Positions 1-64,000 of a DNA stretch of 64,000 bases are shown piece after piece. The stretch is taken from positions 62,001 through 126,000 of the forward strand of contig NZ_CYSP01000004.1 of the NCBI RefSeq assembly GCF_001298735.1. Direction: 5' to 3'. This DNA is from Propionispora sp. 2/2-37. GTDB taxonomy: Bacteria; Bacillota; Negativicutes; Propionisporales; Propionisporaceae. The position numbers and the translations under genes were made by a program. The notes below the pieces were generated by a model. The model saw nothing but the letters and a program-made list of their open reading frames with translations, was not told the origin of the DNA and did no database searches. Each line of letters opens with the position of its first letter. Positions within the stretch are counted from its first letter, which is position 1.

Positions 1-204
1 ATTGGCAAAAGTCAGGCCGGTATTTTTCATTTGCCATAATAGATCCCCCTCCGTAAGGGTTCCGGCATATTTCCCCTGTTCATCAATAAGCGGAACGGCG
101 GTATAACGGTGGAATTCCATTTTTTCCAATGCCTGCCGCATAGTGCCATTCACAGCTAAGTAGACAACTTCATGTTTAGGAATCAAGAAAAAAGCAATAT
201 TCAT
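1..204 (-). CDS. CBS-domain protein, N-terminal part (runs off the left edge)
   Basis: The 68 visible residues open with MNIAFFLIPKHEVVYL and read as the first half of a CBS domain (VPLIDEQGKYAGTLTEGD), the fold that binds adenosine nucleotides in regulatory proteins. The ATG at 204-202 has a good ribosome binding site, GGAGGGCAG, six or so bases upstream, so the start is well supported. The frame stays open to base 1 and the rest of the gene lies outside the window. Small two-CBS proteins with this kind of start are common in Firmicutes, but the function cannot be specified from this fragment. Confidence 0.75.
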   Translation of the reverse strand, partial: MNIAFFLIPKHEVVYLAVNGTMRQALEKMEFHRYTAVPLIDEQGKYAGTLTEGDLLWQMKNTGLTFAN

Positions 205-468
205 GAACTGCCCTCCAACCGTTGCTGTTCTCTCTGTACTACCACGCCATAGACCGCAATAATCCAGCCCTGACGAGCCGGATAGTTTAACTGCGAACCA
301 TAGCATAGCTATGTATTCTCTCCGCCTAACTTTATATCCTGCCCGAATTCGGGCAAAAATGATTTTGCCGGCAGCAGGAACCAATCCGGGTCATTTGGAA
401 TTAAATACAGTAGCGTCGACAGCGCAATACCACCTAGCATAATAGTTATCGATTGGAGGATGTTGTGA
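205..468. other. intergenic region, no gene seen
   Basis: No supported coding frame lies between the CBS gene and the decayed transaminase gene. It contains a perfect palindrome, GCCCGAATTCGGGC (341-354), with no room for a loop, so it is unlikely to be a terminator. A Shine-Dalgarno GGAGGA at 455-460 belongs to the pseudogene that follows. Confidence 0.5.
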
Positions 469-894
469 ATGAAACCGGTATATTTTTATGATGGCCGGAT
501 CGTAGATCAGAATCAGCCAGTCATCTGTCTAGAAGACCGGGGTTACCAGTTTGGTGACGGAGTTTATGATACCTGGATGGTGATCAATAAGAAGCATTTT
601 CTTCGTCAGGAGCATCTGGAACGGTTGGAAAAAAGCTGTTAATTGCTGGGTATCACTCTCACCCGGCATTACCCGAAATATCGTACTGCAACTGGCCGGG
701 CAGTTAGGCATTCCCATCCGTGAGGAATATTGTACGCCGGATTTTTACCTGCAGGCTGACGAAGCCTTTATCTCGGCAGCTACTGGTCTCGTGCCGATTG
801 GGCAAATAGGCGATCTGGTAATCGGCCGGGGTGTCGGTCTGTTTTTAGCCGTATCAACGAAGCCTACGAACATATGACAGTGAAAAACCAATAG
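469..894 (+). pseudogene. D-amino-acid transaminase (class IV PLP enzyme), decayed
   Basis: The frame starts with ATG at 469 behind GGAGGA and gives MKPVYFYDGRIV then EDRGYQFGDGVYDTW, the N-terminal signature of D-alanine/branched-chain aminotransferases. It hits a TAA at 640-642 after 57 codons. A different frame then resumes with the family's C-terminal part (ITRNIVLQLAGQLGIP, then DEAFISAATGLVPIGQI), and a further frame shift near 845 is needed to reach the closing EAYEHMTVKNQ before TAG at 892-894. About half of the usual roughly 280 residues is missing, including the region with the PLP lysine. A premature stop, a large internal deletion and a frameshift together mean it cannot make a working enzyme. 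Confidence 0.88.
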
Positions 895-896
895 TT

Positions 897-935
897 GATA
901 AGACGTTGCAGGGTAACAGCCCGCAACGTCTTATC
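897..935. terminator. stem-loop terminator between the dat remnant and dedA
   Basis: A 13-bp perfect stem (GATAAGACGTTGC at 897-909 with its complement at 923-935) encloses a 13-nt loop and is followed by TCATTTTC. It lies between two convergent genes and probably serves the DedA gene as well. Confidence 0.7.
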
Positions 936-999
936 TCATTTTCGACACTTGCGATCAAAGCGGAAAAAAGCTCTTTACAGCACCTGCCGTAAAAGCGTT

Positions 1000-1608
1000 T
1001 TATTCTCCTTCCTTCAGATGTTTGTGCCTTTTTCTGACATAATACAAAACCAGCACTGCCATAATCAGCACAACCCCTAAGCTTAACCGGTGACCGACCG
1101 CATGAAGTATTTGCCATTGTTCCCCCAGCATCATACCGGCATAGATAAGCAGAATGGTCCAGGGGACTGACCCCAGTAGCGTATAGATAACAAATTGAAA
1201 AAAATTTACTCTGGCAAAACCGGCAGGCAGGGAAATAAACGTGCGGACAACCGGCAGCAAGCGGCTATAGAAAGTGGCTTTTATTCCATAGCGGTCAAAC
1301 CAGCGTTGTGCCGCCACAACATGCCGTCCGGATAAAAATACATATTTACCATATTTATCAACAAAAGGCCGACCACCATAATAGCCTATGGCATAAGCCA
1401 TAACCGAACCGGTTAGACCACCGGCGATACCTGCGGCTGCAGCCATAGTAAAATCAAGGCGGCCGAGATAAACCAAATAACCGGCAAAGCCGAAAATAAT
1501 TTCGCTGGGTACCGGCAGACAGGCACTTTCCATGGCCATACCGATCAAAATGGCCGTATACCCCCACGCACTGATATAGTCAATAAGCATTGCGAAAAAT
1601 TCTTCCAA
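1000..1608 (-). CDS. DedA-family membrane protein
   Basis: The 202-residue polytopic protein has the DedA/VTT layout: an N-terminal hydrophobic stretch with ESACLPVPSEIIFGFAGYL, a central segment with YGGRPFVDKYGKY, and the conserved amphipathic region SRLLPVVRTFISLPAGFARV, then three further membrane segments. DedA proteins are flippases or transporters of lipid carriers such as undecaprenyl phosphate or phosphatidylethanolamine, so a role in envelope lipid recycling is the family expectation. The start is a TTG at 1608, about seven bases after GGAGGA. It is monocistronic and shares a terminator region with the dat remnant. A related VTT protein is at 57105-57794. Confidence 0.88.
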   Translation of the reverse strand: MEEFFAMLIDYISAWGYTAILIGMAMESACLPVPSEIIFGFAGYLVYLGRLDFTMAAAAGIAGGLTGSVMAYAIGYYGGRPFVDKYGKYVFLSGRHVVAAQRWFDRYGIKATFYSRLLPVVRTFISLPAGFARVNFFQFVIYTLLGSVPWTILLIYAGMMLGEQWQILHAVGHRLSLGVVLIMAVLVLYYVRKRHKHLKEGE

Positions 1609-1758
1609 CGAAAAGTCCTCCCCAAGTACAGAATAACTCCAATACTACTTATTTATTGTACACTACTTTTGTCCAACAAACACTTTTCTGATAGAAAAAA
1701 CATACAAAATGAAAAAATTATTATTATTTAATACTTCCTGTTCCATGGCAACAAGCAG

Positions 1759-1764
1759 TATAAT
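1759..1764 (+). promoter_or_regulatory. -10 element upstream of the GltD-like gene
   Basis: TATAAT at 1759-1764 gives a predicted transcript start near 1771. No convincing -35 hexamer is visible. It matters mainly because it would exclude the upstream TTG at 1770 as the start codon of the next gene. Confidence 0.4.
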
Positions 1765-1808
1765 GAATATTGTATACTGAGGATTTACCTGCCGGAAAGG
1801 ATGATACT

Positions 1809-3173
1809 GTGCGTATTGATAAAAAAAGTAACTTTGATGGAAAGGAGCTCTCTTTCCATGAAATCGATGAAGGCTTTAGCACGCGGGAAGCCATAGCGGA
1901 GGCTAAACGCTGTTTAAATTGCAAAAACCCACTCTGCCGCACCGGCTGTCCGATTAACAACGAAATCCCACAATTCATTCAGGCCCTGGCTAAGGGCAAT
2001 ATCGGTGAAGCCAGCGATATCATTGCCCGGCGTAGCAATCTGCCGGCAGTCTGCGGCCGGGTATGCGCCCATGAAAAACAATGCGAAGCCTCCTGTATTT
2101 TAAAAAAACGCCAGGCTGGCATTCGTATTGGAAAACTGGAACGGTTCATTGCCGACTTTGATGCGGAAATGGATATCACCTTTATACCTCCTTCGGTAGA
2201 AAAACTGGGACAGGTCGCCGTTATTGGTTCCGGTCCGGCCGGGTTGACCGTTGCCGGTGATTTGGCCAAACTGGGCATCGGGGTAACCGTATTCGAAGCC
2301 CAGTCTGAACCTGGCGGTGTTTTATTGTATGGCATACCGGAATTTAGACTAAGTAAGGAAGTAATCCGGCGTGAAGTAAAAAAAATTAAACGCTTGGGTG
2401 TAACTTTTAAGACCAATATTCTGGTAGGCAAGGATATTACTGTTGACGAATTGTTCGCTCAGGGCTTTGATGCCATCTTTATGGGGACAGGAACAGCACT
2501 TCCGCGCATGCTTAACTTGCCTGGAAAAAACCTGGCCGGAGTCATGGCCGCCACTTACTTTCTAAGTATGGTAACCTTAGCCAATGCCGAAAAGCTCAGC
2601 CGGCAGGAAATTCCCATTCATCCCGGTGATACCGTACTGGTCATCGGTGCGGGCAACGTGGCGCTGGATGCCGCACGAACCGCACTGCGGTTGGGCGCAG
2701 CATCGGTAACCGTGGTCTATCGCCAGACAGAAAACGAAATGACCGCCTTAAAGTCCGAATATGAAGACGCCAAACAAGAGGGAGTTCAATTCCAATGGCT
2801 GTTGTCCCCCCTTTCTTTTCTTGGCAGCGGGATGGTTAACGGCCTGGAATGCGAAGTACAGGAACGAACGGATAACGGGTTGCAAGGTACGGGAAGGATA
2901 GAAATTCTACCGGCCAACAAAGTGATCGTAGCTATTGGACAACGTCCTGCCGCCCGGATTGTTTCCACCACCACCGGCATTGAGGTCAATGACAAGGGCT
3001 ATGTTATAACCCGTGAACGTCCTTATGGCATGACCACAAGGCGCGGCGTATTTGCCGGCGGCGACGTGGTACATCAGCCGGCCACTGTCGTCCTCGCTAT
3101 GAAAGAAGCGAAAAAGGTGGCCGCCGGAATTGCTATGTATGTGGAAGCAAAAAAATTGTTGGAAGAGTGTTAG
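1809..3173 (+). CDS. NAD(P)/FAD oxidoreductase, GltD-like (glutamate synthase small-subunit family)
   Basis: The 454-residue protein has the N-terminal double cysteine cluster that binds two 4Fe-4S centres (CLNCKNPLCRTGCP and CGRVCAHEKQCEASC). This is followed by an FAD Rossmann motif (VIGSGPAGLTVAGDLAKLG) and an NAD(P) motif (VIGAGNVALDAARTALRLG). The family includes GltD, NfnB/SudA and related electron-transfer flavoproteins. No GltB or NfnA partner is adjacent, so it may be the stand-alone homotetrameric type. I chose GTG at 1809, with GGAAAGG eight bases upstream, rather than TTG at 1770, which lacks a ribosome site and lies at the predicted transcript start. The physiological substrate is not determinable here. 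Confidence 0.85.
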   Translation: MRIDKKSNFDGKELSFHEIDEGFSTREAIAEAKRCLNCKNPLCRTGCPINNEIPQFIQALAKGNIGEASDIIARRSNLPAVCGRVCAHEKQCEASCILKKRQAGIRIGKLERFIADFDAEMDITFIPPSVEKLGQVAVIGSGPAGLTVAGDLAKLGIGVTVFEAQSEPGGVLLYGIPEFRLSKEVIRREVKKIKRLGVTFKTNILVGKDITVDELFAQGFDAIFMGTGTALPRMLNLPGKNLAGVMAATYFLSMVTLANAEKLSRQEIPIHPGDTVLVIGAGNVALDAARTALRLGAASVTVVYRQTENEMTALKSEYEDAKQEGVQFQWLLSPLSFLGSGMVNGLECEVQERTDNGLQGTGRIEILPANKVIVAIGQRPAARIVSTTTGIEVNDKGYVITRERPYGMTTRRGVFAGGDVVHQPATVVLAMKEAKKVAAGIAMYVEAKKLLEEC

Positions 3174-3227
3174 CACTTTTGTGCTATAATAAAGGTAAAT
3201 ATTGTATGCAGAGAGGCAGGAGATGCA

Positions 3228-4556
3228 ATGCAGAACTTATGGAATGCGCTTCAGCAGTTAAGCCTTGATTTTACCGTTTCAACGGAGCAGTTGTTTACCA
3301 TTGCCGAAAAATTCGAAGCAGCCATGACCGACGGCTTGTCCGGAACCGATATGACCTTAAAAATGCTGCCGTCCTTTTTAGCTGCTCCGACCGGCAGGGA
3401 ACATGGCCGTTATCTGGCAGTTGATTTCGGCGGCACCAACGTGCGAACATTGATTGTCGAACTTGACGGACAAGGCTCCCTCCAGATAAAAAAACATGTC
3501 TCGCGCCCGCTGAGAGATCCCGGCGGATCCTATGATTATCTTTCTGCCCAGGCCACGGCGGAGGAGTTATTCGATTTCATTGCGGAACAAATTGCAGAAA
3601 TTATCACGGATGACACGAACTATCAATTAGGACATACCTTTTCATTCCCTATGCAGCAAACCGGGATTAACTCGGCTACTTTAATTTGCTGGACTAAGGA
3701 AATCGCTACTGCCGGTGTGGAAGGTCAGGACGTCAATCAATTACTGCAGGCTGCCTTGGCCCGCAGGGGACTGCCTCAGGTCACACCGAAAGTCATTCTT
3801 AATGACACGGTGGGAACCCTGCTCACTGCTGCTTACAGCCATCCCGGTACCGCAATCGGTTCCATTTGCGGCACCGGTCACAACACAGCCTATCTTGAAC
3901 CGAATGCTCCCTGGAATAACGGTCCCATGGTGATCAACCTGGAATCCGGCAATTTTGATAAACTGCCTGTAAATTCTTATGACGAGCAACTGGATTGTGC
4001 CAGTGAAAAGCCGGGGGCCCAGCGGCTGGAGAAAATGATCTCGGGGCGTTATATCGGCGAACTGTTACAGATTGTTATCCAGTATATGCTGGCAAAAGGG
4101 CTGCTCCCACATCATACGAAACAGGTCAGCGATTTTCTCGCAAAACCCAATCGATTTACCGGTGCCGATGTATCCCTTTTAATAGAAGACCAAACTACGG
4201 ATTTAGAGAAAATTTCCGCTTGGCTGCAAAAACGTCTGGATGTCACTCAGTCCACCAGGCTGGACCGTGAGGCTTTGCAAACCATCGCTTCTTTGATTGC
4301 TACCCGTTCCGCCCGTCTGGTTGCAGCTACGTTTATTGGCATTTTGCACCGTATTGACCCGCAGCGCGAACGAAAATATGTCATTGCCATTGATGGTTCT
4401 TTATACGAAAAGCTTCCCGGTTATGCCGATTCCATCCACCGGGCTATAGCCGAAGTATACCAAAACAAAGCGCACCAAATTACGACCATTTTAAGCAAAG
4501 ACGGTTCCGGCCTAGGTGCCGCAATTGCGGTAGCCCTGGCCAGCACTCCGGAATAA
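3228..4556 (+). CDS. eukaryotic-type hexokinase
   Basis: The 442 residues match the two-domain hexokinase fold of yeast and animals rather than bacterial glucokinase or ROK kinases. Visible signatures are phosphate-1 DFGGTN (66-71), the sugar-binding hexokinase signature LGHTFSFPMQQ...WTK (134-157), LNDTVGTLL with the expected catalytic Asp near 193, GTGHNTAYLE, NLESGNFD, and the adenosine motif SKDGSGLGAA near the C-terminus. It would phosphorylate glucose or other hexoses with ATP in the cytosol. The length is about that of a single yeast-type unit. It is preceded by AGGCAGGAG and a TATAAT at 3185-3190, and followed by a strong terminator, so it is probably monocistronic. Horizontal origin is possible but not shown by the sequence. 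Confidence 0.92.
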   Translation: MQNLWNALQQLSLDFTVSTEQLFTIAEKFEAAMTDGLSGTDMTLKMLPSFLAAPTGREHGRYLAVDFGGTNVRTLIVELDGQGSLQIKKHVSRPLRDPGGSYDYLSAQATAEELFDFIAEQIAEIITDDTNYQLGHTFSFPMQQTGINSATLICWTKEIATAGVEGQDVNQLLQAALARRGLPQVTPKVILNDTVGTLLTAAYSHPGTAIGSICGTGHNTAYLEPNAPWNNGPMVINLESGNFDKLPVNSYDEQLDCASEKPGAQRLEKMISGRYIGELLQIVIQYMLAKGLLPHHTKQVSDFLAKPNRFTGADVSLLIEDQTTDLEKISAWLQKRLDVTQSTRLDREALQTIASLIATRSARLVAATFIGILHRIDPQRERKYVIAIDGSLYEKLPGYADSIHRAIAEVYQNKAHQITTILSKDGSGLGAAIAVALASTPE

Positions 4557-4568
4557 CAGCCATACATA

Positions 4569-4605
4569 AGACAGGCCGCTACAACTCAAATTGTGCGGCC
4601 TGTCT
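4569..4605 (+). terminator. terminator after the hexokinase gene
   Basis: An 11-bp perfect stem (AGACAGGCCGC at 4569-4579 with its complement at 4595-4605) encloses a 15-nt loop and is followed by ATTTAG. It lies 13 bases past the hexokinase stop. Confidence 0.75.
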
Positions 4606-4612
4606 ATTTAGA

Positions 4613-4710
4613 CTATTCTGCTATCATCCGCATGAAATACTTGTGAATACGGTATCCTGCGTTAATTCCGGATGAAAAGCCGTCGCCAGATATTTCCCTC
4701 TAGTTCCCTC
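4613..4710 (-). pseudogene. pdxT: pdxT 3' remnant, truncated and frameshifted
   Basis: Directly after the pdxS stop, the minus strand encodes EGTRGKYLATAFHPELTQD. After loss of one base in the next codon it continues RIHKYFMRMIAE and a TAG at 4615-4613. This is the C-terminal end of PdxT, the glutamine amidotransferase partner of PdxS, and it includes the HPE motif with the His and Glu of the class I amidotransferase triad. About 155 of the usual roughly 190 residues, including the catalytic Cys, are gone. The position exactly where pdxT normally follows pdxS supports the reading. Confidence 0.85.
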
Positions 4711-4719
4711 TTTCTGTAT

Positions 4720-5601
4720 TTACCAGCTGCGTTCCTGCATACGTTCGTGTTCAGGAATTGTGGAGATTTCAATACCCACCATGGGCTCGCCTAAGTCTTT
4801 CGATATTTCCGCCAGCACCTTCGGGTCATTATAATAGGTTGTAGCCGCAACGATGGCTTTGGCACGCTGTGCCGGATCACCGGATTTGAAAATTCCGGAA
4901 CCAACAAAGATGCCGTCACAGCCCAGCTGCATCATCAGTGCCACGTCAGCAGGCGTAGCAATGCCACCGGCGGCAAAATTAACCACCGGCAGACGGCCCT
5001 GCTTTCTGGTTTCCACCACCATTTCCAGCGGTGCACCGATATTTTGGGCAAAGGCCGCTACTTCATCTTCCGGCAGATTTTCCAACAACCGAATTTCACT
5101 CAGCACCATTCGAATGTGCTTTACCGCCTCTATAACATTGCCGGTCCCCGGTTCCCCCTTGGTTCTGATCATGGCTGCACCTTCACTGATGCGCCGCAAG
5201 GCTTCCCCAAGATTTTTGGCCCCGCACACAAAAGGAACTTTAAAGGGACGTTTATTGATATGATATTTGTCGTCAGCCGGTGTAAGAACTTCGCTTTCAT
5301 CAATATAATCAACACCTAGAGATTCCAGTATTTGCGCCTCTACAAAATGACCAATACGCACTTTGGCCATGACCGGGATGCTGACCACATCCATAATCTT
5401 AGTAATAATAGCCGGATCAGCCATTCGGGCAACACCGCCAGCCGCCCTGATATTCGCAGGTACCCGTTCCAGGGCCATAATAGCGCAGGCACCGGCCTCT
5501 TCGGCAATTTTAGCCTGCTCGGGTGTTGTGACATCCATGATGACACCGCCTTTTAACATTTCCGCAAGGCCGGCCTTAACACGAAAGGTTCCCTGTTGCA
5601 T
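4720..5601 (-). CDS. pdxS: pyridoxal 5'-phosphate synthase, PdxS subunit
   Basis: The 293-residue protein is a full-length PdxS TIM barrel. It makes PLP from ribose 5-phosphate, glyceraldehyde 3-phosphate and ammonia, normally as a dodecamer fed ammonia by PdxT. The ribose-phosphate-binding lysine ([17 protein letters not shown]80) and the second catalytic lysine ([11 protein letters not shown]148) are both present, as are the phosphate-binding glycines ([20 protein letters not shown]). The ATG at 5601 has GGAGGAATCAGGAG upstream and was preferred over an upstream in-frame start at 5679. Its usual partner pdxT is reduced to a 98-bp remnant just downstream, so unless another pdxT exists the enzyme would depend on free ammonia. 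Confidence 0.96.
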
Positions 5602-5632
5602 GACTCCTGATTCCTCCTGTAGCAAAACATAG

Positions 5633-5686
5633 CATACTATTAATATTTGCAATTCGGCCAAAATACATAAAAAATTCAATAGTATG
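5633..5686 (-). promoter_or_regulatory. inverted repeat upstream of pdxS
   Basis: CATACTATT (5633-5641) and its exact complement AATAGTATG (5678-5686) flank a 36-bp AT-rich core. The pdxS promoter should lie here (TTGGCC with TAGTAT 16 bp downstream is a weak candidate). The repeat could be a regulator site, but the regulator is unknown and no pdxR-like gene is adjacent. Confidence 0.35.
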
Positions 5687-5723
5687 TCGTTTTGTTTATA
5701 CGACAGAAAGAAATTAAATCCTG

Positions 5724-6422
5724 CTACATCCGCTGATTTATCCTGATACGTACTTCGTTTACTATTTCGCGGGCAAACGGTCCTAAATCGCCATTAGCAA
5801 AGGCCTTTAGCGTTCCGGCGGCAACCTGCCGGATGGCGCTGTTAATCAGTAACGGATCACTGATACTCTGTTCCCGCAGCCGATTTTCAATATGCACTCC
5901 GGCTATTAAAACCTCTTCCGCCGCAATGGTATTGATTTTTGTCACAATATCAGAATCACCGATCATCACTTCACCAATGGTCTGAAAAATTTCTTTGATT
6001 ACCGGAAAAAAATCGCTTCCACTTTCATCAACTATGATAATCGGGCGCTCTCCCAATGCGATTTCCCCGGCGTGGCCTACAAATTTAACACCGATGCAGG
6101 TCAGGTGACTTTCTGCTACTGCTGCATTCAGTCTCTGCTGGGATACGTTGGTTGCAATATTAAGTAATACAGGAGGTTTTTTTACGTTTTTAAATACCTC
6201 CAGACAATTTATAATTTCTTTATCAGGTACCGCCAGAATAACCAGTCTGAGATTAGCCATTTCCTCTATACTTGTGGCCGTCTCGGCACCATACCGTTCT
6301 GCTGCCAGCTGCATAATATCCATATTCCGGTCAAATAAACGAAGCGTAAACCCGCCCTGCCGGGAAAGTCTTCCGGCCAAAGCTTGCCCCATGCGTCCTG
6401 CTCCGACTAAACCGATGTGCAT
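5724..6422 (-). CDS. NAD(P)-binding oxidoreductase, pyrroline-5-carboxylate reductase-like
   Basis: The 232-residue protein starts [19 protein letters not shown], a classic dinucleotide-binding GxGxxG at the extreme N-terminus. It continues with the conserved [10 protein letters not shown] segment of the P5C reductase / 6-phosphogluconate-dehydrogenase-like superfamily. The C-terminal half is helical, as in P5C reductase, but lacks the family's best-known serine-rich signature, so substrate identity is open. The ATG at 6422 follows GGAGGGATATA and was chosen over an upstream in-frame start at 6506. It is upstream of pdxS on the same strand with about 120 bp between, so cotranscription is uncertain. 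Confidence 0.6.
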
Positions 6423-6526
6423 TATATCCCTCCAGATGTCATAATTCAATTGGTCGTATATAGTAAGTATATTCGGAAAAACCGGGGCGGTGCTATTTTG
6501 CTCCATAATAACAGCATGGCAGCTTG

Positions 6527-6688
6527 TTATGGTTTTAATAAATTATAAAAGGCTAATCCCAGGGAAACAACAATCAGCACTTTCATCCCTATGTCTCCCG
6601 CTGCATTGCCATTCTGTTTTAGCCAGAAGCCGTAAGTATATGCCGGTACAGCAGCTAACAACGTAAGTACAATAAGTAAATAGTCCAT
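6527..6688 (-). CDS. small two-helix membrane protein of the germinant receptor operon (D-subunit candidate)
   Basis: This 53-residue frame starts MDYLLIVLTLLAAVPAYTY and has a second hydrophobic segment, VLIVVSLGLAFYNLL, separated by a short polar loop. The ATG at 6688 is preceded by AAGGAGAGAGT, a strong ribosome site, only 17 bases after the gerC stop at 6705. It therefore looks like the last gene of the ger operon. Several Bacillus germinant receptor operons carry a fourth gene for a short two-helix D protein that modulates receptor function. Size, topology and position fit that role, but no sequence identity is claimed. Confidence 0.75.
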   Translation of the reverse strand: MDYLLIVLTLLAAVPAYTYGFWLKQNGNAAGDIGMKVLIVVSLGLAFYNLLKP

Positions 6689-6704
6689 ACTCTCTCCTTA
6701 TGCT

Positions 6705-7952
6705 TCAGTTCCTGACAGGTACAGTCCGTTGCATCAGTCCCGTACGACGGAGCACTGTATTTACTGATACGTTTACTTCAGCCTGCCGGTACATGGTTTT
6801 CCAGTCTAAGGCCATTAATTCCTGCTGCGTTGTCACTTGTGGCCTTAAATACACACCAAATCCGGCAACATCGCATCCCCAGCCCTGTGTTTTATCTATC
6901 ATTTTCATCATTTGCTTTGCCAGTAAGGTATTAATGCTATTTTCCAGTATATTCCGATACTTTCCGTCCTCATAATTTATACCACTGGGAATGGCTGTTA
7001 TTTCCCCTTCCATTTTGATTTTAATATCAATAAATATCTGTTCTCCTATACGCCTGAGCTTAACATCCGGCTTACCGTTTAGGCGCATACTTAAGTTAAT
7101 AAATTTCTCAGGCACCAGGGGATCGGCAAGAACATAAAACCCGGTAGGAAACTCCCCCCGCAAAATAGCCACCATGCGTGTTTCTTCATTAGTAAGTTTA
7201 CCGGCCAACCGATCACCGGAAAAAACGGCAAGCCCCATGGCCTGATCCGGATTTCCCTTGATTCCGGATAAATTTCCTGCCGTATATTCTTTAGAGATTT
7301 CTTCAGGGAACAGGCTTCCCTCCGGCTTGTCTTCTTGCTTCTCTTCCCGGCTTCCTACCAGCGTAGCATACGGCGCTCCGTTAAAATCCTTCAGCCGGAT
7401 ATAGAATTCATGCAAATTGGTGGACATATAATAACCTGACTCCCGGGCAGCAAACATCATGGATTCATAATACCGGGACATCACCTGCTCTAAAATCGGT
7501 TTGTTCTTCTGTATATACTCTTCGGCGGTAATTTGATTAGTAATAACAATATAGGTTGAGCCGCGCATATCCCGGTACCGCATAAGCGGGGCGAAAATAT
7601 CGTTAATACCCTGCCGGGCCAGTTCTTCGCCGATGATAAGCACTTTCATATGAGAAAAATCAAGCGTTCTGGCTAACGAAGAATTGAAAAGATTACGGGC
7701 CTCCGCCAGTGACCTGGCCTCCACGCTGACACTAACCTGCCCTTTGCTGTCGTCGCTTTTCCCTTCTTCCGGACTTCCCGCTTGCGGCACGGCAATCTGG
7801 CACGTATATTTCACCATTCCGTCCTCATTGCTTTTATCCACTCCTAAGGCCAGTACAAAACCTGTCTCATCAGTTTCCCTCGCTCCGCTACAGCCCGCGT
7901 TCAATAACATGGTCAGTCCCAAGAGCATGCACCCAATCAGCCGGAAGTACAT
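6705..7952 (-). CDS. spore germination protein, GerC family lipoprotein
   Basis: The 415-residue protein begins with a lipoprotein signal (MLLGLTMLLNAGC, acylated Cys at 21). It contains the Ger(x)C family segments FVLALGVDKSNEDG, RDMRGSTYIVITNQITAEEYI, LAVFSGDRLAGKLT and a C-terminal QAEVNVSVNTVLRRTGL. GerC is the lipoprotein subunit of the germinant receptor in the inner spore membrane. The start ATG at 7952 lies behind GGAGGGGGCGGCG and overlaps the gerB end by 16 bases. The order A-B-C matches the classic operon. Confidence 0.93.
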   Translation of the reverse strand: MYFRLIGCMLLGLTMLLNAGCSGARETDETGFVLALGVDKSNEDGMVKYTCQIAVPQAGSPEEGKSDDSKGQVSVSVEARSLAEARNLFNSSLARTLDFSHMKVLIIGEELARQGINDIFAPLMRYRDMRGSTYIVITNQITAEEYIQKNKPILEQVMSRYYESMMFAARESGYYMSTNLHEFYIRLKDFNGAPYATLVGSREEKQEDKPEGSLFPEEISKEYTAGNLSGIKGNPDQAMGLAVFSGDRLAGKLTNEETRMVAILRGEFPTGFYVLADPLVPEKFINLSMRLNGKPDVKLRRIGEQIFIDIKIKMEGEITAIPSGINYEDGKYRNILENSINTLLAKQMMKMIDKTQGWGCDVAGFGVYLRPQVTTQQELMALDWKTMYRQAEVNVSVNTVLRRTGLMQRTVPVRN

Positions 7953-9049
7953 CGCCGCCCCCTCCGTTTTCTTAGCGCTTTAACCCACAGCGCAATTAGT
8001 AAAACAGCTGAAATTCCATATACGGCTCCGGCGAAAAGACTGGAACATAAATAATTATCCATAGAGATGGCGCTTATAATATCCTTCGGCAGGGACGCCA
8101 AACCTAGAATAAGAAGCATGGTCAGGGGAACCATCGGGCGCATTGCCGGCAAATCCAAAAGTTTGCATAGCATAAATAAGGCCGCATACACACTTACGGC
8201 AATGGCAATAACTCCTGCAATAACCCATAGAATGATAAATAAGGATTCGATTCGCTGCAAATAACGGCTTAAATGAACCAGCCGGGCCATCTCAAAAAAC
8301 GGCAGCACCTTTTCTTGTCCTACCTGAACACCATAGACCAGAGTATATACCAACAGGGATGTCCCTTTAACCAAGCTGGAACCGCCTAGCCCAAAGATGG
8401 CAGCAGCCTGTAAAGTTCTACTATTTGGGAAGGAACTTGCCATAGCAAACAGAGCCAGAATTCCCACATTATAGCCGCTTGCCAATACAACTGATTTGGC
8501 AGCCGTCAACAATCCATACCCCCGCCAGGGAGTTAAATTATATACACAATAGAAAGGATATAACATTAATAATACCGCCCCCAGACCGGCTACGCCAAAA
8601 GGAATGATGATATACATGGAACGGCCGATCCCTTCTATTCCAATATATACCATAATCGCGATACAGACGGCATAAGCCAGTGAAACAATCTGAAAATCGG
8701 TGTTCGGCAGGGAAGTAAGCAATGTATTTTCAGTAAACTGGCGAAAAAGCAATACCGCATTTAAGACAAAAACACCGATGCAGAATACGGCAATGAAACG
8801 CGCGCTCCCTAGGCCCAACAAATTCTTCGCCATATCGAACAAATCCTCCGGTATGCGTTTATAAACATAAAGGAAGCCGTAAAATGCCAGGATGCCTAAA
8901 ATGCCTCCTAAAAAAGATACTATCCAGGCAATTTCACCGACCGTAGCCAAAAGATATACCGGATTGGACAAAAAAATCCTGACCATCGTAGTGCTAAATA
9001 TAATCCCGATTGCTTCCGCCTTTCCCATAGACCCATGCTGAAAACTCAT
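7937..9049 (-). CDS. spore germination protein, GerB family permease
   Basis: The 370-residue polytopic protein starts MSFQHGSMGKAEAIG and has about ten hydrophobic segments, as expected for the GerB family of the amino acid-polyamine-organocation superfamily. GerB subunits bind the nutrient germinant. I placed the start at 9049, where ATGA overlaps the gerA stop and the hydrophobic core begins about 12 residues in, rather than at 9091, which lacks a ribosome site. It overlaps gerC by 16 bases. The germinant cannot be predicted from sequence. Confidence 0.9.
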   Translation of the reverse strand: MSFQHGSMGKAEAIGIIFSTTMVRIFLSNPVYLLATVGEIAWIVSFLGGILGILAFYGFLYVYKRIPEDLFDMAKNLLGLGSARFIAVFCIGVFVLNAVLLFRQFTENTLLTSLPNTDFQIVSLAYAVCIAIMVYIGIEGIGRSMYIIIPFGVAGLGAVLLMLYPFYCVYNLTPWRGYGLLTAAKSVVLASGYNVGILALFAMASSFPNSRTLQAAAIFGLGGSSLVKGTSLLVYTLVYGVQVGQEKVLPFFEMARLVHLSRYLQRIESLFIILWVIAGVIAIAVSVYAALFMLCKLLDLPAMRPMVPLTMLLILGLASLPKDIISAISMDNYLCSSLFAGAVYGISAVLLIALWVKALRKRRGRRCTSG

Positions 9050-10914
9050 TCCTTCCGGGCTCCCTCTCCTGTTGGCTTTTCCGTTCTCCATTGGCGGCTG
9101 ATTTTCGGCTGACGATCTTGATTTTTGGTATTCAGTTCATCGGGGCGCTGTTCCTGCCGGAATACCGGACCTCTGGTAACAACATCCATTCCGGCGGATG
9201 TTCTCGGACCTAGCGGCGTCAAATAGGGAACACCCAGTGATTTCATGCTGGTTAGTATCCCTGTCAGCACAACCAAGCCGAAGGCTATTCCGGCAAAGCC
9301 AAGAAAAGAAGCCAGTAAAAGAAGCCCGAAGCGATAAATGCGCAAAGCAAAAGCCATACGGTAATCAGGAATGGTAAATGAAGCCACACCTGTTAAGGCA
9401 ATGAGAACTACCATGATCGGGCTGACAATCTTGGCGCTTACTGCCGCCTGACCTAAAATAATCGCGCCGACAATACCGATAGTTGACCCCAAGATGCCGG
9501 GAACCCTTAATCCGGCTTCACGGATGAGTTCAAAGGATAATTCCATAAGCAAAATTTCAAATAAAGCAGGAAAGGGAACCTGTTCTCTGGCCCCGGCAAT
9601 GGCCAGCGCCAGATCGGTAGGCAGAGCCTCCTGATGATAATAATTAATCGCTATATATATAGCCGGTAAAAGCACGACCAGGACCGTTCCAATCCAGCGC
9701 AAAAAGCGCATAAAAGTCCCAACACCAACTGATAAATTAAAATCTTCACTGGTTTGAAAAAAAGTAAAAAAATTGACGGGGAACATATATACAAAAGAAC
9801 TGCCTTCCAATAGCACGGCGATCCGTCCTTCCGCCAAATGGGCTGCAACCCGGTCCACTCTTTCCGTAGATAAAGACTGTGGAAAATCCACCCCGGGATG
9901 ATCTTCAATGAATTGCGCTAATATCGCCATAGAAGGAATATAATCGGTCGATATTCCTTTGATTCTTCGTTTAATTTCCGTGACCAGGTCAGAGTTGGCT
10001 ACCGACTGCAAATACATAACAGCACATTTTAGCGGAATACGGTCCCCTACCAGAATCATTTCCGTTATTAAATCATTAGTCGGCATCGTCACCCGGATTT
10101 GGGCTGTATTAACCCGCAAGCTTTCAGTAAACGATGCCTGACCGCCGCGTACCGTCTGTTCCATTTGCGGACGGTCAATACTACGCCGTTCATATCCTTT
10201 GGTATCCATCAGCAAAGCTGATGCCGTTCCCTCCAATAGCAGAGCAGTATCGCCACTATTAATGGCATCGATTAACTCCTGAAAGGTGCCGGCAATTTGG
10301 ACCTGATTGCTGGGCAGCAAGGTATCGGCAATTGTCCGGGCCAGGTCTTCTTCCCGGATATAGCTAAGTTTTTTTTGCTGTTTCAGTAAAGGGCATAAAA
10401 TGGAATCATTAATAATTTTTTTATCAACTAATCCATCAATATAGACTAACATGGCTCTTAAAGGCGGAACGGATGGTATCATGAAATTCCGCACAACAGC
10501 ATCTTTATTTTGCGGTAAATAATATATCTCTCTTAGAACATTCCGGTTTTCCTGCAGCTTAGTGCTAATCGTCCGCTGTTTCGGATCTATATTGGCATCA
10601 TACGACAGCATAATAGGAATTAATTCATTCTGCTGTTTTTCCAGCAGGGAGGCCGCCCCTATCATCGCTTCCTGTTCTTGTGCCGCCTTGCCTTGTTTTA
10701 AAATAAGCACGATTTTCTCCATAACAGCCGCCAACTGTCTTGCATGCTCCAGCAAACGATTTAACTGTAAAACTGAGGCTGTGAACTCCGTTTGCGCTGG
10801 TTCCTCTTTATTGGGCTTTTCCTTAAGTACAAAGGGATCGGGCAGTTGTGGGGGCTGATAAACAAGGAGCCTTTTCAACAAACGGACAATTTTAAACAGC
10901 GAATTATCATCCAT
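9046..10914 (-). CDS. spore germination protein, GerA family
   Basis: The 622-residue protein has a long soluble N-terminal domain and about five hydrophobic segments after residue 380. It contains GerA family segments such as YIDGLVDKKIINDSIL, GDTALLLEGT, RGGQASFTESLRVNTAQIR, EGRIAVLLEGSSF and the C-terminal LGVPYLTPLGP. GerA is the largest subunit of the receptor that triggers spore germination. The ATG at 10914 follows GGGGGTGG. The start at 10956 would add 14 residues with no ribosome site. It is first in the operon, with no strong promoter recognised upstream. Confidence 0.94.
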   Translation of the reverse strand: MDDNSLFKIVRLLKRLLVYQPPQLPDPFVLKEKPNKEEPAQTEFTASVLQLNRLLEHARQLAAVMEKIVLILKQGKAAQEQEAMIGAASLLEKQQNELIPIMLSYDANIDPKQRTISTKLQENRNVLREIYYLPQNKDAVVRNFMIPSVPPLRAMLVYIDGLVDKKIINDSILCPLLKQQKKLSYIREEDLARTIADTLLPSNQVQIAGTFQELIDAINSGDTALLLEGTASALLMDTKGYERRSIDRPQMEQTVRGGQASFTESLRVNTAQIRVTMPTNDLITEMILVGDRIPLKCAVMYLQSVANSDLVTEIKRRIKGISTDYIPSMAILAQFIEDHPGVDFPQSLSTERVDRVAAHLAEGRIAVLLEGSSFVYMFPVNFFTFFQTSEDFNLSVGVGTFMRFLRWIGTVLVVLLPAIYIAINYYHQEALPTDLALAIAGAREQVPFPALFEILLMELSFELIREAGLRVPGILGSTIGIVGAIILGQAAVSAKIVSPIMVVLIALTGVASFTIPDYRMAFALRIYRFGLLLLASFLGFAGIAFGLVVLTGILTSMKSLGVPYLTPLGPRTSAGMDVVTRGPVFRQEQRPDELNTKNQDRQPKISRQWRTEKPTGEGARKE

Positions 10915-11088
10915 ATAACCACCCCCGGTATTACCGGTAGTATATCCCTCTTTCACTACCCTTAGTCACTTTGCCAAACGGTCTGCTGCCAACGATGCGT
11001 AACAAAATAGCAAACACACGTTAGCCTTCACAATGCTACACATCAGGACATTCATCCCGCCAGCTCAGCCAACAAATATTTCATCTGC

Positions 11089-11133
11089 AAAAAAAACAGG
11101 GTAAAGGAGTTCCTTCCCGGACTCCCCTACCCT
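11089..11133 (-). terminator. terminator of the opuC operon
   Basis: On the minus strand GGGTAGGGGAGT pairs with ACTCCTTTACCC across a 10-nt loop, with two mismatched positions, and is followed by TGTTTTTTTTGC. It lies just past the stop of the substrate-binding gene. Confidence 0.8.
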
Positions 11134-11157
11134 TAACCCTGCTATCGTTAATTACTC

Positions 11158-12054
11158 TTATTTTATCAACCCTTGTTCCTTCAGCCAATTTTTAGCAACC
11201 TCTTTAGCATCCTGTTTATCCAAATCAACCTTGGCATTTAATATTGCCATTTGTTTATCGTCCAGTCTGCCGCCCAATAGATTTAATGCATCGGCAACTT
11301 CAGGATGCTTGTCAAGAAGTTCCCTTCTGACAATAGGTGCGGCATAATAGGGCGGGAAGAAATGTTTGTCGTCTTTCAGGATTTTCAAGTTAAACGCCGG
11401 AATACGGCCATCGGTGGAAAATCCGTCAATCACATCGACCTTCCCGTCGCGGACGCCCGCATAAGTCAATCCCGGATCCATGCCGTTTACGCTTTTAAAA
11501 TTCATTCCGTATACTTTCTGCAGCCCCAGATACCCGTCTTCCCGTTCTGCAAACTCCTGGGTGCAGCCAAGCTGTAACTCCGGGGCTTTAGCCACGAGGT
11601 CGCTGAAAGTATGAATTCCCAGATTCTCTGCCTGGTCTGCCCGCATGGTTAGGGTATAGGTATTATTAAAACCAAATGGCTGTAACCAGATAATATTTTT
11701 TTGCTTTTCGTAGATTTCCTTAACCTGATCATAAGCTGCCTGCGGATCACTGATCAAAGGTTGCCCTAATACATTGATCAAAGCCGTTCCCGTATACTCC
11801 GGATAGATATCAATATCACCGCGTTCCAGCGCCTGCACCACAACGTTGGTACCTCCCAAATACGGCTTGGTCTCTACTGTAAGATCGGTTCTGTCTTCGA
11901 TCATGTATTTCATCATATAAACTAAAATATCCTGTTCGGTAAAATTCTTACCGGCAATGACGACCCGGTCGCCTTTACTGCCAGTGAATAAGGAACAACC
12001 TGCCAGAACTATGGTTAGCAGTAATAAACTGAAAAGAGCTATCTTTTTCCGCAT
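11158..12054 (-). CDS. opuCC: OpuC-type ABC transporter, substrate-binding lipoprotein
   Basis: The 298-residue protein has a lipobox ending LAGC (Cys 20) and the OpuAC/ProX-like fold of quaternary-amine binding proteins: VVIAGKNFTEQDILVYMM, TKPYLGGTNVVVQALERGDIDIYPEYTGTA and VIDGFSTDGRIPAF. It would deliver glycine betaine, carnitine or choline to the permease. In a diderm it would be lipid-anchored facing the periplasm. It is the last gene of opuCA-opuCB-opuCC, 22 bases after the permease gene. Ligand choice between betaine, carnitine and choline cannot be read here. Confidence 0.9.
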   Translation of the reverse strand: MRKKIALFSLLLLTIVLAGCSLFTGSKGDRVVIAGKNFTEQDILVYMMKYMIEDRTDLTVETKPYLGGTNVVVQALERGDIDIYPEYTGTALINVLGQPLISDPQAAYDQVKEIYEKQKNIIWLQPFGFNNTYTLTMRADQAENLGIHTFSDLVAKAPELQLGCTQEFAEREDGYLGLQKVYGMNFKSVNGMDPGLTYAGVRDGKVDVIDGFSTDGRIPAFNLKILKDDKHFFPPYYAAPIVRRELLDKHPEVADALNLLGGRLDDKQMAILNAKVDLDKQDAKEVAKNWLKEQGLIK

Positions 12055-12076
12055 ACTTCACTTCCCTCTCTAGCTT

Positions 12077-12715
12077 TTATTTCACACCACGGGGGCGCAC
12101 CCAGATTTCCAGTTTTTTCAATACATAATCAAATAGCAGTGCCAGCAAGGCAGCGGGCAAGGCACCGGCCAGAATCAATTCACTATTCGCCATCGCAATT
12201 CCCCGGAAAATCAGATCCCCCAGCCCGCCGGCACCAATCAGGGCCGCTAACGTTGCCACACCGACCAACAGTACGGTAGCAGTGCGGATACCGGCCATAA
12301 TCACCGACAAAGCCATGGGCAACTCCACCATAAAGAGTACCTGCAGCGAAGTCATGCCCATGCCGATACCGGCTTCAACCGCTGCCGGGGAAACTCCGAG
12401 AATACCGGTATAGGTATTGCGCATAATCGGCAGTAAGCCATAAATGGTAAGCGCGACAATCGCCGGTACCGGTCCAATCCCCAGGAGCGGAATCATAAAC
12501 CCCAGCAAAGCCAGACTAGGTATAGTCTGGAAAACCGCTGTAATACCAATGACCAATTCGGCCCAGCGCCTATAACGGGTCAGTACGATACCTACCGGGA
12601 CAGCTATGAGGTTTGCCAAAAGCAGCGAGATCATCGTTAATTCCACATGCTGTGTTGTCGCCAGTAAAATATCCTGCCACCGGTCTTGCAAAATAAACCA
12701 AAAATTTTCCAGCAT
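12077..12715 (-). CDS. opuCB: OpuC-type ABC transporter permease
   Basis: The 212-residue permease has five to six membrane helices and the binding-protein-dependent transport EAA-like loop (AAVEAGIGMGMTSLQVLFMVELPMALSVIMAGIR) that couples to the ATPase. It resembles OpuCB/OpuBB/YehW permeases for quaternary amines. Only one permease gene is present between the ATPase and binding-protein genes, whereas many opuC operons have two (opuCB and opuCD). It probably works as a homodimer. Intergenic gaps of 22 and 25 bases support one transcript. Confidence 0.9.
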   Translation of the reverse strand: MLENFWFILQDRWQDILLATTQHVELTMISLLLANLIAVPVGIVLTRYRRWAELVIGITAVFQTIPSLALLGFMIPLLGIGPVPAIVALTIYGLLPIMRNTYTGILGVSPAAVEAGIGMGMTSLQVLFMVELPMALSVIMAGIRTATVLLVGVATLAALIGAGGLGDLIFRGIAMANSELILAGALPAALLALLFDYVLKKLEIWVRPRGVK

Positions 12716-12740
12716 ACCATCCTCCCCCTCTCAAAACCAC

Positions 12741-13862
12741 TTATGCATCTTCAGCAAAATTCTCTGCCATAATATCTACTAAACTGGCACGCGTAATGAC
12801 GCCCAGCAATTTGCGCTCTTTATCCACAACCGGTAAATAAGCGATCTTGTGCTGGCTGATTAACCGGATGGCCTCAGCTAGCGGCTGAGCCACCTCCACA
12901 ACGCAGTTCGCCGGTTGCAGCACATCCTGTAACGTGATATTTTCATCTTGATAATGCTTATGGATATCCCAGACACTCGCTTTTCCCAATAGCCTGCCTT
13001 CACTGTCAACAATAAGCAGCGTATCTACTTTTTTCATGCGCATCACCCGGATAGCGGCCGCCAATCCTCTATCCGGTCCGGATATAATAGGCTTCACCAT
13101 AATGTCGGCAATATCCGGATAGCTGTCCGTAAGCTGTAAGCGATTTTCGCCGATAAAGCCGCGAACAAATTCATTAACCGGATGCCGTAAAATCTGTTCC
13201 GGCGTATCAAATTGAATAATTCTGCCTTCATTCATGATACAAATACGATTGCCAATCTTGATGGCCTCATCAATATCATGAGTAACAAATACAATGGTTT
13301 TGCGGATCGTTTCCTGCAAACGCACCAGTTCATCCTGCAATTGTTCCCGGCTAATCGGGTCCAAGGCACTAAACGGTTCATCCATTAAAATGATCGGCGG
13401 ATCGGCTGCCATGGCGCGAATTACACCAATGCGCTGCTGCTGCCCGCCGCTTAGCTCTGCCGGATAACGTTGAGCGTACTGATCAGGATCAAGGTTTACC
13501 ATCTGCATGAGGTCACGAACCCGCCTGCGGTACCGGTCCGCATCCCACTTTTTCAGCTTCGGTACCAGGGCTACATTTTCTTCGATAGTCATATGCGGCA
13601 AAAGCCCTATATTTTGTATAACATAGCCGATATTGCGGCGAAGTGTTACCGGATCTTTTTGGCTAATATCCTGATTATCGATATATATTGTACCTTTTGT
13701 AGGCGTAACCAGCCGGTTGATCATTTTCATTGTGGTCGTTTTCCCACAACCGCTGGGACCGATTAATACAATGAGTTCACCCTGATGAATTTGCAGGTTG
13801 ACGTCATGCAGCACCTGCTGCCCGGTATCATAGGTCTTAGCAACCCCATTAAATTCGATCAT
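12741..13862 (-). CDS. opuCA: OpuC-type ABC transporter ATPase with tandem CBS domains
   Basis: The 373 residues contain Walker A GPSGCGKT (35-42), signature LSGGQQQR (147-154), Walker B IILMDEP (167-173) and the switch His in VTHD. They are followed by two CBS domains from about 250 to 370 (VDSEGRLLGKASVW and VVDKERKLLGVITRASLVD). In OpuA/OpuC ATPases the CBS module senses ionic strength and, in several Firmicutes, binds c-di-AMP. The ATG at 13862 has AAAGGAGGAA upstream. It is first in the operon, behind a promoter overlapped by a palindromic element. Confidence 0.95.
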   Translation of the reverse strand: MIEFNGVAKTYDTGQQVLHDVNLQIHQGELIVLIGPSGCGKTTTMKMINRLVTPTKGTIYIDNQDISQKDPVTLRRNIGYVIQNIGLLPHMTIEENVALVPKLKKWDADRYRRRVRDLMQMVNLDPDQYAQRYPAELSGGQQQRIGVIRAMAADPPIILMDEPFSALDPISREQLQDELVRLQETIRKTIVFVTHDIDEAIKIGNRICIMNEGRIIQFDTPEQILRHPVNEFVRGFIGENRLQLTDSYPDIADIMVKPIISGPDRGLAAAIRVMRMKKVDTLLIVDSEGRLLGKASVWDIHKHYQDENITLQDVLQPANCVVEVAQPLAEAIRLISQHKIAYLPVVDKERKLLGVITRASLVDIMAENFAEDA

Positions 13863-13885
13863 CTTATTCCTCCTTTATTCCATTT

Positions 13886-13935
13886 ACTTACTAACAACTT
13901 AATAATATTATACAAATTGTTAGTAAGTTTGTAAA
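13886..13935 (-). promoter_or_regulatory. opuC promoter with embedded bipartite operator
   Basis: On the minus strand TTTACA (13935-13930) and TATAAT (13912-13907) are exactly 17 bp apart, 45 bp from the opuCA start. An inverted repeat with 12-bp perfect arms overlaps it: ACTTACTAACAA (13886-13897) and its complement (13917-13928), with 19 bp between. One arm sits in the -35/-10 spacer and the other just past the -10, the geometry of a repressor site. The core CTAACAA-N19-TTGTTAG recurs at the DapB-like gene (60140-60172). Confidence 0.8.
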
Positions 13936-13938
13936 GTC

Positions 13939-13993
13939 TTAAGAAAACAGCGACACCCTGCAGATTATATACAGGGTGTCGCTGTTTTCTTAA
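13939..13993. terminator. 22-bp stem terminator of the clc gene
   Basis: A perfect 22-bp inverted repeat (13939-13960 with 13972-13993) with an 11-nt loop lies between the opuC promoter and the clc stop. A- and T-rich ends on both sides allow termination in both directions. It isolates the opuC promoter from the clc transcript. Confidence 0.85.
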
Positions 13994-14002
13994 TTAACCT
14001 AA

Positions 14003-15577
14003 TTACCATTGTCCTTCGGCTGCTAATTCACGCAGTGCCTGCAGCTGATTTTCTTCCGCCAGAATATATAAATAATCCCCGGTGGCCAAACGGGTATCAC
14101 CCCTGGGAAGTAATTCCTCTTCTCCCCGTTTTATACTGATTAGCAGCGCCTGGTGGGGCCAGTTTATTTGCTTTACCTTCTTTTTATCCAGTTGTGATCC
14201 CATGCAAACAACCAGTTCAATCACCTGCCGTTTACCAGGATTAAGTCCGGTATAGGCTTTCCCCTGTGCACGCAGGGATCGGTTCAAAAGGGCTTCGTAA
14301 ACAGGTTTGACTTTGCCGATATCGGCCACAAGATAAGCAATCATGGATACCAGAATCAACGGTAATAAATGATTAAAAGATCCGGTCATCTCCATGATTA
14401 ACACACTGCCTGTAACCGGTGCTTTGACCACAGCTGCAAAGCAAGCCGCCATGGACAGAACAATCATGTTCATCATGTACATAGCATCCATCTGACCAAA
14501 ATAAACCATTATCTGGCTAAACAAGCCGCCTCCTAGGGCTCCTAAGACAAGCATGGGCAGGAAGATGCCTCCCGGAACACCTGAGCCATAACTTAGCATG
14601 GTAAAGAAGAACTTCCCCAACAGCAGCACAACTAAAATTGTAAAATTAAATTGTGTTCCGGCCAGTTGATTAACCAAATCATTCCCGCCGCCGAGAATAT
14701 CCGGCAAAACAAAACCGATCAGCCCGGCAGTAAACAATGGCAGTGCTGCTTTACGCGGCCCCTTCAGCCAGTTCTGCTGTTTCTCATATAAACTTAACGT
14801 TTTCAACAACCCCACATTAAACACAGCACCTAAAATCCCCATAGTCAAACCGACCATCAAAACGATAACAAAATAATACGCAGGCAAGTCAGGCAGTTTG
14901 GCAAACCGGAAGACCGGCGCATAACCAAAGAATTGCTGCGTAACGACATCAGCCGTTACTGCCGCTGTAATCGCCGACATTAAAACGGCCGGGGAAAAAT
15001 TTTTATGTAATTCTTCTAATGAAAAAATGACCCCAGACAACGGCGCATTAAAAGCAGCGGATAATCCTGCACTGGCACCGCTGGTCAGCAAATAACGCTC
15101 TTCCATCTTCGTTCTGCCAAGAAGGCGGCTGATCCCCTGTCCCACCATGGCGCCCAATTGAATAGAAGGCCCCTCTCTTCCCAAAGATAATCCTGCCCCG
15201 ATTGCCAGTACACCGCCAAAGAATTTAGCTGCCAAAATCCTTAACCACTGCATCTTCATCATACCTAAAATAGCACCTTTGACTTGTGGGATACCGCTGC
15301 CACCGGCCATAGGCTCTATCGTTACGATCCAGTGCAGGATATATGCTACACTCATAAGGCCAAGAAACCACAGGATCATCAACTCGCCCTTTCCTGCCTG
15401 AAAGGAAAGGTAAACAAAAGCACGTAAACTTTCCGCCTTTTCCAGTAAAAAGCGAAATGCAACAATAATGATTCCGGCAAACAGTCCGCTAAGAATTCCC
15501 TCGACAAATAACTTCATACGAAAGTCGTGCCAATGCAGCAGCGAATAATATACCTTGCTCAATTTTTGTTTTTCCAT
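14003..15577 (-). CDS. ClC-family chloride/proton antiporter with C-terminal RCK_C domain
   Basis: The 524-residue protein has the ClC anion-site motifs GSGIP (93-97), GREGP (133-137) with the gating Glu 135, the second proton glutamate in FNAPLSGVIFSLEEL, and GGIFLP. Both glutamates point to a Cl-/H+ exchanger rather than a channel. The last 80 residues (VCMGSQLDKKKVKQINWP...TGDYLYILAEENQL) form an RCK_C/TrkA_C domain, a module that in several ion transporters binds c-di-AMP. The ATG at 15577 follows GGGGAG; a TTG one codon earlier is less well spaced. It sits upstream of the opuC operon, separated by a terminator, consistent with osmotic or pH homeostasis. Confidence 0.92.
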   Translation of the reverse strand: MEKQKLSKVYYSLLHWHDFRMKLFVEGILSGLFAGIIIVAFRFLLEKAESLRAFVYLSFQAGKGELMILWFLGLMSVAYILHWIVTIEPMAGGSGIPQVKGAILGMMKMQWLRILAAKFFGGVLAIGAGLSLGREGPSIQLGAMVGQGISRLLGRTKMEERYLLTSGASAGLSAAFNAPLSGVIFSLEELHKNFSPAVLMSAITAAVTADVVTQQFFGYAPVFRFAKLPDLPAYYFVIVLMVGLTMGILGAVFNVGLLKTLSLYEKQQNWLKGPRKAALPLFTAGLIGFVLPDILGGGNDLVNQLAGTQFNFTILVVLLLGKFFFTMLSYGSGVPGGIFLPMLVLGALGGGLFSQIMVYFGQMDAMYMMNMIVLSMAACFAAVVKAPVTGSVLIMEMTGSFNHLLPLILVSMIAYLVADIGKVKPVYEALLNRSLRAQGKAYTGLNPGKRQVIELVVCMGSQLDKKKVKQINWPHQALLISIKRGEEELLPRGDTRLATGDYLYILAEENQLQALRELAAEGQW

Positions 15578-15603
15578 CAAAATCTCCCCAGTGCTTCATT
15601 AAA

Positions 15604-15640
15604 CATAAAAATAACGCTTCTATACTCGTAGAAGCGTTAT
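15604..15640 (-). terminator. terminator of the chemoreceptor gene
   Basis: A 12-bp perfect stem (15611-15622 with 15629-15640) with a 6-nt loop is followed on the minus strand by TTTTTATG. It lies 8 bases past the chemoreceptor stop. Confidence 0.85.
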
Positions 15641-15647
15641 ATCCTTT

Positions 15648-16925
15648 CTATTTTTCCACCATGGCCGACAAATCGGTAGCCGAGCGGGCAACCTCATTGG
15701 AAGCTTTTTCAATCTCCTGCGAAGTAAGCGCCAGGCTCCTTACTGCTTCGGCAATATGGTCAACTTGTTCAAAGTTGCTGGTAATCGCCTCTAAAATTAC
15801 CGTCATGCGTGACGAAGTTTCTTCGACCGCCTTACTTACCGCATCTAAGACAGCCGCCTGCTCATCCATACTGATAACCACTTCTTTGGTGGAAGTTGTA
15901 TTATCGCTGATAAGCTGCACAATCTCATTAGCGGCAGCCCGGCTTTGCTCAGCCAGCTTCCGCACCTCATCGGCCACTACGGCAAATCCCCGCCCGGCTT
16001 CACCGGCCCGGGCCGCTTCAATGGCGGCATTTAAAGCCAAAAGATTAGTTTGACTGGCTATGCCGGTAATGGTCTCAACGATCTGAGCCACCGAATCCGA
16101 GGTGGTTTCCAGCGATCTGACTCTCGTCTGGGCCTCCTGATTCGTCCGGATCATGGCGGCAACCTGATGCAACATATCGCGGGTCGCTGTCTCCCCTTCT
16201 TCGGCTGTCCCCTTGGCTGATTCCGCTTCTTCCTTAGCCACGGCTGAAGCATCTTTAATACTATCGGCAGCATGGGCCATTTGCGCCGCAGAAGCAGATG
16301 TCTCTTCCGCTGTTGCCGCCAGGGTCTGGCTGGATTCCTGCACCTGAGAAACCAGCGCAGTCTGTTCTGCCATCAGCATTTTCAAAACTTCCCTGCGGTC
16401 AACCTCTTTGGCAAAGTCTGCAATAAAAGCCTGATTGGTTCGCGCCTCAACCAATTGTAAAATCTGCAGTAAAGCAACCAGAACTTTTTGCAAATGCTCC
16501 TGATCGGCGGCATATTCACGAAAAATATACGGAATCAATTCCTGCTTTAAGGCTCCCATTGCCAGTATAAACCACTCTGCCGGCAATTTTATTTTATTAT
16601 GGATCTGACCGATCCGTTCTTTTTCCAGCAGATAAGCCTCATCAATCCTGGTTACACAGAGTGAATTTAAAAACTGCCGGAAGGTTTTTTTCAGTTGTTC
16701 TACAGTGGAGTGCTGCCGGATAAACTGTTCCACTTCCGGTATTTTGGTCAGCCGTGCATAAAAATTGGTAGTAATGGTGTCTCCGTATTTTTCGACAATC
16801 GGGTTAAGACTTCCTAAATAGGCAATGGATTGATTATCCATTGCCAAAAAACAGCGGGCCACTTGTACCTCAGCCTCAATGGAACCGGCCGTCGGTTGGG
16901 AAAATTTTTTACCTTTACCGAACAT
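15648..16925 (-). CDS. globin-coupled methyl-accepting chemotaxis protein (HemAT-like)
   Basis: The 425-residue soluble protein lacks membrane segments. Its first 180 residues match the sensor globin of HemAT-type receptors, with proximal His 109 in [21 protein letters not shown]. The rest is an MCP signalling domain with the hairpin tip [20 protein letters not shown] and [11 protein letters not shown], which contacts CheA/CheW. HemAT proteins bind O2 at haem and drive aerotaxis; in an anaerobe this would most simply mean oxygen avoidance. The ATG at 16925 follows GGGGGAG and was preferred over an in-frame start at 16946. No other chemotaxis gene is nearby. Confidence 0.92.
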
Positions 16926-17146
16926 ATTCTCTCCCCCTAGTATCAATATACCTCATTCGAATCTACATAAGTGATGGATTTAACTACAAAATTCCCCGTA
17001 TACTTCCATATTCTATAAAGAAACGGCAAGTCCTGTCTTCCGCACAAGAAATCCCCTGTGAAGGAGGCTAAAAAGATAATATTTCTAATGAATAGTTGCA
17101 CCGACCATTCTATATACAAATGATATGAGCAAAATCGCAGGTTTGT

Positions 17147-17347
17147 TCAGTCAGAAACGCAACAATAACGATATGGTTTCTTAGACGGGAACACTTTATT
17201 ATTTGAAGCTTCATTAAAAAATTGATCATAAATGGTTTCCAGCCGTTGAAAAAGACGTTCCCTTTCGTCAGGCTGAATGTCTGCACTATCCATCCGTTCG
17301 CAAATCCAGAGAATTTCATTAACTGCTTCGTCCGATAACCTTCTCAT
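17147..17347 (-). CDS. small hypothetical protein, 66 residues
   Basis: The frame reads MRRLSDEAVNEILWICERMD with a charged helical middle (DERERLFQRLETIYDQFF) and a Cys pair near the end. The start has GGGGGGCC seven bases upstream. No family was recognised and no membrane segment is present. It stands alone between the chemoreceptor and metA. An overlapping frame (17110-17319) is weaker because it lacks a ribosome site. Confidence 0.5.
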   Translation of the reverse strand: MRRLSDEAVNEILWICERMDSADIQPDERERLFQRLETIYDQFFNEASNNKVFPSKKPYRYCCVSD

Positions 17348-17519
17348 AAAGGCCCCCCTTACCCGGTCTTTTTTATCATTTTCTGCTTTTTATATCCTTT
17401 AATTACAAATCCTACCAATACAAAGAAATTCCTTTATAAAAATGTATCAGACAGTAAATTTTGTAAAAATAATTTATAGAGTACATTCGATATTTTTTGA
17501 TTCATTTCGAACCAGTACG

Positions 17520-17548
17520 TTGCGCAGTCCGGATAAATGGTTTATAAT
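17520..17548 (+). promoter_or_regulatory. metA promoter
   Basis: TTGCGC (17520-17525) and TATAAT (17543-17548) are 17 bp apart, 39 bp upstream of the metA ATG. The leader is too short for a SAM riboswitch or T-box, and none was seen. Confidence 0.7.
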
Positions 17549-17586
17549 AATTATTCATCTGAATCATAATGTGGAGGAATCAGGTC

Positions 17587-18497
17587 ATGCCAATTAAAAT
17601 TCCTAACAATTTACCGGCAACCGGTATTCTTGAAAGTGAAAACGTGTTTGTCATGCATGAAAATCGCGCTTATCAACAAGATATTCGCCCTTTAAAAATA
17701 CTTTTGCTAAACTTAATGCCTACCAAAATTGTCACTGAAACCCAATTACTGCGACTTTTGGGAAACTCACCGCTGCAGGTTGATATTGACTTTATTTATA
17801 CGGCTACCTATGAACCCAAAAATACGCCTCAGGAACATCTAATTAAATTTTATGAAACTTTTGAGGACGTCAAAACCCGCAAATACGACGGAATGATTAT
17901 TACCGGTGCCCCTATTGAGCAGCTTCCCTTTGAAGAAGTGGCCTACTGGGATGAATTGTGTAAAATTATGGAATGGAGTAAAACGCACGTCTACTCCACT
18001 TTGCATATCTGTTGGGGAGCGCAGGCCGGTTTATATTATCACTACGGTATCCCCAAATATCCTTTAGCAGAAAAAATGTTTGGTGTCTTTCCACATAAGA
18101 AAGTGATTTCGGATAAATTATTCCGTGGGTTTGACGATATTTTTTATGTCCCCCATTCGCGCCACACTGAATCCAGAAGGGAAGACATCGAAAAAGTTGC
18201 CGGACTTCGTATTCTCTCCGAGTCGGACATTTCCGGCATTTATGCCGTAAGCGATCAAAAAGGGCGCCAGTTCTTCATCACCGGTCATTCCGAGTATGAC
18301 CCTCTAACGCTTAAGGGAGAATATGACCGCGACATTTCCCAAGGGCTGCCGATCAAGATTCCACTAAATTATTATCCAAATAACGATCCGGCACAAGTGC
18401 CCATAGTTCTTTGGCGCAGTGCCGCGCATCTTTTATTTTCAAACTGGCTGAATTATTATGTTTACCAAGAGACTCCATTTGATTTATCCGCACTGGA

Positions 18498-18501
<4 letters not shown>
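17587..18501 (+). CDS. metA: homoserine O-acyltransferase, probably acetyl-CoA-specific
   Basis: The 304-residue protein is a complete MetA (class I amidotransferase-like fold), the first committed step of methionine synthesis from homoserine. The catalytic Cys 142 lies in [10 protein letters not shown] and the His/Glu pair in ITGHSEYD. Position 111 is Glu ([12 protein letters not shown]). In studied MetA enzymes Glu here goes with acetyl-CoA use and Gly with succinyl-CoA use, so homoserine O-acetyltransferase activity is likely despite the common name succinyltransferase. The ATG at 17587 follows GGAGGAATCAGG. It is monocistronic. Confidence 0.94.
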
Positions 18502-19558
<1,057 letters not shown>

Positions 19559-20629
19559 CTACCCTCTTCCTTTTGAGCTTCCCGCCGCCATGATGTTAAA
19601 CGAATATTTGGTTGCCGAAGTGAACCATGCTCCCCGTTGTAATATACAGGAGAAAAAGTGGGAATGGTGAACGGCATCCGGCAGCCCCTGGGTTTCCAGA
19701 CATAAACCTAAATAGCGGCGCGATCTGCCGCCAACGAAATCCAGGTCATCCGGCAACTGATTTCCTGTATATAATACGACTCCCGGAGCATCCGTTTCTA
19801 CCATTAAATGCCGGCCGCTCAGTTCATCATAAAGTTCTATCTCACCGGCATAATGGTGATTAAGGAGAAATGCATGATCATACCCCCTAACCAGTTGATT
19901 TTGCGGATGTTCAGAAATAACGCCGTCATGGATGCTGCGTCCGGAGCGAAAATCAAAAGCCGTGCCTTCGACATCCAGAATTTTGCCGGTAGGTATTAAA
20001 TCCGCATCCAGTTCCAGAAACCTGTCGCTGTCTATTTTCAGCGTATGCTGCAAAATATCCCGCTGCAAGCCCCCGCTCAAGTTAAAGTACATATGGTTGG
20101 TTGGTGAAAACAGCGTAGGCGCTTCCGAATGAGCCTGGTATTGTATCAAGAATTCATTACTCTCATTAAGCGTATAGGTAATCTGTGTCTGTACTTCACC
20201 GGGATACCCGCCTTCCCCATCCGGGCTGACGTGGAAAAAACGAACGCCGCAGACTGTATCCCTGTCAATCATTTCCGCCTGCCAGACCGCATGGCTGAAT
20301 CCCTGCACACCGCCATGCAAATGATGTCTCCCGTTATTTTTATCCAGTCTATAGGTCGTTCCACCCAATTCAAAGCAGGCATCTTTTATTCTGCCTGCCA
20401 CCCGTCCAACCACAACGCCACAATAGACCGGATTGCTCCGATAGTGTGTAAGTTCAGGAAATCCCAGCACAACATTGGCATAGTTTCCCTCTCTGTCCGG
20501 GGTCAGCACGCGTCTGACAGCGCATCCATAATTCAGGCAGGCTATTTCCAAACCGTTTTTGTTGGTAAGCGTGTATTCATAAACCGCCTGGCCATCGACC
20601 ATACCATATGGCTGCATACGTATTGCCAT
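19559..20629 (-). CDS. galM: aldose 1-epimerase (mutarotase)
   Basis: The 356-residue protein converts beta- to alpha-galactose, the form used by galactokinase. The conserved galactose mutarotase pieces are present: NYGCAVRRVLTPDREG, GRVAGRIKDACFELGG, NNGRHHLHGG with the catalytic His, SPTNHMYFNLSGG, RGYDHAFLL and GLCLETQGLPDAVHH with the catalytic Glu. The ATG at 20629 follows GGAAGGTG. After the expected family end near TKYSFNI there is a ten-residue extension ending in a TAG that is in frame with the following regulator gene. Confidence 0.94.
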   Translation of the reverse strand: MAIRMQPYGMVDGQAVYEYTLTNKNGLEIACLNYGCAVRRVLTPDREGNYANVVLGFPELTHYRSNPVYCGVVVGRVAGRIKDACFELGGTTYRLDKNNGRHHLHGGVQGFSHAVWQAEMIDRDTVCGVRFFHVSPDGEGGYPGEVQTQITYTLNESNEFLIQYQAHSEAPTLFSPTNHMYFNLSGGLQRDILQHTLKIDSDRFLELDADLIPTGKILDVEGTAFDFRSGRSIHDGVISEHPQNQLVRGYDHAFLLNHHYAGEIELYDELSGRHLMVETDAPGVVLYTGNQLPDDLDFVGGRSRRYLGLCLETQGLPDAVHHSHFFSCILQRGAWFTSATKYSFNIMAAGSSKGRG

Positions 20630-20663
20630 CTACCGCACCTTCCTTTCCCGCAACAAGTATATA

Positions 20664-22169
20664 TCACAAAGCCCGGACAATACCCCCGGCATATTCTATA
20701 AACCGGTGAAAAGCCTGTACCCCCGCTTCATCACGTTTAAAAACACCGGCATCTTCTAAAACCCGCAGGAACTTGGCAGCTGTTTCTTTACGGACAATGT
20801 CCCGGACATTTTGCGCGGTGATTTCCGATTTATATTTTTCTTGAAGAGCCCGCGCCCACTCCAGATGGTAATCAGCAACGCTGACGGTATTGTTGAGCAG
20901 GAACGCTTCCACTTCCTGCAATTCCGTTTTCAGCCGCTCCGGCAATACAGCCAGCCCCATCACCTCAATCAAGCCGATATTTTCTTTTTTAATATGCTGC
21001 ACATCCGCATGGGGGTGAAAAATTCCCAAAGGATGTTCGTCACTGGTACGGTTATTTCTCAGCACCAGATCCAGTTCCTTCAGTCCCTGATATTGCCGGG
21101 CGATAGGGGTAACGGTATTGTGAGGGACAGCCCCGGTATACGCCAAAATACCGGCTGCCGGATCACTGTATTTCCGCCACTTGCTTACAAGATAATCCCC
21201 TGCTGCAACCAGCTTCGCCGTATCCGAACTGCGCAGACGGATGACCGCCATCGGCCATTTTAACATAGTACCCAGGACTTCAGGGTACTCCCCCATAACA
21301 AAGGAATACTCATCTTTAGCCCGCGCCATGGCAAATTCATAACGTCCCCCCTGATAATGGTCATGCGACAGGATAGAACCGCCGACAATGGGCAGGTCGG
21401 CATTTGATCCGACAAAATAATGCGGCATGCACTCAACAAATGCCAGTAAACGCTCCAGCGTTTTGCGATCAATTTTCATCTCCCGGTGCTCTCCTGAGAG
21501 AATGATACAATGTTCATTATAGTATACATAGGGTGAATATTGTAAATACCAGGGTTCACCCAATAAATTCAGACGGATTAGCCGGTGATTGGAACGGGCA
21601 GGATGCCCCGGCCGGCCGGCATATCCTTCATTCTCCACACACAGTAAACAGGGGGGATAATGCGTGCTTTTGATGAGCTTTTCCCGGGCAATATCCCGGG
21701 GATTCTTCTCCGGTTTGGACAAATTGATGGTAATATCCAGTTCTCCATAACCAGTGGCAGCTTTATAGCTGATATTTTTTGCTATCCGCTGCGTTTGAAT
21801 ATAGTTGCTGTTCCGGCTGAGCGCATAAAAATAATCGGTAGCCTCCCGGGGATTCCGGGTATATTTTTCATAAAAGCAGGCGTTAACAACCGATGGAAGA
21901 GGAATAAAACAATTCATAATGCGGCTTGACAGTTTTTCCTTCTCGTCAAAGGCGTCTTCAATAATTCCCTGTTCACATGCATATGCCGTCAGCTGCTCCA
22001 GCAAAAGGGGAATCTCTGATTTGCCCGAACTGCCCGCAGCCGGCACAAAATCATTAATGCCAAGCAATGTTAGGATTTGGTTGCGCACATAGATTTCATC
22101 TTCCGCCGTCAGCAATTTGACAGCCAAAGCTTCATTTATCAATTGCTGCACCACTTCATAGACCCCCAT
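20664..22169 (-). CDS. galT: UDP-glucose-hexose-1-phosphate uridylyltransferase, class II
   Basis: The 501-residue protein is the long Firmicute-type GalT, unrelated in detail to the short Gram-negative form. Visible landmarks are GYGELDITINLSKPEKNPRDIA, YPPCLLCVENEGYAGRPGHPAR, the histidine-rich active segment GGSILSHDHYQGGRYEF and HPLGIFHPHADVQHI. It exchanges UMP between UDP-glucose and galactose 1-phosphate. The ATG at 22169 follows AAAGGGGATGAAAGC, four bases beyond the galE stop; the frame opens upstream without a ribosome site. Confidence 0.95.
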   Translation of the reverse strand: MGVYEVVQQLINEALAVKLLTAEDEIYVRNQILTLLGINDFVPAAGSSGKSEIPLLLEQLTAYACEQGIIEDAFDEKEKLSSRIMNCFIPLPSVVNACFYEKYTRNPREATDYFYALSRNSNYIQTQRIAKNISYKAATGYGELDITINLSKPEKNPRDIAREKLIKSTHYPPCLLCVENEGYAGRPGHPARSNHRLIRLNLLGEPWYLQYSPYVYYNEHCIILSGEHREMKIDRKTLERLLAFVECMPHYFVGSNADLPIVGGSILSHDHYQGGRYEFAMARAKDEYSFVMGEYPEVLGTMLKWPMAVIRLRSSDTAKLVAAGDYLVSKWRKYSDPAAGILAYTGAVPHNTVTPIARQYQGLKELDLVLRNNRTSDEHPLGIFHPHADVQHIKKENIGLIEVMGLAVLPERLKTELQEVEAFLLNNTVSVADYHLEWARALQEKYKSEITAQNVRDIVRKETAAKFLRVLEDAGVFKRDEAGVQAFHRFIEYAGGIVRAL

Positions 22170-22173
22170 GCTT

Positions 22174-23172
22174 TCATCCCCTTTGATCATGATAGCCTTG
22201 CGGATGTTGACGGTGCCAGTTCCAGGCATCGGTTATAATCTCAACAATATCGATATGCCGTGGCTGCCAGCCCAGCACGGCTTTGGCTTTGGCCGAGGCT
22301 GCAACCAGTTTGCTCGGATCGCCTGCCCGCCGTCCCCCTGCCCGAACCGGGATCGGATGCCCTGTCACTTTTCGGGCGGCCTCAATAATTTGTCTGACGG
22401 AAAAGCCCTGATTGCTGCCCAAATTAAAAATTTCGCTGTCTCCCCCCTGCTGTAAGTAATGAACCGCCAGGATATGGGCTTCGATTAAATCTTCCACATG
22501 AATATAATCCCGGATACAAGTACCGTCATCGGTGTCATAATCTTCACCAAAAATAGTAATGTGCTCCCGTTTGCCCAGCGCTACCTGCAGCACGATGGGA
22601 ATAAGATGCGTCTCTGCTGCATGATCTTCACCGATCTCTGCTGTTTTACGTGCCCCGGCAACATTGAAATAACGAAGCGATACATATTTTATGCCATAGG
22701 CAAGGTCGCACCACTTCATCATTTTTTCCATCGTCAGTTTAGTTTCGCCGTAAGCATTGGTTGGACATGTCGCCATGTCCTCGGTAATCGGGATCTGCTC
22801 CGGTTCGCCGTAAGTGGCCGCCGTAGAGGAAAATACAATCCACTTTACACCGTACTCATTCATTACCTCCAGCAATACCTGTGTTCCATAAACATTATTG
22901 TCAAAATACCGGAGCGGCTCGACCATCGACTGCCCTACAATTGAATGCGCAGCAAAATGCATAACGGCATCGACAGACTCTTTGGCAAATACCTGCTGCA
23001 AAAACGCTTTATCGCGGATATCGCCCTGATAAAATACCGCCCCTTCCGGCACTGCTCCGGCATGACCGGTTTGCAAATTATCAATAACAACCACTTCATA
23101 TCCCCGGCCAATCAACTGATATACGGCGTGAGAACCAATATAGCCCGCACCGCCCAATACTACTATTTTCAT
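22174..23172 (-). CDS. galE: UDP-glucose 4-epimerase
   Basis: The 332-residue short-chain dehydrogenase has the NAD motif [14 protein letters not shown] at the N-terminus, the SSTAATYG active-site serine/threonine stretch, and the [10 protein letters not shown] Tyr-x3-Lys pair. The NVAGA and RDYIHVEDL signatures of GalE are also present. It interconverts UDP-galactose and UDP-glucose and closes the Leloir cycle. Its start overlaps the galK stop by four bases, so the two are translationally coupled. Confidence 0.96.
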
Positions 23173-24353
23173 AATTGTTCCTCCCTGGTAATCTCCCGTG
23201 CTCCGTCACCGATATTGGCAACATAAAAAGACGCCTCATAACCGATGGTTGTTTTATACTCCCTGCCAACTTCCCTGATGAACATTTCTGTCCGGTCCTT
23301 TGCCACGATGGCAATTGCACAGCCGCCAAAACCGGCACCGGTCATCCGCGCTCCAATCACTCCGGGAAGCTTCCAGGCGGTTTGCACCAGCGTATCCAGT
23401 TCCTTACCCGTTACTTCATAATTATCGCGCAATGAAATATGCGACTGATTCATCAGTTCACCAAACTCCTGTATATCGCCTCTTTTCAAAGCTTCCAAAG
23501 CATGGACGGTACGTGCATTTTCATATACGGCATGCCTGGCCCGCTTAATCCAGATCTCATTGCCCAGCCTGTGCTTGTACTGTTCAAATTCCGCCTCGGA
23601 CAGCGCTCCCCAGGATTTGACCGGGATGGTTTCATTCAGCTTGGCCAGCCCTGCCTCACACTCAGTCCGGCGTTCATTGTATTTAGAATCGGTCAGTTCC
23701 CGCCGTTTATTGGTATTCATAACAATAATATGATAATCCTTAAGTTCAAGCGGAGCATACGAGTATTCCAACGACTCACAATCCAGCAAAATACCGCAGC
23801 CGTTTTTTCCCATGCCGATGGCAAACTGGTCCATAATACCGCTGTTGACGCCAATAAACTGGTTTTCCACCTTTTTCCCCAGCTCAACCATGGCAATACG
23901 GTCAATAGTCAATGCAAATAATCCTTCCAGCAGAACACCTGTAACCATTTCGATGGAAGCCGAGGAAGATAATCCTGCGCCATTAGGTATTTCACCATAA
24001 AAAGCGATATCCATGCCATGATCAATCGGATAGCCGGCTTCTTTCATATAGGCAATCATTCCTTTCGGGTAGTTGCCCCAATCATGTTCTTTACTATACT
24101 CCAGTTCCTGCAGGGAAAATGCAACCATTCCCTTGTCGGGAAAATTCATGGAATACATCCGGATGGCATTGTCTTCCCGTTTGCAGGCAACAGCATACGT
24201 TCCGAAGGTTAACGCACAGGGAAATACATGACCACCATTATAGTCGGTATGCTCACCAATAAGATTAATTCGTCCGGGAGCAAAAAATACCCTGCCGTCT
24301 GTCTGCTGAAACATCTCCCGGAAAACCTTCATACATTCTTCCAGTTTCTTCAT
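23169..24353 (-). CDS. galK: galactokinase
   Basis: The 394-residue GHMP kinase shows the galactokinase signature [15 protein letters not shown], the ATP-binding [12 protein letters not shown] loop and the C-terminal [14 protein letters not shown]. It phosphorylates alpha-galactose at C1. The ATG at 24353 follows GGGGGAGG. It is the first gene of galK-galE-galT-galM-regulator. The 320 bp upstream hold the operator repeats and promoter. Confidence 0.96.
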
Positions 24354-24388
24354 TACATCGTACCTCCCCCAATTTTTTATGTAACTCC

Positions 24389-24437
24389 AACGTATTTTTA
24401 GTAAAATACTTTCTTAATTTTTTACTAAAAATACGTT
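24389..24437 (-). promoter_or_regulatory. gal operator, proximal pair
   Basis: An 18-bp perfect inverted repeat (24389-24406 and 24420-24437, 13-bp spacer) contains two copies of the near-palindrome TTTTAGTAAAA in opposite orientation, 36 to 84 bp upstream of galK. Each copy has the size and symmetry of a LacI-family operator, and the operon encodes such a regulator. Confidence 0.75.
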
Positions 24438-24510
24438 TTATGTTTATTCAATAAAATCTATTCTCAAAAAGAAATCCTATTATTTATAGCCTACATATCT
24501 TATTTCCACT

Positions 24511-24516
24511 TGTCAA
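24511..24516 (-). promoter_or_regulatory. candidate -35 of the gal operon promoter
   Basis: TTGACA on the minus strand lies between the two operator pairs. The best-looking -10 (TATAAA, 24488-24483) is 22 bp away, too far, and TAGGCT at 17 bp is poor, so the exact promoter is unresolved. Confidence 0.35.
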
Positions 24517-24529
24517 GATAACAGTATCC

Positions 24530-24571
24530 TTTTAGTAAAAAAAATATTAAAAAAATGTTTTTTTACTAAAA
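24530..24571 (-). promoter_or_regulatory. gal operator, distal pair
   Basis: A second inverted pair of TTTTAGTAAAA elements (24530-24543 and 24558-24571) lies 110 bp or more upstream of the proximal pair, on the other side of the TTGACA. Two operator pairs around one promoter suggest DNA looping by the LacI-type regulator. Confidence 0.7.
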
Positions 24572-24673
24572 CCGCATCTACTTTTATCAATTTTCTGAAT
24601 AACAATATTTCCTTGCACCAAGCACTATTATTCAAAAGTCTTTTGGTAATAATATTGCTGGGAGGTGATAAAC

Positions 24674-24829
24674 ATGGCACGTGATGTAAAATGCACGGTG
24701 GAAAATTGCAAGTTTTGGAGTGAAGGGCGGGAATGTGCGGCCTCAGCTATTGAAGTGAACGTAGATGGCGGTGGCCAAAAAGCTAATTATACCAAAGAAA
24801 CAAACTGTCATACCTTTCAAGCTAAATAA
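24674..24829 (+). CDS. DUF1540 cysteine-rich small protein
   Basis: The 51-residue protein has the DUF1540 cysteine pattern: VKCTVENCKFW, then ECAASAIEV, then NCHTFQ. Four of these cysteines plausibly bind a metal. GGAGGTGAT lies a few bases before the ATG. DUF1540 proteins are common in spore-forming Firmicutes, but their function is unknown. It is a single-gene unit with its own terminator. Confidence 0.88.
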   Translation: MARDVKCTVENCKFWSEGRECAASAIEVNVDGGGQKANYTKETNCHTFQAK

Positions 24830-24831
24830 TC

Positions 24832-24869
24832 AAATGAAAACTCCGGGAAATACCCCGGAGTTTTCATTT
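24832..24869 (+). terminator. terminator of the DUF1540 gene
   Basis: A 16-bp perfect stem (24832-24847 with 24854-24869), AAATGAAAACTCCGGG and its complement, has a 6-nt loop. The A/T ends allow function in both directions. Confidence 0.85.
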
Positions 24870-24925
24870 GGGAGGCAGACATAATGAAATTGTTTTCCCG
24901 GGCGGCCACATCCGCAATCCAAACT

Positions 24926-25621
24926 TCACTTTCCTCCCAGCTGCAGCAATTCCCCCACTGTAACAAAAGAATAGCCATCCATCCGCAGGCGGTCAATTAT
25001 AGCGGCAACTGCCTGCGGAGTAGCTCTCCCTCCTTCATGTAACAACACAATGCTGCCGGGCGCAGCCCTCCTGGCAACAATGGACGCAGTCCTGTCCGCC
25101 GGCCTCCCCTCCCAGTCGCGAGGATCGATCGACCATAATATAGTGGTATACCCCAGCCGGCTTAAATCGCTAACCAAGGCATCATTATATCCTCCACCGG
25201 GCGGACGAAATAAAACCGGCTGCCCGGCAATAGGCGCGATAATATTTCCTGCCCTCCGGACGTCATCCAGGAAATTCGCAGATCCCGCTTTCTGTAAAAA
25301 AACATGACTATAACCGTGGTTGCCGATTTCATGTCCCTCAGCTACGATTGCAGCCAGCAGGGGGGGATACCTTTCTGCTTGGGAGCCTAAAATAAAAAAA
25401 GTTGCCTTAACATCTTTATCCCGAAGCACCTTAAGCAATTCCTGTGTTGTTGACAGATCAGGCCCGTCGTCAAAAGTAAGTGCCATTACCCTTTGCCCGG
25501 TTATCACCTTTTTTATTGGCTGGCTATCTCCCGGCACCATTTCTGCCAATGCCAACATTGCTATTCCGGCACAAAGAAAAAAGGCCAGCCATCTTACCTG
25601 AAAGCAACGAAAGATAATCAT
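24926..25621 (-). CDS. polysaccharide deacetylase (NodB homology, CE4)
   Basis: The 231-residue protein has an N-terminal membrane anchor or signal (residues 10-28). The CE4 motifs follow in order: TFDDGPD (catalytic Asp 51, metal Asp 52), HEIGNHGYSH (metal His 102 and 106), RPPGGGYND, SIDPRDW and VLLHEGG. It deacetylates N-acetylglucosamine or N-acetylmuramic acid residues outside the membrane. Short members like this in spore formers include those for spore cortex and peptidoglycan modification, but the substrate is not fixed by sequence. The ATG at 25621 follows AGGGGGACG. Confidence 0.92.
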   Translation of the reverse strand: MIIFRCFQVRWLAFFLCAGIAMLALAEMVPGDSQPIKKVITGQRVMALTFDDGPDLSTTQELLKVLRDKDVKATFFILGSQAERYPPLLAAIVAEGHEIGNHGYSHVFLQKAGSANFLDDVRRAGNIIAPIAGQPVLFRPPGGGYNDALVSDLSRLGYTTILWSIDPRDWEGRPADRTASIVARRAAPGSIVLLHEGGRATPQAVAAIIDRLRMDGYSFVTVGELLQLGGK

Positions 25622-25723
25622 GACGTCCCCCTGTAATTCGAAACTACAATATCAAATAGCTCCACTTATTATTTGTTTTTGCTATCATTACTGTATATAT
25701 GTTGGAAAAAGAAGAATATGCCA

Positions 25724-25752
25724 CACCAAAGTTTTCGCCGCTACATAGGATA
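25724..25752 (+). promoter_or_regulatory. sigma-K-like promoter of the 35-residue gene
   Basis: CACC (25724-25727), a 16-bp spacer and CATAGGATA (25744-25752) match the Bacillus sigma-K consensus mACm-N16-CATAnnnTA at every fixed position. The predicted transcript start, around 25760, gives a 5' leader of about 30 bases with the ribosome site AAGGAGGG. This points to late mother-cell expression. Confidence 0.65.
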
Positions 25753-25788
25753 TATGGGTATCCATTTTAGATTTAAGGAGGGTTTATT

Positions 25789-25896
25789 ATGGGTTTTGGC
25801 TGTGGCGGTCATAATGGTGGCTGGATATGGATTATCATTATTATTCTGTTATTATTCTGTTTCTGGGATAATGATTGCGTAGATACCACCTGCTAA
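25789..25896 (+). CDS. 35-residue Gly/Cys-rich hydrophobic protein, probably sporulation-related
   Basis: The protein is MGFGCGGHNGGW, then a single hydrophobic helix rich in Ile and Leu, then FWDNDCVDTTC. AAGGAGGG lies about six bases before the ATG. The glycine-rich head followed by one membrane helix resembles the YjcZ-type mini-proteins of Bacillus spores, although identity is low and the family call is tentative. The upstream sigma-K-like promoter supports a spore coat or membrane role. It is too short for routine gene finding. Confidence 0.65.
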   Translation: MGFGCGGHNGGWIWIIIIILLLFCFWDNDCVDTTC

Positions 25897-25956
25897 GAGG
25901 CTAACGTTGGTAAACCTTTCCCCAGAATCATTATCATCTCTTTTTTACTGCAGTAA

Positions 25957-26008
25957 AATCAAAAACAAGGTGCAACCTGCCCTTCGCATGCTGCACCTTG
26001 TTTTGATT
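25957..26008. terminator. terminator between the small sporulation gene and the RND gene
   Basis: ATCAAAAACAAGGTGCA pairs with TGCACCTTGTTTTGAT (one bulged A) around a roughly 17-nt loop, with A and T runs outside. It serves two convergent transcripts. Confidence 0.75.
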
Positions 26009-26014
26009 ATGCAT

Positions 26015-29000
26015 TTACGTTTTTTGCATCCCGCTTTTTCCCCTCCAGAGCCACCGCAGCCTTATGTGAACTTTTCTTTTTTTCACATCATCCAAAAGCG
26101 TATATACCACCGGAACCACTACCAGGGTCAGAATGGTCGAAGTAATTAACCCGCCGATAATGGCATGGGCCATTGGCGCCCGCACTTCGGCCCCCGGCCC
26201 AATGCCCAGAGCCAGCGGAAGCATTCCGAAAATCATCGCCAGGGTGGTCATCATGATGGGACGCATCCGTACAATAGCAGCGTCAACTAACGCTTGATTG
26301 CGATCTGTTCCTTTTTCCATAGACTGTTTGGCGAAGTCAATCAGCAAAATGGCATTTTTAGTAACCAGCCCCATCAGCATGATCACCCCGATCAGTGACA
26401 TCATGCTAATTGTACTGCTGGCAACCAGCAGCCCCAGCACGGCTCCGATAATGGCCAGCGGCAAGGCCAGCATGATCGCCAATGGGTCGATATAACTTTC
26501 AAACTGAGCGGCGAGAACAAAAAAGATGAAAAGCACGGCCAGAGAAAGAGCCATTACGATGCCTGTAAAAGCATCCGCCATCTGCTGCGACTGTCCGGTA
26601 GTTACAAACTGGTAACCCTCAGGCAGTTCGACTTGTGCCAGCCGTTTATTGAGCTCGGTGTTAAAATCACCCAGCGTCATGTCCAGCAGATTGGCGCTGA
26701 TGGTTACCTGATCCTGCCGGTCATAACGTTTGATTTGCGTGGGACTGGTGGAATACACTGTTTCGGTAACCTGTGATAAAGGGACCATTACTGTTTGTCC
26801 GGTACTGTCCCGGCTGCTGCCTGACAGATAGATATTGCCCAGATCGGTCAGACTTTTCCGGTCGTCCGGAGCCAGAATCAAACGCACGTCATAAGCATCG
26901 TCCGCTTCCTTGTATTGAGTAACGACCGTACCGTTGAACATGGTTTGCAGCGTACTGGAAACATTGGCGGTAGAAACCCCCAAGTCCGATGCTTTGTCAC
27001 GGTCGACAATGATCTGCACATCCGGTTTACCGGCCTCATAACTGGAGGTAACATCAACGGCTCCCGGTGTGCTTGCCACCACTTGCTCTACCTGCTCAGC
27101 AATTCCGGCCAAAACATCCAGGGAAGGCCCCTGAACAACCAACGAAACCGGTTTTCCGCCGGACATACCGGATTTTTTGGAAACACTTACCCGGGCATCC
27201 GGCATATCGGCAAATTTTTGCCGTAACTTAACAACGACATCGTTATCGCTGAGTTTCCGGTCTGCCTTGTCCTGTAGTTTGGTAAAAATTGTTATACCAT
27301 TCACATCCGAAGTACTATAGGTCATGGTTACTTCCGGCAGGGTACGAATCATTTCCGACATGGTGTCAGCAATCGCCCCCACTGCCTGCGGGCTCATGCC
27401 CGGGTCCACTTCGGCACTCACGGTAATCTCTCCGCTGTCTGAATCCGGTATAAAGGTCGAGCCTAAAAACGGCATCAAACCTAAGCTTCCAATGAAGAGT
27501 ACCCCGGCAATCATCATTACCTTCCCCCGGTGACCTAAAGCGTATTTCAAAAATTCACCATACCGTTCGGTCCAATGGTCGAATTTCTGGTTCCACTTTT
27601 CCCAAAGCCGCGCCAGACGCCCGTTTGCGGCCGCTTTACGGTCCTCATTCAGATATTTCGCCGACAGAAGCGGTGTCAAGGTGAAGGCAACAAACAGTGA
27701 TACCAGCACACTGACCGCCACGGTAATGCCAAACTGTTTGAAGAATTGTCCGACGATCCCAGTCATCATACCAACCGGCAGAAATACCGCTACCAAGGTC
27801 AAGGTGGTGGCTGTAACAGCCAGTCCAATTTCCGCCGTTCCTTCGGAAGCCGCCGTATATTTATCTTTTCCCATCTCCAGATGCCGGACGATGTTTTCAA
27901 TAACGACAATCGCATCATCAATCAATAACCCAACGGCCAATGACAGCGCCAGCAGCGACATGGTGTTCAATGTAAAATCCAGGGCTTTCATCGCCAAAAA
28001 AGAGGTAATAATCGAAGTGGGAATCGCAATTGCGGAAATCATCGTACTCCGCCAATTCCCCAGGAAAAGAAAGACAATTGCGACGGCCAGAATTCCCCCA
28101 AAAATCAGGTTAAATAACACATCATGAATGGAATCGCTAATGTTTTTGGAATTATCCCTGACCATCTCTATCGAAACACCGGCAGGCAAATCTTTTTTCA
28201 GTTGCTCCAGTTCTTTTTTCACCTTCTCAACAACCTGAACGGTATTGCTGCCGGATTGTTTCATAATATCCAACCCGACGGCCGGATTGCCGTTTACCGT
28301 AGTAATGGATGTTATGCTTTTTGTAGTGTCTTCAACCTGAGCAACATTGTGTACAAATAGCTGCACACCGTCCCGGCGCACAATAGGAAGGTCGAGAATT
28401 TCCTTAGGGGAACTAAGACTGCCCATAGTCCGTAAAGTGGTTTCTCTTGAACCGTCGGTAACCTTCCCGCCCGGGGTCTCTATATTTTCATTGCGCAGGC
28501 TGTTAATCACCTCTGGAATGGTCAGCCCATAGGCTGCCACTTTATCCTTATCCATATAAATCTGAATCTCACGGTCCACTCCACCTTGCACATTCACTGC
28601 GGCAACCCCGTTGATGGCTTCCAGCCGTTCCTGCAACGTATCCTGAGCAATGATAGTCAATTCCCGGAGACTGGCATTGCCGGTTAAGGCTATGGATGCG
28701 ACCGGACTTTCCGACGGGTCATAGCGAGTCACAATAGGCGCATCGGCATCATCCGGCAAAATTCCCTGCAGGCGTCCCACTTTATCGCGTACATCCTGAG
28801 CAGCCGTGGCCGCCGAAGTCTCCATAGTAAACTGGATAACGGTGGTAGAATTTCCTTCACGAACGGTAGATGTGATATGGTCAATTCCCGGGACCACGCT
28901 GACCGTTTCTTCCACTTTTTGCGTAACCTTGGACTTTACTTGCTCTGGTGAAGCCCCCGGATAACTTACGGTTACCGCAACCACCGGAATCTCCACATCA

Positions 29001-29113
29001 GGGTATTCATCTACATCTAGTGAGATATAGCTGAATAAGCCTAAAACGACAAGAGCAAGAATGACAACGGTTGCAAATACCGGACGCTTTAAGCTTATAT
29101 CAGTAATTTTCAT
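26015..29113 (-). CDS. RND efflux transporter, AcrB/HAE1 family
   Basis: The 1032-residue protein is full length for the family, with 12 predicted membrane helices and two large periplasmic loops. It has the N-terminal MKITDISLKRPVFATVV, SYPGASPEQVKSKVTQKVE and the proton-relay aspartates in SLAVGLLIDDAIVVIENI of helix 4. It would export drugs, solvents or other hydrophobic compounds by proton antiport across a diderm envelope. It is cotranscribed with the adaptor gene 14 bases upstream. No TolC-type outer-membrane channel gene is adjacent, so that component must come from elsewhere. Confidence 0.95.
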   Translation of the reverse strand: MKITDISLKRPVFATVVILALVVLGLFSYISLDVDEYPDVEIPVVAVTVSYPGASPEQVKSKVTQKVEETVSVVPGIDHITSTVREGNSTTVIQFTMETSAATAAQDVRDKVGRLQGILPDDADAPIVTRYDPSESPVASIALTGNASLRELTIIAQDTLQERLEAINGVAAVNVQGGVDREIQIYMDKDKVAAYGLTIPEVINSLRNENIETPGGKVTDGSRETTLRTMGSLSSPKEILDLPIVRRDGVQLFVHNVAQVEDTTKSITSITTVNGNPAVGLDIMKQSGSNTVQVVEKVKKELEQLKKDLPAGVSIEMVRDNSKNISDSIHDVLFNLIFGGILAVAIVFLFLGNWRSTMISAIAIPTSIITSFLAMKALDFTLNTMSLLALSLAVGLLIDDAIVVIENIVRHLEMGKDKYTAASEGTAEIGLAVTATTLTLVAVFLPVGMMTGIVGQFFKQFGITVAVSVLVSLFVAFTLTPLLSAKYLNEDRKAAANGRLARLWEKWNQKFDHWTERYGEFLKYALGHRGKVMMIAGVLFIGSLGLMPFLGSTFIPDSDSGEITVSAEVDPGMSPQAVGAIADTMSEMIRTLPEVTMTYSTSDVNGITIFTKLQDKADRKLSDNDVVVKLRQKFADMPDARVSVSKKSGMSGGKPVSLVVQGPSLDVLAGIAEQVEQVVASTPGAVDVTSSYEAGKPDVQIIVDRDKASDLGVSTANVSSTLQTMFNGTVVTQYKEADDAYDVRLILAPDDRKSLTDLGNIYLSGSSRDSTGQTVMVPLSQVTETVYSTSPTQIKRYDRQDQVTISANLLDMTLGDFNTELNKRLAQVELPEGYQFVTTGQSQQMADAFTGIVMALSLAVLFIFFVLAAQFESYIDPLAIMLALPLAIIGAVLGLLVASSTISMMSLIGVIMLMGLVTKNAILLIDFAKQSMEKGTDRNQALVDAAIVRMRPIMMTTLAMIFGMLPLALGIGPGAEVRAPMAHAIIGGLITSTILTLVVVPVVYTLLDDVKKRKVHIRLRWLWRGKSGMQKT

Positions 29114-29127
29114 GTCCTTCTCCTTCT

Positions 29128-30222
29128 TTAAGGCGTTACTTTGACAATTTGTCCGTCTTTCATTTGGTTAACACCACTTATTATCACCTGATCGCCCGCC
29201 TGCAGACCATCTTTGATTTGAATCATATCGTCAGTCACATCACCAATTTCCACTTGGTGACGGACCGCTTTTCCTTCTTCCACACTAAACACATAATATA
29301 AACCCTGTTTTTGCAGAACCGCTGCCTGCGGAATACTCAGCACTTGTACCGGATCGCCTGTATCCAGCCGGATTTTGGCAAACATGCCTGACCTTAGCGC
29401 ACCGTCAGCATTATCCACTTTTATCTTAGTGCGGAACATCCGATTGCCCGATCCGGCCTCCGGATTCATGCCCTCCACAGTTCCGGCAAACACCTTATCG
29501 GCATAAGCGTCAACCCGCACTTTAGCAGTTTGACCAACTTTAACCCGGCCGATATCTTTTTGTTCAATATTAACAACAGCGTGAATCTGACTAATATCCT
29601 GTACTACCATTAAGGCTGCCCCCGGCGAAACAACCTGACCGACAGTAACCGCTTTATTGGCCACCACTCCGTCCACCGGCGACGTTACGACCCCGTAGCC
29701 TAATTGCTGTTTTGCATTATTAAGGCTGGCGGCCGCACTGGATAAATCAGCTTCCGCACTTTTCCGTTTTGCCTCTGCCGTATCCAATTGCTGCTTAGAA
29801 ACAGCCCCCTGGCTGAACAATTTTTGATAGCGGTTATAATCGGCAAGCGCTAAATCATAATTTACCTGCGCTTTCGTTACCGCATCCTGAGCAGTACGCA
29901 CCGCATTCTTTAGTTCCACGCTTTCCAGCGAAACCAGCGGATCACCGATTTTCACCTGTTGTCCTTCCTCTACCAGCACCGCATCAACCCTGCCGGAAAT
30001 TTTAGCACTAATGGTCGCCGAGGTTTTTCCTTCAATCGTGCCGCTAAGCTCTAAACCCGGCACAACCTCCTGATACTGTGCCGCTGCCACGCGTACGGCT
30101 ACCCCGCTATCCTCTTGTGTTTGTAATTTTTTTTCAGAAAATACCCCGCTGCGAAAAATCAGCATCAGGATAATAAACAACAAAACCGGTATCATCCAAA
30201 ATTTAAATCTAAACCCCTTCAT
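29128..30222 (-). CDS. RND periplasmic adaptor (membrane fusion protein)
   Basis: The 364-residue protein has an N-terminal membrane anchor (FWMIPVLLFIILMLIF). Then come a biotinyl-lipoyl-like half (GTIEGKTSATISAKISGRV, QQVKIGDPLVSLE), an alpha-hairpin with coiled-coil character around residues 110-170, the second lipoyl half (VTSPVDGVVANKAVTVGQVVSPG) and beta-barrel domains. It links the AcrB-like pump to an outer-membrane channel. It is the first gene of the pump operon, downstream of a 34-bp operator palindrome. Confidence 0.94.
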   Translation of the reverse strand: MKGFRFKFWMIPVLLFIILMLIFRSGVFSEKKLQTQEDSGVAVRVAAAQYQEVVPGLELSGTIEGKTSATISAKISGRVDAVLVEEGQQVKIGDPLVSLESVELKNAVRTAQDAVTKAQVNYDLALADYNRYQKLFSQGAVSKQQLDTAEAKRKSAEADLSSAAASLNNAKQQLGYGVVTSPVDGVVANKAVTVGQVVSPGAALMVVQDISQIHAVVNIEQKDIGRVKVGQTAKVRVDAYADKVFAGTVEGMNPEAGSGNRMFRTKIKVDNADGALRSGMFAKIRLDTGDPVQVLSIPQAAVLQKQGLYYVFSVEEGKAVRHQVEIGDVTDDMIQIKDGLQAGDQVIISGVNQMKDGQIVKVTP

Positions 30223-30280
30223 TTACGGAATGTCCTCCCTTATCTAATTCGGATACCAGTTTCACCGCATACATTTCCCC

Positions 30281-30314
30281 GGGGATACATACCTACCGGT
30301 AGGTATGTATCCCC
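30281..30314. promoter_or_regulatory. 34-bp perfect palindromic operator upstream of the efflux operon
   Basis: GGGGATACATACCTACC (30281-30297) is followed at once by its exact complement (30298-30314). The core matches a second site upstream of the adjacent TetR gene (30950-30969). Length and symmetry suit a TetR-family dimer or pair of dimers. It sits about 60 bp from the adaptor gene start. Confidence 0.85.
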
Positions 30315-30341
30315 CGCACTACCACAACGTAATATGATCCT

Positions 30342-30926
30342 TTATGCACTGATTAACTTCCAAAAATTATCCGCCATCTGCCGGCGAATGGCTAAACTGT
30401 TCAGTTTCTCCCCCAGTGAGACCTGCCCGTTAATCACAGCCAGAATCATAACCGCTAAAGCACGGGTATTCGCCTCTTTGCGGATTTCTCCCTGCGCTAT
30501 TGCCCGCTCCAGTTTCTGCTCAATCGCAGAACAGACGGTAAGATGGTTGCGATCAATTCTTTCCTGCAATTTCGGATAATGACTCATGACTTCCAATATA
30601 AAACTAGCATGGTTAGTACGATAATCCCCCTCGCCAAGTGTAAGAAGCTGACGGGCATACACCGCAAGCTCCTGTTCCACCAAAATGGCGTATAGCGTAT
30701 CTTTTAAAGGCACGGGACTTTGAAATAGCCTAAGGCACTTTTCCTCCATCCGGTCAAATAAGTAGTATACTGCAGCCGCTAAAAGTTCCTCCTTGCCGGA
30801 GAAATAATGATAAATGGCTCCCTTGGTCATGCCTGCGGCTTTAGCCACATCAGCCAGTGAAACATACTTGTACCCCCGCAGCAAAAACAAGCGCAGCGCC
30901 ATACTGGTTATGTTATCTTTGGTCAC
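30342..30926 (-). CDS. TetR-family repressor of the RND pump
   Basis: The 194-residue protein has the TetR N-terminal helix-turn-helix: TSMALRLFLLRGYKYVSLADVAKAAGMTK then GAIYHYFSGKEELL. An all-helical ligand-binding domain without recognisable specificity follows. I placed the start at GTG 30926, eight bases after GGGGGAG; the longer frame to 31064 would run through the operator. It lies upstream of the pump genes on the same strand, with the palindrome between, and a second copy of the operator core overlaps its own promoter region. Confidence 0.9.
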   Translation of the reverse strand: MTKDNITSMALRLFLLRGYKYVSLADVAKAAGMTKGAIYHYFSGKEELLAAAVYYLFDRMEEKCLRLFQSPVPLKDTLYAILVEQELAVYARQLLTLGEGDYRTNHASFILEVMSHYPKLQERIDRNHLTVCSAIEQKLERAIAQGEIRKEANTRALAVMILAVINGQVSLGEKLNSLAIRRQMADNFWKLISA

Positions 30927-30949
30927 AAAAATCGCTCCCCCTAAGCCGC

Positions 30950-30969
30950 CATACCTACCGGATGGTATG
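30950..30969. promoter_or_regulatory. second TetR-type operator, upstream of its own gene
   Basis: CATACCTACCGGATGGTATG is a 20-bp imperfect palindrome that shares the ACATACC...GGTATGT core with the site at 30281-30314. Its place 24 bp upstream of the repressor GTG implies autoregulation. Confidence 0.75.
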
Positions 30970-31020
30970 TAATTATTATCATATATCTTTGCCCCACTGT
31001 CAATTACCATTTTATGACAA

Positions 31021-32211
31021 TTACTTAAAATAATCAAATAGTTGTCCAAAATCAACATCGGCAATTACTTTGTTCTGATAAAGCTGATACAGCGTCTCTA
31101 TGCCGTCCTGCAAATGGCGCGACATAATGCCATGCGCTTTGGACAAATTGGCTTCCATATAGGCCGCCAAATGGTCACAGGCTTTTATAAATTCCCCGTC
31201 AATCGGCGAATACCGGTTCTGATTATACAACCGGCCAATATCTGCGGAACTGACCACTTTTACCTGGCCATTCAGTATAATCTTACTGGTAAATTCATTT
31301 TGCAGAAAATAATTCAGTTCACTCTGCCACGAAGCCGGTACTAAGGGAAATATTTTTTCCTGTACCTGACGATTTTCAATCTGCTTAATCAGTTCATCCA
31401 GTCCGGCTACCGCTCTTTTTACCGGTGAAACTATATCGCGCGTTAAAACCTCCGGCAAATCATGAAACAGCCCGGCAAAATAATTGTTAACAGCCCTTTG
31501 GTCACAGGCCTTTACTTCCAGTGAAATTAAGTAGGACATTATAGCCACAATCAGCATATGGCCCATAACCGAAGTTTCCGGCACCCTGGGTGACTGTGCC
31601 CAGCGCTGCTGAAACCGGAGTTGGCCGACTAAGTTGATAAAATGATTGGTTTTTTTCCCCAGACTGACTTTTTGCACTCCAATCAGGTCGTAATGTTCCT
31701 CAATTTCATTTTCAATTCTGGCTTGCGTCTCATCCAGGCCGTATATATTGGAATTTAGATTGCGAATAATTTGAAACTCCCAGTGAGTCGCCAGATAATG
31801 CGCAGCTTTTAATATTTTCTTTTCCAGCCTCCAGCAATTGGGGTCGGTAAGATATTGGGCAAAACGATCACGAAATTCCTGCCCCAGGCACTCAATACGC
31901 GGCTCAAGTTCGGCAAGCACCCAGGTATTGAGCTGTTTGCCATGACTGGCCATCAGTTCATGGTAAACCGGCGGTTTAATATCCGTAAGAACAATACGGT
32001 GCAAAAACTCAAAAAAGCCGCCTTCTATAATTCCCCGCCAATTTATTCTTGCATCACGCGCCCCTTCTTCAAAGCGGGCTAAGCAATAGGCAATAACCAT
32101 TTTCTGCGCCTGCTTGTCCAGTTCCGTAAATCCCTTGGGCCGAATATGATCATTCCAGCGTTGAATATGGGCACTTTCATGAATAAACTCCAGCAACGTC
32201 TTACGAATCAT
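31021..32211 (-). CDS. HD-domain phosphohydrolase-like protein
   Basis: The 396-residue protein has an N-terminal region of about 200 residues without a recognised domain. An HD-type module follows: SVMGHMLIVAIMSYLISLE, then FAGLFHDLPEVLTRDIVSPVK with the HD pair, and a distal Asp in ACDHLAAYMEA. The arrangement resembles HD proteins of the 5'-nucleotidase/YfbR kind, which act on nucleotides, but the substrate is unknown. The ATG at 32211 has GGGGAGGGGATAGT upstream; an in-frame start at 32232 is less likely. It could be cotranscribed with msrA, 33 bases upstream. Confidence 0.75.
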   Translation of the reverse strand: MIRKTLLEFIHESAHIQRWNDHIRPKGFTELDKQAQKMVIAYCLARFEEGARDARINWRGIIEGGFFEFLHRIVLTDIKPPVYHELMASHGKQLNTWVLAELEPRIECLGQEFRDRFAQYLTDPNCWRLEKKILKAAHYLATHWEFQIIRNLNSNIYGLDETQARIENEIEEHYDLIGVQKVSLGKKTNHFINLVGQLRFQQRWAQSPRVPETSVMGHMLIVAIMSYLISLEVKACDQRAVNNYFAGLFHDLPEVLTRDIVSPVKRAVAGLDELIKQIENRQVQEKIFPLVPASWQSELNYFLQNEFTSKIILNGQVKVVSSADIGRLYNQNRYSPIDGEFIKACDHLAAYMEANLSKAHGIMSRHLQDGIETLYQLYQNKVIADVDFGQLFDYFK

Positions 32212-32243
32212 ACTATCCCCTCCCCTCAACAATCCAAGCCGGA

Positions 32244-32741
32244 TTATCTTCTCTCTTCCGGTATGGCTTTAGTCAGGTCAACATGGCAATAACCGCCCGG
32301 GGTATTTTTTAGATAATCCTGGTGATAATCTTCCGCCCGATAAAAACAAGCAAGCGGCTCTATTTCCACTACAATCGGTGCTTCATACGCGGTCTGCCTG
32401 GTTTTGATAAACTCTTCAATAACCGGTTTATCCTGCTTATCTAAAAAATAAATACCGGTACGGTACTGTGTACCACAATCGGCTCCCTGACAATTCAGAC
32501 TGGTAGGATCAATAATTCGAAAAAAATGTTCCAGTACTTTGGTTAATGGTAACGTTTTTTCATCATATGTCAGTTCACAGATTTCAGCATGTCCGGTAGT
32601 GCCGGAGCATACCTGCTCGTAACTGGGGTTGACCGCCTGCCCCTGCCCATAGCCTACCGTTGTATCCAGTACGCCTCTCAACTGCTGAAAATACGCCTCA
32701 ACACCCCAGAAACATCCCCCGGCCAGCCAAAGCTTCTTCAT
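32244..32741 (-). CDS. msrA: peptide methionine-S-sulfoxide reductase A
   Basis: The 165-residue protein has the MsrA catalytic motif GGCFWG (Cys 10), with GVLDTTVGYGQG, VCSGTTGHAEICEL, FFRIIDPTSLNCQGADCGTQYR and a C-terminal YHQDYLKNTPGGYC. It reduces the S-epimer of methionine sulfoxide with thioredoxin. The ATG at 32741 is about eight bases after AAGG; the GTG three codons earlier overlaps the ribosome site. No MsrB domain is fused. Confidence 0.96.
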   Translation of the reverse strand: MKKLWLAGGCFWGVEAYFQQLRGVLDTTVGYGQGQAVNPSYEQVCSGTTGHAEICELTYDEKTLPLTKVLEHFFRIIDPTSLNCQGADCGTQYRTGIYFLDKQDKPVIEEFIKTRQTAYEAPIVVEIEPLACFYRAEDYHQDYLKNTPGGYCHVDLTKAIPEERR

Positions 32742-32881
32742 GTCAGACACCTTCTTTGTAATTGGTAAGTTGCATTAAAACGTAACGCTACAGAAGTGAC
32801 AGGCTGATAGCAGCTACAAATTCATTTTATATTCATTGGTACAGCAATTATAGGGCACAAAATAACTACAAATACGGCAAA

Positions 32882-33946
32882 TCAAGATTTATGTACGATT
32901 TTCTGCAGCACCGCTACAAATTGATCCATCTCCTCATCAGAACCAATACTAACCCGTAAATAATTATTAATCCGTGGCTTGTTAAAGTATCTCACTAAAA
33001 CGCCATAATCCCGAAGCTGCCTAAAAATAACTTCGGCGGCCATCTCAGGATGGCTGATAAAGATAAAATTGGCAGCAGAAGGCACAACGGTAAAACCGGC
33101 AGACTGTAACACGGCAACTACCCGCTCTCTGGTCGCCATGATTTTTCCCCGGGTTGTTTGAAAATAAGCTTCGTCCTGAAAAGATTCCCTGGCACCGGCC
33201 AGAGCAACCCGGTCCAATGTATAGGAGTTGATGGAATTTTTTACCCGGTCCAAAGCCTCAATCAACGCCCCCTGACCGAGAGCAAACCCTATGCGCAGAC
33301 CGGCCAGTGAACGGGATTTGGAAAAAGTCTGAACAACGAGCAGATTAGCGTATTGATTGATTAAACGTACGGCCGACTCTCCGCCGAAGTCGATATAAGC
33401 TTCATCGACAATGACCACACGCTCGCTATTTTCCCGGATTATTTTCTCCACGGCTTCCAATTCTAAGTAGCGGCCCGTAGGAGCATTGGGATTGGGAAAA
33501 ATAATGCCGCCATTATTCTGCAAGAACTTTTCTGCCGGGATGGAAAAATCGTCGTTTAACGAAACCGTCCGGTAATCAATATGAAACAACGAAGCGTAAA
33601 CCGGGTAAAAACTGTATGTAATATCCGGAAACAGGATCGGTTCTCCGGGATTGAAATAAGCCAAGAAGCAAAAAGCCAGTACTTCATCCGAGCCATTGCC
33701 GACAAAAACCTGCTCTTTCGTCAACCCATGATAATTGGCGATGCATTGCCTGAGGTCATCACAAGTTGGCGTAGGATATAATCGTAAATCTTCGCCAGCT
33801 GCCGCTTTCATGGCCAGCATAGCCTTTGGTGAAGGCGGATAGGGATTTTCATTGGTATTTAACTTGATATATTGCTTATCTTGGGGCTGCTCGCCCGGCA
33901 CATACGGCTCCAAAGTCCGAACCACTTTGCTCCAATATTTGCTCAT
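32882..33946 (-). CDS. hisC: histidinol-phosphate aminotransferase (class I/II PLP enzyme)
   Basis: The 354-residue aminotransferase has VFVGNGSDEVLAF, FPNPNAPTGRYL, VIVDEAYIDFGGES and the PLP lysine in TFSKSRSLAGLRIGFALG (K210), with RVSIGSDEEMDQF at the C-terminus. This matches HisC, which converts imidazole acetol phosphate to histidinol phosphate, and in Firmicutes often also aromatic keto acids. No other his gene is nearby, so a broader or different substrate is possible. The ATG at 33946 follows GGAGACTGGAG. Confidence 0.9.
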   Translation of the reverse strand: MSKYWSKVVRTLEPYVPGEQPQDKQYIKLNTNENPYPPSPKAMLAMKAAAGEDLRLYPTPTCDDLRQCIANYHGLTKEQVFVGNGSDEVLAFCFLAYFNPGEPILFPDITYSFYPVYASLFHIDYRTVSLNDDFSIPAEKFLQNNGGIIFPNPNAPTGRYLELEAVEKIIRENSERVVIVDEAYIDFGGESAVRLINQYANLLVVQTFSKSRSLAGLRIGFALGQGALIEALDRVKNSINSYTLDRVALAGARESFQDEAYFQTTRGKIMATRERVVAVLQSAGFTVVPSAANFIFISHPEMAAEVIFRQLRDYGVLVRYFNKPRINNYLRVSIGSDEEMDQFVAVLQKIVHKS

Positions 33947-34068
33947 AAAACTCCAGTCTCCTCTGCCAGATATAATACCCATATTGTAAGCTTATTGTAT
34001 CACATTCCCCGCAGGACGCAACGATCTTGCCGGAAATAGACAGAGAAATATCTCAAAAATTCCGGGGA

Positions 34069-34605
34069 TTAATACACGCGCAAGAAATCGCCGATAGTCC
34101 GGGCTGTCGTAATCAGCTTATTTTGAGGCTTATCTTTATTATAGGCCTGAAGCAGCTTTTTATCATTGGCTTTCGCATATCGGAGAACGGCTGTATAGTA
34201 ATATTCATTGGTCGTTTCCGGTATAACCGGATCCCACAGGGACGGTTCATAAACATTAGCCGTCTGGTAAAGTATCCGTCCGCTGCCGGTATAACCAATC
34301 CTGTCCAGTACCAGGATTTCCCGTTTATCTTTACGCAGGAGATAATGATTCAGGCTATAGGACTGGTCATAATCATCAGGAGAAGTTTTAATCCAGACAC
34401 TAATCCATACTTCCCGGCTGTAAGGATCTTTTTCATAGCTTATGGTTTCCGTATCAAACTGGGCTATCGTCGCCCCATCCGACTGTATATCCTCAAATCG
34501 GCCAGTCGTCTGAGCTGCTGTGAAGAAAGGCAGGCACAACAAAAAAGCAAATGCCAGCAACCCCACCTGACTCATCCGTTTATTCCATCTCATTGCATCA
34601 CACAC
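34069..34605 (-). CDS. secreted hypothetical protein, weakly like surface-adhesin E
   Basis: The protein of 178 residues has a signal peptide (LLAFAFLLCLPFFTAAQ). Its mature part reads EVWISVWIKTSPDDYDQ, YLLRKDKREILVLDRIGY and SLWDPVIPETTNEYYYTAV. That order loosely recalls the surface-adhesin E-like family of small exported proteins found in Negativicutes and Proteobacteria, but I cannot confirm it. The start is ambiguous: GTG 34605 is only two bases from AGGA, while ATG 34593 is 14 bases away. An opposite-strand frame of similar length was judged a shadow because it lacks a signal peptide and ribosome site. Confidence 0.6.
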   Translation of the reverse strand: MCDAMRWNKRMSQVGLLAFAFLLCLPFFTAAQTTGRFEDIQSDGATIAQFDTETISYEKDPYSREVWISVWIKTSPDDYDQSYSLNHYLLRKDKREILVLDRIGYTGSGRILYQTANVYEPSLWDPVIPETTNEYYYTAVLRYAKANDKKLLQAYNKDKPQNKLITTARTIGDFLRVY

Positions 34606-34721
34606 CGTCCTTTATCATAACATAGTATCTTACAGCATATTATTCACCAAAATTCACCAAAAACCCTCCTTTTCCCCACGTTGTTCCCTTTTGGCATATT
34701 TCCGTATACTGCCGCATACAC

Positions 34722-35726
34722 ATGCTAGTAGCCTTATTTAGTTCACTTTTTTACAGGAGGGGAACCGCACTGGATGACTTGTTCTTTTTTACATCATACT
34801 ATCTGCACTCCATAGACTGGAGTAAGCTGATCAACTTTAAAATAATACTGTTCAGCATCCTCATCGAAGCCTTTCCGTTCATTCTGCTTAGTGTGCTGCT
34901 ATCCGCCCTGATCAATAACTTTGTATCCGAGGATATCCTGCAACGATTCACACCAAAAAACAAACTGCTGGGCCTCTTCTTGGCTTCCGGTATCGGCATC
35001 TTTTTCCCCGTGTGCGATTGCGGAATGGTTCCCATTGTGCGCCGTTTAATTGCCAAAGGAGTCCCTCTTTATTTCGCCGTAACTTTTATGCTGGCCGTGC
35101 CCATTATCAACCCGGTCGTGGGCGCAGCCACAGGTTTTGCTTTTAACGGTAACAGTACCGTTGTTATATACCGGCTAGCTGCCGCTTTTTTCACCGCCTG
35201 CCTGACAGGAATTTTGCTGGGCAGTTTTTGGGGCCGGAACGCCTTAAGGCAAGGGGATCATGCATCCGACAACCCTGGCCATTGCGGTTGTCATTCCCTG
35301 CCTGCAAGCAGGCGTCTTTCCATTACCGGCAAACTGATCCAGACACTGCGCGACGCCGGAGACGAATTTTTTGAAATGGGAAAATATCTTCTTCTCGGTG
35401 CCATGTTAAGTGCTTTATTTCAAATTCTGCTGCCCCGCGAAGTCTTACTGCCTTTAGGCAGCCATCCACTATTTTCCATCGCTTTTATGATGCTGTTTGC
35501 TTTTGGCAGTTCCGTCTGTTCCTCCGCGGATGCCTTTATCGCCGCTTCCTTCAGCAACAGTTTTTCTCTAGGGTCCCTTATTGCTTTTATGGTTTTCGGA
35601 CCGATGATTGATGCCAAGAATCTCCTGATGCTGCTGCATGCTTTTCGGCCCCGCTTTGTAGTCACCCTAACTGCCGTTGCAGCCGTATTGTGTGCCGGAT
35701 TATCCTACCTAATTAATATCTTATAG
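34722..35726 (+). CDS. permease of the UPF0718/YcgR family
   Basis: The 334-residue polytopic protein has two clusters of membrane helices around a central polar loop with a Cys/His patch (HCGCHSLP). It carries the family's hallmark segments FPVCDCGMVPIVRRL, AVPIINPVVGAATGFAF, FGSSVCSSADAFIAASF and FMVFGPMIDAKNLLML. The transported substrate of this family is not settled. Start choice is uncertain: ATG 34722 has no ribosome site, whereas AGGAGG at 34755-34760 is nine bases before an in-frame CTG at 34770. It is 12 bases upstream of its usual partner gene. Confidence 0.85.
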   Translation: MLVALFSSLFYRRGTALDDLFFFTSYYLHSIDWSKLINFKIILFSILIEAFPFILLSVLLSALINNFVSEDILQRFTPKNKLLGLFLASGIGIFFPVCDCGMVPIVRRLIAKGVPLYFAVTFMLAVPIINPVVGAATGFAFNGNSTVVIYRLAAAFFTACLTGILLGSFWGRNALRQGDHASDNPGHCGCHSLPASRRLSITGKLIQTLRDAGDEFFEMGKYLLLGAMLSALFQILLPREVLLPLGSHPLFSIAFMMLFAFGSSVCSSADAFIAASFSNSFSLGSLIAFMVFGPMIDAKNLLMLLHAFRPRFVVTLTAVAAVLCAGLSYLINIL

Positions 35727-35738
35727 GAGGAGCTTAAA

Positions 35739-36518
35739 TTGGAACCAAGGAAACACAAAAAAAGCAATTCCCCTGCCGATGCTCTGCTGCGTTTTTCACT
35801 GCTGTTAGGGTTCATTAGCCTCTTTGTCTGGTTGGATATGACAGAACAATTTTCCCTGTATATCAATCCCCGCTTTATTACATTGGTCCAATATTCCTAT
35901 TGGCTGCTGCTCCCTCTGCTTGTGGTTCAGTTTTTTGACTTGCTGTTGCCGGACGACCGGATCCGTCCGTCCGGCTGCAGCAGGTATATTCCTTTTTGTA
36001 TTATATTAACATTGGCCGTTTGCCTGCCTGACAATACGTTAAATGCCTCTCTGGTCAGCAGCAAGGGCCTAAACCAGCAAAAAGCCGTACTGAATACTGC
36101 TTCTCCTAAAACTGAAATGCCCCGTCCCCTCAAGCAAGAACTGCAACAGGCGGAGCTCATCCGGGTTACCGACCGCAATTATACGGAAGTAATGAGTGAA
36201 ATCAATGAATTTCCCCAGGACTATACCGGCAAGCAGGTGACATTGACCGGCTTTGTTTTTCGCAGTCCCGGTCTGGCTGAAAACCAGTTGTCGCTGGTCC
36301 GTTATGTCATTGTCTGCTGCGTGGCCGATGCATTGCCTTACGGCGTTATGTGCGAGACAGATGATGCCAAACAATATCCGGACGGTACCTGGTTGACCGG
36401 GAAAGGTACCCTGGAAATGAGTCACTATAAAGGACAAACAACCCCTGTGTTAAAATTGACATCCATACAGGTAATAAAAGAGCCGGAAAAGCCGTACGTC
36501 TTTCCCTATGATGATTAA
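35739..36518 (+). CDS. YcgQ-like partner protein (TIGR03943 family)
   Basis: The 259-residue protein has two or three N-terminal membrane helices and an extracytoplasmic C-terminal domain: GKQVTLTGFVFRSPG, RYVIVCCVADALPYGVMCE and GTWLTGKGTLEM. This matches the YcgQ/TIGR03943 family always found next to the UPF0718 permease. The paired Cys in IVCCVAD and the acidic and His-poor exterior do not reveal the substrate. It starts with TTG at 35739, behind AGGAGGAGC. Confidence 0.85.
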   Translation: MEPRKHKKSNSPADALLRFSLLLGFISLFVWLDMTEQFSLYINPRFITLVQYSYWLLLPLLVVQFFDLLLPDDRIRPSGCSRYIPFCIILTLAVCLPDNTLNASLVSSKGLNQQKAVLNTASPKTEMPRPLKQELQQAELIRVTDRNYTEVMSEINEFPQDYTGKQVTLTGFVFRSPGLAENQLSLVRYVIVCCVADALPYGVMCETDDAKQYPDGTWLTGKGTLEMSHYKGQTTPVLKLTSIQVIKEPEKPYVFPYDD

Positions 36519-36534
36519 TAGAATTCATTCAAAA

Positions 36535-36583
36535 CCGGATGGCCTGAAGGGTTTGCAATCTGCTTAACCTTCAGGCCATCCGG
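36535..36583. terminator. bidirectional terminator between ycgQ-like gene and ganB
   Basis: A 16-bp perfect stem (CCGGATGGCCTGAAGG, 36535-36550, with 36568-36583) encloses a 17-nt loop and lies between convergent genes. It has AAAA on both outer sides. Confidence 0.8.
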
Positions 36584-36634
36584 GAAAACATTATATCACT
36601 GCTTAATAGGGTATGCCAAGGCAACCCACGAAAG

Positions 36635-38521
36635 TTATTCTATGGCGTTTTCTTGAATATACAACGTAACATCATCCAGTGAACCCCAGTTTCCAGCATT
36701 CGCTTCGTTGTACATTCCGATAGTAATTTTGCCGCTGGTCACAGGGATACCTTTAATCGTCCACTGATGCCATTTGTTCCAGCCGTCGTTTTTTATTTCC
36801 GCTGTTAATTTTTCTCCGCCATAATCAGCGGCAAACAACTGCATGCTTTTTTCGCCGCCACCGCCTTGTGTCCAACCGGATAAAGTATATTTGCCCTTCT
36901 TTAAACCGGTGATCGTCTGCTTTACTGTGAATTTAAACGTTTTATCCGCCCAGTAGTGAAGCGCGTATTTATCACGGACATCCCCAGATGAACTGCTTAT
37001 ATTTACAGCACCGGTATCACCCTCGATTGCCCAGTTATCAAAGTTATTGATTTCAAACCCCGAATTTCTAACTAAATTGACTTTATTATCTACTGTGATC
37101 CGGGCAGTTGCAGTTAGCGGAGTCCTCGCGACTGTTCCGTATAAAGTGTAGTGACCGACTTTATCATAGACGGTGCCGGGGTTATTCCAGCTAACCGGAA
37201 CAGCTTTGACTGAATCGTCGCTATAACGTACGCTGACGACTTTCGGCATATCCAAAGACTGGTTAACACTGGCTTTAACCTCAACCGGGTATGCCTCTTC
37301 CATTACCGCTTCCACATAACGTCCGTTCGGATCAGCTGCGCGGTTAAATACATCCATGGATTCCAAAACCTTGCCGTCGAAATCAAACATGGCCTGGTTT
37401 TCCCATTCATTGCCTTCCCCGGTTTTCCATGGGGCTTGGGGATTCGGAATCCAGTCAGGCTCCCAATAAAAAATCCCTAATCCCTTTTTGCCCGGTACTT
37501 TAACTACCGCCTCCATCACATTACGGATACAGGTTGCCTGTCCCTGCACGCTTGCTTTATAGCCGCTCAGTTTTTCTTCCGGCGCACCAAAAGCATTTTT
37601 TTGTGTATCCGCATTGTCCAGCGTAAAGCCATAGGCGGTTTCCACGACAATAACGTCTTTATTGTAACGGGCACTGATATCGTTCATATTATTTTGCAGT
37701 TGTTCCAGCGTACCGTGCCAAACAGGATAATACGACAAGCCGATAATATCAAAGTCATTAACTTTTTGATTTTTCGTCATTTCATCGAAAAAGCTGCGGT
37801 AAAGTCCGTTATCGCCGCCGTTGGCGAGATGAATCATGAGCTTGGTATAGTGTTCACTGTCCACATCTCTAACTGCCCTTAACCCGGCTTTCACCAATCC
37901 GGCAAAAACTTTGTAGCCACCGGCATTGGAGCCTGTAAGTTGACCTTCAGGCCAGAGCATACCGTTATTCAGTTCATTACCAATCTGCACCATTTCCGGC
38001 ATAATTCCCCGGGCTTTAAAATCCTGCATTACTTTTTTGGTAAATTCATAAACATCCTTTTCAAGCTGTTTACCGCTATGATTGGCCCATGCAGCCGGTT
38101 TATTTTGTTTACCGGGATCTGCCCACCAGTCGCTATAATGGAAGTCAATCAAGACTTTCATACCTAGTTTTTTGGCACGAGCCGCCATTTCCAGGGCTTT
38201 CGCCTCATCGGTGTTGCCGCCGCCAACTTCCAAGCCGTTGACTTCAGGATTATTCCAGATTCTCAGGCGAACCCAGTTAATTCCGTGCTCTTTTAGTATC
38301 TCCATGCAATCTCTTGCGACACCGTTATCATCATAAAATTTACTTCCGGTCATTTCAAGTTGTTTGAGCATGGAAATATCCGCACCTTTAATGAAATCCG
38401 GACTGATTCCAACAATCGGATTAACCTGAATACTCTCTGCCGCAGCGTTCAAAGTGCATAACATTGTATAACCAAATACCAAGGCCGCTAAAACTAGAGA
38501 AGGCAAAATTTTTCTTTTCAT
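36635..38521 (-). CDS. ganB: secreted endo-beta-1,4-galactanase (GH53) with Ig-like and CBM61-like modules
   Basis: The 628-residue protein has a signal peptide (LPSLVLAALVFGYTMLCTLNAAAE). A GH53 catalytic domain follows to about residue 395: DFIKGADISMLKQLE, WVRLRIWNNP, VLIDFHYSDWWADPGKQ, the acid/base Glu in MVQIGNELNNGMLW, FDIIGLSYYPVWHG and the nucleophile in VVETAYGFT. Next is a bacterial Ig-like (Big_4) domain (PKVVSVRYSDDSVKAVPVSW). The last 150 residues (LVRNSGFEINNFDNW) form a carbohydrate-binding module of the CBM61 type that binds galactan. It cleaves beta-1,4-galactan in type I arabinogalactan outside the cell. It is the last gene of the lac/galactan operon. Confidence 0.93.
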   Translation of the reverse strand: MKRKILPSLVLAALVFGYTMLCTLNAAAESIQVNPIVGISPDFIKGADISMLKQLEMTGSKFYDDNGVARDCMEILKEHGINWVRLRIWNNPEVNGLEVGGGNTDEAKALEMAARAKKLGMKVLIDFHYSDWWADPGKQNKPAAWANHSGKQLEKDVYEFTKKVMQDFKARGIMPEMVQIGNELNNGMLWPEGQLTGSNAGGYKVFAGLVKAGLRAVRDVDSEHYTKLMIHLANGGDNGLYRSFFDEMTKNQKVNDFDIIGLSYYPVWHGTLEQLQNNMNDISARYNKDVIVVETAYGFTLDNADTQKNAFGAPEEKLSGYKASVQGQATCIRNVMEAVVKVPGKKGLGIFYWEPDWIPNPQAPWKTGEGNEWENQAMFDFDGKVLESMDVFNRAADPNGRYVEAVMEEAYPVEVKASVNQSLDMPKVVSVRYSDDSVKAVPVSWNNPGTVYDKVGHYTLYGTVARTPLTATARITVDNKVNLVRNSGFEINNFDNWAIEGDTGAVNISSSSGDVRDKYALHYWADKTFKFTVKQTITGLKKGKYTLSGWTQGGGGEKSMQLFAADYGGEKLTAEIKNDGWNKWHQWTIKGIPVTSGKITIGMYNEANAGNWGSLDDVTLYIQENAIE

Positions 38522-38609
38522 ATTCTCACTCCTTTACTTTCTCCTTGTCAAAGTACTTTTATCATTACATTATGACCTCAAGACACGATTACATATGTTT
38601 TTACTGCAT

Positions 38610-39974
38610 TTAGAAACTAAACGATAAAGATGCGTTATATGAAGGTTTATAAGAATCAAACCCGGCACGGCCTGAATCATAGGGTTTAAGCTTATAATAG
38701 TTAATTTCTAAATTGGTATTGGCTGCCAGCATATAGCTTACGCCAACCCCCCAGCCCTTCTGACCGTCATTACCCAGTCCGTCGCCTCCGCTTATATTTA
38801 ATATATGCCCCCAGCCCGTCGAGTCTATTGCCCAATTGCCAAACTTCAGGTATTCTAAATACACATTATATGTATTTGCTTTGTTCCATTGCTGATTTCC
38901 CCAAGTCAGCCGGCTCCACCAGCCATTTTTTTGCGCATTATCCGGCAGTCCGGCGGCCCGGTTCGTAACACCTTCAGCAAGTAGATTTAATTTATCACTC
39001 AATTGCGTTTTAAAGCCGTAAGCATATTGCTTTAACATAAACGGTGCTTTCCAGGTACCATTGCCGTAATCATCCCGGTTAAGGTTTACCGTATTATCCG
39101 AATTGCTGGTTTTCAAATAGGCAAGCGTGGCTGTGGTACGGTCATTGACCGGTACGCTGATATTAGCTAAAAAGGCATTCATGGAATAGTCCCGCCAGTT
39201 TTCCGCCGTCAAATCACCCCAGCCTGCAGATATTTGGGCCTTGCCCAAATCATAAGTCGCATAAATACCGTCAACCGGGTTGTCCCACCAGATAACCCCC
39301 TGCCCCAGGCTGACAGCAATTCGACCGGCGGCCACGTTTAAATTATCATGATTCCAATTCAAGCCCAGCAAATCAAGATAGGCACTATTGTGCTGACCTT
39401 GCGCATTATGATACTCACCCCAGCCGGTATCCTGATTCGTCGTATTTTCCATTTTAACCCGCCCGATGACACTGACATTCTCTGCGGGGGTTCCATAAAA
39501 GCCCAGACGAACCCTTTGCTGAATTCTCTTGGAATTTCCATACTTACTGTCATCTCTTATATCATTATTATAATTTTTTTGATAACGGAACCTGGCGTCA
39601 CCATACCATTTAAAAGAGGACATGTTATTTTCCACATTAGTCAGACGAACACCTAGGTTTTTCAGTTCGTCCGAAAATTCATTCGCCAGTTTCTCCAGTG
39701 CCGCCTTATCTTCAGCGTCTGCTTTTTCCTCATTCGACATTGCCTTAGCTACAAGCTCGGCCATTTCGTAACGGGTGATTGCTTTTTCACCGCGGAAATC
39801 CTCATCCCCATATCCGTCAATCAGCCCTTCATGCACTAACTTTTCAACCGCCGGATAGGCCCAATGATCTTTGGGCACACTGGAAAACGGATTGGTAGCA
39901 GCAAACGCGATACCTGAAAAACTAAAAATACTAAAAACAAGAGTAACGGCAAGAAACTTCCTTCTCGCTTTCAT
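38610..39974 (-). CDS. SLH-domain outer-membrane porin
   Basis: The 454-residue protein has a signal peptide (FLAVTLVFSIFSFSGIAFA) and one SLH domain (DHWAYPAVEKLVHEGLIDGYGDEDFRGEKAITRYEMAELVAKAM). A short coiled coil follows (residues 85-120), then a beta-barrel ending in SLSFSF, the aromatic-terminal signal for outer-membrane insertion. This SLH-plus-barrel design is typical of Negativicutes, where the SLH part grips polyaminated peptidoglycan. The ATG at 39974 follows GAGAGGAAG. Its place between lacG and the galactanase gene suggests a porin for galacto-oligosaccharides, which is inference from context. Confidence 0.9.
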   Translation of the reverse strand: MKARRKFLAVTLVFSIFSFSGIAFAATNPFSSVPKDHWAYPAVEKLVHEGLIDGYGDEDFRGEKAITRYEMAELVAKAMSNEEKADAEDKAALEKLANEFSDELKNLGVRLTNVENNMSSFKWYGDARFRYQKNYNNDIRDDSKYGNSKRIQQRVRLGFYGTPAENVSVIGRVKMENTTNQDTGWGEYHNAQGQHNSAYLDLLGLNWNHDNLNVAAGRIAVSLGQGVIWWDNPVDGIYATYDLGKAQISAGWGDLTAENWRDYSMNAFLANISVPVNDRTTATLAYLKTSNSDNTVNLNRDDYGNGTWKAPFMLKQYAYGFKTQLSDKLNLLAEGVTNRAAGLPDNAQKNGWWSRLTWGNQQWNKANTYNVYLEYLKFGNWAIDSTGWGHILNISGGDGLGNDGQKGWGVGVSYMLAANTNLEINYYKLKPYDSGRAGFDSYKPSYNASLSFSF

Positions 39975-40029
39975 CGCAATCGAACTTCCTCTCAATATAA
40001 TTTTTCTGGACGATTTGTTTATGATGAAG

Positions 40030-41460
40030 TTAGAATTCTTGAATTTCATCTCCTTTCAGCAGACGCTTTGTTTGCGACATTTTTTTATACCAAAAGGCAC
40101 TTTTTTTAGGATAACGCTGTTGTGTTGCAAAATCCACATAAAACAAACCGTAGCGTTTATTAAACCCATTTGACCAGGAAAGCATATCCAGCAACGACCA
40201 TACATAATACCCTTTAACAACTACCCCCTCTTGAATCGCTTTCAAAAGCACCTCCAGGTGTTTATAAATGTATTCGATCCGCGGCGTATCATCAATTTTC
40301 CCGTCAATAAAATCGTCTTTATACCCCATGCCGTTCTCTGTAATATAGATTTTTTTATAGTTCGGATATTCTCGTTTGATCCGGTGAAGCATGTTATACA
40401 TACCTTGCGGATAAATAGGCCAGTCCCAATCCGTTGTTTCCACTTCCGGATTGCCAACACGGGCGCCGATTCCTTTTAACCCGAATACGCTTGTTCCTTT
40501 TTCACCTGTGCCGTTATGATAAATGCGGCTTTCGCCTTCATAGGCTTGCAAAAAATGGCTGGAATAATAATTCATGCCAAGAAAATCAATCTTTTGCGCA
40601 GCTTCCCGGAGGATCTGCATATCACCATTTTCCATCGTGAATGAACCACGATTCTGCATTAATATATCCTGCACCGTCGCCAGTGTTTCGGCTTCATATC
40701 CGCCTTTAAAACATGCGTCGAGCATGAAACGATTGGCCAGCATATCGTCCAAATAAGCTGCACGCTGGTCCTCAGGCTTATCGCTGATGGGGCATTTTCC
40801 TTCCAACGTATGGACAATGCCGATTTCCCCGGGCAGGTTCATACTTTTATAAAGCAACAGTACTCTTGCATGGGCAATCATCATATTATGCATGATTTGT
40901 ACTGCTTTCGGGATGTCGTATTGAATGCTTGGCGGGAAATTTCCGATAATATAGCCATTCTGGGCAACAGCCCAAGGTTCATTAAAGGTGGCCCATTTCT
41001 TTACGCGATCACCAAAATGGTCAAAGCAAACTTTTGCATATCTAACGAAATGGTCAATATTTTCGCGATTTAGCCAATCTCCATTTTGAAATAAACTCTG
41101 CGGCGTATCAAAATGATGTAAAGTGACAAATGGATCTACACCATTTGCCAAGCACTCGTCGATCAAACCGTTATAATAAGCAAGCCCCTGATGATTCACC
41201 TCTCCACTGCCATCGGAAATCACTCTGCTCCAGGAAATCGAAATTCTAATACCGTTTACACCAAACTGATTCGCTACATGCAGATCGTCTTTATATTTAT
41301 GATAAAAATCACTGGCAACATCACCGTTAAATCTGCTGCCCGGCCGACTGAGATATTCATCCCAGCAGCAAGGCCCACGGCCATCCTCTTTCGCTCCTCC
41401 TTCCACCTGATAAGCGGCTGTCGCTCCTCCAAATATGAAATCATCGGCAAACTTTTTCAT
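40030..41460 (-). CDS. lacG: 6-phospho-beta-galactosidase (GH1)
   Basis: The 476-residue GH1 enzyme has the acid/base Glu 161 in FNEPWAVAQNGY and the nucleophile Glu 375 in IYITENGMGY. The C-terminal LSWSNGFNKRYGLFYVDFATQQRYPKKSAFWYK is nearly identical to staphylococcal LacG, including the lysine and tyrosine that hold the 6-phosphate. It hydrolyses lactose 6-phosphate and similar PTS products such as phosphorylated galactobiose to galactose 6-phosphate. It is downstream of lacE by 14 bases. Confidence 0.95.
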   Translation of the reverse strand: MKKFADDFIFGGATAAYQVEGGAKEDGRGPCCWDEYLSRPGSRFNGDVASDFYHKYKDDLHVANQFGVNGIRISISWSRVISDGSGEVNHQGLAYYNGLIDECLANGVDPFVTLHHFDTPQSLFQNGDWLNRENIDHFVRYAKVCFDHFGDRVKKWATFNEPWAVAQNGYIIGNFPPSIQYDIPKAVQIMHNMMIAHARVLLLYKSMNLPGEIGIVHTLEGKCPISDKPEDQRAAYLDDMLANRFMLDACFKGGYEAETLATVQDILMQNRGSFTMENGDMQILREAAQKIDFLGMNYYSSHFLQAYEGESRIYHNGTGEKGTSVFGLKGIGARVGNPEVETTDWDWPIYPQGMYNMLHRIKREYPNYKKIYITENGMGYKDDFIDGKIDDTPRIEYIYKHLEVLLKAIQEGVVVKGYYVWSLLDMLSWSNGFNKRYGLFYVDFATQQRYPKKSAFWYKKMSQTKRLLKGDEIQEF

Positions 41461-41474
41461 GATCGGCTTCCTTT

Positions 41475-43151
41475 CTAATTATGGATTGAATTTAAAACGA
41501 AATGTAATGCGGCTTCCGGATCTCGCGTCAATTTAACATATTCCGCCCCGGAAGTTGTTGCAGATTTTACCCCTTTCGCGTCACAGTCACGTTTTAGCTC
41601 TTCATACATGGATGCCATCTGCGGCGCCAATACAATTAGATCAAAATCTGTCATTTTCTCTTTATGCTGCCCGTAGGCCATAGCAATCGAGTCTAAGTTC
41701 ACATTTTTTTCTTTTGCACCTTTTGTTATGGATTTTGCCAGCATACTACTGGTGGCTCCGCTCGCACAAAGTACCAGCACCGACAATTCCTTACCTTCAT
41801 GCTTTACTAATTCTACTTTGTTTGCAACTGCTTCTTCAAAAATGGCTTGTTTAATAGTGACAGCCGGCACTGCTTCATCATGCAATTCCAGTTCTCTTGC
41901 TATTAGTTGCCTGTCGTATACTTTGAAAAACGGATAATATACGATTGCATCGACAATCAGTAAAAGCGGCGCCAATACAAACGACAGTTTGGCAAAACCA
42001 GTACCTAAGATTAAGCCGATTGTGCCGGGGGTCGTCCACGGGAGAATGTAAACAAAACCATTCATACCTAAGTTGTCGATAAAAAATTTAAACAACCACA
42101 CATTTAATACCGGAGTCAAAATGAACGGTACAAAAAATACCGGGTTTAACACAATGGGAGCGCCAAAGAGAATGGGCTCATTGACGGCAAAAGTAACCGG
42201 TACGATCGAAGTCTTGCCCACCGCTTTCAACTGTTTTGACTTGGCCATAAAGGCGCACATAGCTGCAAACATTAAGGTGGCACCCGTACCGCCTAACGTT
42301 GCTACGAAATAAGAGGTCCCATGGGTTAGTGCATAGGACGCATGTTCGCCGGCTTGAAATAATTTCAAATTCGCTTCAATATTCGCAATATAAATTGCCG
42401 TCACAGCAGGCTCTACAATAGATGGGCCATGGATACCAGTAAACCAGAACATAGCCATAGCACCATATATAACGGCTAAACCAATATACCCATCGGCGGC
42501 AGTAAACAACGGTTTGAAAATTTCTAGAATCCAAGCACTGAAAACCATTCCCGTAATACCTTTAAATACAATGCTGAACAGCCAGAAAAATAAAACCGAA
42601 ACCGCCAGGGGAATCAAATCGGCAAAAGTCTGCGATATGTTATGCGGAACTTCTTCCGGCATTTTAATCGTAATATTCTTTTTTACACAAAACTTATAAA
42701 TATTCGGAATAATGAAAGCAACAAAAAAGGCCGATAACAACCCCTTGGTTCCCATGTATTCGCTCGAAAATCCGCCCTTAATGGAATCAACGCTCAACAA
42801 TAAGAAACAACAAATAGCTACAATCATGACCGAAACCGGATTGATCTGTCTCAACTTCGGTAAAAGATTATTAAATTTGTCCGTCAGGCTCTTGGCAATC
42901 GTCGCAACCATTAAAACCGATAATATCCCCATGGAATAATTGTAAGCCCGCCACAGTACGGCACTGATATGATCTGGCCAAACGTAACCGAAAATATCCG
43001 GTACACAGGCCACCAGGATAAACATGCTGGAAAATAAAACAACCGGTATACAACTAACAAAACCATCCCTGACCGCCCTTAAATAAGGATTATTTGAAAC
43101 CTGCTCAAAAAATGGCTTCATTGTTTCGATCAACTGAATTATTTTTTCCAT
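41475..43151 (-). CDS. lacE: PTS lactose-family EIICB
   Basis: The 558-residue protein has an N-terminal EIIC of the lactose/cellobiose type with about ten membrane helices and the conserved stretches VNEPILFGAPIVLNPVFFVPF and TPGTIGLILGTG. It ends in an EIIB domain with phosphocysteine 462 in VLVLCASGATSSMLAKSI. It imports lactose or another beta-galactoside and phosphorylates it at C6. The EIIA is the next gene upstream, lacF. Confidence 0.95.
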   Translation of the reverse strand: MEKIIQLIETMKPFFEQVSNNPYLRAVRDGFVSCIPVVLFSSMFILVACVPDIFGYVWPDHISAVLWRAYNYSMGILSVLMVATIAKSLTDKFNNLLPKLRQINPVSVMIVAICCFLLLSVDSIKGGFSSEYMGTKGLLSAFFVAFIIPNIYKFCVKKNITIKMPEEVPHNISQTFADLIPLAVSVLFFWLFSIVFKGITGMVFSAWILEIFKPLFTAADGYIGLAVIYGAMAMFWFTGIHGPSIVEPAVTAIYIANIEANLKLFQAGEHASYALTHGTSYFVATLGGTGATLMFAAMCAFMAKSKQLKAVGKTSIVPVTFAVNEPILFGAPIVLNPVFFVPFILTPVLNVWLFKFFIDNLGMNGFVYILPWTTPGTIGLILGTGFAKLSFVLAPLLLIVDAIVYYPFFKVYDRQLIARELELHDEAVPAVTIKQAIFEEAVANKVELVKHEGKELSVLVLCASGATSSMLAKSITKGAKEKNVNLDSIAMAYGQHKEKMTDFDLIVLAPQMASMYEELKRDCDAKGVKSATTSGAEYVKLTRDPEAALHFVLNSIHN

Positions 43152-43174
43152 GTCACTTCAACTCTCTTTCTTTA

Positions 43175-43480
43175 TCATTTTTTGTACAAATTAACCAGGC
43201 TTTTAACAAGGTCTCTCAACAGCATCACCGTCATTAAATGATCCTGGGCATGCACCATCAAAAAGCTCATGTCTAATTTTTCACCCGCGGCTTCTTTCTG
43301 CAACATAGCCGTCTGGGTATTATGAGCTTGGGTAATCAAATCATTCCCCTCCTGAATCAAGCTTTCTACCTTGCCATACTCCCCCCGGCTTGCCGCTTCC
43401 AAAGCTTCCATATACTTTGATCGGGCATCCCCCGCATAAGCCACAATTTCCACTGTAATCATTTGCAATTCTTCATCCAC
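43175..43480 (-). CDS. lacF: PTS lactose-family EIIA
   Basis: The 101-residue all-helical protein carries the EIIA-Lac phosphohistidine motif FLMVHAQDHLMTVML (His 77). It passes phosphate from HPr to the LacE EIIB domain. The start is a GTG at 43480, preceded by AGGGGGATC. The frame is open further upstream but extends into lacC and gives no family homology. The length matches EIIA-Lac, usually 103 to 105 residues. Confidence 0.93.
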   Translation of the reverse strand: MDEELQMITVEIVAYAGDARSKYMEALEAASRGEYGKVESLIQEGNDLITQAHNTQTAMLQKEAAGEKLDMSFLMVHAQDHLMTVMLLRDLVKSLVNLYKK

Positions 43481-43502
43481 AATTCTGATCCCCCTGAGTT
43501 TA

Positions 43503-44474
43503 TTATTTGAGTGGGCATTGTACCATAATTCGATTAGTTTTTTTTGAAACATAAGCCTGAACATGGACTTCTTTTGTAAACCTTTTAACCTGTTCAGCAT
43601 TTACCTGTCCGACTCCCGAATGCACCGCATTAGAAAGAGCACAAGCATTTGCAAACTTCAGCACTTCTGCAACCTTATAATTTTTATACAAAGCATAAGC
43701 CAGCCCGCTGACTAACGAATCACCGCAGCCTACCGTATTGGTTACTGCGATATTGGGAACCCGAACAACAAACTGCCCCAAACTACCGTTGAGTATCATC
43801 CCGCTTCTCCCCATCGATACACACACATTTTCCGCTCCCAGTTGCAACAGCAAGGATGAACTCGTAAACGCATCGTCCACCGTCTTAATCTTCATTCCGG
43901 TAATATATTCCAGTTCCTCTTCATTAGGCTTGACTAGAAAGGGCTGTTCTTTAATCGCCATACGCAGGCTTTCTCCCGAAGAATCTAAAATAAATCTCAC
44001 TTCGGCTGCTTTGCATATTCTGGCAATTTTCCCGTAATAGTCGGTTGGGATACCTTTTGCAAGACTGCCCGAGCCAACCAGAATCTTTGTTCTTTTTATG
44101 TTTCTCCGCAATTGCTGCTCAAAACGTTCCAGTTCTTCCGGTAAAATATCCGGCCCGCTTTCCAGGACTTCAGTCGAAAGCCCCTTATCATCCCGAAAAT
44201 TCATGCAAATTCGAGTGGTCCCATGAATCGGGGTAAAACAATCGATTAGATTGCAGGCAGCTAGTTCCTGCTTAATAAAACCGCCGGTAAATCCACCCAG
44301 AAAGCCAAGACAACTAACCGTACCGCCAAGTGTGCTGATTACTCGCGAAACATTAAGACCTTTGCCTCCCGCCGTTGCAGTCACACTCTTTGCGCGCTGA
44401 ACTTTACCTAAAGCAAAATCCTCCAGTACATACGACCTGTCAACCGAAGGATTTAATGTAAGTACGGTAATCAT
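43503..44474 (-). CDS. lacC: tagatose-6-phosphate kinase (PfkB family)
   Basis: The 323-residue kinase starts MITVLTLNPSVDRSYVL and has the PfkB signatures ATAGGKGLNVSRV and VGCGDSLVSGLAYAL with the catalytic Asp. It phosphorylates tagatose 6-phosphate to the 1,6-bisphosphate; some relatives use fructose 1-phosphate, but the lac context favours LacC. The ATG at 44474 sits two bases past the aldolase stop with AGAGGG upstream. It is the only tagatose-6-phosphate kinase candidate in the window, so the gat operon probably depends on it too. Confidence 0.88.
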   Translation of the reverse strand: MITVLTLNPSVDRSYVLEDFALGKVQRAKSVTATAGGKGLNVSRVISTLGGTVSCLGFLGGFTGGFIKQELAACNLIDCFTPIHGTTRICMNFRDDKGLSTEVLESGPDILPEELERFEQQLRRNIKRTKILVGSGSLAKGIPTDYYGKIARICKAAEVRFILDSSGESLRMAIKEQPFLVKPNEEELEYITGMKIKTVDDAFTSSSLLLQLGAENVCVSMGRSGMILNGSLGQFVVRVPNIAVTNTVGCGDSLVSGLAYALYKNYKVAEVLKFANACALSNAVHSGVGQVNAEQVKRFTKEVHVQAYVSKKTNRIMVQCPLK

Positions 44475-44476
44475 AC

Positions 44477-45358
<882 letters not shown>

Positions 45359-45874
45359 TTAGTCGTGATAGAAGCCTTCATCCCACTTTTTTCGAAATTC
45401 GTCAAAGATATGGTCATTGGTAATGGTGTCATTTTCACCAATCATCGCATCAATTTTTTTGATTAGCTCCTTATTTTCCGGTGTCGGCTGGTATTTAGCC
45501 TGAATAAATGCTTCCAGAATGTATTCAATCGTACCGATTCCCACCACTCTGCCACCCATGCCAATGAGGTTGGCATTCAATTGTTCTTTGGCGTAAACTG
45601 CGCTTTGTACGTCTGTAACCAATGCACCGCGGACGCCTTTTACTTTCTGGGCGGCTACATTGATGCCAACACCGGTACCGCAAATACAAACTCCAAAATC
45701 CACTTTATTTTTAGCGACTGCAACACCCACCTTTCTTCCATAAATCGGATAGTGCGTGCGAACACAATCATAAGTGCCGCAGTCCATCACCTCATGTCCT
45801 TTATTTTTCAAAAACACAACCACTTTATCTTTGATATCTGTAACAATATGATCACAACCAATAGCTATTTTCAT
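45359..45874 (-). CDS. lacB: galactose-6-phosphate isomerase subunit LacB
   Basis: The 171-residue protein of the RpiB/LacAB family starts [23 protein letters not shown]. It has the catalytic Cys region [21 protein letters not shown] and the C-terminal [14 protein letters not shown] typical of LacB. With LacA it forms the isomerase that converts galactose 6-phosphate to tagatose 6-phosphate. It lies 14 bases downstream of lacA. Confidence 0.95.
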
Positions 45875-45888
45875 TTCTTATCCCTCTC

Positions 45889-46308
45889 TTATAGCATCCT
45901 GTTTAACATATCAATACGGACTTGATGCCGTCCGCCGTCGTACTCCGCTGTAGCAAAATTCAAAGCCAAGCAGCAGGAAAGCTCTTCCGCCGTTATATTA
46001 GCACCCAGTGTAATGATTTGCGTACGATTATGCATCCTGGTCATTTTCGATGTATAGTCTTCGTAAACCGGCGCACATATGATTTCTGAATTTTTATTGG
46101 CAATCATAAATGGTGCCACACCGTATGCGTCGATAACAATCCCCCTATCCGCCGCTTTATCTTCGATTGCTTTTACAACATTCATCGTAGCCTCAAATAT
46201 ATCGGACTCAGAAACATCTTGAACACTATAATTATGGTTTTCCATAATTTTTTCGATTTTCACTTTAAGTTTTTCGCCGCTTTTATCTGCGGCAATTGCC
46301 AATTTCAT
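45889..46308 (-). CDS. lacA: galactose-6-phosphate isomerase subunit LacA
   Basis: The 139-residue partner of LacB starts MKLAIAADKSGEKLKVKIE and ends FATAEYDGGRHQVRIDMLNRML. As is usual for LacA it lacks the catalytic Cys-Gly-Thr-Gly stretch seen in LacB and serves as the second subunit. The ATG at 46308 follows GTGAGG. It is the first gene of lacA-lacB-gatY-lacC-lacF-lacE-lacG-porin-ganB. Confidence 0.93.
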   Translation of the reverse strand: MKLAIAADKSGEKLKVKIEKIMENHNYSVQDVSESDIFEATMNVVKAIEDKAADRGIVIDAYGVAPFMIANKNSEIICAPVYEDYTSKMTRMHNRTQIITLGANITAEELSCCLALNFATAEYDGGRHQVRIDMLNRML

Positions 46309-46413
46309 TTGCATAACCTCACTTATCATCAAATTAAAACTTCTTTTGCTAAGTTCTGTCTGTGAACTTGTACCCATTATACTGCGTTGAAAATTGGTTT
46401 TGTTTTCTTTTTT

Positions 46414-46427
46414 TGAAAGCATTTTCA
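46414..46427. promoter_or_regulatory. cre-like catabolite-repression site upstream of lacA
   Basis: TGAAAGCATTTTCA matches 13 of 14 positions of the cre consensus TGWNANCGNTNWCA. It lies about 106 bp upstream of lacA, between the divergent regulator's promoter region and the operon, as expected for CcpA roadblock or promoter repression. Confidence 0.6.
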
Positions 46428-46487
46428 TACAAAAGGCAGAGTATTATTAATTTTTTCTCTTTTTCAACTTGACAAATTACTATTTTT

Positions 46488-46507
46488 TTAGTGAAAATAT
46501 ACTAAAT
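46488..46507. promoter_or_regulatory. small dyad in the lacA-regulator intergenic region
   Basis: TTTAGT (46488-46493) and ACTAAA (46502-46507) flank 8 bp, just upstream of the regulator gene and inside the AT-rich divergent promoter region. It is a plausible site for the RpiR regulator. TTGACA (46470-46475) with TATACT (46499-46504) is 23 bp apart and is not a standard promoter. Confidence 0.35.
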
Positions 46508-46544
46508 ATTGAATTGTGTTTTTTGTTGAACTGGGGGCAATCTA

Positions 46545-47312
46545 ATGTTAATTAAAATTGACCAATCTTTTTATAGGAAATTAACAGAGACAGAGCAGCA
46601 GATCATTACTTTCATTAACGAAAACGCAAGCAGAATATCTAACATGTCCATTAGCACCGTCGCCGAAGAGACTTTTTCCTCTTCAGCAACGGTCTCAAGA
46701 ACTGTCCGGAAATGCGGTATTAGCGGCTTTGCTGAGTTAAGATATCTGCTTTCCACCAAAAATACCGAATCTGGCGACCTGATTCAGGTCAATGAAATCT
46801 TGAAAAAATCCGTTTTAGAGGCAACGAATACTGTTGACCATTTATCCGTAAACGATACTTTAAAAGTAATTAGTCTTATCCAAAAAGCACCTAGAATTTA
46901 CATTTTATCCAGAGGGCTGACCGAGCTTGTTGCTAATGAGTTTTCTCTAAAGCTGCAATTGCTCGGTTATAATGTTTTTTCCATCTCCGATGCCGCCATC
47001 ATGCAGAAGGTAACTGCTGATGTTAAACGTGATGAATTGGTATTTATTTTTTCCTTATCCGGTAAAACGGAAGAATTAATCGTTTCTGCTGAAAATGCCG
47101 TATCCTGTGGTGCAAAGCTTATTACTTGTACCTGCGACGCAAATACGCCGCTGGTTAAAATGGCGACTATTCCCTTCATTGGTTATAAGCATCAACATAT
47201 TTCTATAAAAAAAGTAGATGCTACCTCCCGTTTTCCTTTATACATCTTATCTAGAATCCTTATCGACTACTTAATCCTAGAAAAAGAAAAACCAAAGAAA
47301 ATATCTTTATAA
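46545..47312 (+). CDS. RpiR-family regulator of the lac/galactan operon
   Basis: The 255-residue protein has an N-terminal RpiR helix-turn-helix (QQIITFINENASRISNMSISTVAEETF then SSATVSRTVRKCGISGFAELR). A SIS sugar-phosphate-binding domain follows (RIYILSRGLTELVANEFSLKLQLLG, FSLSGKTEELI). Such regulators sense a phosphosugar; here galactose 6-phosphate or tagatose 6-phosphate is the obvious guess. It is divergent from the lac operon. Staphylococcal and streptococcal lac operons use DeoR-type LacR instead. Confidence 0.9.
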   Translation: MLIKIDQSFYRKLTETEQQIITFINENASRISNMSISTVAEETFSSSATVSRTVRKCGISGFAELRYLLSTKNTESGDLIQVNEILKKSVLEATNTVDHLSVNDTLKVISLIQKAPRIYILSRGLTELVANEFSLKLQLLGYNVFSISDAAIMQKVTADVKRDELVFIFSLSGKTEELIVSAENAVSCGAKLITCTCDANTPLVKMATIPFIGYKHQHISIKKVDATSRFPLYILSRILIDYLILEKEKPKKISL

Positions 47313-47427
47313 AAAAAGAAGATCCCCCTTTCAAGATCTTCAAGTTATATACAATCGTAATTCAAATCTGTTATTCTCTATTTTTTAAACCCATGGACCG
47401 TATTTCCGAGTGTCTACGCTACTAAAA

Positions 47428-47463
47428 GAGCCGTGCTGAAACTCTTATGTTTCAACACGGCTC
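47428..47463. terminator. terminator between the RpiR gene and gatD
   Basis: GAGCCGTGCTGAAAC (47428-47442) pairs with 47449-47463 (15 bp, one mismatch) around a 6-nt loop, followed by CCCTTTT. It serves the convergent regulator and gat transcripts. Confidence 0.8.
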
Positions 47464-47468
47464 CCCTT

Positions 47469-48509
47469 TTACATAACAAACATGACTTTTATAGCATCGG
47501 CATCTTTATCCACCATTGTCCTGAATGCGTTAATCCCGTCTTCAAGTTTAAACTTATGGGTAATCAACGGATCGGTCTTGATTTTCCCCTCCTTGATGTA
47601 TAAGGCAACCGCCGGCCATTCATATCCCGGATAAGGAGCACTGTACGACATCCATGACCCCGTTACTTCAATCTCTCCTCTTAAGATTTTTTCAAAACTG
47701 TGCGGCGGTAATCCAAGTTCCTTTGTTGCTGTCCCCACAAATACCACCTTGCCCAATTTACTAACCACTTCAATGCTCTGACGCTGGGTTAGCGGAGACC
47801 CGGCAGTTTCGAATACAACTGCCGGCTGCCCCTGCTGCTTCATGTAGTCCACCGGATCATCTTCAAGGGCATTAATGACCGCATCGGCACCCAGTTGTTG
47901 CGCCAGGCGGAGTTTTGTTCCGATAACATCTACAACATAAACCTTGCCGGCACCTTGCGCTTTTAAACACTGTAAAGTTAATAAACCGATTGTTCCGGCA
48001 CCAAATACAGCCGCTGTTGCCCCGGCGTTAAATGAAACCCTGCCTACACCATGTAAGGCAACCGAAATGGGTTCAATCATGGCTCCCGCCGGATAATCCA
48101 CCTCATCGGCAAGGGGCACGACATTTATAGCTTTGATGGCAACGTATTCCGCGAATGCTCCCGGTCTGCGCGAACCGACAAAATTATAGGACTCACACAT
48201 GGCCGGCCGGCCAATTTTGCAATACTGGCATGAGCCGCAGGGTAGCAGCGGCGCAGCCGTTACCCGTTGACCGGCCTGTATATTTGTGACTGAACTTCCG
48301 ACTGCGGCCACATAGCCGGAAAATTCATGCCCCAGAATAATCGGATAGCTATGAGCCGTTCCCTGCAGTGCCCTTGGCAAATCTGAACCGCATATGCCGC
48401 AGGCTTTTACCCGAATTAATACTTCATCGTCTTCATAGGCCGGAATATCCATGGTCTCCAAACGTAAATCTTGGGAGCCATAAGCTATCAATGCCTTCAT
48501 TTTCCTCAT
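47469..48509 (-). CDS. gatD: galactitol-1-phosphate 5-dehydrogenase (zinc MDR family)
   Basis: The 346-residue protein has the catalytic zinc site (CGICGSDLPR and GHEFSGYVAAVG), the structural zinc cysteines (CGSCQYCKIGRPAMC) and the NAD motif VFGAGTIGLLTLQ. In the gat operon it oxidises galactitol 1-phosphate to tagatose 6-phosphate. The ATG overlaps the gatZ stop by four bases (ATGA) with GAGGGG upstream. A second, similar enzyme is encoded at 57908-58957. Confidence 0.92.
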   Translation of the reverse strand: MRKMKALIAYGSQDLRLETMDIPAYEDDEVLIRVKACGICGSDLPRALQGTAHSYPIILGHEFSGYVAAVGSSVTNIQAGQRVTAAPLLPCGSCQYCKIGRPAMCESYNFVGSRRPGAFAEYVAIKAINVVPLADEVDYPAGAMIEPISVALHGVGRVSFNAGATAAVFGAGTIGLLTLQCLKAQGAGKVYVVDVIGTKLRLAQQLGADAVINALEDDPVDYMKQQGQPAVVFETAGSPLTQRQSIEVVSKLGKVVFVGTATKELGLPPHSFEKILRGEIEVTGSWMSYSAPYPGYEWPAVALYIKEGKIKTDPLITHKFKLEDGINAFRTMVDKDADAIKVMFVM

Positions 48510-49858
48510 AGTATCCCCTCTATATTACCGTCCAATTTATCTTGCCTTTTTATCGCATACACATAATCGTCCAGACAGTTGATAATCCGGTCCTTCAGCA
48601 GGCTTTCCGGCTCGTTTTGCAATACGCCTCTTCTGATCTTACTGCACTGAACCGGCATAAACTGACTGATCAGCGTTACCGGTATAGCGACCGACTTCAG
48701 GTTATTGATTAGCGTATCGAGTGCATATTTTACTTCGGCAACCGGCAAATAATACCGGCAGCGGTCGGAAAAACTGTATTTGCGCGCGTACCGGACTTTA
48801 GCCGGGCTGCCGTGGTAATGATGAATCCAGTACTGGGGATTGCGAACCATAAACCAGTCCAGGATTTCCATAAAATTAGACGGCTCCAGTTCCGGTTTAA
48901 AACGCAGTATTTCCTGTTCCATCCGGCTTAAGGCAAATAATGCCTCCCGCATGGCAAAGGTTAACGCCGGCCCCACTTTCAAAATGGCTATACCGTCTTC
49001 AACCATTGCTTTTAAAGCCTCCGGTGTCTGGTAGTCGGTTGAATGGCCTTCAAATACCATGCCGGGATACTGCTGCAGGGCTGCAGTCAGCTCTTTGGCG
49101 GCACTGCGGTTATATTCATGAATACCTTCATCGCCAAACTCCACACCCGGCTGAACCACAACCGCAATCACATACTGCCATATGGGGCTAAGTTCATGCC
49201 GGGAAAAGGCTTGTTTAAATGTTTCGACTGTATTTTTAAAATCCAGGGCTTTCGTGACTTGCAACTCATCCTTTTCATCCCGGCTTCCCCCGGGAACCGG
49301 CACTTCACTGCCAATCACATATACCGGATGAATACTTTCCGGATAAGATGTCTTAAGCTCCAGAAAGGCCTCTTCCGCTTCCCGGCAGAGTATGGCTCCC
49401 CGTTCGGCAATAATGCCGGTATCCAAGGTTTTGCTGTGATCATCGTCTCCCATCTGCATGCTGGTATCAATATGAATTTTAGTGAAACCGGCCAACACAT
49501 ACTCCCGTATAAGTTCCCGGGATTTTTTCAGCGCACAGCGGGCCGGTTCGTTTTTCCAGGTAAGCGGTCCCAGATGGTCACCGCCTAAAATAAGTTTTGC
49601 CAGGGGAAATCCGGTCTTACCGGCAATCCGGTATACAAAATTACGAAAATCGGCCGGCTTCATACCTGTATAACCGCCAAATTGATTAACCTGGTTGGCA
49701 GTCGCTTCGATCAATATATACTGATCATCCGTCAGCCCCCGCTGCAACGCAGCTTCAATCACATATTCGTTAGCGCTGCAAACGGAATATATACCCTGCC
49801 AGTGATTTGTTTTTCTGCCATTTACCAACGTTTGCAGAGGATGCTGCATGCCATTCAT
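48506..49858 (-). CDS. gatZ: tagatose-1,6-bisphosphate aldolase subunit GatZ/KbaZ
   Basis: The 450-residue protein matches the non-catalytic subunit that stabilises GatY/KbaY: GIYSVCSANEYVIEAALQRG, IEATANQVNQFGGYTGM, LILGGDHLGPLTW, HIDTSMQMGDD and VFEGHSTDYQTPEALKAMVEDGIAILKVGPALTFAMREALFAL. No GatY gene lies in this operon; it is in the lac operon at 44477-45331. The ATG at 49858 follows GGAAGTGAG. Confidence 0.94.
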   Translation of the reverse strand: MNGMQHPLQTLVNGRKTNHWQGIYSVCSANEYVIEAALQRGLTDDQYILIEATANQVNQFGGYTGMKPADFRNFVYRIAGKTGFPLAKLILGGDHLGPLTWKNEPARCALKKSRELIREYVLAGFTKIHIDTSMQMGDDDHSKTLDTGIIAERGAILCREAEEAFLELKTSYPESIHPVYVIGSEVPVPGGSRDEKDELQVTKALDFKNTVETFKQAFSRHELSPIWQYVIAVVVQPGVEFGDEGIHEYNRSAAKELTAALQQYPGMVFEGHSTDYQTPEALKAMVEDGIAILKVGPALTFAMREALFALSRMEQEILRFKPELEPSNFMEILDWFMVRNPQYWIHHYHGSPAKVRYARKYSFSDRCRYYLPVAEVKYALDTLINNLKSVAIPVTLISQFMPVQCSKIRRGVLQNEPESLLKDRIINCLDDYVYAIKRQDKLDGNIEGIL

Positions 49859-49985
49859 AAAACTCACTTCCAATCAAGACATGATTTTTAAAATTTCTCC
49901 CGGCCTATGCTAAATCGAATACCATGATCAACCGGTGAAAGGAAGAGCCAGCGCAGGTTGCTTACTCCAGCTCCTATTTAACTTC

Positions 49986-51353
49986 TCAGACCTGGGTGGT
50001 TTTACCGGAATATTCCTCCAGCGCTTTACTTTCATCCTTATAGTACTTAATGGTGGCCAGCACGGAGGCAATATAAATAATACCGACCATCAGCAATCCC
50101 GCAATATTATCCGGTCTAAACAACTGTAAGAGAATATAGGTTACCGGACTGCCGCCCTGGTCCATGGAAGCTACATGGGTAACACCTGCCGCCAATTGGG
50201 TTCCGGCCTGTTGCGCCAATATGGTATGCAGGTCAATGGTTTGCGTGGATATCCAGAGTGTTCCGGCCATAATAACAAAACCCGAAATGAGTGTTCTAAA
50301 TAAATTTCCCTTATGAACGCCGACAGCCATTGCCACAAAAAAACCAATCGTTGCCAGATCACCAAAGGGAAGAACTTTATTGCCCGGAACGACAGCCGCA
50401 ATAATTAACGTTAACGGTACAAACAACAAGCTGGCTGCCACAACCTGCGAATCGCCTAATAACAGGGCCGGGTCCAGCCCGATATAAAATTTCTTTCCCG
50501 AAAACTTTTTTTCCAGTATCTCCCTTGCCGAATCGGCTACCGGCAACAGGCCTTCCATAATGCATTTAACCACCTTGGGCATGAGGACCATAACCGCAGC
50601 CATTTGCATGCCCAGTTGCATAACCAGGTCAGCGCTATATCCGGCCATAGCACCAATTACCGCCCCTAAAATCAAACCAATTATCATCGGTTCGCCGATA
50701 ACGCCAAACTTTTCTTCAATAATTTCCGAATTAAAATTAATGTCTTTTATTACGGGTATCCTGTCCAGCAGCCATTCAATCGGAACGGCAACAGGGCCGC
50801 AATAAGCGGAGGTTCCATGGGGAATGGCCACGCCTTTAAGATCGTAGTATTTTTCGATAACAGGACTAAACCAGTCGCCCAGCTTAAAAACAAAGGCAGC
50901 ATGTAGGGCCACTCCGGCCAGGCCGATCATTAAATTGCCTGTTGCAATATGCAGCAAAGCCCCGGTAAAAGCCATATGCCAAATATTCCAAATATCGACA
51001 TTAACAACTTTAGTCATGCCAAACACCAGCATGGCAATATTGACGGCTACCGCGACAGGTATACATAAACCGCCGACCTGGGAAGCCCAGGTCATAGGCG
51101 AAGATCCCGGCCAACCAACATCAACCACTGTCAGTTGAACACCAAAACGTTCTGCCATCAGTTTGGCCGCAGGTCCTAAGTTATTTAACATCAGTCCTAT
51201 GACCAAGCCGATTCCGATAAATCCGATACCGATCATGACCCCGGACCGAAAAGCACGGCCTGGCTTTTGTCCCAAAACTATGGCAAAAATAAAGATGACG
51301 ATTGGCAACATAACCGAAGGGCCCAGTTTCAATATATACTGAATAAATTCCAT
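49986..51353 (-). CDS. gatC: PTS galactitol EIIC
   Basis: The 455-residue polytopic permease starts MEFIQYILKLGPSVMLPIVIFIFAIVLGQ and continues with VGWPGSSPMTWASQVGGLCIPVAVAVNIAML and YCGPVAVPIEWLLDRIP, matching GatC. It carries galactitol across the inner membrane while EIIB-GatB phosphorylates it. The ATG at 51353 is nine bases after AGGAGG; upstream in-frame codons are not needed. A weak hairpin lies between it and gatB. Confidence 0.94.
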   Translation of the reverse strand: MEFIQYILKLGPSVMLPIVIFIFAIVLGQKPGRAFRSGVMIGIGFIGIGLVIGLMLNNLGPAAKLMAERFGVQLTVVDVGWPGSSPMTWASQVGGLCIPVAVAVNIAMLVFGMTKVVNVDIWNIWHMAFTGALLHIATGNLMIGLAGVALHAAFVFKLGDWFSPVIEKYYDLKGVAIPHGTSAYCGPVAVPIEWLLDRIPVIKDINFNSEIIEEKFGVIGEPMIIGLILGAVIGAMAGYSADLVMQLGMQMAAVMVLMPKVVKCIMEGLLPVADSAREILEKKFSGKKFYIGLDPALLLGDSQVVAASLLFVPLTLIIAAVVPGNKVLPFGDLATIGFFVAMAVGVHKGNLFRTLISGFVIMAGTLWISTQTIDLHTILAQQAGTQLAAGVTHVASMDQGGSPVTYILLQLFRPDNIAGLLMVGIIYIASVLATIKYYKDESKALEEYSGKTTQV

Positions 51354-51588
51354 CCTCAAAAACCTCCTCATTATTGTCTGTTGAAACAATCCGGCTGTTG
51401 TTGAAATATTGTTTTTTGTAACAAACATTCTTTTTCTGTCTTAAAAACTGTCACAAAAACGCTGGACTTTCCCAGCCAATTATTGTATTCTCATAAGTAA
51501 GTTGCTTTTCTCCTGGTTATTATGCTGTCAGTTTAGCCGCTACAGTGCCACCGGGAGTATTTTTATGCCAGGCAAACTGTCACCATCT
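51354..51588 (-). other. gatB-gatC intercistronic region with a weak hairpin
   Basis: This 235-bp gap inside an otherwise tight operon has no supported gene. On the minus strand GCTGG and CCAGC (51476-51472 and 51465-51461) form a 5-bp stem followed by GTTTTTG, a weak terminator-like structure that may lower expression of the downstream genes. No clear internal promoter was found. Confidence 0.45.
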
Positions 51589-51873
51589 TCAACTGCGTAA
51601 ATGCGCTAAAATTTTCCTTCCGGCTTCCTCAGCTCCGATACCGGACACAAACGGCATTCCCGTTTCCAGCGGAATGCCGTAATTTTTCGTTACCCGCGAT
51701 GTAGTAACGATCAAATCGACATTCTGACATTTGGCACTGATTTCGGATACGCGGCATTGCACAATTTCAACATCAATGCCTTCTTTTTGGCATAATTCCA
51801 CAATCCGGTTGGCAGCTACCGTTGATGTGGCTACCGCTCCCCCGCAGGCCACAATCACTCTCTTTTTTTTCAT
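51589..51873 (-). CDS. gatB: PTS galactitol EIIB
   Basis: The 94-residue protein has the EIIB phosphocysteine loop VIVACGGAVATSTVAA (Cys 10) and the helix RIVELCQKEGIDVEI. It transfers phosphate from GatA to galactitol. The ATG at 51873 follows AAAGGAGGTG; an upstream in-frame GTG is too close to that site. Confidence 0.93.
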   Translation of the reverse strand: MKKKRVIVACGGAVATSTVAANRIVELCQKEGIDVEIVQCRVSEISAKCQNVDLIVTTSRVTKNYGIPLETGMPFVSGIGAEEAGRKILAHLRS

Positions 51874-51957
51874 GCGGTTCACCTCCTTTCGTACTCAAAA
51901 AACAATATTTATACTGAACAGCTTGCCAGGCTGTTGCAACCGGTCCGCCCTGTCCGT

Positions 51958-52437
51958 TCACAGTTCCAGATTAATGGTCTCGGCAATACAGGTGGCATTT
52001 GCTGCGTTCCGCAGCTTCAGCATGACATCTTCTTTGGAAAATAATCCCAGCAGTTTCTGTAAAAACATTAAATGCTCCTGCGGATTGTGCACCGCCAGCA
52101 TAAACACGATATTAACCTCAAGAATATCCTCTTGACCGCCGCCCATAACATGAAAAGGTATACTTTTATCAAGTACCCAGACCGAAGCAGCTGTTTTCAG
52201 TACATGACCGGCATCCGAATGCGGTATTGCCACTCCCACTCCGGCTGCCGCCGCGATTCCGGTTGGAAATTCCTTTTCCCTGGCAAGCAGCGCCGGTATA
52301 TACGACGGTTTGACAAACCCCTGCTCTACCAGCATAGTTCCCATCGCAGTAATCAAAGCCTCACGGCTGGGGACCTGCACACCCACTTTTACCAGCTTTT
52401 CATCTATCCTGGACACTGCTTCTTGCTGCTCCGACAT
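51958..52437 (-). CDS. gatA: PTS galactitol EIIA (fructose/mannitol type)
   Basis: The 159-residue protein is an EIIA type-2 domain with phosphohistidine 73 in GVAIPHSDAGHV, followed by LEVNIVFMLAVHNPQEHLMFLQKLLGLF. It accepts phosphate from HPr for GatB. Its first 38 bases overlap the end of the regulator gene, indicating cotranscription and probably coupled translation. Confidence 0.92.
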   Translation of the reverse strand: MSEQQEAVSRIDEKLVKVGVQVPSREALITAMGTMLVEQGFVKPSYIPALLAREKEFPTGIAAAAGVGVAIPHSDAGHVLKTAASVWVLDKSIPFHVMGGGQEDILEVNIVFMLAVHNPQEHLMFLQKLLGLFSKEDVMLKLRNAANATCIAETINLEL

Positions 52438-55405
52438 AATTTAAAACCTCCGCAATCATTAGTTTCGAATCTGATAGACCGCATACTTTTTCGACCATAT
52501 CCGTCTCTTTAATTACGTTATACAGCCGCAAAAATAAATCCTTATGTTCTGTTTTTAATGCTAAAACAAATACAATTCGTACCTCAGCATCATCCCAATC
52601 CATTTTATTTTTAATAACCGCGATAGCGATCCCCGGCTTTATAATATTGACGGTTGTAGCCGTATGGGGAATAACCACCCCGTCGCCAATATAGGAAGTG
52701 GCCCAGGCTTCCCTCTCCATGACATCATTATAAAAAGCTTCATTGACATACCGTTCTTTACACATAACGCCGGTCATGATTTTGATTATTTCCTCTTTGG
52801 AGGCCAGGGAATGAAATATCCTGATCAGGCGTACATCAAATAATCGCTCCAGCGTTACCGGCATGCTGCTTTCCGGCTCCCTGGCCGTATCTGACAGTTC
52901 GTCTCTTAACTTTAGGTTGGCAATTAATGTCTCCAGCTTCTGGCTGTTCAGTATTTCTTCAAAAGGCAAAAAAGGGATATTTTTACAGCAAGGATTAATC
53001 AAACCTGTAATCAAAATAATCTCCCGGTTGGCCTGCTGCAAATATACAATTTCCTTTGCCATATCAGTTTCACTTTGCATAAGCCCTAGAGGAATCACTT
53101 CTACGTTACTCTTTAGCAAACTCAGTTTTTCTTCAATCACCTGCTTTATTTTTAATGCTGTTCCCCTTCCGGTAAAACAGGTGGTAATAATGGTTTTCTT
53201 CGACTTTCTGCTTATGTCGCCGTTTTTTCTTGCAGGCACCCGGGGAAACATATCCCCCAGTTCAATCAAGGATTCATAAACACCGTATAAGGTAGACGTG
53301 GGCAATACCGATTTCCGGATGGCTTCCATCACCAGCAGGGTATCCACCCGTGCAATTACCCGGGTGGGTATCCCCAGTTCCTCGGTAATCAATTCGCCAA
53401 ACGTAATCAACGACCCCATATCCACCAGCAAAAGCACGCCGCTGCCCTGATTAACCAGTTTTGCCGCTTCTTTTACCCTGCCAAACACTCCGTCAATATT
53501 TTCATCCATTCCCATGGTTATCGCCATGCCATGGCGTATTCCCACAATGAGCTGCGCAATATCCAGCAGAGCCTGCGCGACCTCGCCGTGAGTCACCAGA
53601 AGCAAACCGACTTTATTTTCTCTGAATTTGGTTATTTGCTTTTTAACAAAAAAATGGTTCAGATATAATGCGATAAATCCGGCTTCTTCTTCCGGGAAAT
53701 TCATCCCTAGTTTTAAATTGAGCATTCTGATAATTTTTCCGGCAATTCGAAACTCTCTCTTATAGCTGCTCTTAATATTTTCATATTGCGGGTTGATGAT
53801 CGGCTTGCCGGTACGCACTCTTTCCAGCGCGGCACTGAGATGAAGGCACAGGATTTTTATAATGGAAAAGTCCTGTGTGCCCATTTCCGACGCCAGTATT
53901 TGTTTTATGTCTTCCACAACGCGCATCAATTCTTCTCCGACAATATCCTGCAATAGCGCAGTGGAGATGCCCGCATATTGATGTTCAATACTTAATGTGG
54001 TACTGCGTATTTCAGCTTCCAGCTCCGCCGCCAGTACTTCCCTGGCCTCCAGCGGTGAAGCATTGCCCTTAAGCAATTCAGTCATCCGTTTCTCAATAAA
54101 CTGATAAATATTGTACTTTAAAAACTCCTGTTTACCCGGCAATAAAACAGGTCCGGACTGAGGGGTGATTTCTACTTCTTCATCAACGAAAATATCCAAT
54201 TCAATTTTTTGTTCCACGATATCCATCAACTGATTTTTAATATGAACCGGTAAATCGTTCATGTTAATTTTCATAGCGGCAGACCCGCCGGATAATACAT
54301 TTACATAGGCCTTGGCGCAAATAACCTGAATATCGGACCGCAATTGGCCGACATTACCCGTACACTTGTATAAGATCAGGAGCTTCATGATTTCCTTCGG
54401 TACTTGTATCCGTTTGCTGACTCGGGATGCCTCAACAGTAAAAAAAAGTTTAATCAACTGAAACCGTTCCGAATTGGGCCGTCCTTCCAGCGGAGGAATT
54501 TGAATGGTTACCGGAATGCGGCGACGAAACGTATTAAGGAGACTGGATTCCACATTTTCCGTGGTGGCTCCGATAATCATAAGATTGACTTTATGAATAT
54601 GTTCTGTCTCACCCAGCCTTGAAAATTCCCCCTTATCCATAATACGGAATAAAATCTCCTGCCCCTTCGGCGGCAAACGGTGGATTTCATCCAGAAACAA
54701 TATCCCGCCATTGGCTTTTTCCACCAGGCCCGCTTTATTGGCATCGGCACCGGTAAAGCTGCCCTTCACATAGCCAAACAGCTGCGCTACCAGCAACTGC
54801 GGATTATCCCCGTAGTCCGCGCAATTAAATACAATGAAAGGCAGTTTCTTCTTCCGCACTTGTTGCGCGAACCGGTGCATTTCTTCCACCAACTGGCTCT
54901 TACCCACTCCGGTGCTGCCGGATATTAACGTGTGTAAACCATACTGCGGATAGAGTATCGCTGCCTTAGCCAGCTTTATCGTCTGGCTAAGACTGCCGTT
55001 ACAGCCGATGATATTCGAAAACAATTCAGGTTCACTGCTTTCAGCCTTAACGGGCTGCCGCAAATTTACAGGTTTTTCCGTCTCGATCTTTTTTACGGTT
55101 TGGTTCTTGCCCGCGCTAATGTGCTGTTTATAGCGGTTCAGTCCAAATGATGAAATTTGAAAACCCCGTTTATTTAACTCAATAACCAGCTTCCGCCGGG
55201 AAATATTTTGCTCATTGGTTATAATTGCTTTAAGGGCTTCCAGTAAACTTGCTTCCCGCCGAGTCAAATAGTTGGGAATATCGGCGGCCTGCCTTAATTC
55301 ATTGACTTTCTCCCTTCCCACCCCCAAACGTTTTGCCAATTCCTCGTCCGTCATCGGATTCTTTTTATCTTCCTTTTCGATTAATGAGAGCAGTTGTTTT
55401 AGCAA
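52400..55405 (-). CDS. sigma-54-dependent PTS-controlled activator of the gat operon
   Basis: The 1001-residue LevR-type regulator has an N-terminal DNA-binding region (DEELAKRLGVGREKVNELR). A sigma-54 AAA domain follows, with Walker A SGSTGVGKS (162-170), GSFTGA (215-220, the sigma-54 contact loop) and Walker B GGILFLDE (233-240). Next come a PRD (CLHLSAALERV, about 440-600), an EIIA-Man-like domain (LLVTHGEVAQALL) and an EIIB-like segment (IITTCFTGRGTALKI). It ends in an EIIA type-2 domain (VVIPHTATTVN) where LevR has a second PRD. The start is TTG 55405, six bases after GGAGGGG. It should activate the gat operon when PTS phosphorylation state signals galactitol. Confidence 0.9.
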   Translation of the reverse strand: MLKQLLSLIEKEDKKNPMTDEELAKRLGVGREKVNELRQAADIPNYLTRREASLLEALKAIITNEQNISRRKLVIELNKRGFQISSFGLNRYKQHISAGKNQTVKKIETEKPVNLRQPVKAESSEPELFSNIIGCNGSLSQTIKLAKAAILYPQYGLHTLISGSTGVGKSQLVEEMHRFAQQVRKKKLPFIVFNCADYGDNPQLLVAQLFGYVKGSFTGADANKAGLVEKANGGILFLDEIHRLPPKGQEILFRIMDKGEFSRLGETEHIHKVNLMIIGATTENVESSLLNTFRRRIPVTIQIPPLEGRPNSERFQLIKLFFTVEASRVSKRIQVPKEIMKLLILYKCTGNVGQLRSDIQVICAKAYVNVLSGGSAAMKINMNDLPVHIKNQLMDIVEQKIELDIFVDEEVEITPQSGPVLLPGKQEFLKYNIYQFIEKRMTELLKGNASPLEAREVLAAELEAEIRSTTLSIEHQYAGISTALLQDIVGEELMRVVEDIKQILASEMGTQDFSIIKILCLHLSAALERVRTGKPIINPQYENIKSSYKREFRIAGKIIRMLNLKLGMNFPEEEAGFIALYLNHFFVKKQITKFRENKVGLLLVTHGEVAQALLDIAQLIVGIRHGMAITMGMDENIDGVFGRVKEAAKLVNQGSGVLLLVDMGSLITFGELITEELGIPTRVIARVDTLLVMEAIRKSVLPTSTLYGVYESLIELGDMFPRVPARKNGDISRKSKKTIITTCFTGRGTALKIKQVIEEKLSLLKSNVEVIPLGLMQSETDMAKEIVYLQQANREIILITGLINPCCKNIPFLPFEEILNSQKLETLIANLKLRDELSDTAREPESSMPVTLERLFDVRLIRIFHSLASKEEIIKIMTGVMCKERYVNEAFYNDVMEREAWATSYIGDGVVIPHTATTVNIIKPGIAIAVIKNKMDWDDAEVRIVFVLALKTEHKDLFLRLYNVIKETDMVEKVCGLSDSKLMIAEVLNYVGAARSSVQDR

Positions 55406-55431
55406 GCTAACCCCTCCGCATATAGTTATAT

Positions 55432-55448
55432 TGCAAGTACCGTGCCAA
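55432..55448 (-). promoter_or_regulatory. sigma-54 (-24/-12) promoter of the regulator-gat operon
   Basis: TTGGCACGGTACTTGCA is a full match to the sigma-54 consensus TGGCAC-N5-TTGCA. The transcript would start near 55421, just upstream of the ribosome site of the regulator gene. It therefore drives the regulator itself and, by overlap and short gaps, gatA onward. Confidence 0.92.
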
Positions 55449-55513
55449 CCTCCATTCCATTCTGTTATTATGAAAAAATTAGCCGTCCTCCCTTTGAATT
55501 TATTGCTTGAATG

Positions 55514-55526
55514 CAGGTAATGCCTG
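55514..55526. promoter_or_regulatory. possible upstream activator site
   Basis: CAGGTAATGCCTG is a short dyad (CAGG and CCTG around five bases) about 80 bp upstream of the -12 element, the usual distance for an enhancer-like activator site. It is a single match and not proven. Confidence 0.4.
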
Positions 55527-55635
55527 TACTCAGGACACATTATATCACACAAAAAATTCCATTTATCGCTACTTTTTCCGGCTTATTGATCGTAATCATC
55601 TGTTATATAAACTGTGATATATTGTTACGGCACGA

Positions 55636-55680
55636 TAAAAAGAAGAGGTATAAGGACAAATATTCCTGCTGTACCTCTTC
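55636..55680 (-). terminator. terminator of the YibE/F gene
   Basis: On the minus strand GAAGAGGTA (55680-55672) pairs with TACCTCTTC (55650-55642) around a 21-nt loop, followed by TTTTTATC. The 55406-55817 stretch otherwise holds only the sigma-54 promoter; no gene was supported in it. Confidence 0.65.
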
Positions 55681-55817
55681 CTTCTCATCGTAAAAAACAA
55701 ATTTAATTTTCTGTTGTTTTTTTCCATATAAAACAAAAAGAAGCCGCAACCACGGCTCCACACTAAAATGACAGCTTCTCCTTCTGCCCGGCAACGCGGC
55801 CTGGCGAATGGCACATA

Positions 55818-56945
55818 TTACTCCCTGCGGCGCAAAAAGAACGCTGTTGCCACCGCTGCCAGAGGAATAGAACAAATAAGACCGATACTGCCGGTGATAG
55901 TCCGGGCAATTTCCGTAGCAATCAAATTCAAATTCATAATCCTGAGCATAGGTACATGATCTTGTGCCGAAAGCAGCAGTACCAGTGGTAACGCGCTTCC
56001 CAGGTAAGCCAAGACCAGCGTATTGGACATTGTCCCCATGACATCGCGCCCCACATTAATACCGGCTTTATAAAGTTCTCTAAAACCGTACTGTGGACAG
56101 GATTTTTTAATTTCATACTGTGCCGAGGCAATGGATATGGCGACATCCATCACCGCTCCCAAAGAACCGACAACGATGCCGGCAAACAGGACTTCCTGAA
56201 AATCCACTGCCGCCAGATAAGTCACTTTTAACATGATAGCTTCTTCATTATCCAAGCCGGTCAAATGCATATACTTGATGGAAATAAGCGATAAACTACC
56301 GGCAACAGCGACTCCGCCAACCGTACCCAAAATAGCACCCCAGGTTTTAGGATTCCAACCGCTGACGGTCACTTGGGTCACTACGGCTATAACAGCACTA
56401 ATAAGCAGGGTAATCAATATTAAATTGACATGATATTCAAGAATTAAAGGAATCATGCCCTGTACTATAATAAAAATAGCAAAACAAACAACAAAAAGTG
56501 ATTTCAAACCAACCCGTCCGCCCACGGCAATGAGTGTAACCACCATAACTGCCAGCAAGAGATACACATAAGGCATTCTGTCATAGTCTGCAAGATTATA
56601 GGTTTTTCCTGTTGCTTCGTCCGAAACGGCAACAATAACCCTGTCTCCCACCTGGGGATGTATGTCAAAGCCCGGTCTGTTCATTTTATAATTGATGGTT
56701 TTAATTGTTTTCCCGCTGTCCACGCCGGAGGTCAGCTGGATATCTACCAATTCTGCACTGCCGATACTTTGAGCCTTCCTAATTTGATCCATTGGCTGGA
56801 TATCCACTATAACACCCTGTACATAATCGATATGTGGAATATTCTGTACCGGCGCCCCGGTTGCTGCCGCCGCTACGACTCCCCCAAACAGCAAATACCC
56901 AATAACCACCAGACAGATAATCCTAACAGCCGTACATCCTTTCAT
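55818..56945 (-). CDS. YibE/F-like multitransmembrane protein
   Basis: The 375-residue protein has a signal or first helix (IICLVVIGYLLFGGVVAAAA), then an extracytoplasmic beta-rich domain (QGVIVDIQPMDQI, ELVDIQLTSGVDSGKTI, VGDRVIVAV). Seven or eight membrane helices follow, with the family stretch VGSLGAVMDVAISIASAQYEI and RDVMGTMSNTLVLAYLG. This is the YibE/F family of unknown function. The ATG at 56945 follows GGGAGGA. It appears to be a single-gene unit. Confidence 0.88.
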   Translation of the reverse strand: MKGCTAVRIICLVVIGYLLFGGVVAAAATGAPVQNIPHIDYVQGVIVDIQPMDQIRKAQSIGSAELVDIQLTSGVDSGKTIKTINYKMNRPGFDIHPQVGDRVIVAVSDEATGKTYNLADYDRMPYVYLLLAVMVVTLIAVGGRVGLKSLFVVCFAIFIIVQGMIPLILEYHVNLILITLLISAVIAVVTQVTVSGWNPKTWGAILGTVGGVAVAGSLSLISIKYMHLTGLDNEEAIMLKVTYLAAVDFQEVLFAGIVVGSLGAVMDVAISIASAQYEIKKSCPQYGFRELYKAGINVGRDVMGTMSNTLVLAYLGSALPLVLLLSAQDHVPMLRIMNLNLIATEIARTITGSIGLICSIPLAAVATAFFLRRRE

Positions 56946-57041
56946 ACAAAAAATCCTCCCAGTTTCCAACAACTCTTTTACAAGCACCTATTTTATTTCC
57001 CCAAAGTTTGCCATTGTCCTTTTCCGCTGCAAATAACTTTA

Positions 57042-57075
57042 CAAAAAAAGTCGCCGGCAACAGGTTATGCCGGCG
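57042..57075 (-). terminator. terminator of the TVP38-like gene
   Basis: CGCCGGCA and TGCCGGCG (57075-57068 and 57059-57052 on the minus strand) form an 8-bp GC-rich stem with an 8-nt loop, followed by ACTTTTTTT. Confidence 0.85.
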
Positions 57076-57104
57076 GCAGCATCAGTGACTCTATCCATAT
57101 AAAA

Positions 57105-57794
57105 TTATTCTTCCTCCCGACCGTTTTCTGCCTTACGCCCTTTACGGTTTCGATACCATATGGCGGTATAAATCCCTATCACCAAACCGGTTATAACCAG
57201 CAGCCGAACCATATTATCATTTGCCAAGGCCAGATCATGCCCCAGCAAAACCTTAATTATCACCGGAGGCAATTTCCCTAGAAAACTTGCCCAGAAAAAG
57301 TCCCGGAAACTCATCCGGCTTACGGCGGCAATTGCCGTAATGATGCCGGAAGGAGCCAGGGGCAGCAGCCTGGCCAGCAGCAATGCTTTAAATCCATTAG
57401 TCGCACTATATTCATCCAATTGCACCAGATAACGGCTTTTTGTTATCCAGCCGTCAACCGTATGGCGAAAAAAATAGCGAACTACCACAAACATCACAAC
57501 AGCCCCGATGACTTCACCGGTCCAGGAAATGACGGTTCCCCAAAACAATCCATACATGAGTCCGGCGGCACCGGATAAGATCATAAAAGGAAATACAATG
57601 GTAAATGTCATGACGACAAAAAGCAACAGCGTAATCCCTAATGACCACAGCCCGAAAGACCGTAAATAGTCTGCCAGGGCAAGAATATCACCCTGCTGCA
57701 GCAAATAGTAGGAATATTGAAAAAGGTCCGGCTGCCATAGATAAACTAAACCAATGACTGCAAAAATAAAAAACCAGTTCCACAGCTTCTGCAC
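57105..57794 (-). CDS. TVP38/TMEM64-family (VTT domain) membrane protein
   Basis: The 229-residue polytopic protein has the VTT core: FTIVFPFMILSGAAGLMYGLFWGTVISWTGEVIGAVVMFVVVRYFFR, then LLLARLLPLAPSGIITAIAAVSRMSFRDFFWASFLGKLP. It is related to DedA and to eukaryotic TMEM41B/VMP1 scramblases, so a role in lipid movement is the family expectation. The start is a GTG at 57794, with AAAGGAG upstream. It ends in a very basic tail (RNRKGRKAENGREEE). Confidence 0.88.
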   Translation of the reverse strand: MQKLWNWFFIFAVIGLVYLWQPDLFQYSYYLLQQGDILALADYLRSFGLWSLGITLLLFVVMTFTIVFPFMILSGAAGLMYGLFWGTVISWTGEVIGAVVMFVVVRYFFRHTVDGWITKSRYLVQLDEYSATNGFKALLLARLLPLAPSGIITAIAAVSRMSFRDFFWASFLGKLPPVIIKVLLGHDLALANDNMVRLLVITGLVIGIYTAIWYRNRKGRKAENGREEE

Positions 57795-57857
57795 GCTCGA
57801 ATCTCCTTTAACTAATGTAATTACTGCTACTTCTTAACATTCAACAGTATATGCCGA

Positions 57858-57891
57858 AAAACCTCTGATCAGTGCACTGATCAGAGGTTTT
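57858..57891 (-). terminator. 34-nt perfect palindrome, terminator of the gatD paralogue
   Basis: AAAACCTCTGATCAGTG followed directly by its complement forms a 17-bp self-complementary arm pair, 17 bases past the dehydrogenase stop, with TTTTCGG on the exit side. As RNA the loop would take the central few bases. Confidence 0.75.
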
Positions 57892-57907
57892 CGCCAAACA
57901 TGTCAAT

Positions 57908-58957
57908 TTATTTTTCCGGATAAAACAGCACCTTGCCAAAATTCCCCTCACGGTTAACAATCCTTTCAAAAATTGCCGGTCCCTCTGCCAAACTGAGACG
58001 ATGAGTAATCATCGGTTCAATTTTCAGACTGCCTTCTTTCATAAAGTGTACTGTCGTATGCCACTCTTTTCCGGGGAACGGTGCAGAAATGGCATTCCAT
58101 GATCCATAGACCGACAGCTCGTTACGTACAATTCTTTCAAAATAGAAACGTTTTACCATGACATCACCATAAGGGATACCCATAAACACCACTTTGCCGC
58201 CTTTACGAGGCAGAGAGAAGACTTGAGCGGAAGTGATCGGGCTCCCTGCCGATTCAACGGCAATGTCTACCCCCCGGTCGCCTGTCATCTCAAAAATCTT
58301 TTCGTGCGGTTCAATATCTTTAGTATTCACACCGAAATCAGCCCCCAGTTTTTTGGCCAATTCCAATTTTGTATCATCAATATCCAGAGCATAGACATGC
58401 CTTGCACCGAAAATCTTCGCCCACTGAATGGCTAAAAGGCCTATAGTGCCGCAGCCGATAACAGCTACATCATCACCGGCTTCAATACCGGTTTTATAAA
58501 GGCCATGGATGGCAACACTGGTTGGTTCTACAAGACTTGCCACATCATAGGAAACTTCATCAGGAATTTTAACAACATTTTCAGCGGGCAATTTGACATA
58601 TTCCGCAAAAGCACCGGGATGTAACGCTCCAATTACCGTTAAATGTTCACAACGGGCAAACTCCCCCTTATGGCAGGATTCACATTTACCGCAATAAAGC
58701 GCGGGGCAACCCGTAACACGGTCACCTACTTTTACATTGGTAACTGCTTTGCCAACTTCCGCAATTTCACCGGAAAACTCATGTCCCCATGTCATTCCGG
58801 GAATATAAGGTCCCAATTTTGCATATCTGTGAATATCCGACCCGCAAATGCCCACGACCTTTACCTTGATAATTACATCGGTCTCCTTGTTCAATACCGG
58901 TTTGTCGGCATTTTCAAAACGTAAATCTCTTGCACCATATAAGTTTAATGCTTTCAT
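57908..58957 (-). CDS. zinc-dependent polyol (phosphate) dehydrogenase, GatD-like paralogue
   Basis: The 349-residue medium-chain dehydrogenase has VGICGSDIHRYAKLGP and GHEFSGEIAEVG (catalytic zinc), CGKCESCHKGEFARC (structural zinc), VIGCGTIGLLAIQWAK (NAD) and GSWNAISAPFPGKEWH. It is closely similar in layout to the gatD at 47469-48509, so it may act on galactitol 1-phosphate or another polyol. It stands alone 9 kb from the gat operon, with its own promoter and terminator. The ATG at 58957 follows AAGGAGC; an in-frame start at 58978 overlaps that site. Confidence 0.88.
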   Translation of the reverse strand: MKALNLYGARDLRFENADKPVLNKETDVIIKVKVVGICGSDIHRYAKLGPYIPGMTWGHEFSGEIAEVGKAVTNVKVGDRVTGCPALYCGKCESCHKGEFARCEHLTVIGALHPGAFAEYVKLPAENVVKIPDEVSYDVASLVEPTSVAIHGLYKTGIEAGDDVAVIGCGTIGLLAIQWAKIFGARHVYALDIDDTKLELAKKLGADFGVNTKDIEPHEKIFEMTGDRGVDIAVESAGSPITSAQVFSLPRKGGKVVFMGIPYGDVMVKRFYFERIVRNELSVYGSWNAISAPFPGKEWHTTVHFMKEGSLKIEPMITHRLSLAEGPAIFERIVNREGNFGKVLFYPEK

Positions 58958-58995
58958 AACGATACTTGCTCCTTCCATTTACTATATTTAATACC

Positions 58996-59015
58996 AACAG
59001 CACTAGGTGGCTGTT
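58996..59015. promoter_or_regulatory. inverted repeat just upstream of the gatD paralogue
   Basis: AACAGC (58996-59001) and GCTGTT (59010-59015) flank eight bases, 39 bp before the ATG and downstream of the promoter. It could be a repressor site in the leader. Confidence 0.35.
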
Positions 59016-59130
59016 AAAGCAGGTAAACAATTACTTTTTTTAATATCCATTTACATTTTTTGCACATTTTCGTATTTTCAAACTATTATAGAGATAATTG
59101 TTTTATGTTACCAGCTTTTTAGTTTTTCTC

Positions 59131-59159
59131 ATTTTATCACCGTGATTATCTTCTGTCAA
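59131..59159 (-). promoter_or_regulatory. promoter of the gatD paralogue
   Basis: On the minus strand TTGACA (59159-59154) and TAAAAT (59136-59131) are 17 bp apart, with an imperfect dyad (TTATCAC/GTGATTA) around the spacer and -10. The leader is about 165 bases and AT-rich; no riboswitch structure was recognised. The 58958-59229 stretch holds nothing else I can support. Confidence 0.65.
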
Positions 59160-59229
59160 TGAATCAAAAAAATTATCTTTACAATTGTTCACATATTTTA
59201 AAACTGATTTACTTTATTTTAACCATGAT

Positions 59230-59265
59230 AAAAAAAACTAATCGCAGCGTTGGGCCGCAATTAGT
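59230..59265 (-). terminator. terminator of the DapB-like gene
   Basis: On the minus strand ACTAAT-GC pairs with GC-ATTAGT (59265-59238, with mismatches) and is followed by eight T residues. Confidence 0.75.
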
Positions 59266-59275
59266 CCTCATACTA

Positions 59276-60115
59276 TTATCCCAATAAAGAATTAGGTTCC
59301 GGATACTTCATATAGGTTTCTTCAGCCAATGCTCTTCGCATGAAAAGTTCCTCTTGTTTGCGTTTTCTTTCATACGCAAACACATCGCTCATCTCATAAT
59401 ATCCTGTTTTTCCCTGAATAAACTGAGCTGCCTTATAAGCTCCCTGGGCAAAAGCTTCACGGGAGTACGATTGATGAGATATCTCCAGTTGATCGTATTC
59501 ACCATACATCATTACCGTATGCTTACCCACAACACTGCCGGCCCGGACGGCGTGGGTCGGTATTTCTTGAATGTCCGGCAGATTCTGAAGAATCTTATCT
59601 GCGATTTTTTTTGCAGTACCCGACGGACTGTCTTTTTTATAACGATGGTGTTCTTCCAAAATTTCAAAATCATACCCTTCCAGTAAAACGGAAGCAATTT
59701 CTGTCATTAGCATTAATATATTAACTCCATAAGTAATATTGGGAGCCACCACAATACCGATACTCCCCTTTTCCGCAACTCTCATAAATTTTTCCAAATC
59801 GGCTGTTTCATACTGTGTAACAGCCGTCACAACACTGACTGCACATTTATCTAAAATATGAATGTTTTCTCTTAAAAACTGAGGTCCTGAAAAATCAATC
59901 AGTACATCGGGACGAAACTGAAACAGTTTTTCTTCTAAATTATCGCTGGTATGAATCATGATCCCTGTTGGTTTGCCATGTAAAAAAGTTCCTAAGTCCT
60001 GGTTGGCCTTTGGGCCATTAGGTCTGCAAAAAACCATTTGCAATACTTGCTGCCGTAAAAGATACTCGGCAACAATCTTCCCCGTTCTTCCTAATCCTAC
60101 AAGGGCCACTTTCAT
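59276..60115 (-). CDS. DapB-family dihydrodipicolinate reductase-like protein
   Basis: The 279-residue protein has an N-terminal Rossmann motif (VALVGLGRTGKIVAEYL) and the DapB signature EEHHRYKKDSPSGTA (154-168), with the expected catalytic His. DapB makes tetrahydrodipicolinate for lysine, meso-DAP and, through the same pathway, spore dipicolinate. The sequence between differs from housekeeping DapB (usually 250-270 residues) and no other dap gene is adjacent, so it may be a specialised paralogue. The ATG follows AGGAGGTGC. Its promoter carries the same bipartite element as opuC. Confidence 0.8.
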   Translation of the reverse strand: MKVALVGLGRTGKIVAEYLLRQQVLQMVFCRPNGPKANQDLGTFLHGKPTGIMIHTSDNLEEKLFQFRPDVLIDFSGPQFLRENIHILDKCAVSVVTAVTQYETADLEKFMRVAEKGSIGIVVAPNITYGVNILMLMTEIASVLLEGYDFEILEEHHRYKKDSPSGTAKKIADKILQNLPDIQEIPTHAVRAGSVVGKHTVMMYGEYDQLEISHQSYSREAFAQGAYKAAQFIQGKTGYYEMSDVFAYERKRKQEELFMRRALAEETYMKYPEPNSLLG

Positions 60116-60139
60116 CCTTCTGCACCTCCTAATTTTTAA

Positions 60140-60179
60140 CTAACAATTCTATTTTAATATATAAGTTGTTAGATGTCAA
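60140..60179 (-). promoter_or_regulatory. promoter of the DapB-like gene with bipartite operator shared with opuC
   Basis: On the minus strand TTGACA (60179-60174) and TAAAAT (60156-60151) are 17 bp apart. CTAACAA (60140-60146) and TTGTTAG (60166-60172) form an inverted repeat with a 19-bp spacer, one arm in the -35/-10 spacer and one beyond the -10. Arm sequence and spacer length equal those at the opuC promoter (13891-13923). No third copy was found in the window. Confidence 0.8.
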
Positions 60180-60193
60180 TATATTCTTCTTTC

Positions 60194-60249
60194 TATAAAA
60201 AAACGTTGCAAAACAAAGGCTCCTGCTGCTCTCTGTCTTGCAACGTTTT
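60194..60249 (-). terminator. terminator of the BusR-like gene
   Basis: On the minus strand AAAACGTTGCAA (60249-60238) pairs with TTGCAACGTTTT (60211-60200) across a 26-nt loop and is followed by TTT. Confidence 0.75.
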
Positions 60250-60262
60250 ATCACGTTCAGTA

Positions 60263-60883
60263 CTATTTACCATGATTCACAAAATCCGTAACTTTTTGCA
60301 GAACATCGCCTGAACCTACCACCACAATACGGTCGTCTGCTTGTAAGACAGCATTTGGTCCAGGAGAGATAACCAGTTCCGTTCCTCGCCGGATTGCCAC
60401 AATGGTTGCTCCTGTATTGTGCCATAACCTAAGCTCCTGCAGCGGCCTGCCGATAATCGGAGAGCCACCGGTCACCCGTATGTCCACCGGATTATAAGGT
60501 ACAAGATTTTTTAACCGGTCGGAATAACGCATAATCTCATTTACAATTTTTCTAAACTGCTTATCATTTTCCTCCTTTTCTTCTAAAAGAAATTCAAGTT
60601 CCTGACGTAAGGAGTATGCAGACACCATTTCCTTATGGTGTTCAATGAAGTGGTAAGCTTGTTGAGCCGACAGCACAATAATCTCTTTTCCCTGCGATAC
60701 CGAGACAATATTCGCTTCCTTTAAAATAGCAATGGCTTTACGGATCGTTTCCGGTGAAACACTGTACTGACTGGCCAGCAGCGTTCGTCCGGATATCTTT
60801 GCCCCTACAGAAAACTCTTCATTAATAATCCGTTTAGCTATATCAAGTGCGATTGACTGATAGGATGCCACAGAAGGTTTCAC
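60263..60883 (-). CDS. GntR-HTH / RCK_C regulator, BusR-like (candidate c-di-AMP-responsive repressor)
   Basis: The 206-residue protein has a GntR-type winged helix (FSVGAKISGRTLLASQYSVSPETIRKAIAILKEANIVSV, residues 20-60) and a predicted coiled coil (YSLRQELEFLLEEKEENDKQF, about 90-115). A C-terminal RCK_C domain follows (IIGRPLQELRLW, GATIVAIRRG, LQADDRIVVVGSGDV). This exact order is that of BusR, a tetrameric repressor of glycine-betaine transporter operons that uses c-di-AMP as corepressor and reads a bipartite operator. The start is GTG 60883, after GAGGTG. Its own promoter has TTGACA (60966-60961) with TAATAT 17 bp downstream. It lies just upstream of the DapB-like gene. Confidence 0.85.
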   Translation of the reverse strand: MKPSVASYQSIALDIAKRIINEEFSVGAKISGRTLLASQYSVSPETIRKAIAILKEANIVSVSQGKEIIVLSAQQAYHFIEHHKEMVSAYSLRQELEFLLEEKEENDKQFRKIVNEIMRYSDRLKNLVPYNPVDIRVTGGSPIIGRPLQELRLWHNTGATIVAIRRGTELVISPGPNAVLQADDRIVVVGSGDVLQKVTDFVNHGK

Positions 60884-61062
60884 AGATACACCTCACAACA
60901 ATAATATTACAAAAACAATATATATCAAAATATTTTAATATTATATCAAAAATTGTATCTTGTCAATATTATTTTACAAAAAACACCAACTTTCAGCAAG
61001 ATAGAAGCTTACAGACTTTGCCAAGCGCAATTGATTATCCCTATATCACATGTTAAATGTAA

Positions 61063-61090
61063 AGGCTGCCAACATAACTGTTAGCAGCCT
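61063..61090 (-). terminator. terminator of the zinc-ribbon gene
   Basis: AGGCTGC and GCAGCCT (61090-61084 and 61069-61063 on the minus strand) form a 7-bp stem with an inner AAC/GTT extension, followed by TTACATTT. The T tract is poor. Confidence 0.55.
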
Positions 61091-61107
61091 GAAGTTCGAA
61101 CGCAAGA

Positions 61108-61350
61108 TTATAGCATTATCACTTTTTTTGATAATTCATGGGTTTCAAATTCCTTGCCAATCAGCCGCAATTTACCGCACTGCGCACATCTATACCAACG
61201 CATTTCACTATTGTTTGGCGTCATCTGTGCCAATCCCATTTCACCTTTGCAGCTTTTACAAACTATTTTCACGTCATTTTCCACGCACAGCATTTCAAAA
61301 ATTGTCTTGTCAATCACCTTTTCTTCGGTAGATTTGACCTCAACCTGCAT
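61108..61350 (-). CDS. small zinc-ribbon protein
   Basis: The 80-residue protein has two CxxC knuckles (IVCKSCKGEMG and YRCAQCGKLRL) spaced 24 residues apart, a typical zinc ribbon. Its N-terminal half is helical and its C-terminus basic. The ATG at 61350 is nine bases after AGGAG; the ATG at 61359 overlaps that site. Such proteins bind nucleic acid or act as adaptors, but no specific function can be given. It is a single gene. Confidence 0.7.
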   Translation of the reverse strand: MQVEVKSTEEKVIDKTIFEMLCVENDVKIVCKSCKGEMGLAQMTPNNSEMRWYRCAQCGKLRLIGKEFETHELSKKVIML

Positions 61351-61529
61351 AGGTATCATCTCCTCTTCGCTGTGATTTCGTCTTAATACTATATTTTATT
61401 TCAGCATGGCCAGTACAAATTCCTGCAAATAATTCAGAGTTTTTAAAATATTTTTAAAAATGATTTTTGAGCTTTATTTCACTTTTTTGTTGAGACCAGG
61501 CCCCGAGTTATATATCAGAAAACATGGCC

Positions 61530-62627
61530 TTAACGGTCGGGCGGTTCAATATACAGACTAGTACCGGGAAAAGCAACTTTTACTCCGGCTTCCGCCAATA
61601 TTTCCATGATTTTAAAATTAATATCCTGTTTAATATTTAGATATTCTTCCCAAATAATACCATTAGTAAAAAAATACAAAAATACAGTTAAGGAACTATC
61701 TCCCAGCGAATCAAATTTTACAAAAATAGTGTTTTTATCAACACCCGGGTGATTTCTCAGCATGGCTTCTATACCGCTAAGGCAATGCTTCAGTTTTTCA
61801 CTGCTGGTGTCATATCGCAACTGCAGATTAAAAGTAATTCGCCGCATTTTTCTTTTGGTGTAGTTGATAATAGGGGCATTGACTAAATTCGAGTTCGGTA
61901 GCGTGACCATGGCCTGCTCAAAGGTTCGGATTTTCGTGCTGCGGAAATTAATATCCTCGACCGTCCCTTCGACATCGTCCGTTTTGATCCAATCACCAAT
62001 GTTAAAAGGTTTATCGGCAATGATGACAATACCGGAAAAAATATTAGCCAGAAGATCTTTAGCCGCTAAAGCAAAAGCCAAGCCTCCCAGACCTAAACCG
62101 GCTACAAAGCCGTTAACATCATAACCCCAGCCGCTGGCTATCACGACAAACGCTAAAGCCACAACAATAAAACGGAGCATTTTCGAAAAAAACGGTATCA
62201 AAATCCGGTCAATTTTGAGATTGAGCAGACGCCCCAATGCCTGCTCATTGGCAGCATACAAACCAATCAAATGATACAAACCAATGGCAACAAACATAAT
62301 GACAGCCGAACTGAATACATTTTTAAGCAAAAGTTCATAGGTATCCGGCAGGTAATTGATCAAAGCCAAATATATACCAAAACTACTAATCAAATTAGTT
62401 AACGGCCTTTTAAAAGCCAGTAAAATAAGTTCGTCCGTATTTCCTTCCGTGCCATTACAAAGCGTAATGAAAAATTTAAAAACATATTCGGCAAAAATCT
62501 TCTTTAAAACCACAAAAACCAGAAAAATAGCAAGCGACGTGGTTAATAAGTAGAGATGGGCATAACTAAACAGATATTGCAGCACGTGGCTTGTCTGAAA
62601 CGCGACCTGTAAAAAGTTTATTTCCAA
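61530..62627 (-). CDS. MscS-family mechanosensitive channel
   Basis: The 365-residue protein has four or five membrane helices and the MscS pore helix rich in Gly and Ala (GFVAGLGLGGLAFALAAKDLLANIFSGIVII). The beta domain IGDWIKTDDVEGTVEDINFRSTKIRTFEQAMVTLPNSNLVNAPIINY and a C-terminal alpha/beta domain follow. It releases solutes on hypo-osmotic shock and so opposes the OpuC importer. The start is TTG 62627, four to five bases after GGAGGAAGG. Confidence 0.94.
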   Translation of the reverse strand: MEINFLQVAFQTSHVLQYLFSYAHLYLLTTSLAIFLVFVVLKKIFAEYVFKFFITLCNGTEGNTDELILLAFKRPLTNLISSFGIYLALINYLPDTYELLLKNVFSSAVIMFVAIGLYHLIGLYAANEQALGRLLNLKIDRILIPFFSKMLRFIVVALAFVVIASGWGYDVNGFVAGLGLGGLAFALAAKDLLANIFSGIVIIADKPFNIGDWIKTDDVEGTVEDINFRSTKIRTFEQAMVTLPNSNLVNAPIINYTKRKMRRITFNLQLRYDTSSEKLKHCLSGIEAMLRNHPGVDKNTIFVKFDSLGDSSLTVFLYFFTNGIIWEEYLNIKQDINFKIMEILAEAGVKVAFPGTSLYIEPPDR

Positions 62628-62786
62628 TATTCCTTCCTCCAGTATCCCTCTTAATTATGAACAGTGTAACCGAATATCGCAAATTACTCAAACCGCTTAT
62701 TCTTTTAAAAATATCACATGTTCCATTTAACCTTACGCGCCCGTTCCTTTTTCTCCATTCTGATCTTCTTTTCACCTATAAACATA

Positions 62787-62826
62787 ACCTCCAGGCCTGC
62801 TGTTTGTTTCACAGCGGCCTGGAGGT
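62787..62826. terminator. orphan stem-loop between mscS and the small ORF
   Basis: ACCTCCAGGCC (62787-62797) pairs with GGCCTGGAGGT (62816-62826), with an inner GCTGT/ACAGC stem. It may end a minus-strand transcript coming from 62912-63061. The rest of 62628-62911 shows no gene. Confidence 0.6.
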
Positions 62827-62911
62827 CAATAAAGCTTACAAGATAGTCTCTGTTCTCCCAATCAACGGGCTATTTCTTTTTTAATAACGCTATTTTTCTG
62901 CAGTTTCTCTA

Positions 62912-63061
62912 TTACTTCGCCTGCTCCAGCGCTTTCTGCCCGGCTTCCATAAATTGTTCATAGGAACCAAAACAGTCGTTAAAAAGTGCATTACCATTTC
63001 TTTGTTTAAAAAAATTACTTATATTCTGGCTATTTCTAAATTTTCCCGCGGATATTTCCAT
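62912..63061 (-). CDS. 49-residue ORF or 3' gene remnant
   Basis: The frame starts MEISAGKFRNSQ at 63061 and ends GSYEQFMEAGQKALEQAK with TAA at 62914-62912. The last 18 residues look like a genuine helical protein C-terminus, while the first half is low in complexity and there is no ribosome site before the ATG. A helical protein whose 5' part has decayed is the simplest reading; a small expressed peptide is the alternative. A stem-loop lies downstream and a Fur-box-like element upstream. Confidence 0.35.
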   Translation of the reverse strand: MEISAGKFRNSQNISNFFKQRNGNALFNDCFGSYEQFMEAGQKALEQAK

Positions 63062-63075
63062 AAAAAGAACAAACT

Positions 63076-63094
63076 GTTAATGAGAATGATTTTT
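63076..63094. promoter_or_regulatory. Fur-box-like element
   Basis: GTTAATGAGAATGATTTTT matches 14 of 19 positions of the Fur consensus GATAATGATAATCATTATC. It lies 15 bp upstream of the 49-residue frame and 48 bp from the NlpC gene end. AT-rich sequence makes chance matches common. Confidence 0.35.
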
Positions 63095-63141
63095 GATAAC
63101 ACAAGCAGCTATTTTCCTGCCGCCGGCAAGCTTACTTTTCG

Positions 63142-63693
63142 CTACCACACCCGTTTAGCCCCGTAATACCGTTGGACGAAATAATTATCCTGCATGTCAC
63201 CGATAGCCACTACACCGTTAGAAAAGGATGTATGAATAAATTTACTCCCACCGATATAAATTCCCACATGCGATGCTCCCGGCTCATAGGTTGTAAAATA
63301 GACCAGATCGCCCGGCTGCAGCGCTGCCGGTGATACCGTCCGACCAACGAGAAACTGTAAATCGGCGGTACGGGGCAGGTCGATACCTGCCTGCCGGTAT
63401 ACATACTGGACCAAACCGGAACAGTCAAAGCCCTGGGACGGTGAAGCTCCCCCCCATACCACCGGTTGCCCCAGCATATTGCTAGCAACTGCCAGAATCG
63501 TGGATGCCTGCCCACTGGGTTGAGATGGTAGCCGGGCAGCGATAAGCTGCTCATCAGCTACCGGCATAGACGCCCCCAAAATAGAATCCAGGGACGCTAT
63601 AAACTGATTGTACCCAGAGGCCGGAGCGGCCTGAGCGCCAGAAGTACTGCTAAATAGCATCCCGGCAAATAGAATTGTCAACCACTTTTTCAT
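63142..63693 (-). CDS. secreted NlpC/P60 peptidoglycan endopeptidase
   Basis: The 183-residue protein has a signal peptide (WLTILFAGMLFSSTSGAQA). A C-terminal NlpC/P60 domain carries the catalytic triad: Cys 91 in GFDCSGLVQYVYRQAGIDLPRTA, His 142 in GASHVGIYIGG and a third His 154 in FIHTS. It cleaves peptide stems in the periplasmic wall. The region between lacks SH3 or LysM modules. The start at 63693 follows AGGAGGAGC. It lies 26 bases downstream of the partial gene at the window edge and may be cotranscribed with it. Confidence 0.92.
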   Translation of the reverse strand: MKKWLTILFAGMLFSSTSGAQAAPASGYNQFIASLDSILGASMPVADEQLIAARLPSQPSGQASTILAVASNMLGQPVVWGGASPSQGFDCSGLVQYVYRQAGIDLPRTADLQFLVGRTVSPAALQPGDLVYFTTYEPGASHVGIYIGGSKFIHTSFSNGVVAIGDMQDNYFVQRYYGAKRVW

Positions 63694-63719
63694 CAGCCGC
63701 TCCTCCTATCGGACTCCAA

Positions 63720-64000
63720 TTAATGATTCATACCTTGTAGGTGAGTAGTAGTCTGTTTTATAATATCCTGCATGACTTTGACTTTACCATCGAGGGCATT
63801 CGGGTCTGTTTTACCCGAATTTACACTGTCTTTAATATCTGTCGCTGCTTTCCGTAAATTATCTTTCAAACCTTCATCCATCATATGCGGAACAACTTTA
63901 TCCACGGTGCTCACTAGTTGAGCCGCGCTCTTTTGGGCGTCCATCGTTTGGCCCGCCTTCACTTGCTTGACTACGTCTTGCAGCGCTTTGTCCAGATCTT
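63720..64000 (-). CDS. hypothetical helical protein, C-terminal part (runs off the right edge)
   Basis: The frame is open from the window edge to TAA at 63722-63720. It encodes at least 93 residues of Lys- and Asp-rich helix (DNLRKAATDIKDSVNSGK, VKVMQDIIKQTTTHL). An in-frame GTG at 63962 has no clear ribosome site and the reading continues upstream, so the start probably lies outside. No family was recognised. Confidence 0.6.
   Translation of the reverse strand, partial: DLDKALQDVVKQVKAGQTMDAQKSAAQLVSTVDKVVPHMMDEGLKDNLRKAATDIKDSVNSGKTDPNALDGKVKVMQDIIKQTTTHLQGMNH

Follow-up and report, generated by a model that had tools for sequence, protein, structure and literature searches.

The gan operon of Bacillus subtilis encodes an ABC importer, and Gan1D of Geobacillus is found in a galactan context. 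The gan cluster of Dickeya encodes the GanL porin, the endo-galactanase GanA, the GanFGK importer and GanB (PMC8386352). OmpM porins have been described as general pores and tethers (PMC10628300, for OmpM1 of Veillonella parvula). Our literature search found no paper describing either an OmpM porin linked to a PTS or a PTS for galactan in Negativicutes; absence from such a search is not proof. Here we describe a locus of Propionispora sp. 2/2-37 that is very probably a complete operon by which a diderm Firmicute uses pectic galactan (beta-1,4-galactan), with galactobiose or short beta-1,4-galacto-oligosaccharides as the PTS substrate.

Gene content and layout of the locus

The window analysed is a stretch of 64,000 nt from contig NZ_CYSP01000004.1. 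The open reading frame list and family searches placed nine genes on the minus strand, running from 46308 down to 36635, all present in the order given by the first-pass annotation, lacA-lacB-gatY-lacC-lacF-lacE-lacG-porin-ganB (Table 1). Spacing is tight, with intergenic gaps of about 2-25 nt except for 55 nt between lacG and the porin gene and 88 nt between the porin gene and ganB, and neither of these two gaps folded better than shuffled sequence. No terminator was detected inside the nine-gene run and the first strong hairpin lies 3' of ganB. The stretch between lacG and the porin gene thus shows neither of the signs that the first-pass annotation had named as counter-evidence, a strong terminator and a promoter of its own, and the separate promoters found in other genomes bear the same operator. 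Hits from a consensus promoter/terminator scan were near chance level, and the scan missed both the -10 geometry and the long-loop terminator; its TTGACA at 38551 before ganB was dropped as it overlaps the ribosome-binding region. The starts of lacA (46308) and the porin gene (39974) lie inside their longest open reading frames.

Table 1. Features of the locus; coordinates are positions in the 64,000-nt window of Propionispora sp. 2/2-37, NZ_CYSP01000004.1
Feature	Position	Strand	Evidence
RpiR-family regulator (HTH_6 + SIS), divergent from lacA	46545..47312	+	PF01418/PF01380
Operator-like composite inverted repeat GAAAATGCTTTCAAAAAAAGAAAAC	46402..46426	-	motif common to other loci
-10 box TATAAT of lacA promoter, no recognisable -35	46376..46381	-	
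lacA	45889..46308	-	PF02502; best-scoring models are lacA, 123-145 bits, under equivalog cut-offs
lacB, galactose-6-phosphate isomerase subunit B	45359..45874	-	NF006381 266.6 bits, over cut-off
gatY, class II tagatose-bisphosphate aldolase	44477..45340 (start may be 45331)	-	NF009374 448 bits, over cut-off
lacC-like PfkB kinase	43503..44474	-	TIGR03168 308 bits; lacC models 216-228 bits, under cut-off
lacF, lactose-type PTS IIA	43175..43480 (start 43480 or 43462)	-	PF02255, TIGR00823 131 bits
lacE, lactose-type PTS IICB	41475..43151	-	TIGR00394 585 bits; PF02378 + PF02302
lacG, GH1 6-phospho-beta-galactosidase	40030..41460	-	exceeds both lacG cut-offs; top PDB match 1pbg
OmpM-type porin: signal peptide, SLH, coiled coil, 16-strand barrel	38610..39974	-	PF00395; 8bys/8bym E ~1e-37 to 1e-35
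ganB, endo-beta-1,4-galactanase GH53 + Big_4 + CBM61, with signal peptide	36635..38521	-	PF07745, PF07532
Terminator-like 16-bp hairpin then TTTT, ~50 nt past ganB	36535..36583	-	stretch -45 kcal/mol, z -4.7

Family searches identified LacA, LacB and the kinase, with the class II GatY standing in for LacD. LacB and GatY also exceed the PRK08622 and PRK12737 cut-offs, respectively. The PfkB-type kinase, whose family covers tagatose-6-phosphate kinases and 1-phosphofructokinases, was assigned as tagatose-6-phosphate kinase by context. LacE scored slightly short of the 614-bit equivalog cut-off of lac_pts_IIC (585 bits). LacG keeps the Ser/Trp/Lys/Tyr substrate site, with the phosphate-site segment SWSNGFNKRY aligned to 1pbg. 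Beside the acid/base glutamate, Negativicutes LacG reads NEPW..AQNGY whereas LacG of lactose operons reads NEIGPIG.GQYLVG, and in the tree the Negativicutes proteins form a branch of their own. LacE is about 51% identical to plasmid-borne LacE of cocci (highest 61%, E. raffinosus). A recent origin of the lac genes from cocci was dropped on the basis of the separate LacG branch and this LacE identity. The Lac proteins, noted earlier to resemble those of monoderm cocci, are a separate lineage and not close copies (LacE ~51% to Lactococcus), with GatY for LacD and RpiR for LacR. The similarity of LacE and LacG cannot by itself separate galactobiose from lactose. Leloir genes lie at 19559-24353 of the window, and GH42 was not found in this genome.

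Conservation and control in Negativicutes

Across 381 Negativicutes genomes GH53 was found in 36 and this LacE in 33, with both in 32 (Fisher p ~5e-41). The linkage of the porin-ganB pair to the lac PTS that the first-pass annotation had proposed to check was found in other Negativicutes, with lacE(-lacG)-porin-ganB adjacent in 24 other loci. In the lone genome with LacE and without GH53 (G243) lacE adjoins gatY, and the porin gene and ganB are both lost. This LacE was missing from 4/36 genomes with GH53, two of which rest on incomplete or fragmentary matches, and GanB may therefore work with other uptake systems. The nine genes stay clustered in other Negativicutes, in the same or a rearranged order, and the order is identical in Pelosinus propionicus, which argues that the arrangement is not due to chance. 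The locus is an accessory trait, being absent from two congeners.

A conserved operator-like site lies upstream of lacA, and in split clusters it lies upstream of lacE-porin-ganB, gatY-lacC, porin-ganB or a lone ganB, bringing the porin and the galactanase under common control. Grouping by hand according to the next gene distributed the 53 sites among lacA/lacF (16), lacE (16), gatY (9), porin (3), ganB (8) and GH1 (1). A -10 box was located exactly 20 nt downstream of the operator in 51/53 sites, the lacA promoter included, and no -35 box was found at any of the 53. Because of this fixed geometry, the regulator is probably an activator of the operon. RpiR orthologues adjoin lac/gan loci in many Negativicutes, and their co-occurrence with the site points to RpiR as the protein that binds it. 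It is improbable that the site is instead a catabolite (cre) element for a CcpA-like protein, even though its left half TGAAAANNTTTTCA resembles cre. The operator GAAAATGCTTTCAAAAAAAGAAAAC has a single exact match in this whole genome, and a genome carries only 1-5 sites, located at these genes or close by, with none in the tested genomes that lack an RpiR-lac locus; a genome-wide cre site was rejected on these counts. A genome search also found no site in a congener from which the locus is missing. Propionispira, whose locus has a DeoR-type regulator, is without a site as well, and the 20-nt spacing over an absent -35 fits an activator.

Porin, galactanase and substrate

The porin has the signal peptide MKARRKFLAVTLVFSIFSFSGIAFA (start 39974), an SLH domain, a coiled-coil linker and a C-terminal outer-membrane barrel. 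Its structure model shows SLH helices, a helical linker, 16 strands and a terminal Phe, and OmpM1 is its best PDB match in both sequence and fold. All ganB-linked porins formed a single branch (100/100) with a long stem, separate from 41 other SLH porins, and the branch stayed single after the closest porins from GH53-free genomes were added. The view that relatives of the gan porin occur only in GH53 genomes was weakened by a class-wide search, which recovered relatives at 35-46% in GH53-free genomes, though these fall outside the ganB-linked branch. Trp content is 3.4% in the linked porins as compared to 1.8% in other porins, and this difference reflects a single branch, not a set of independent events. 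In GanB the GH53 domain is full length (PF07745, 450 bits) and both catalytic glutamates are present, the IGNELNNG and VVETAYG segments aligning to solved GH53 structures. A CBM61-like module (match to 2xom, residues 481-623, E 3e-24) is a supporting sign of beta-1,4-galactan activity.

From these components GanB, held on galactan by CBM61, would cut the polymer, and short galacto-oligosaccharides would cross the outer membrane via the dedicated OmpM-type porin. LacEF would import and phosphorylate galactobiose, perhaps also galactotriose and lactose, and LacG would split phosphorylated galactobiose into galactose-6-phosphate and galactose. LacAB, LacC and GatY would convert galactose-6-phosphate through tagatose phosphates to triose phosphates, while free galactose would enter the Leloir operon of the same window. 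RpiR would sense a phospho-sugar and activate the promoter from its fixed site over the -35 region.

The same genes could be read as a lactose operon to which ganB and a general porin gene were added as neighbours, with lactose the real substrate and the galactanase a side function. LacE, LacF and LacG match lactose-type models, plasmid lactose operons of Lactococcus, Enterococcus and Leptotrichia carry the same lac genes, and G243 retains the lac genes without ganB and the porin. We consider this very unlikely, as lactose use does not predict the presence of GH53 in 32/33 genomes of the class with LacE, the operator also precedes lone ganB and porin-ganB units, and GanB carries a galactan-binding module. 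The co-occurrence lends comparative support to galactobiose rather than lactose as the probable PTS substrate, as suggested in the first-pass annotation, and a "lactose PTS" annotation of this type in a Negativicutes genome is probably a sign of pectic galactan use.

The porin could likewise be no more than a co-transcribed OmpM protein that serves as structural tether or general diffusion pore, with no preference for galactan pieces; OmpM1 of V. parvula acts both as a general pore and as a tether (PMC10628300), and the SLH domain and stalk are retained here. We judge this rather doubtful given one ganB-tied branch with a long stem and high Trp, the adjacency of porin and ganB even when the lac genes are elsewhere, and the seven further SLH porins in this genome. 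Its place within the ganB-linked branch favours the dedicated oligosaccharide channel proposed earlier. The location of GanB is more evenly contested. The GH53 assignment of the putative secreted galactanase stood, and the evidence for secretion ends at a Sec-type signal peptide, leaving room for a periplasmic enzyme as in Dickeya. A periplasmic GanB, with the porin admitting longer galactan chains, is a serious though somewhat less favoured option: intact relatives have a signal-peptide-like N-terminal segment and no lipobox or SLH by inspection, and the Dickeya endo-galactanase acts in the periplasm behind GanL (PMC8386352), but a CBM61 makes most sense facing the polymer outside the cell.

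In 13 genomes, gan loci excluded, 29/116 SLH porins had a PTS EIIC gene no more than 5 kb away as compared to 3.8 expected, and OmpM specialisation may therefore be general. Substrate-specialised OmpM-type porins tethered to peptidoglycan could form a whole class in Negativicutes, with each one drawn into a PTS or glycosidase locus (galactan, rhamnogalacturonan, GH43, GH32, mannan, beta-glucosides), as a diderm-Firmicute counterpart of SusC or LamB, with the gan porin and its one-locus RpiR activator regulon the clearest member; we see the case for and against this as evenly balanced. A porin branch that follows ganB and the PTS under one control site suggests that dedicated nutrient channels were built from an ancestral tether in diderm Firmicutes, and the conservation of pore, enzyme, pump and control site together across the class makes the specialised-pore idea testable.

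Comparison with described systems

The Lactococcus lac operon (lacABCDFEG) shares the order and pathway of LacA, LacB, LacC, LacF, LacE and LacG with this operon but has LacD in place of GatY, a DeoR-type regulator in place of RpiR, a LacE ~51% identical, and no galactanase or porin. GlaR of Lactococcus lactis is an RpiR-family activator of the galactose/lactose operon (PMC6528599); however, it controls a Leloir-lac operon of other make-up and no shared operator is known. OmpM1 of Veillonella parvula has the same SLH, coiled coil and barrel architecture but is a general diffusion pore (PMC10628300), whereas the porin here belongs to a Trp-rich, locus-bound branch. A plasmid of Lacticaseibacillus paracasei (NZ_CP078098) carries lacE-lacG-lacF-GH53, a lactose-type PTS and LacG beside a GH53 protein, but with a LacI regulator and no tagatose genes in the cluster and no porin, and its LacG groups with another Lacticaseibacillus LacG and not with the Negativicutes branch. 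Bacillus subtilis ganSPQAB is a galactan operon (PMC5472308), and both it and Geobacillus Gan1D are from monoderms and lack a porin. Dickeya gan has an outer-membrane channel, endo-galactanase and uptake system for pectic galactan in one cluster of a diderm, as here. However, there the sugars pass GanL and the GanFGK importer and are hydrolysed to free galactose inside the cell; this locus has neither a GanL-type porin nor GanFGK, their places being taken by an SLH porin of the OmpM type and a lactose-type PTS, with a 6-phospho route in place of that hydrolysis. Dickeya gan, Gan1D and the lac PTS-GH53 cluster of the L. paracasei plasmid are the known parallels; judged by its genes the locus appears to work like gan yet is not the same system as that of Dickeya.

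Operon layout and related genes

ORF and family searches matched exactly the order and coordinates claimed for nine genes in the first-pass annotation, lacA-lacB-gatY-lacC-lacF-lacE-lacG-porin-ganB. The starts of the porin (39974) and of lacA (46308) were internal to the longest ORF of each. Most intergenic gaps were a few to 25 nt. The two longer ones, 55 nt between lacG and the porin and 88 nt between the porin and ganB, folded no better than shuffled sequence. The strong hairpin beyond ganB escaped the terminator scan, its loop being over 8 bases long. A genome search detected no GH42, making the 6-phospho route the evident one. The adjoining galactitol operon encodes GatZ and lacks its own gatY and tagatose kinase; GatY and LacC may be common to both operons. 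A second GatY (58% identity) is encoded elsewhere in the genome. The rli30 match, antisense within a dehydrogenase-like gene, is probably coding-sequence similarity and not an RNA gene.

Features in the window and in other loci read (L numbers)
Feature	Stretch	Positions	Strand	Content or basis
Nine-gene operon	window	46308 to 36635	minus	ORFs, family searches
Hairpin 3' of ganB	window	36535-36583	minus	16 bp, short T run; fold
Control site	window	46402..46426	minus	operator-like repeat between RpiR gene and lacA
RpiR-family gene	window	46545-47312		divergent
Galactitol PTS operon	window	47469-52437	minus	gatA-B-C, gatZ, gatD
Leloir operon	window	19559-24353		galK, galE, galT, galM
Rfam rli30 match	window	58593-58708	plus	67.7 bits
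Galactitol-1-P dehydrogenase-like gene	window	57908-58978		
SLH porin locus	L224 (own genome, contig C8)	1024-11618		porin between glucose-type PTS protein, sulfatase with radical-SAM-like gene, and GH1
Porins within rhamnogalacturonan-type loci	L210; L217; L230	1909-12503; 8093-18029; 7308-14019		rhamnose genes with GH4 or GH28; GH28 + GH88 with sugar transporter
Gan-porin relatives, GH53-free genomes	L207; L208; L209; L216	8636-9955; 9451-10770; 9410-10759; 8739-10058		adjoining or close to peptide/nickel-type ABC transporter genes
Inverted porin	L123 (MAG)	7402-11405		opposite to ganB and operator
Two lactose-type PTS clusters	L199 (Enterococcus raffinosus megaplasmid)	7117-17011		

Linkage of the porin and ganB to the lactose PTS

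GH53 was found above the cut-off in 36 of the 381 Negativicutes genomes and a close LacE in 33; 32 genomes had the two together (Fisher p about 5e-41, a value that overstates independence because of kinship among the genomes). From the 40 neighbourhoods read around GH53 we recovered 35 porins of the gan branch, nearly always directly upstream of ganB. The proposed linkage of the porin-ganB pair to the lac PTS in other Negativicutes was borne out, with lacE or lacE-lacG immediately ahead of the pair in 24 loci. Pelosinus propionicus had all nine genes in identical order along with the RpiR gene. Selenomonas-type loci were rearranged into units lacE-porin-ganB, gatY-lacC and lacABFG, and in one genome (G243) lacE adjoined gatY with both porin and ganB missing. 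Arrays of multiple ganB copies were seen at four loci (L007, L131, L138, L143), some copies having their own operator and -10 box. The porin orientation in L123 may reflect either inversion or misassembly.

The gan porin matched OmpM1 of Veillonella in sequence and fold, and its model comprised SLH helices, a helical linker and 16 strands (mean pLDDT 70). The 11 GH53 genomes compared encoded 2-16 SLH porins apiece, and in every one the ganB-linked porin scored far above the rest. A tree was built from 36 linked porins and 41 unlinked ones, the latter picked from better-scoring paralogues and so a harder rather than easier test. A 100/100 branch separated all the linked porins from the unlinked, and this split stayed intact after adding the nearest porins from GH53-free genomes. 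Sugar channels are often Trp-rich; linked porins contained 3.36% Trp vs 1.78% in others, a single branch that counts once.

Sister porins adjoined rhamnose-GH4, rhamnose-GH28 and GH43 genes, some neighbouring peptide-type ABC transporters, and further SLH porins adjoined PTS, GH32, apiosidase, GH5-CBM27, GH28-GH88 and sulfatase genes. Outside gan loci at least 29 of 116 SLH porins had a PTS EIIC gene, among the stronger matches listed, no more than 5 kb away, a few porins sharing one EIIC; random placement would give 3.8. L224 looks like a sulfated-glycoside PTS locus having its own porin. The ABC transporter genes at L207, L208, L209 and L216 indicate that the wider porin group is not sugar-only.

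Putative control site and proposed regulator

Comparing rpiR-lacA gaps revealed a conserved composite inverted repeat. A matrix of 13 training sites found extra sites, all outside the training set, ahead of lacE, gatY, porin and ganB units, and gave no match in 300 kb of shuffled sequence. A TATAAT-like box lay exactly 20 nt downstream in 51 of 53 distinct sites, and a -35 hexamer with more than 2/6 matches in 0 of 52, fewer than at random positions. Whole-genome searches returned one site in the own genome, none in a congener and 3-5 in most split-locus genomes. These sit at lac/gan loci; G104 has them at porin-ganB and roughly 2.6 kb away from its RpiR gene. As a control, the reversed pattern had no match genome-wide, and no site was found in Propionispira, whose locus has a DeoR-type regulator. 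The simplest reading of these sequence patterns is a dedicated RpiR activator, predicted to cover the -35 position. An RpiR-family activator of a galactose-lactose operon, GlaR, is known in Lactococcus (PMC6528599).

Enzymes, proposed route and known systems

GanB consists of a signal peptide, GH53 and Big_4 domains and, at the C-terminus (residues 481-623), a module that matches 2xom (E 3e-24), the CBM61 of the Thermotoga maritima enzyme. LacG best matched 1pbg, the Lactococcus 6-phospho-beta-galactosidase, and retained the phosphate-site segment. Beside the acid/base glutamate, the sampled Negativicutes LacG orthologues carry NEPW(S/A)(I/V)AQNGY, whereas NEIGPIG(D/E)GQYLVG stands in LacG from the lactose operons of Lactococcus, E. 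faecalis and Leptotrichia. This difference touches the aglycone side and could mean galactose instead of glucose. NEPW also occurs in one E. raffinosus LacG, that of L199; no other LacE in the plasmid collection came as close as one encoded there (61%), and no GH53 was found within the 25 kb read.

In the proposed route the porin would pass galactan pieces across, LacEF would phosphorylate them and LacG would yield Gal-6-P, for the tagatose enzymes, and galactose, for the Leloir operon. GanB may act either outside the cell or in the periplasm; the endo-galactanase of Dickeya works on the periplasmic side of the GanL porin (PMC8386352).

A lactose PTS, tagatose enzymes, an OmpM-type porin and GH53-CBM61 under one RpiR-linked site were not found together in the literature searched. 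Dickeya gan is a precedent for the porin and galactanase half, Geobacillus Gan1D for a 6-phospho-beta-galactosidase within a galactan user, and the lacE-lacG-lacF-GH53 cluster of an L. paracasei plasmid for lac PTS with GH53. Each half has precedent.
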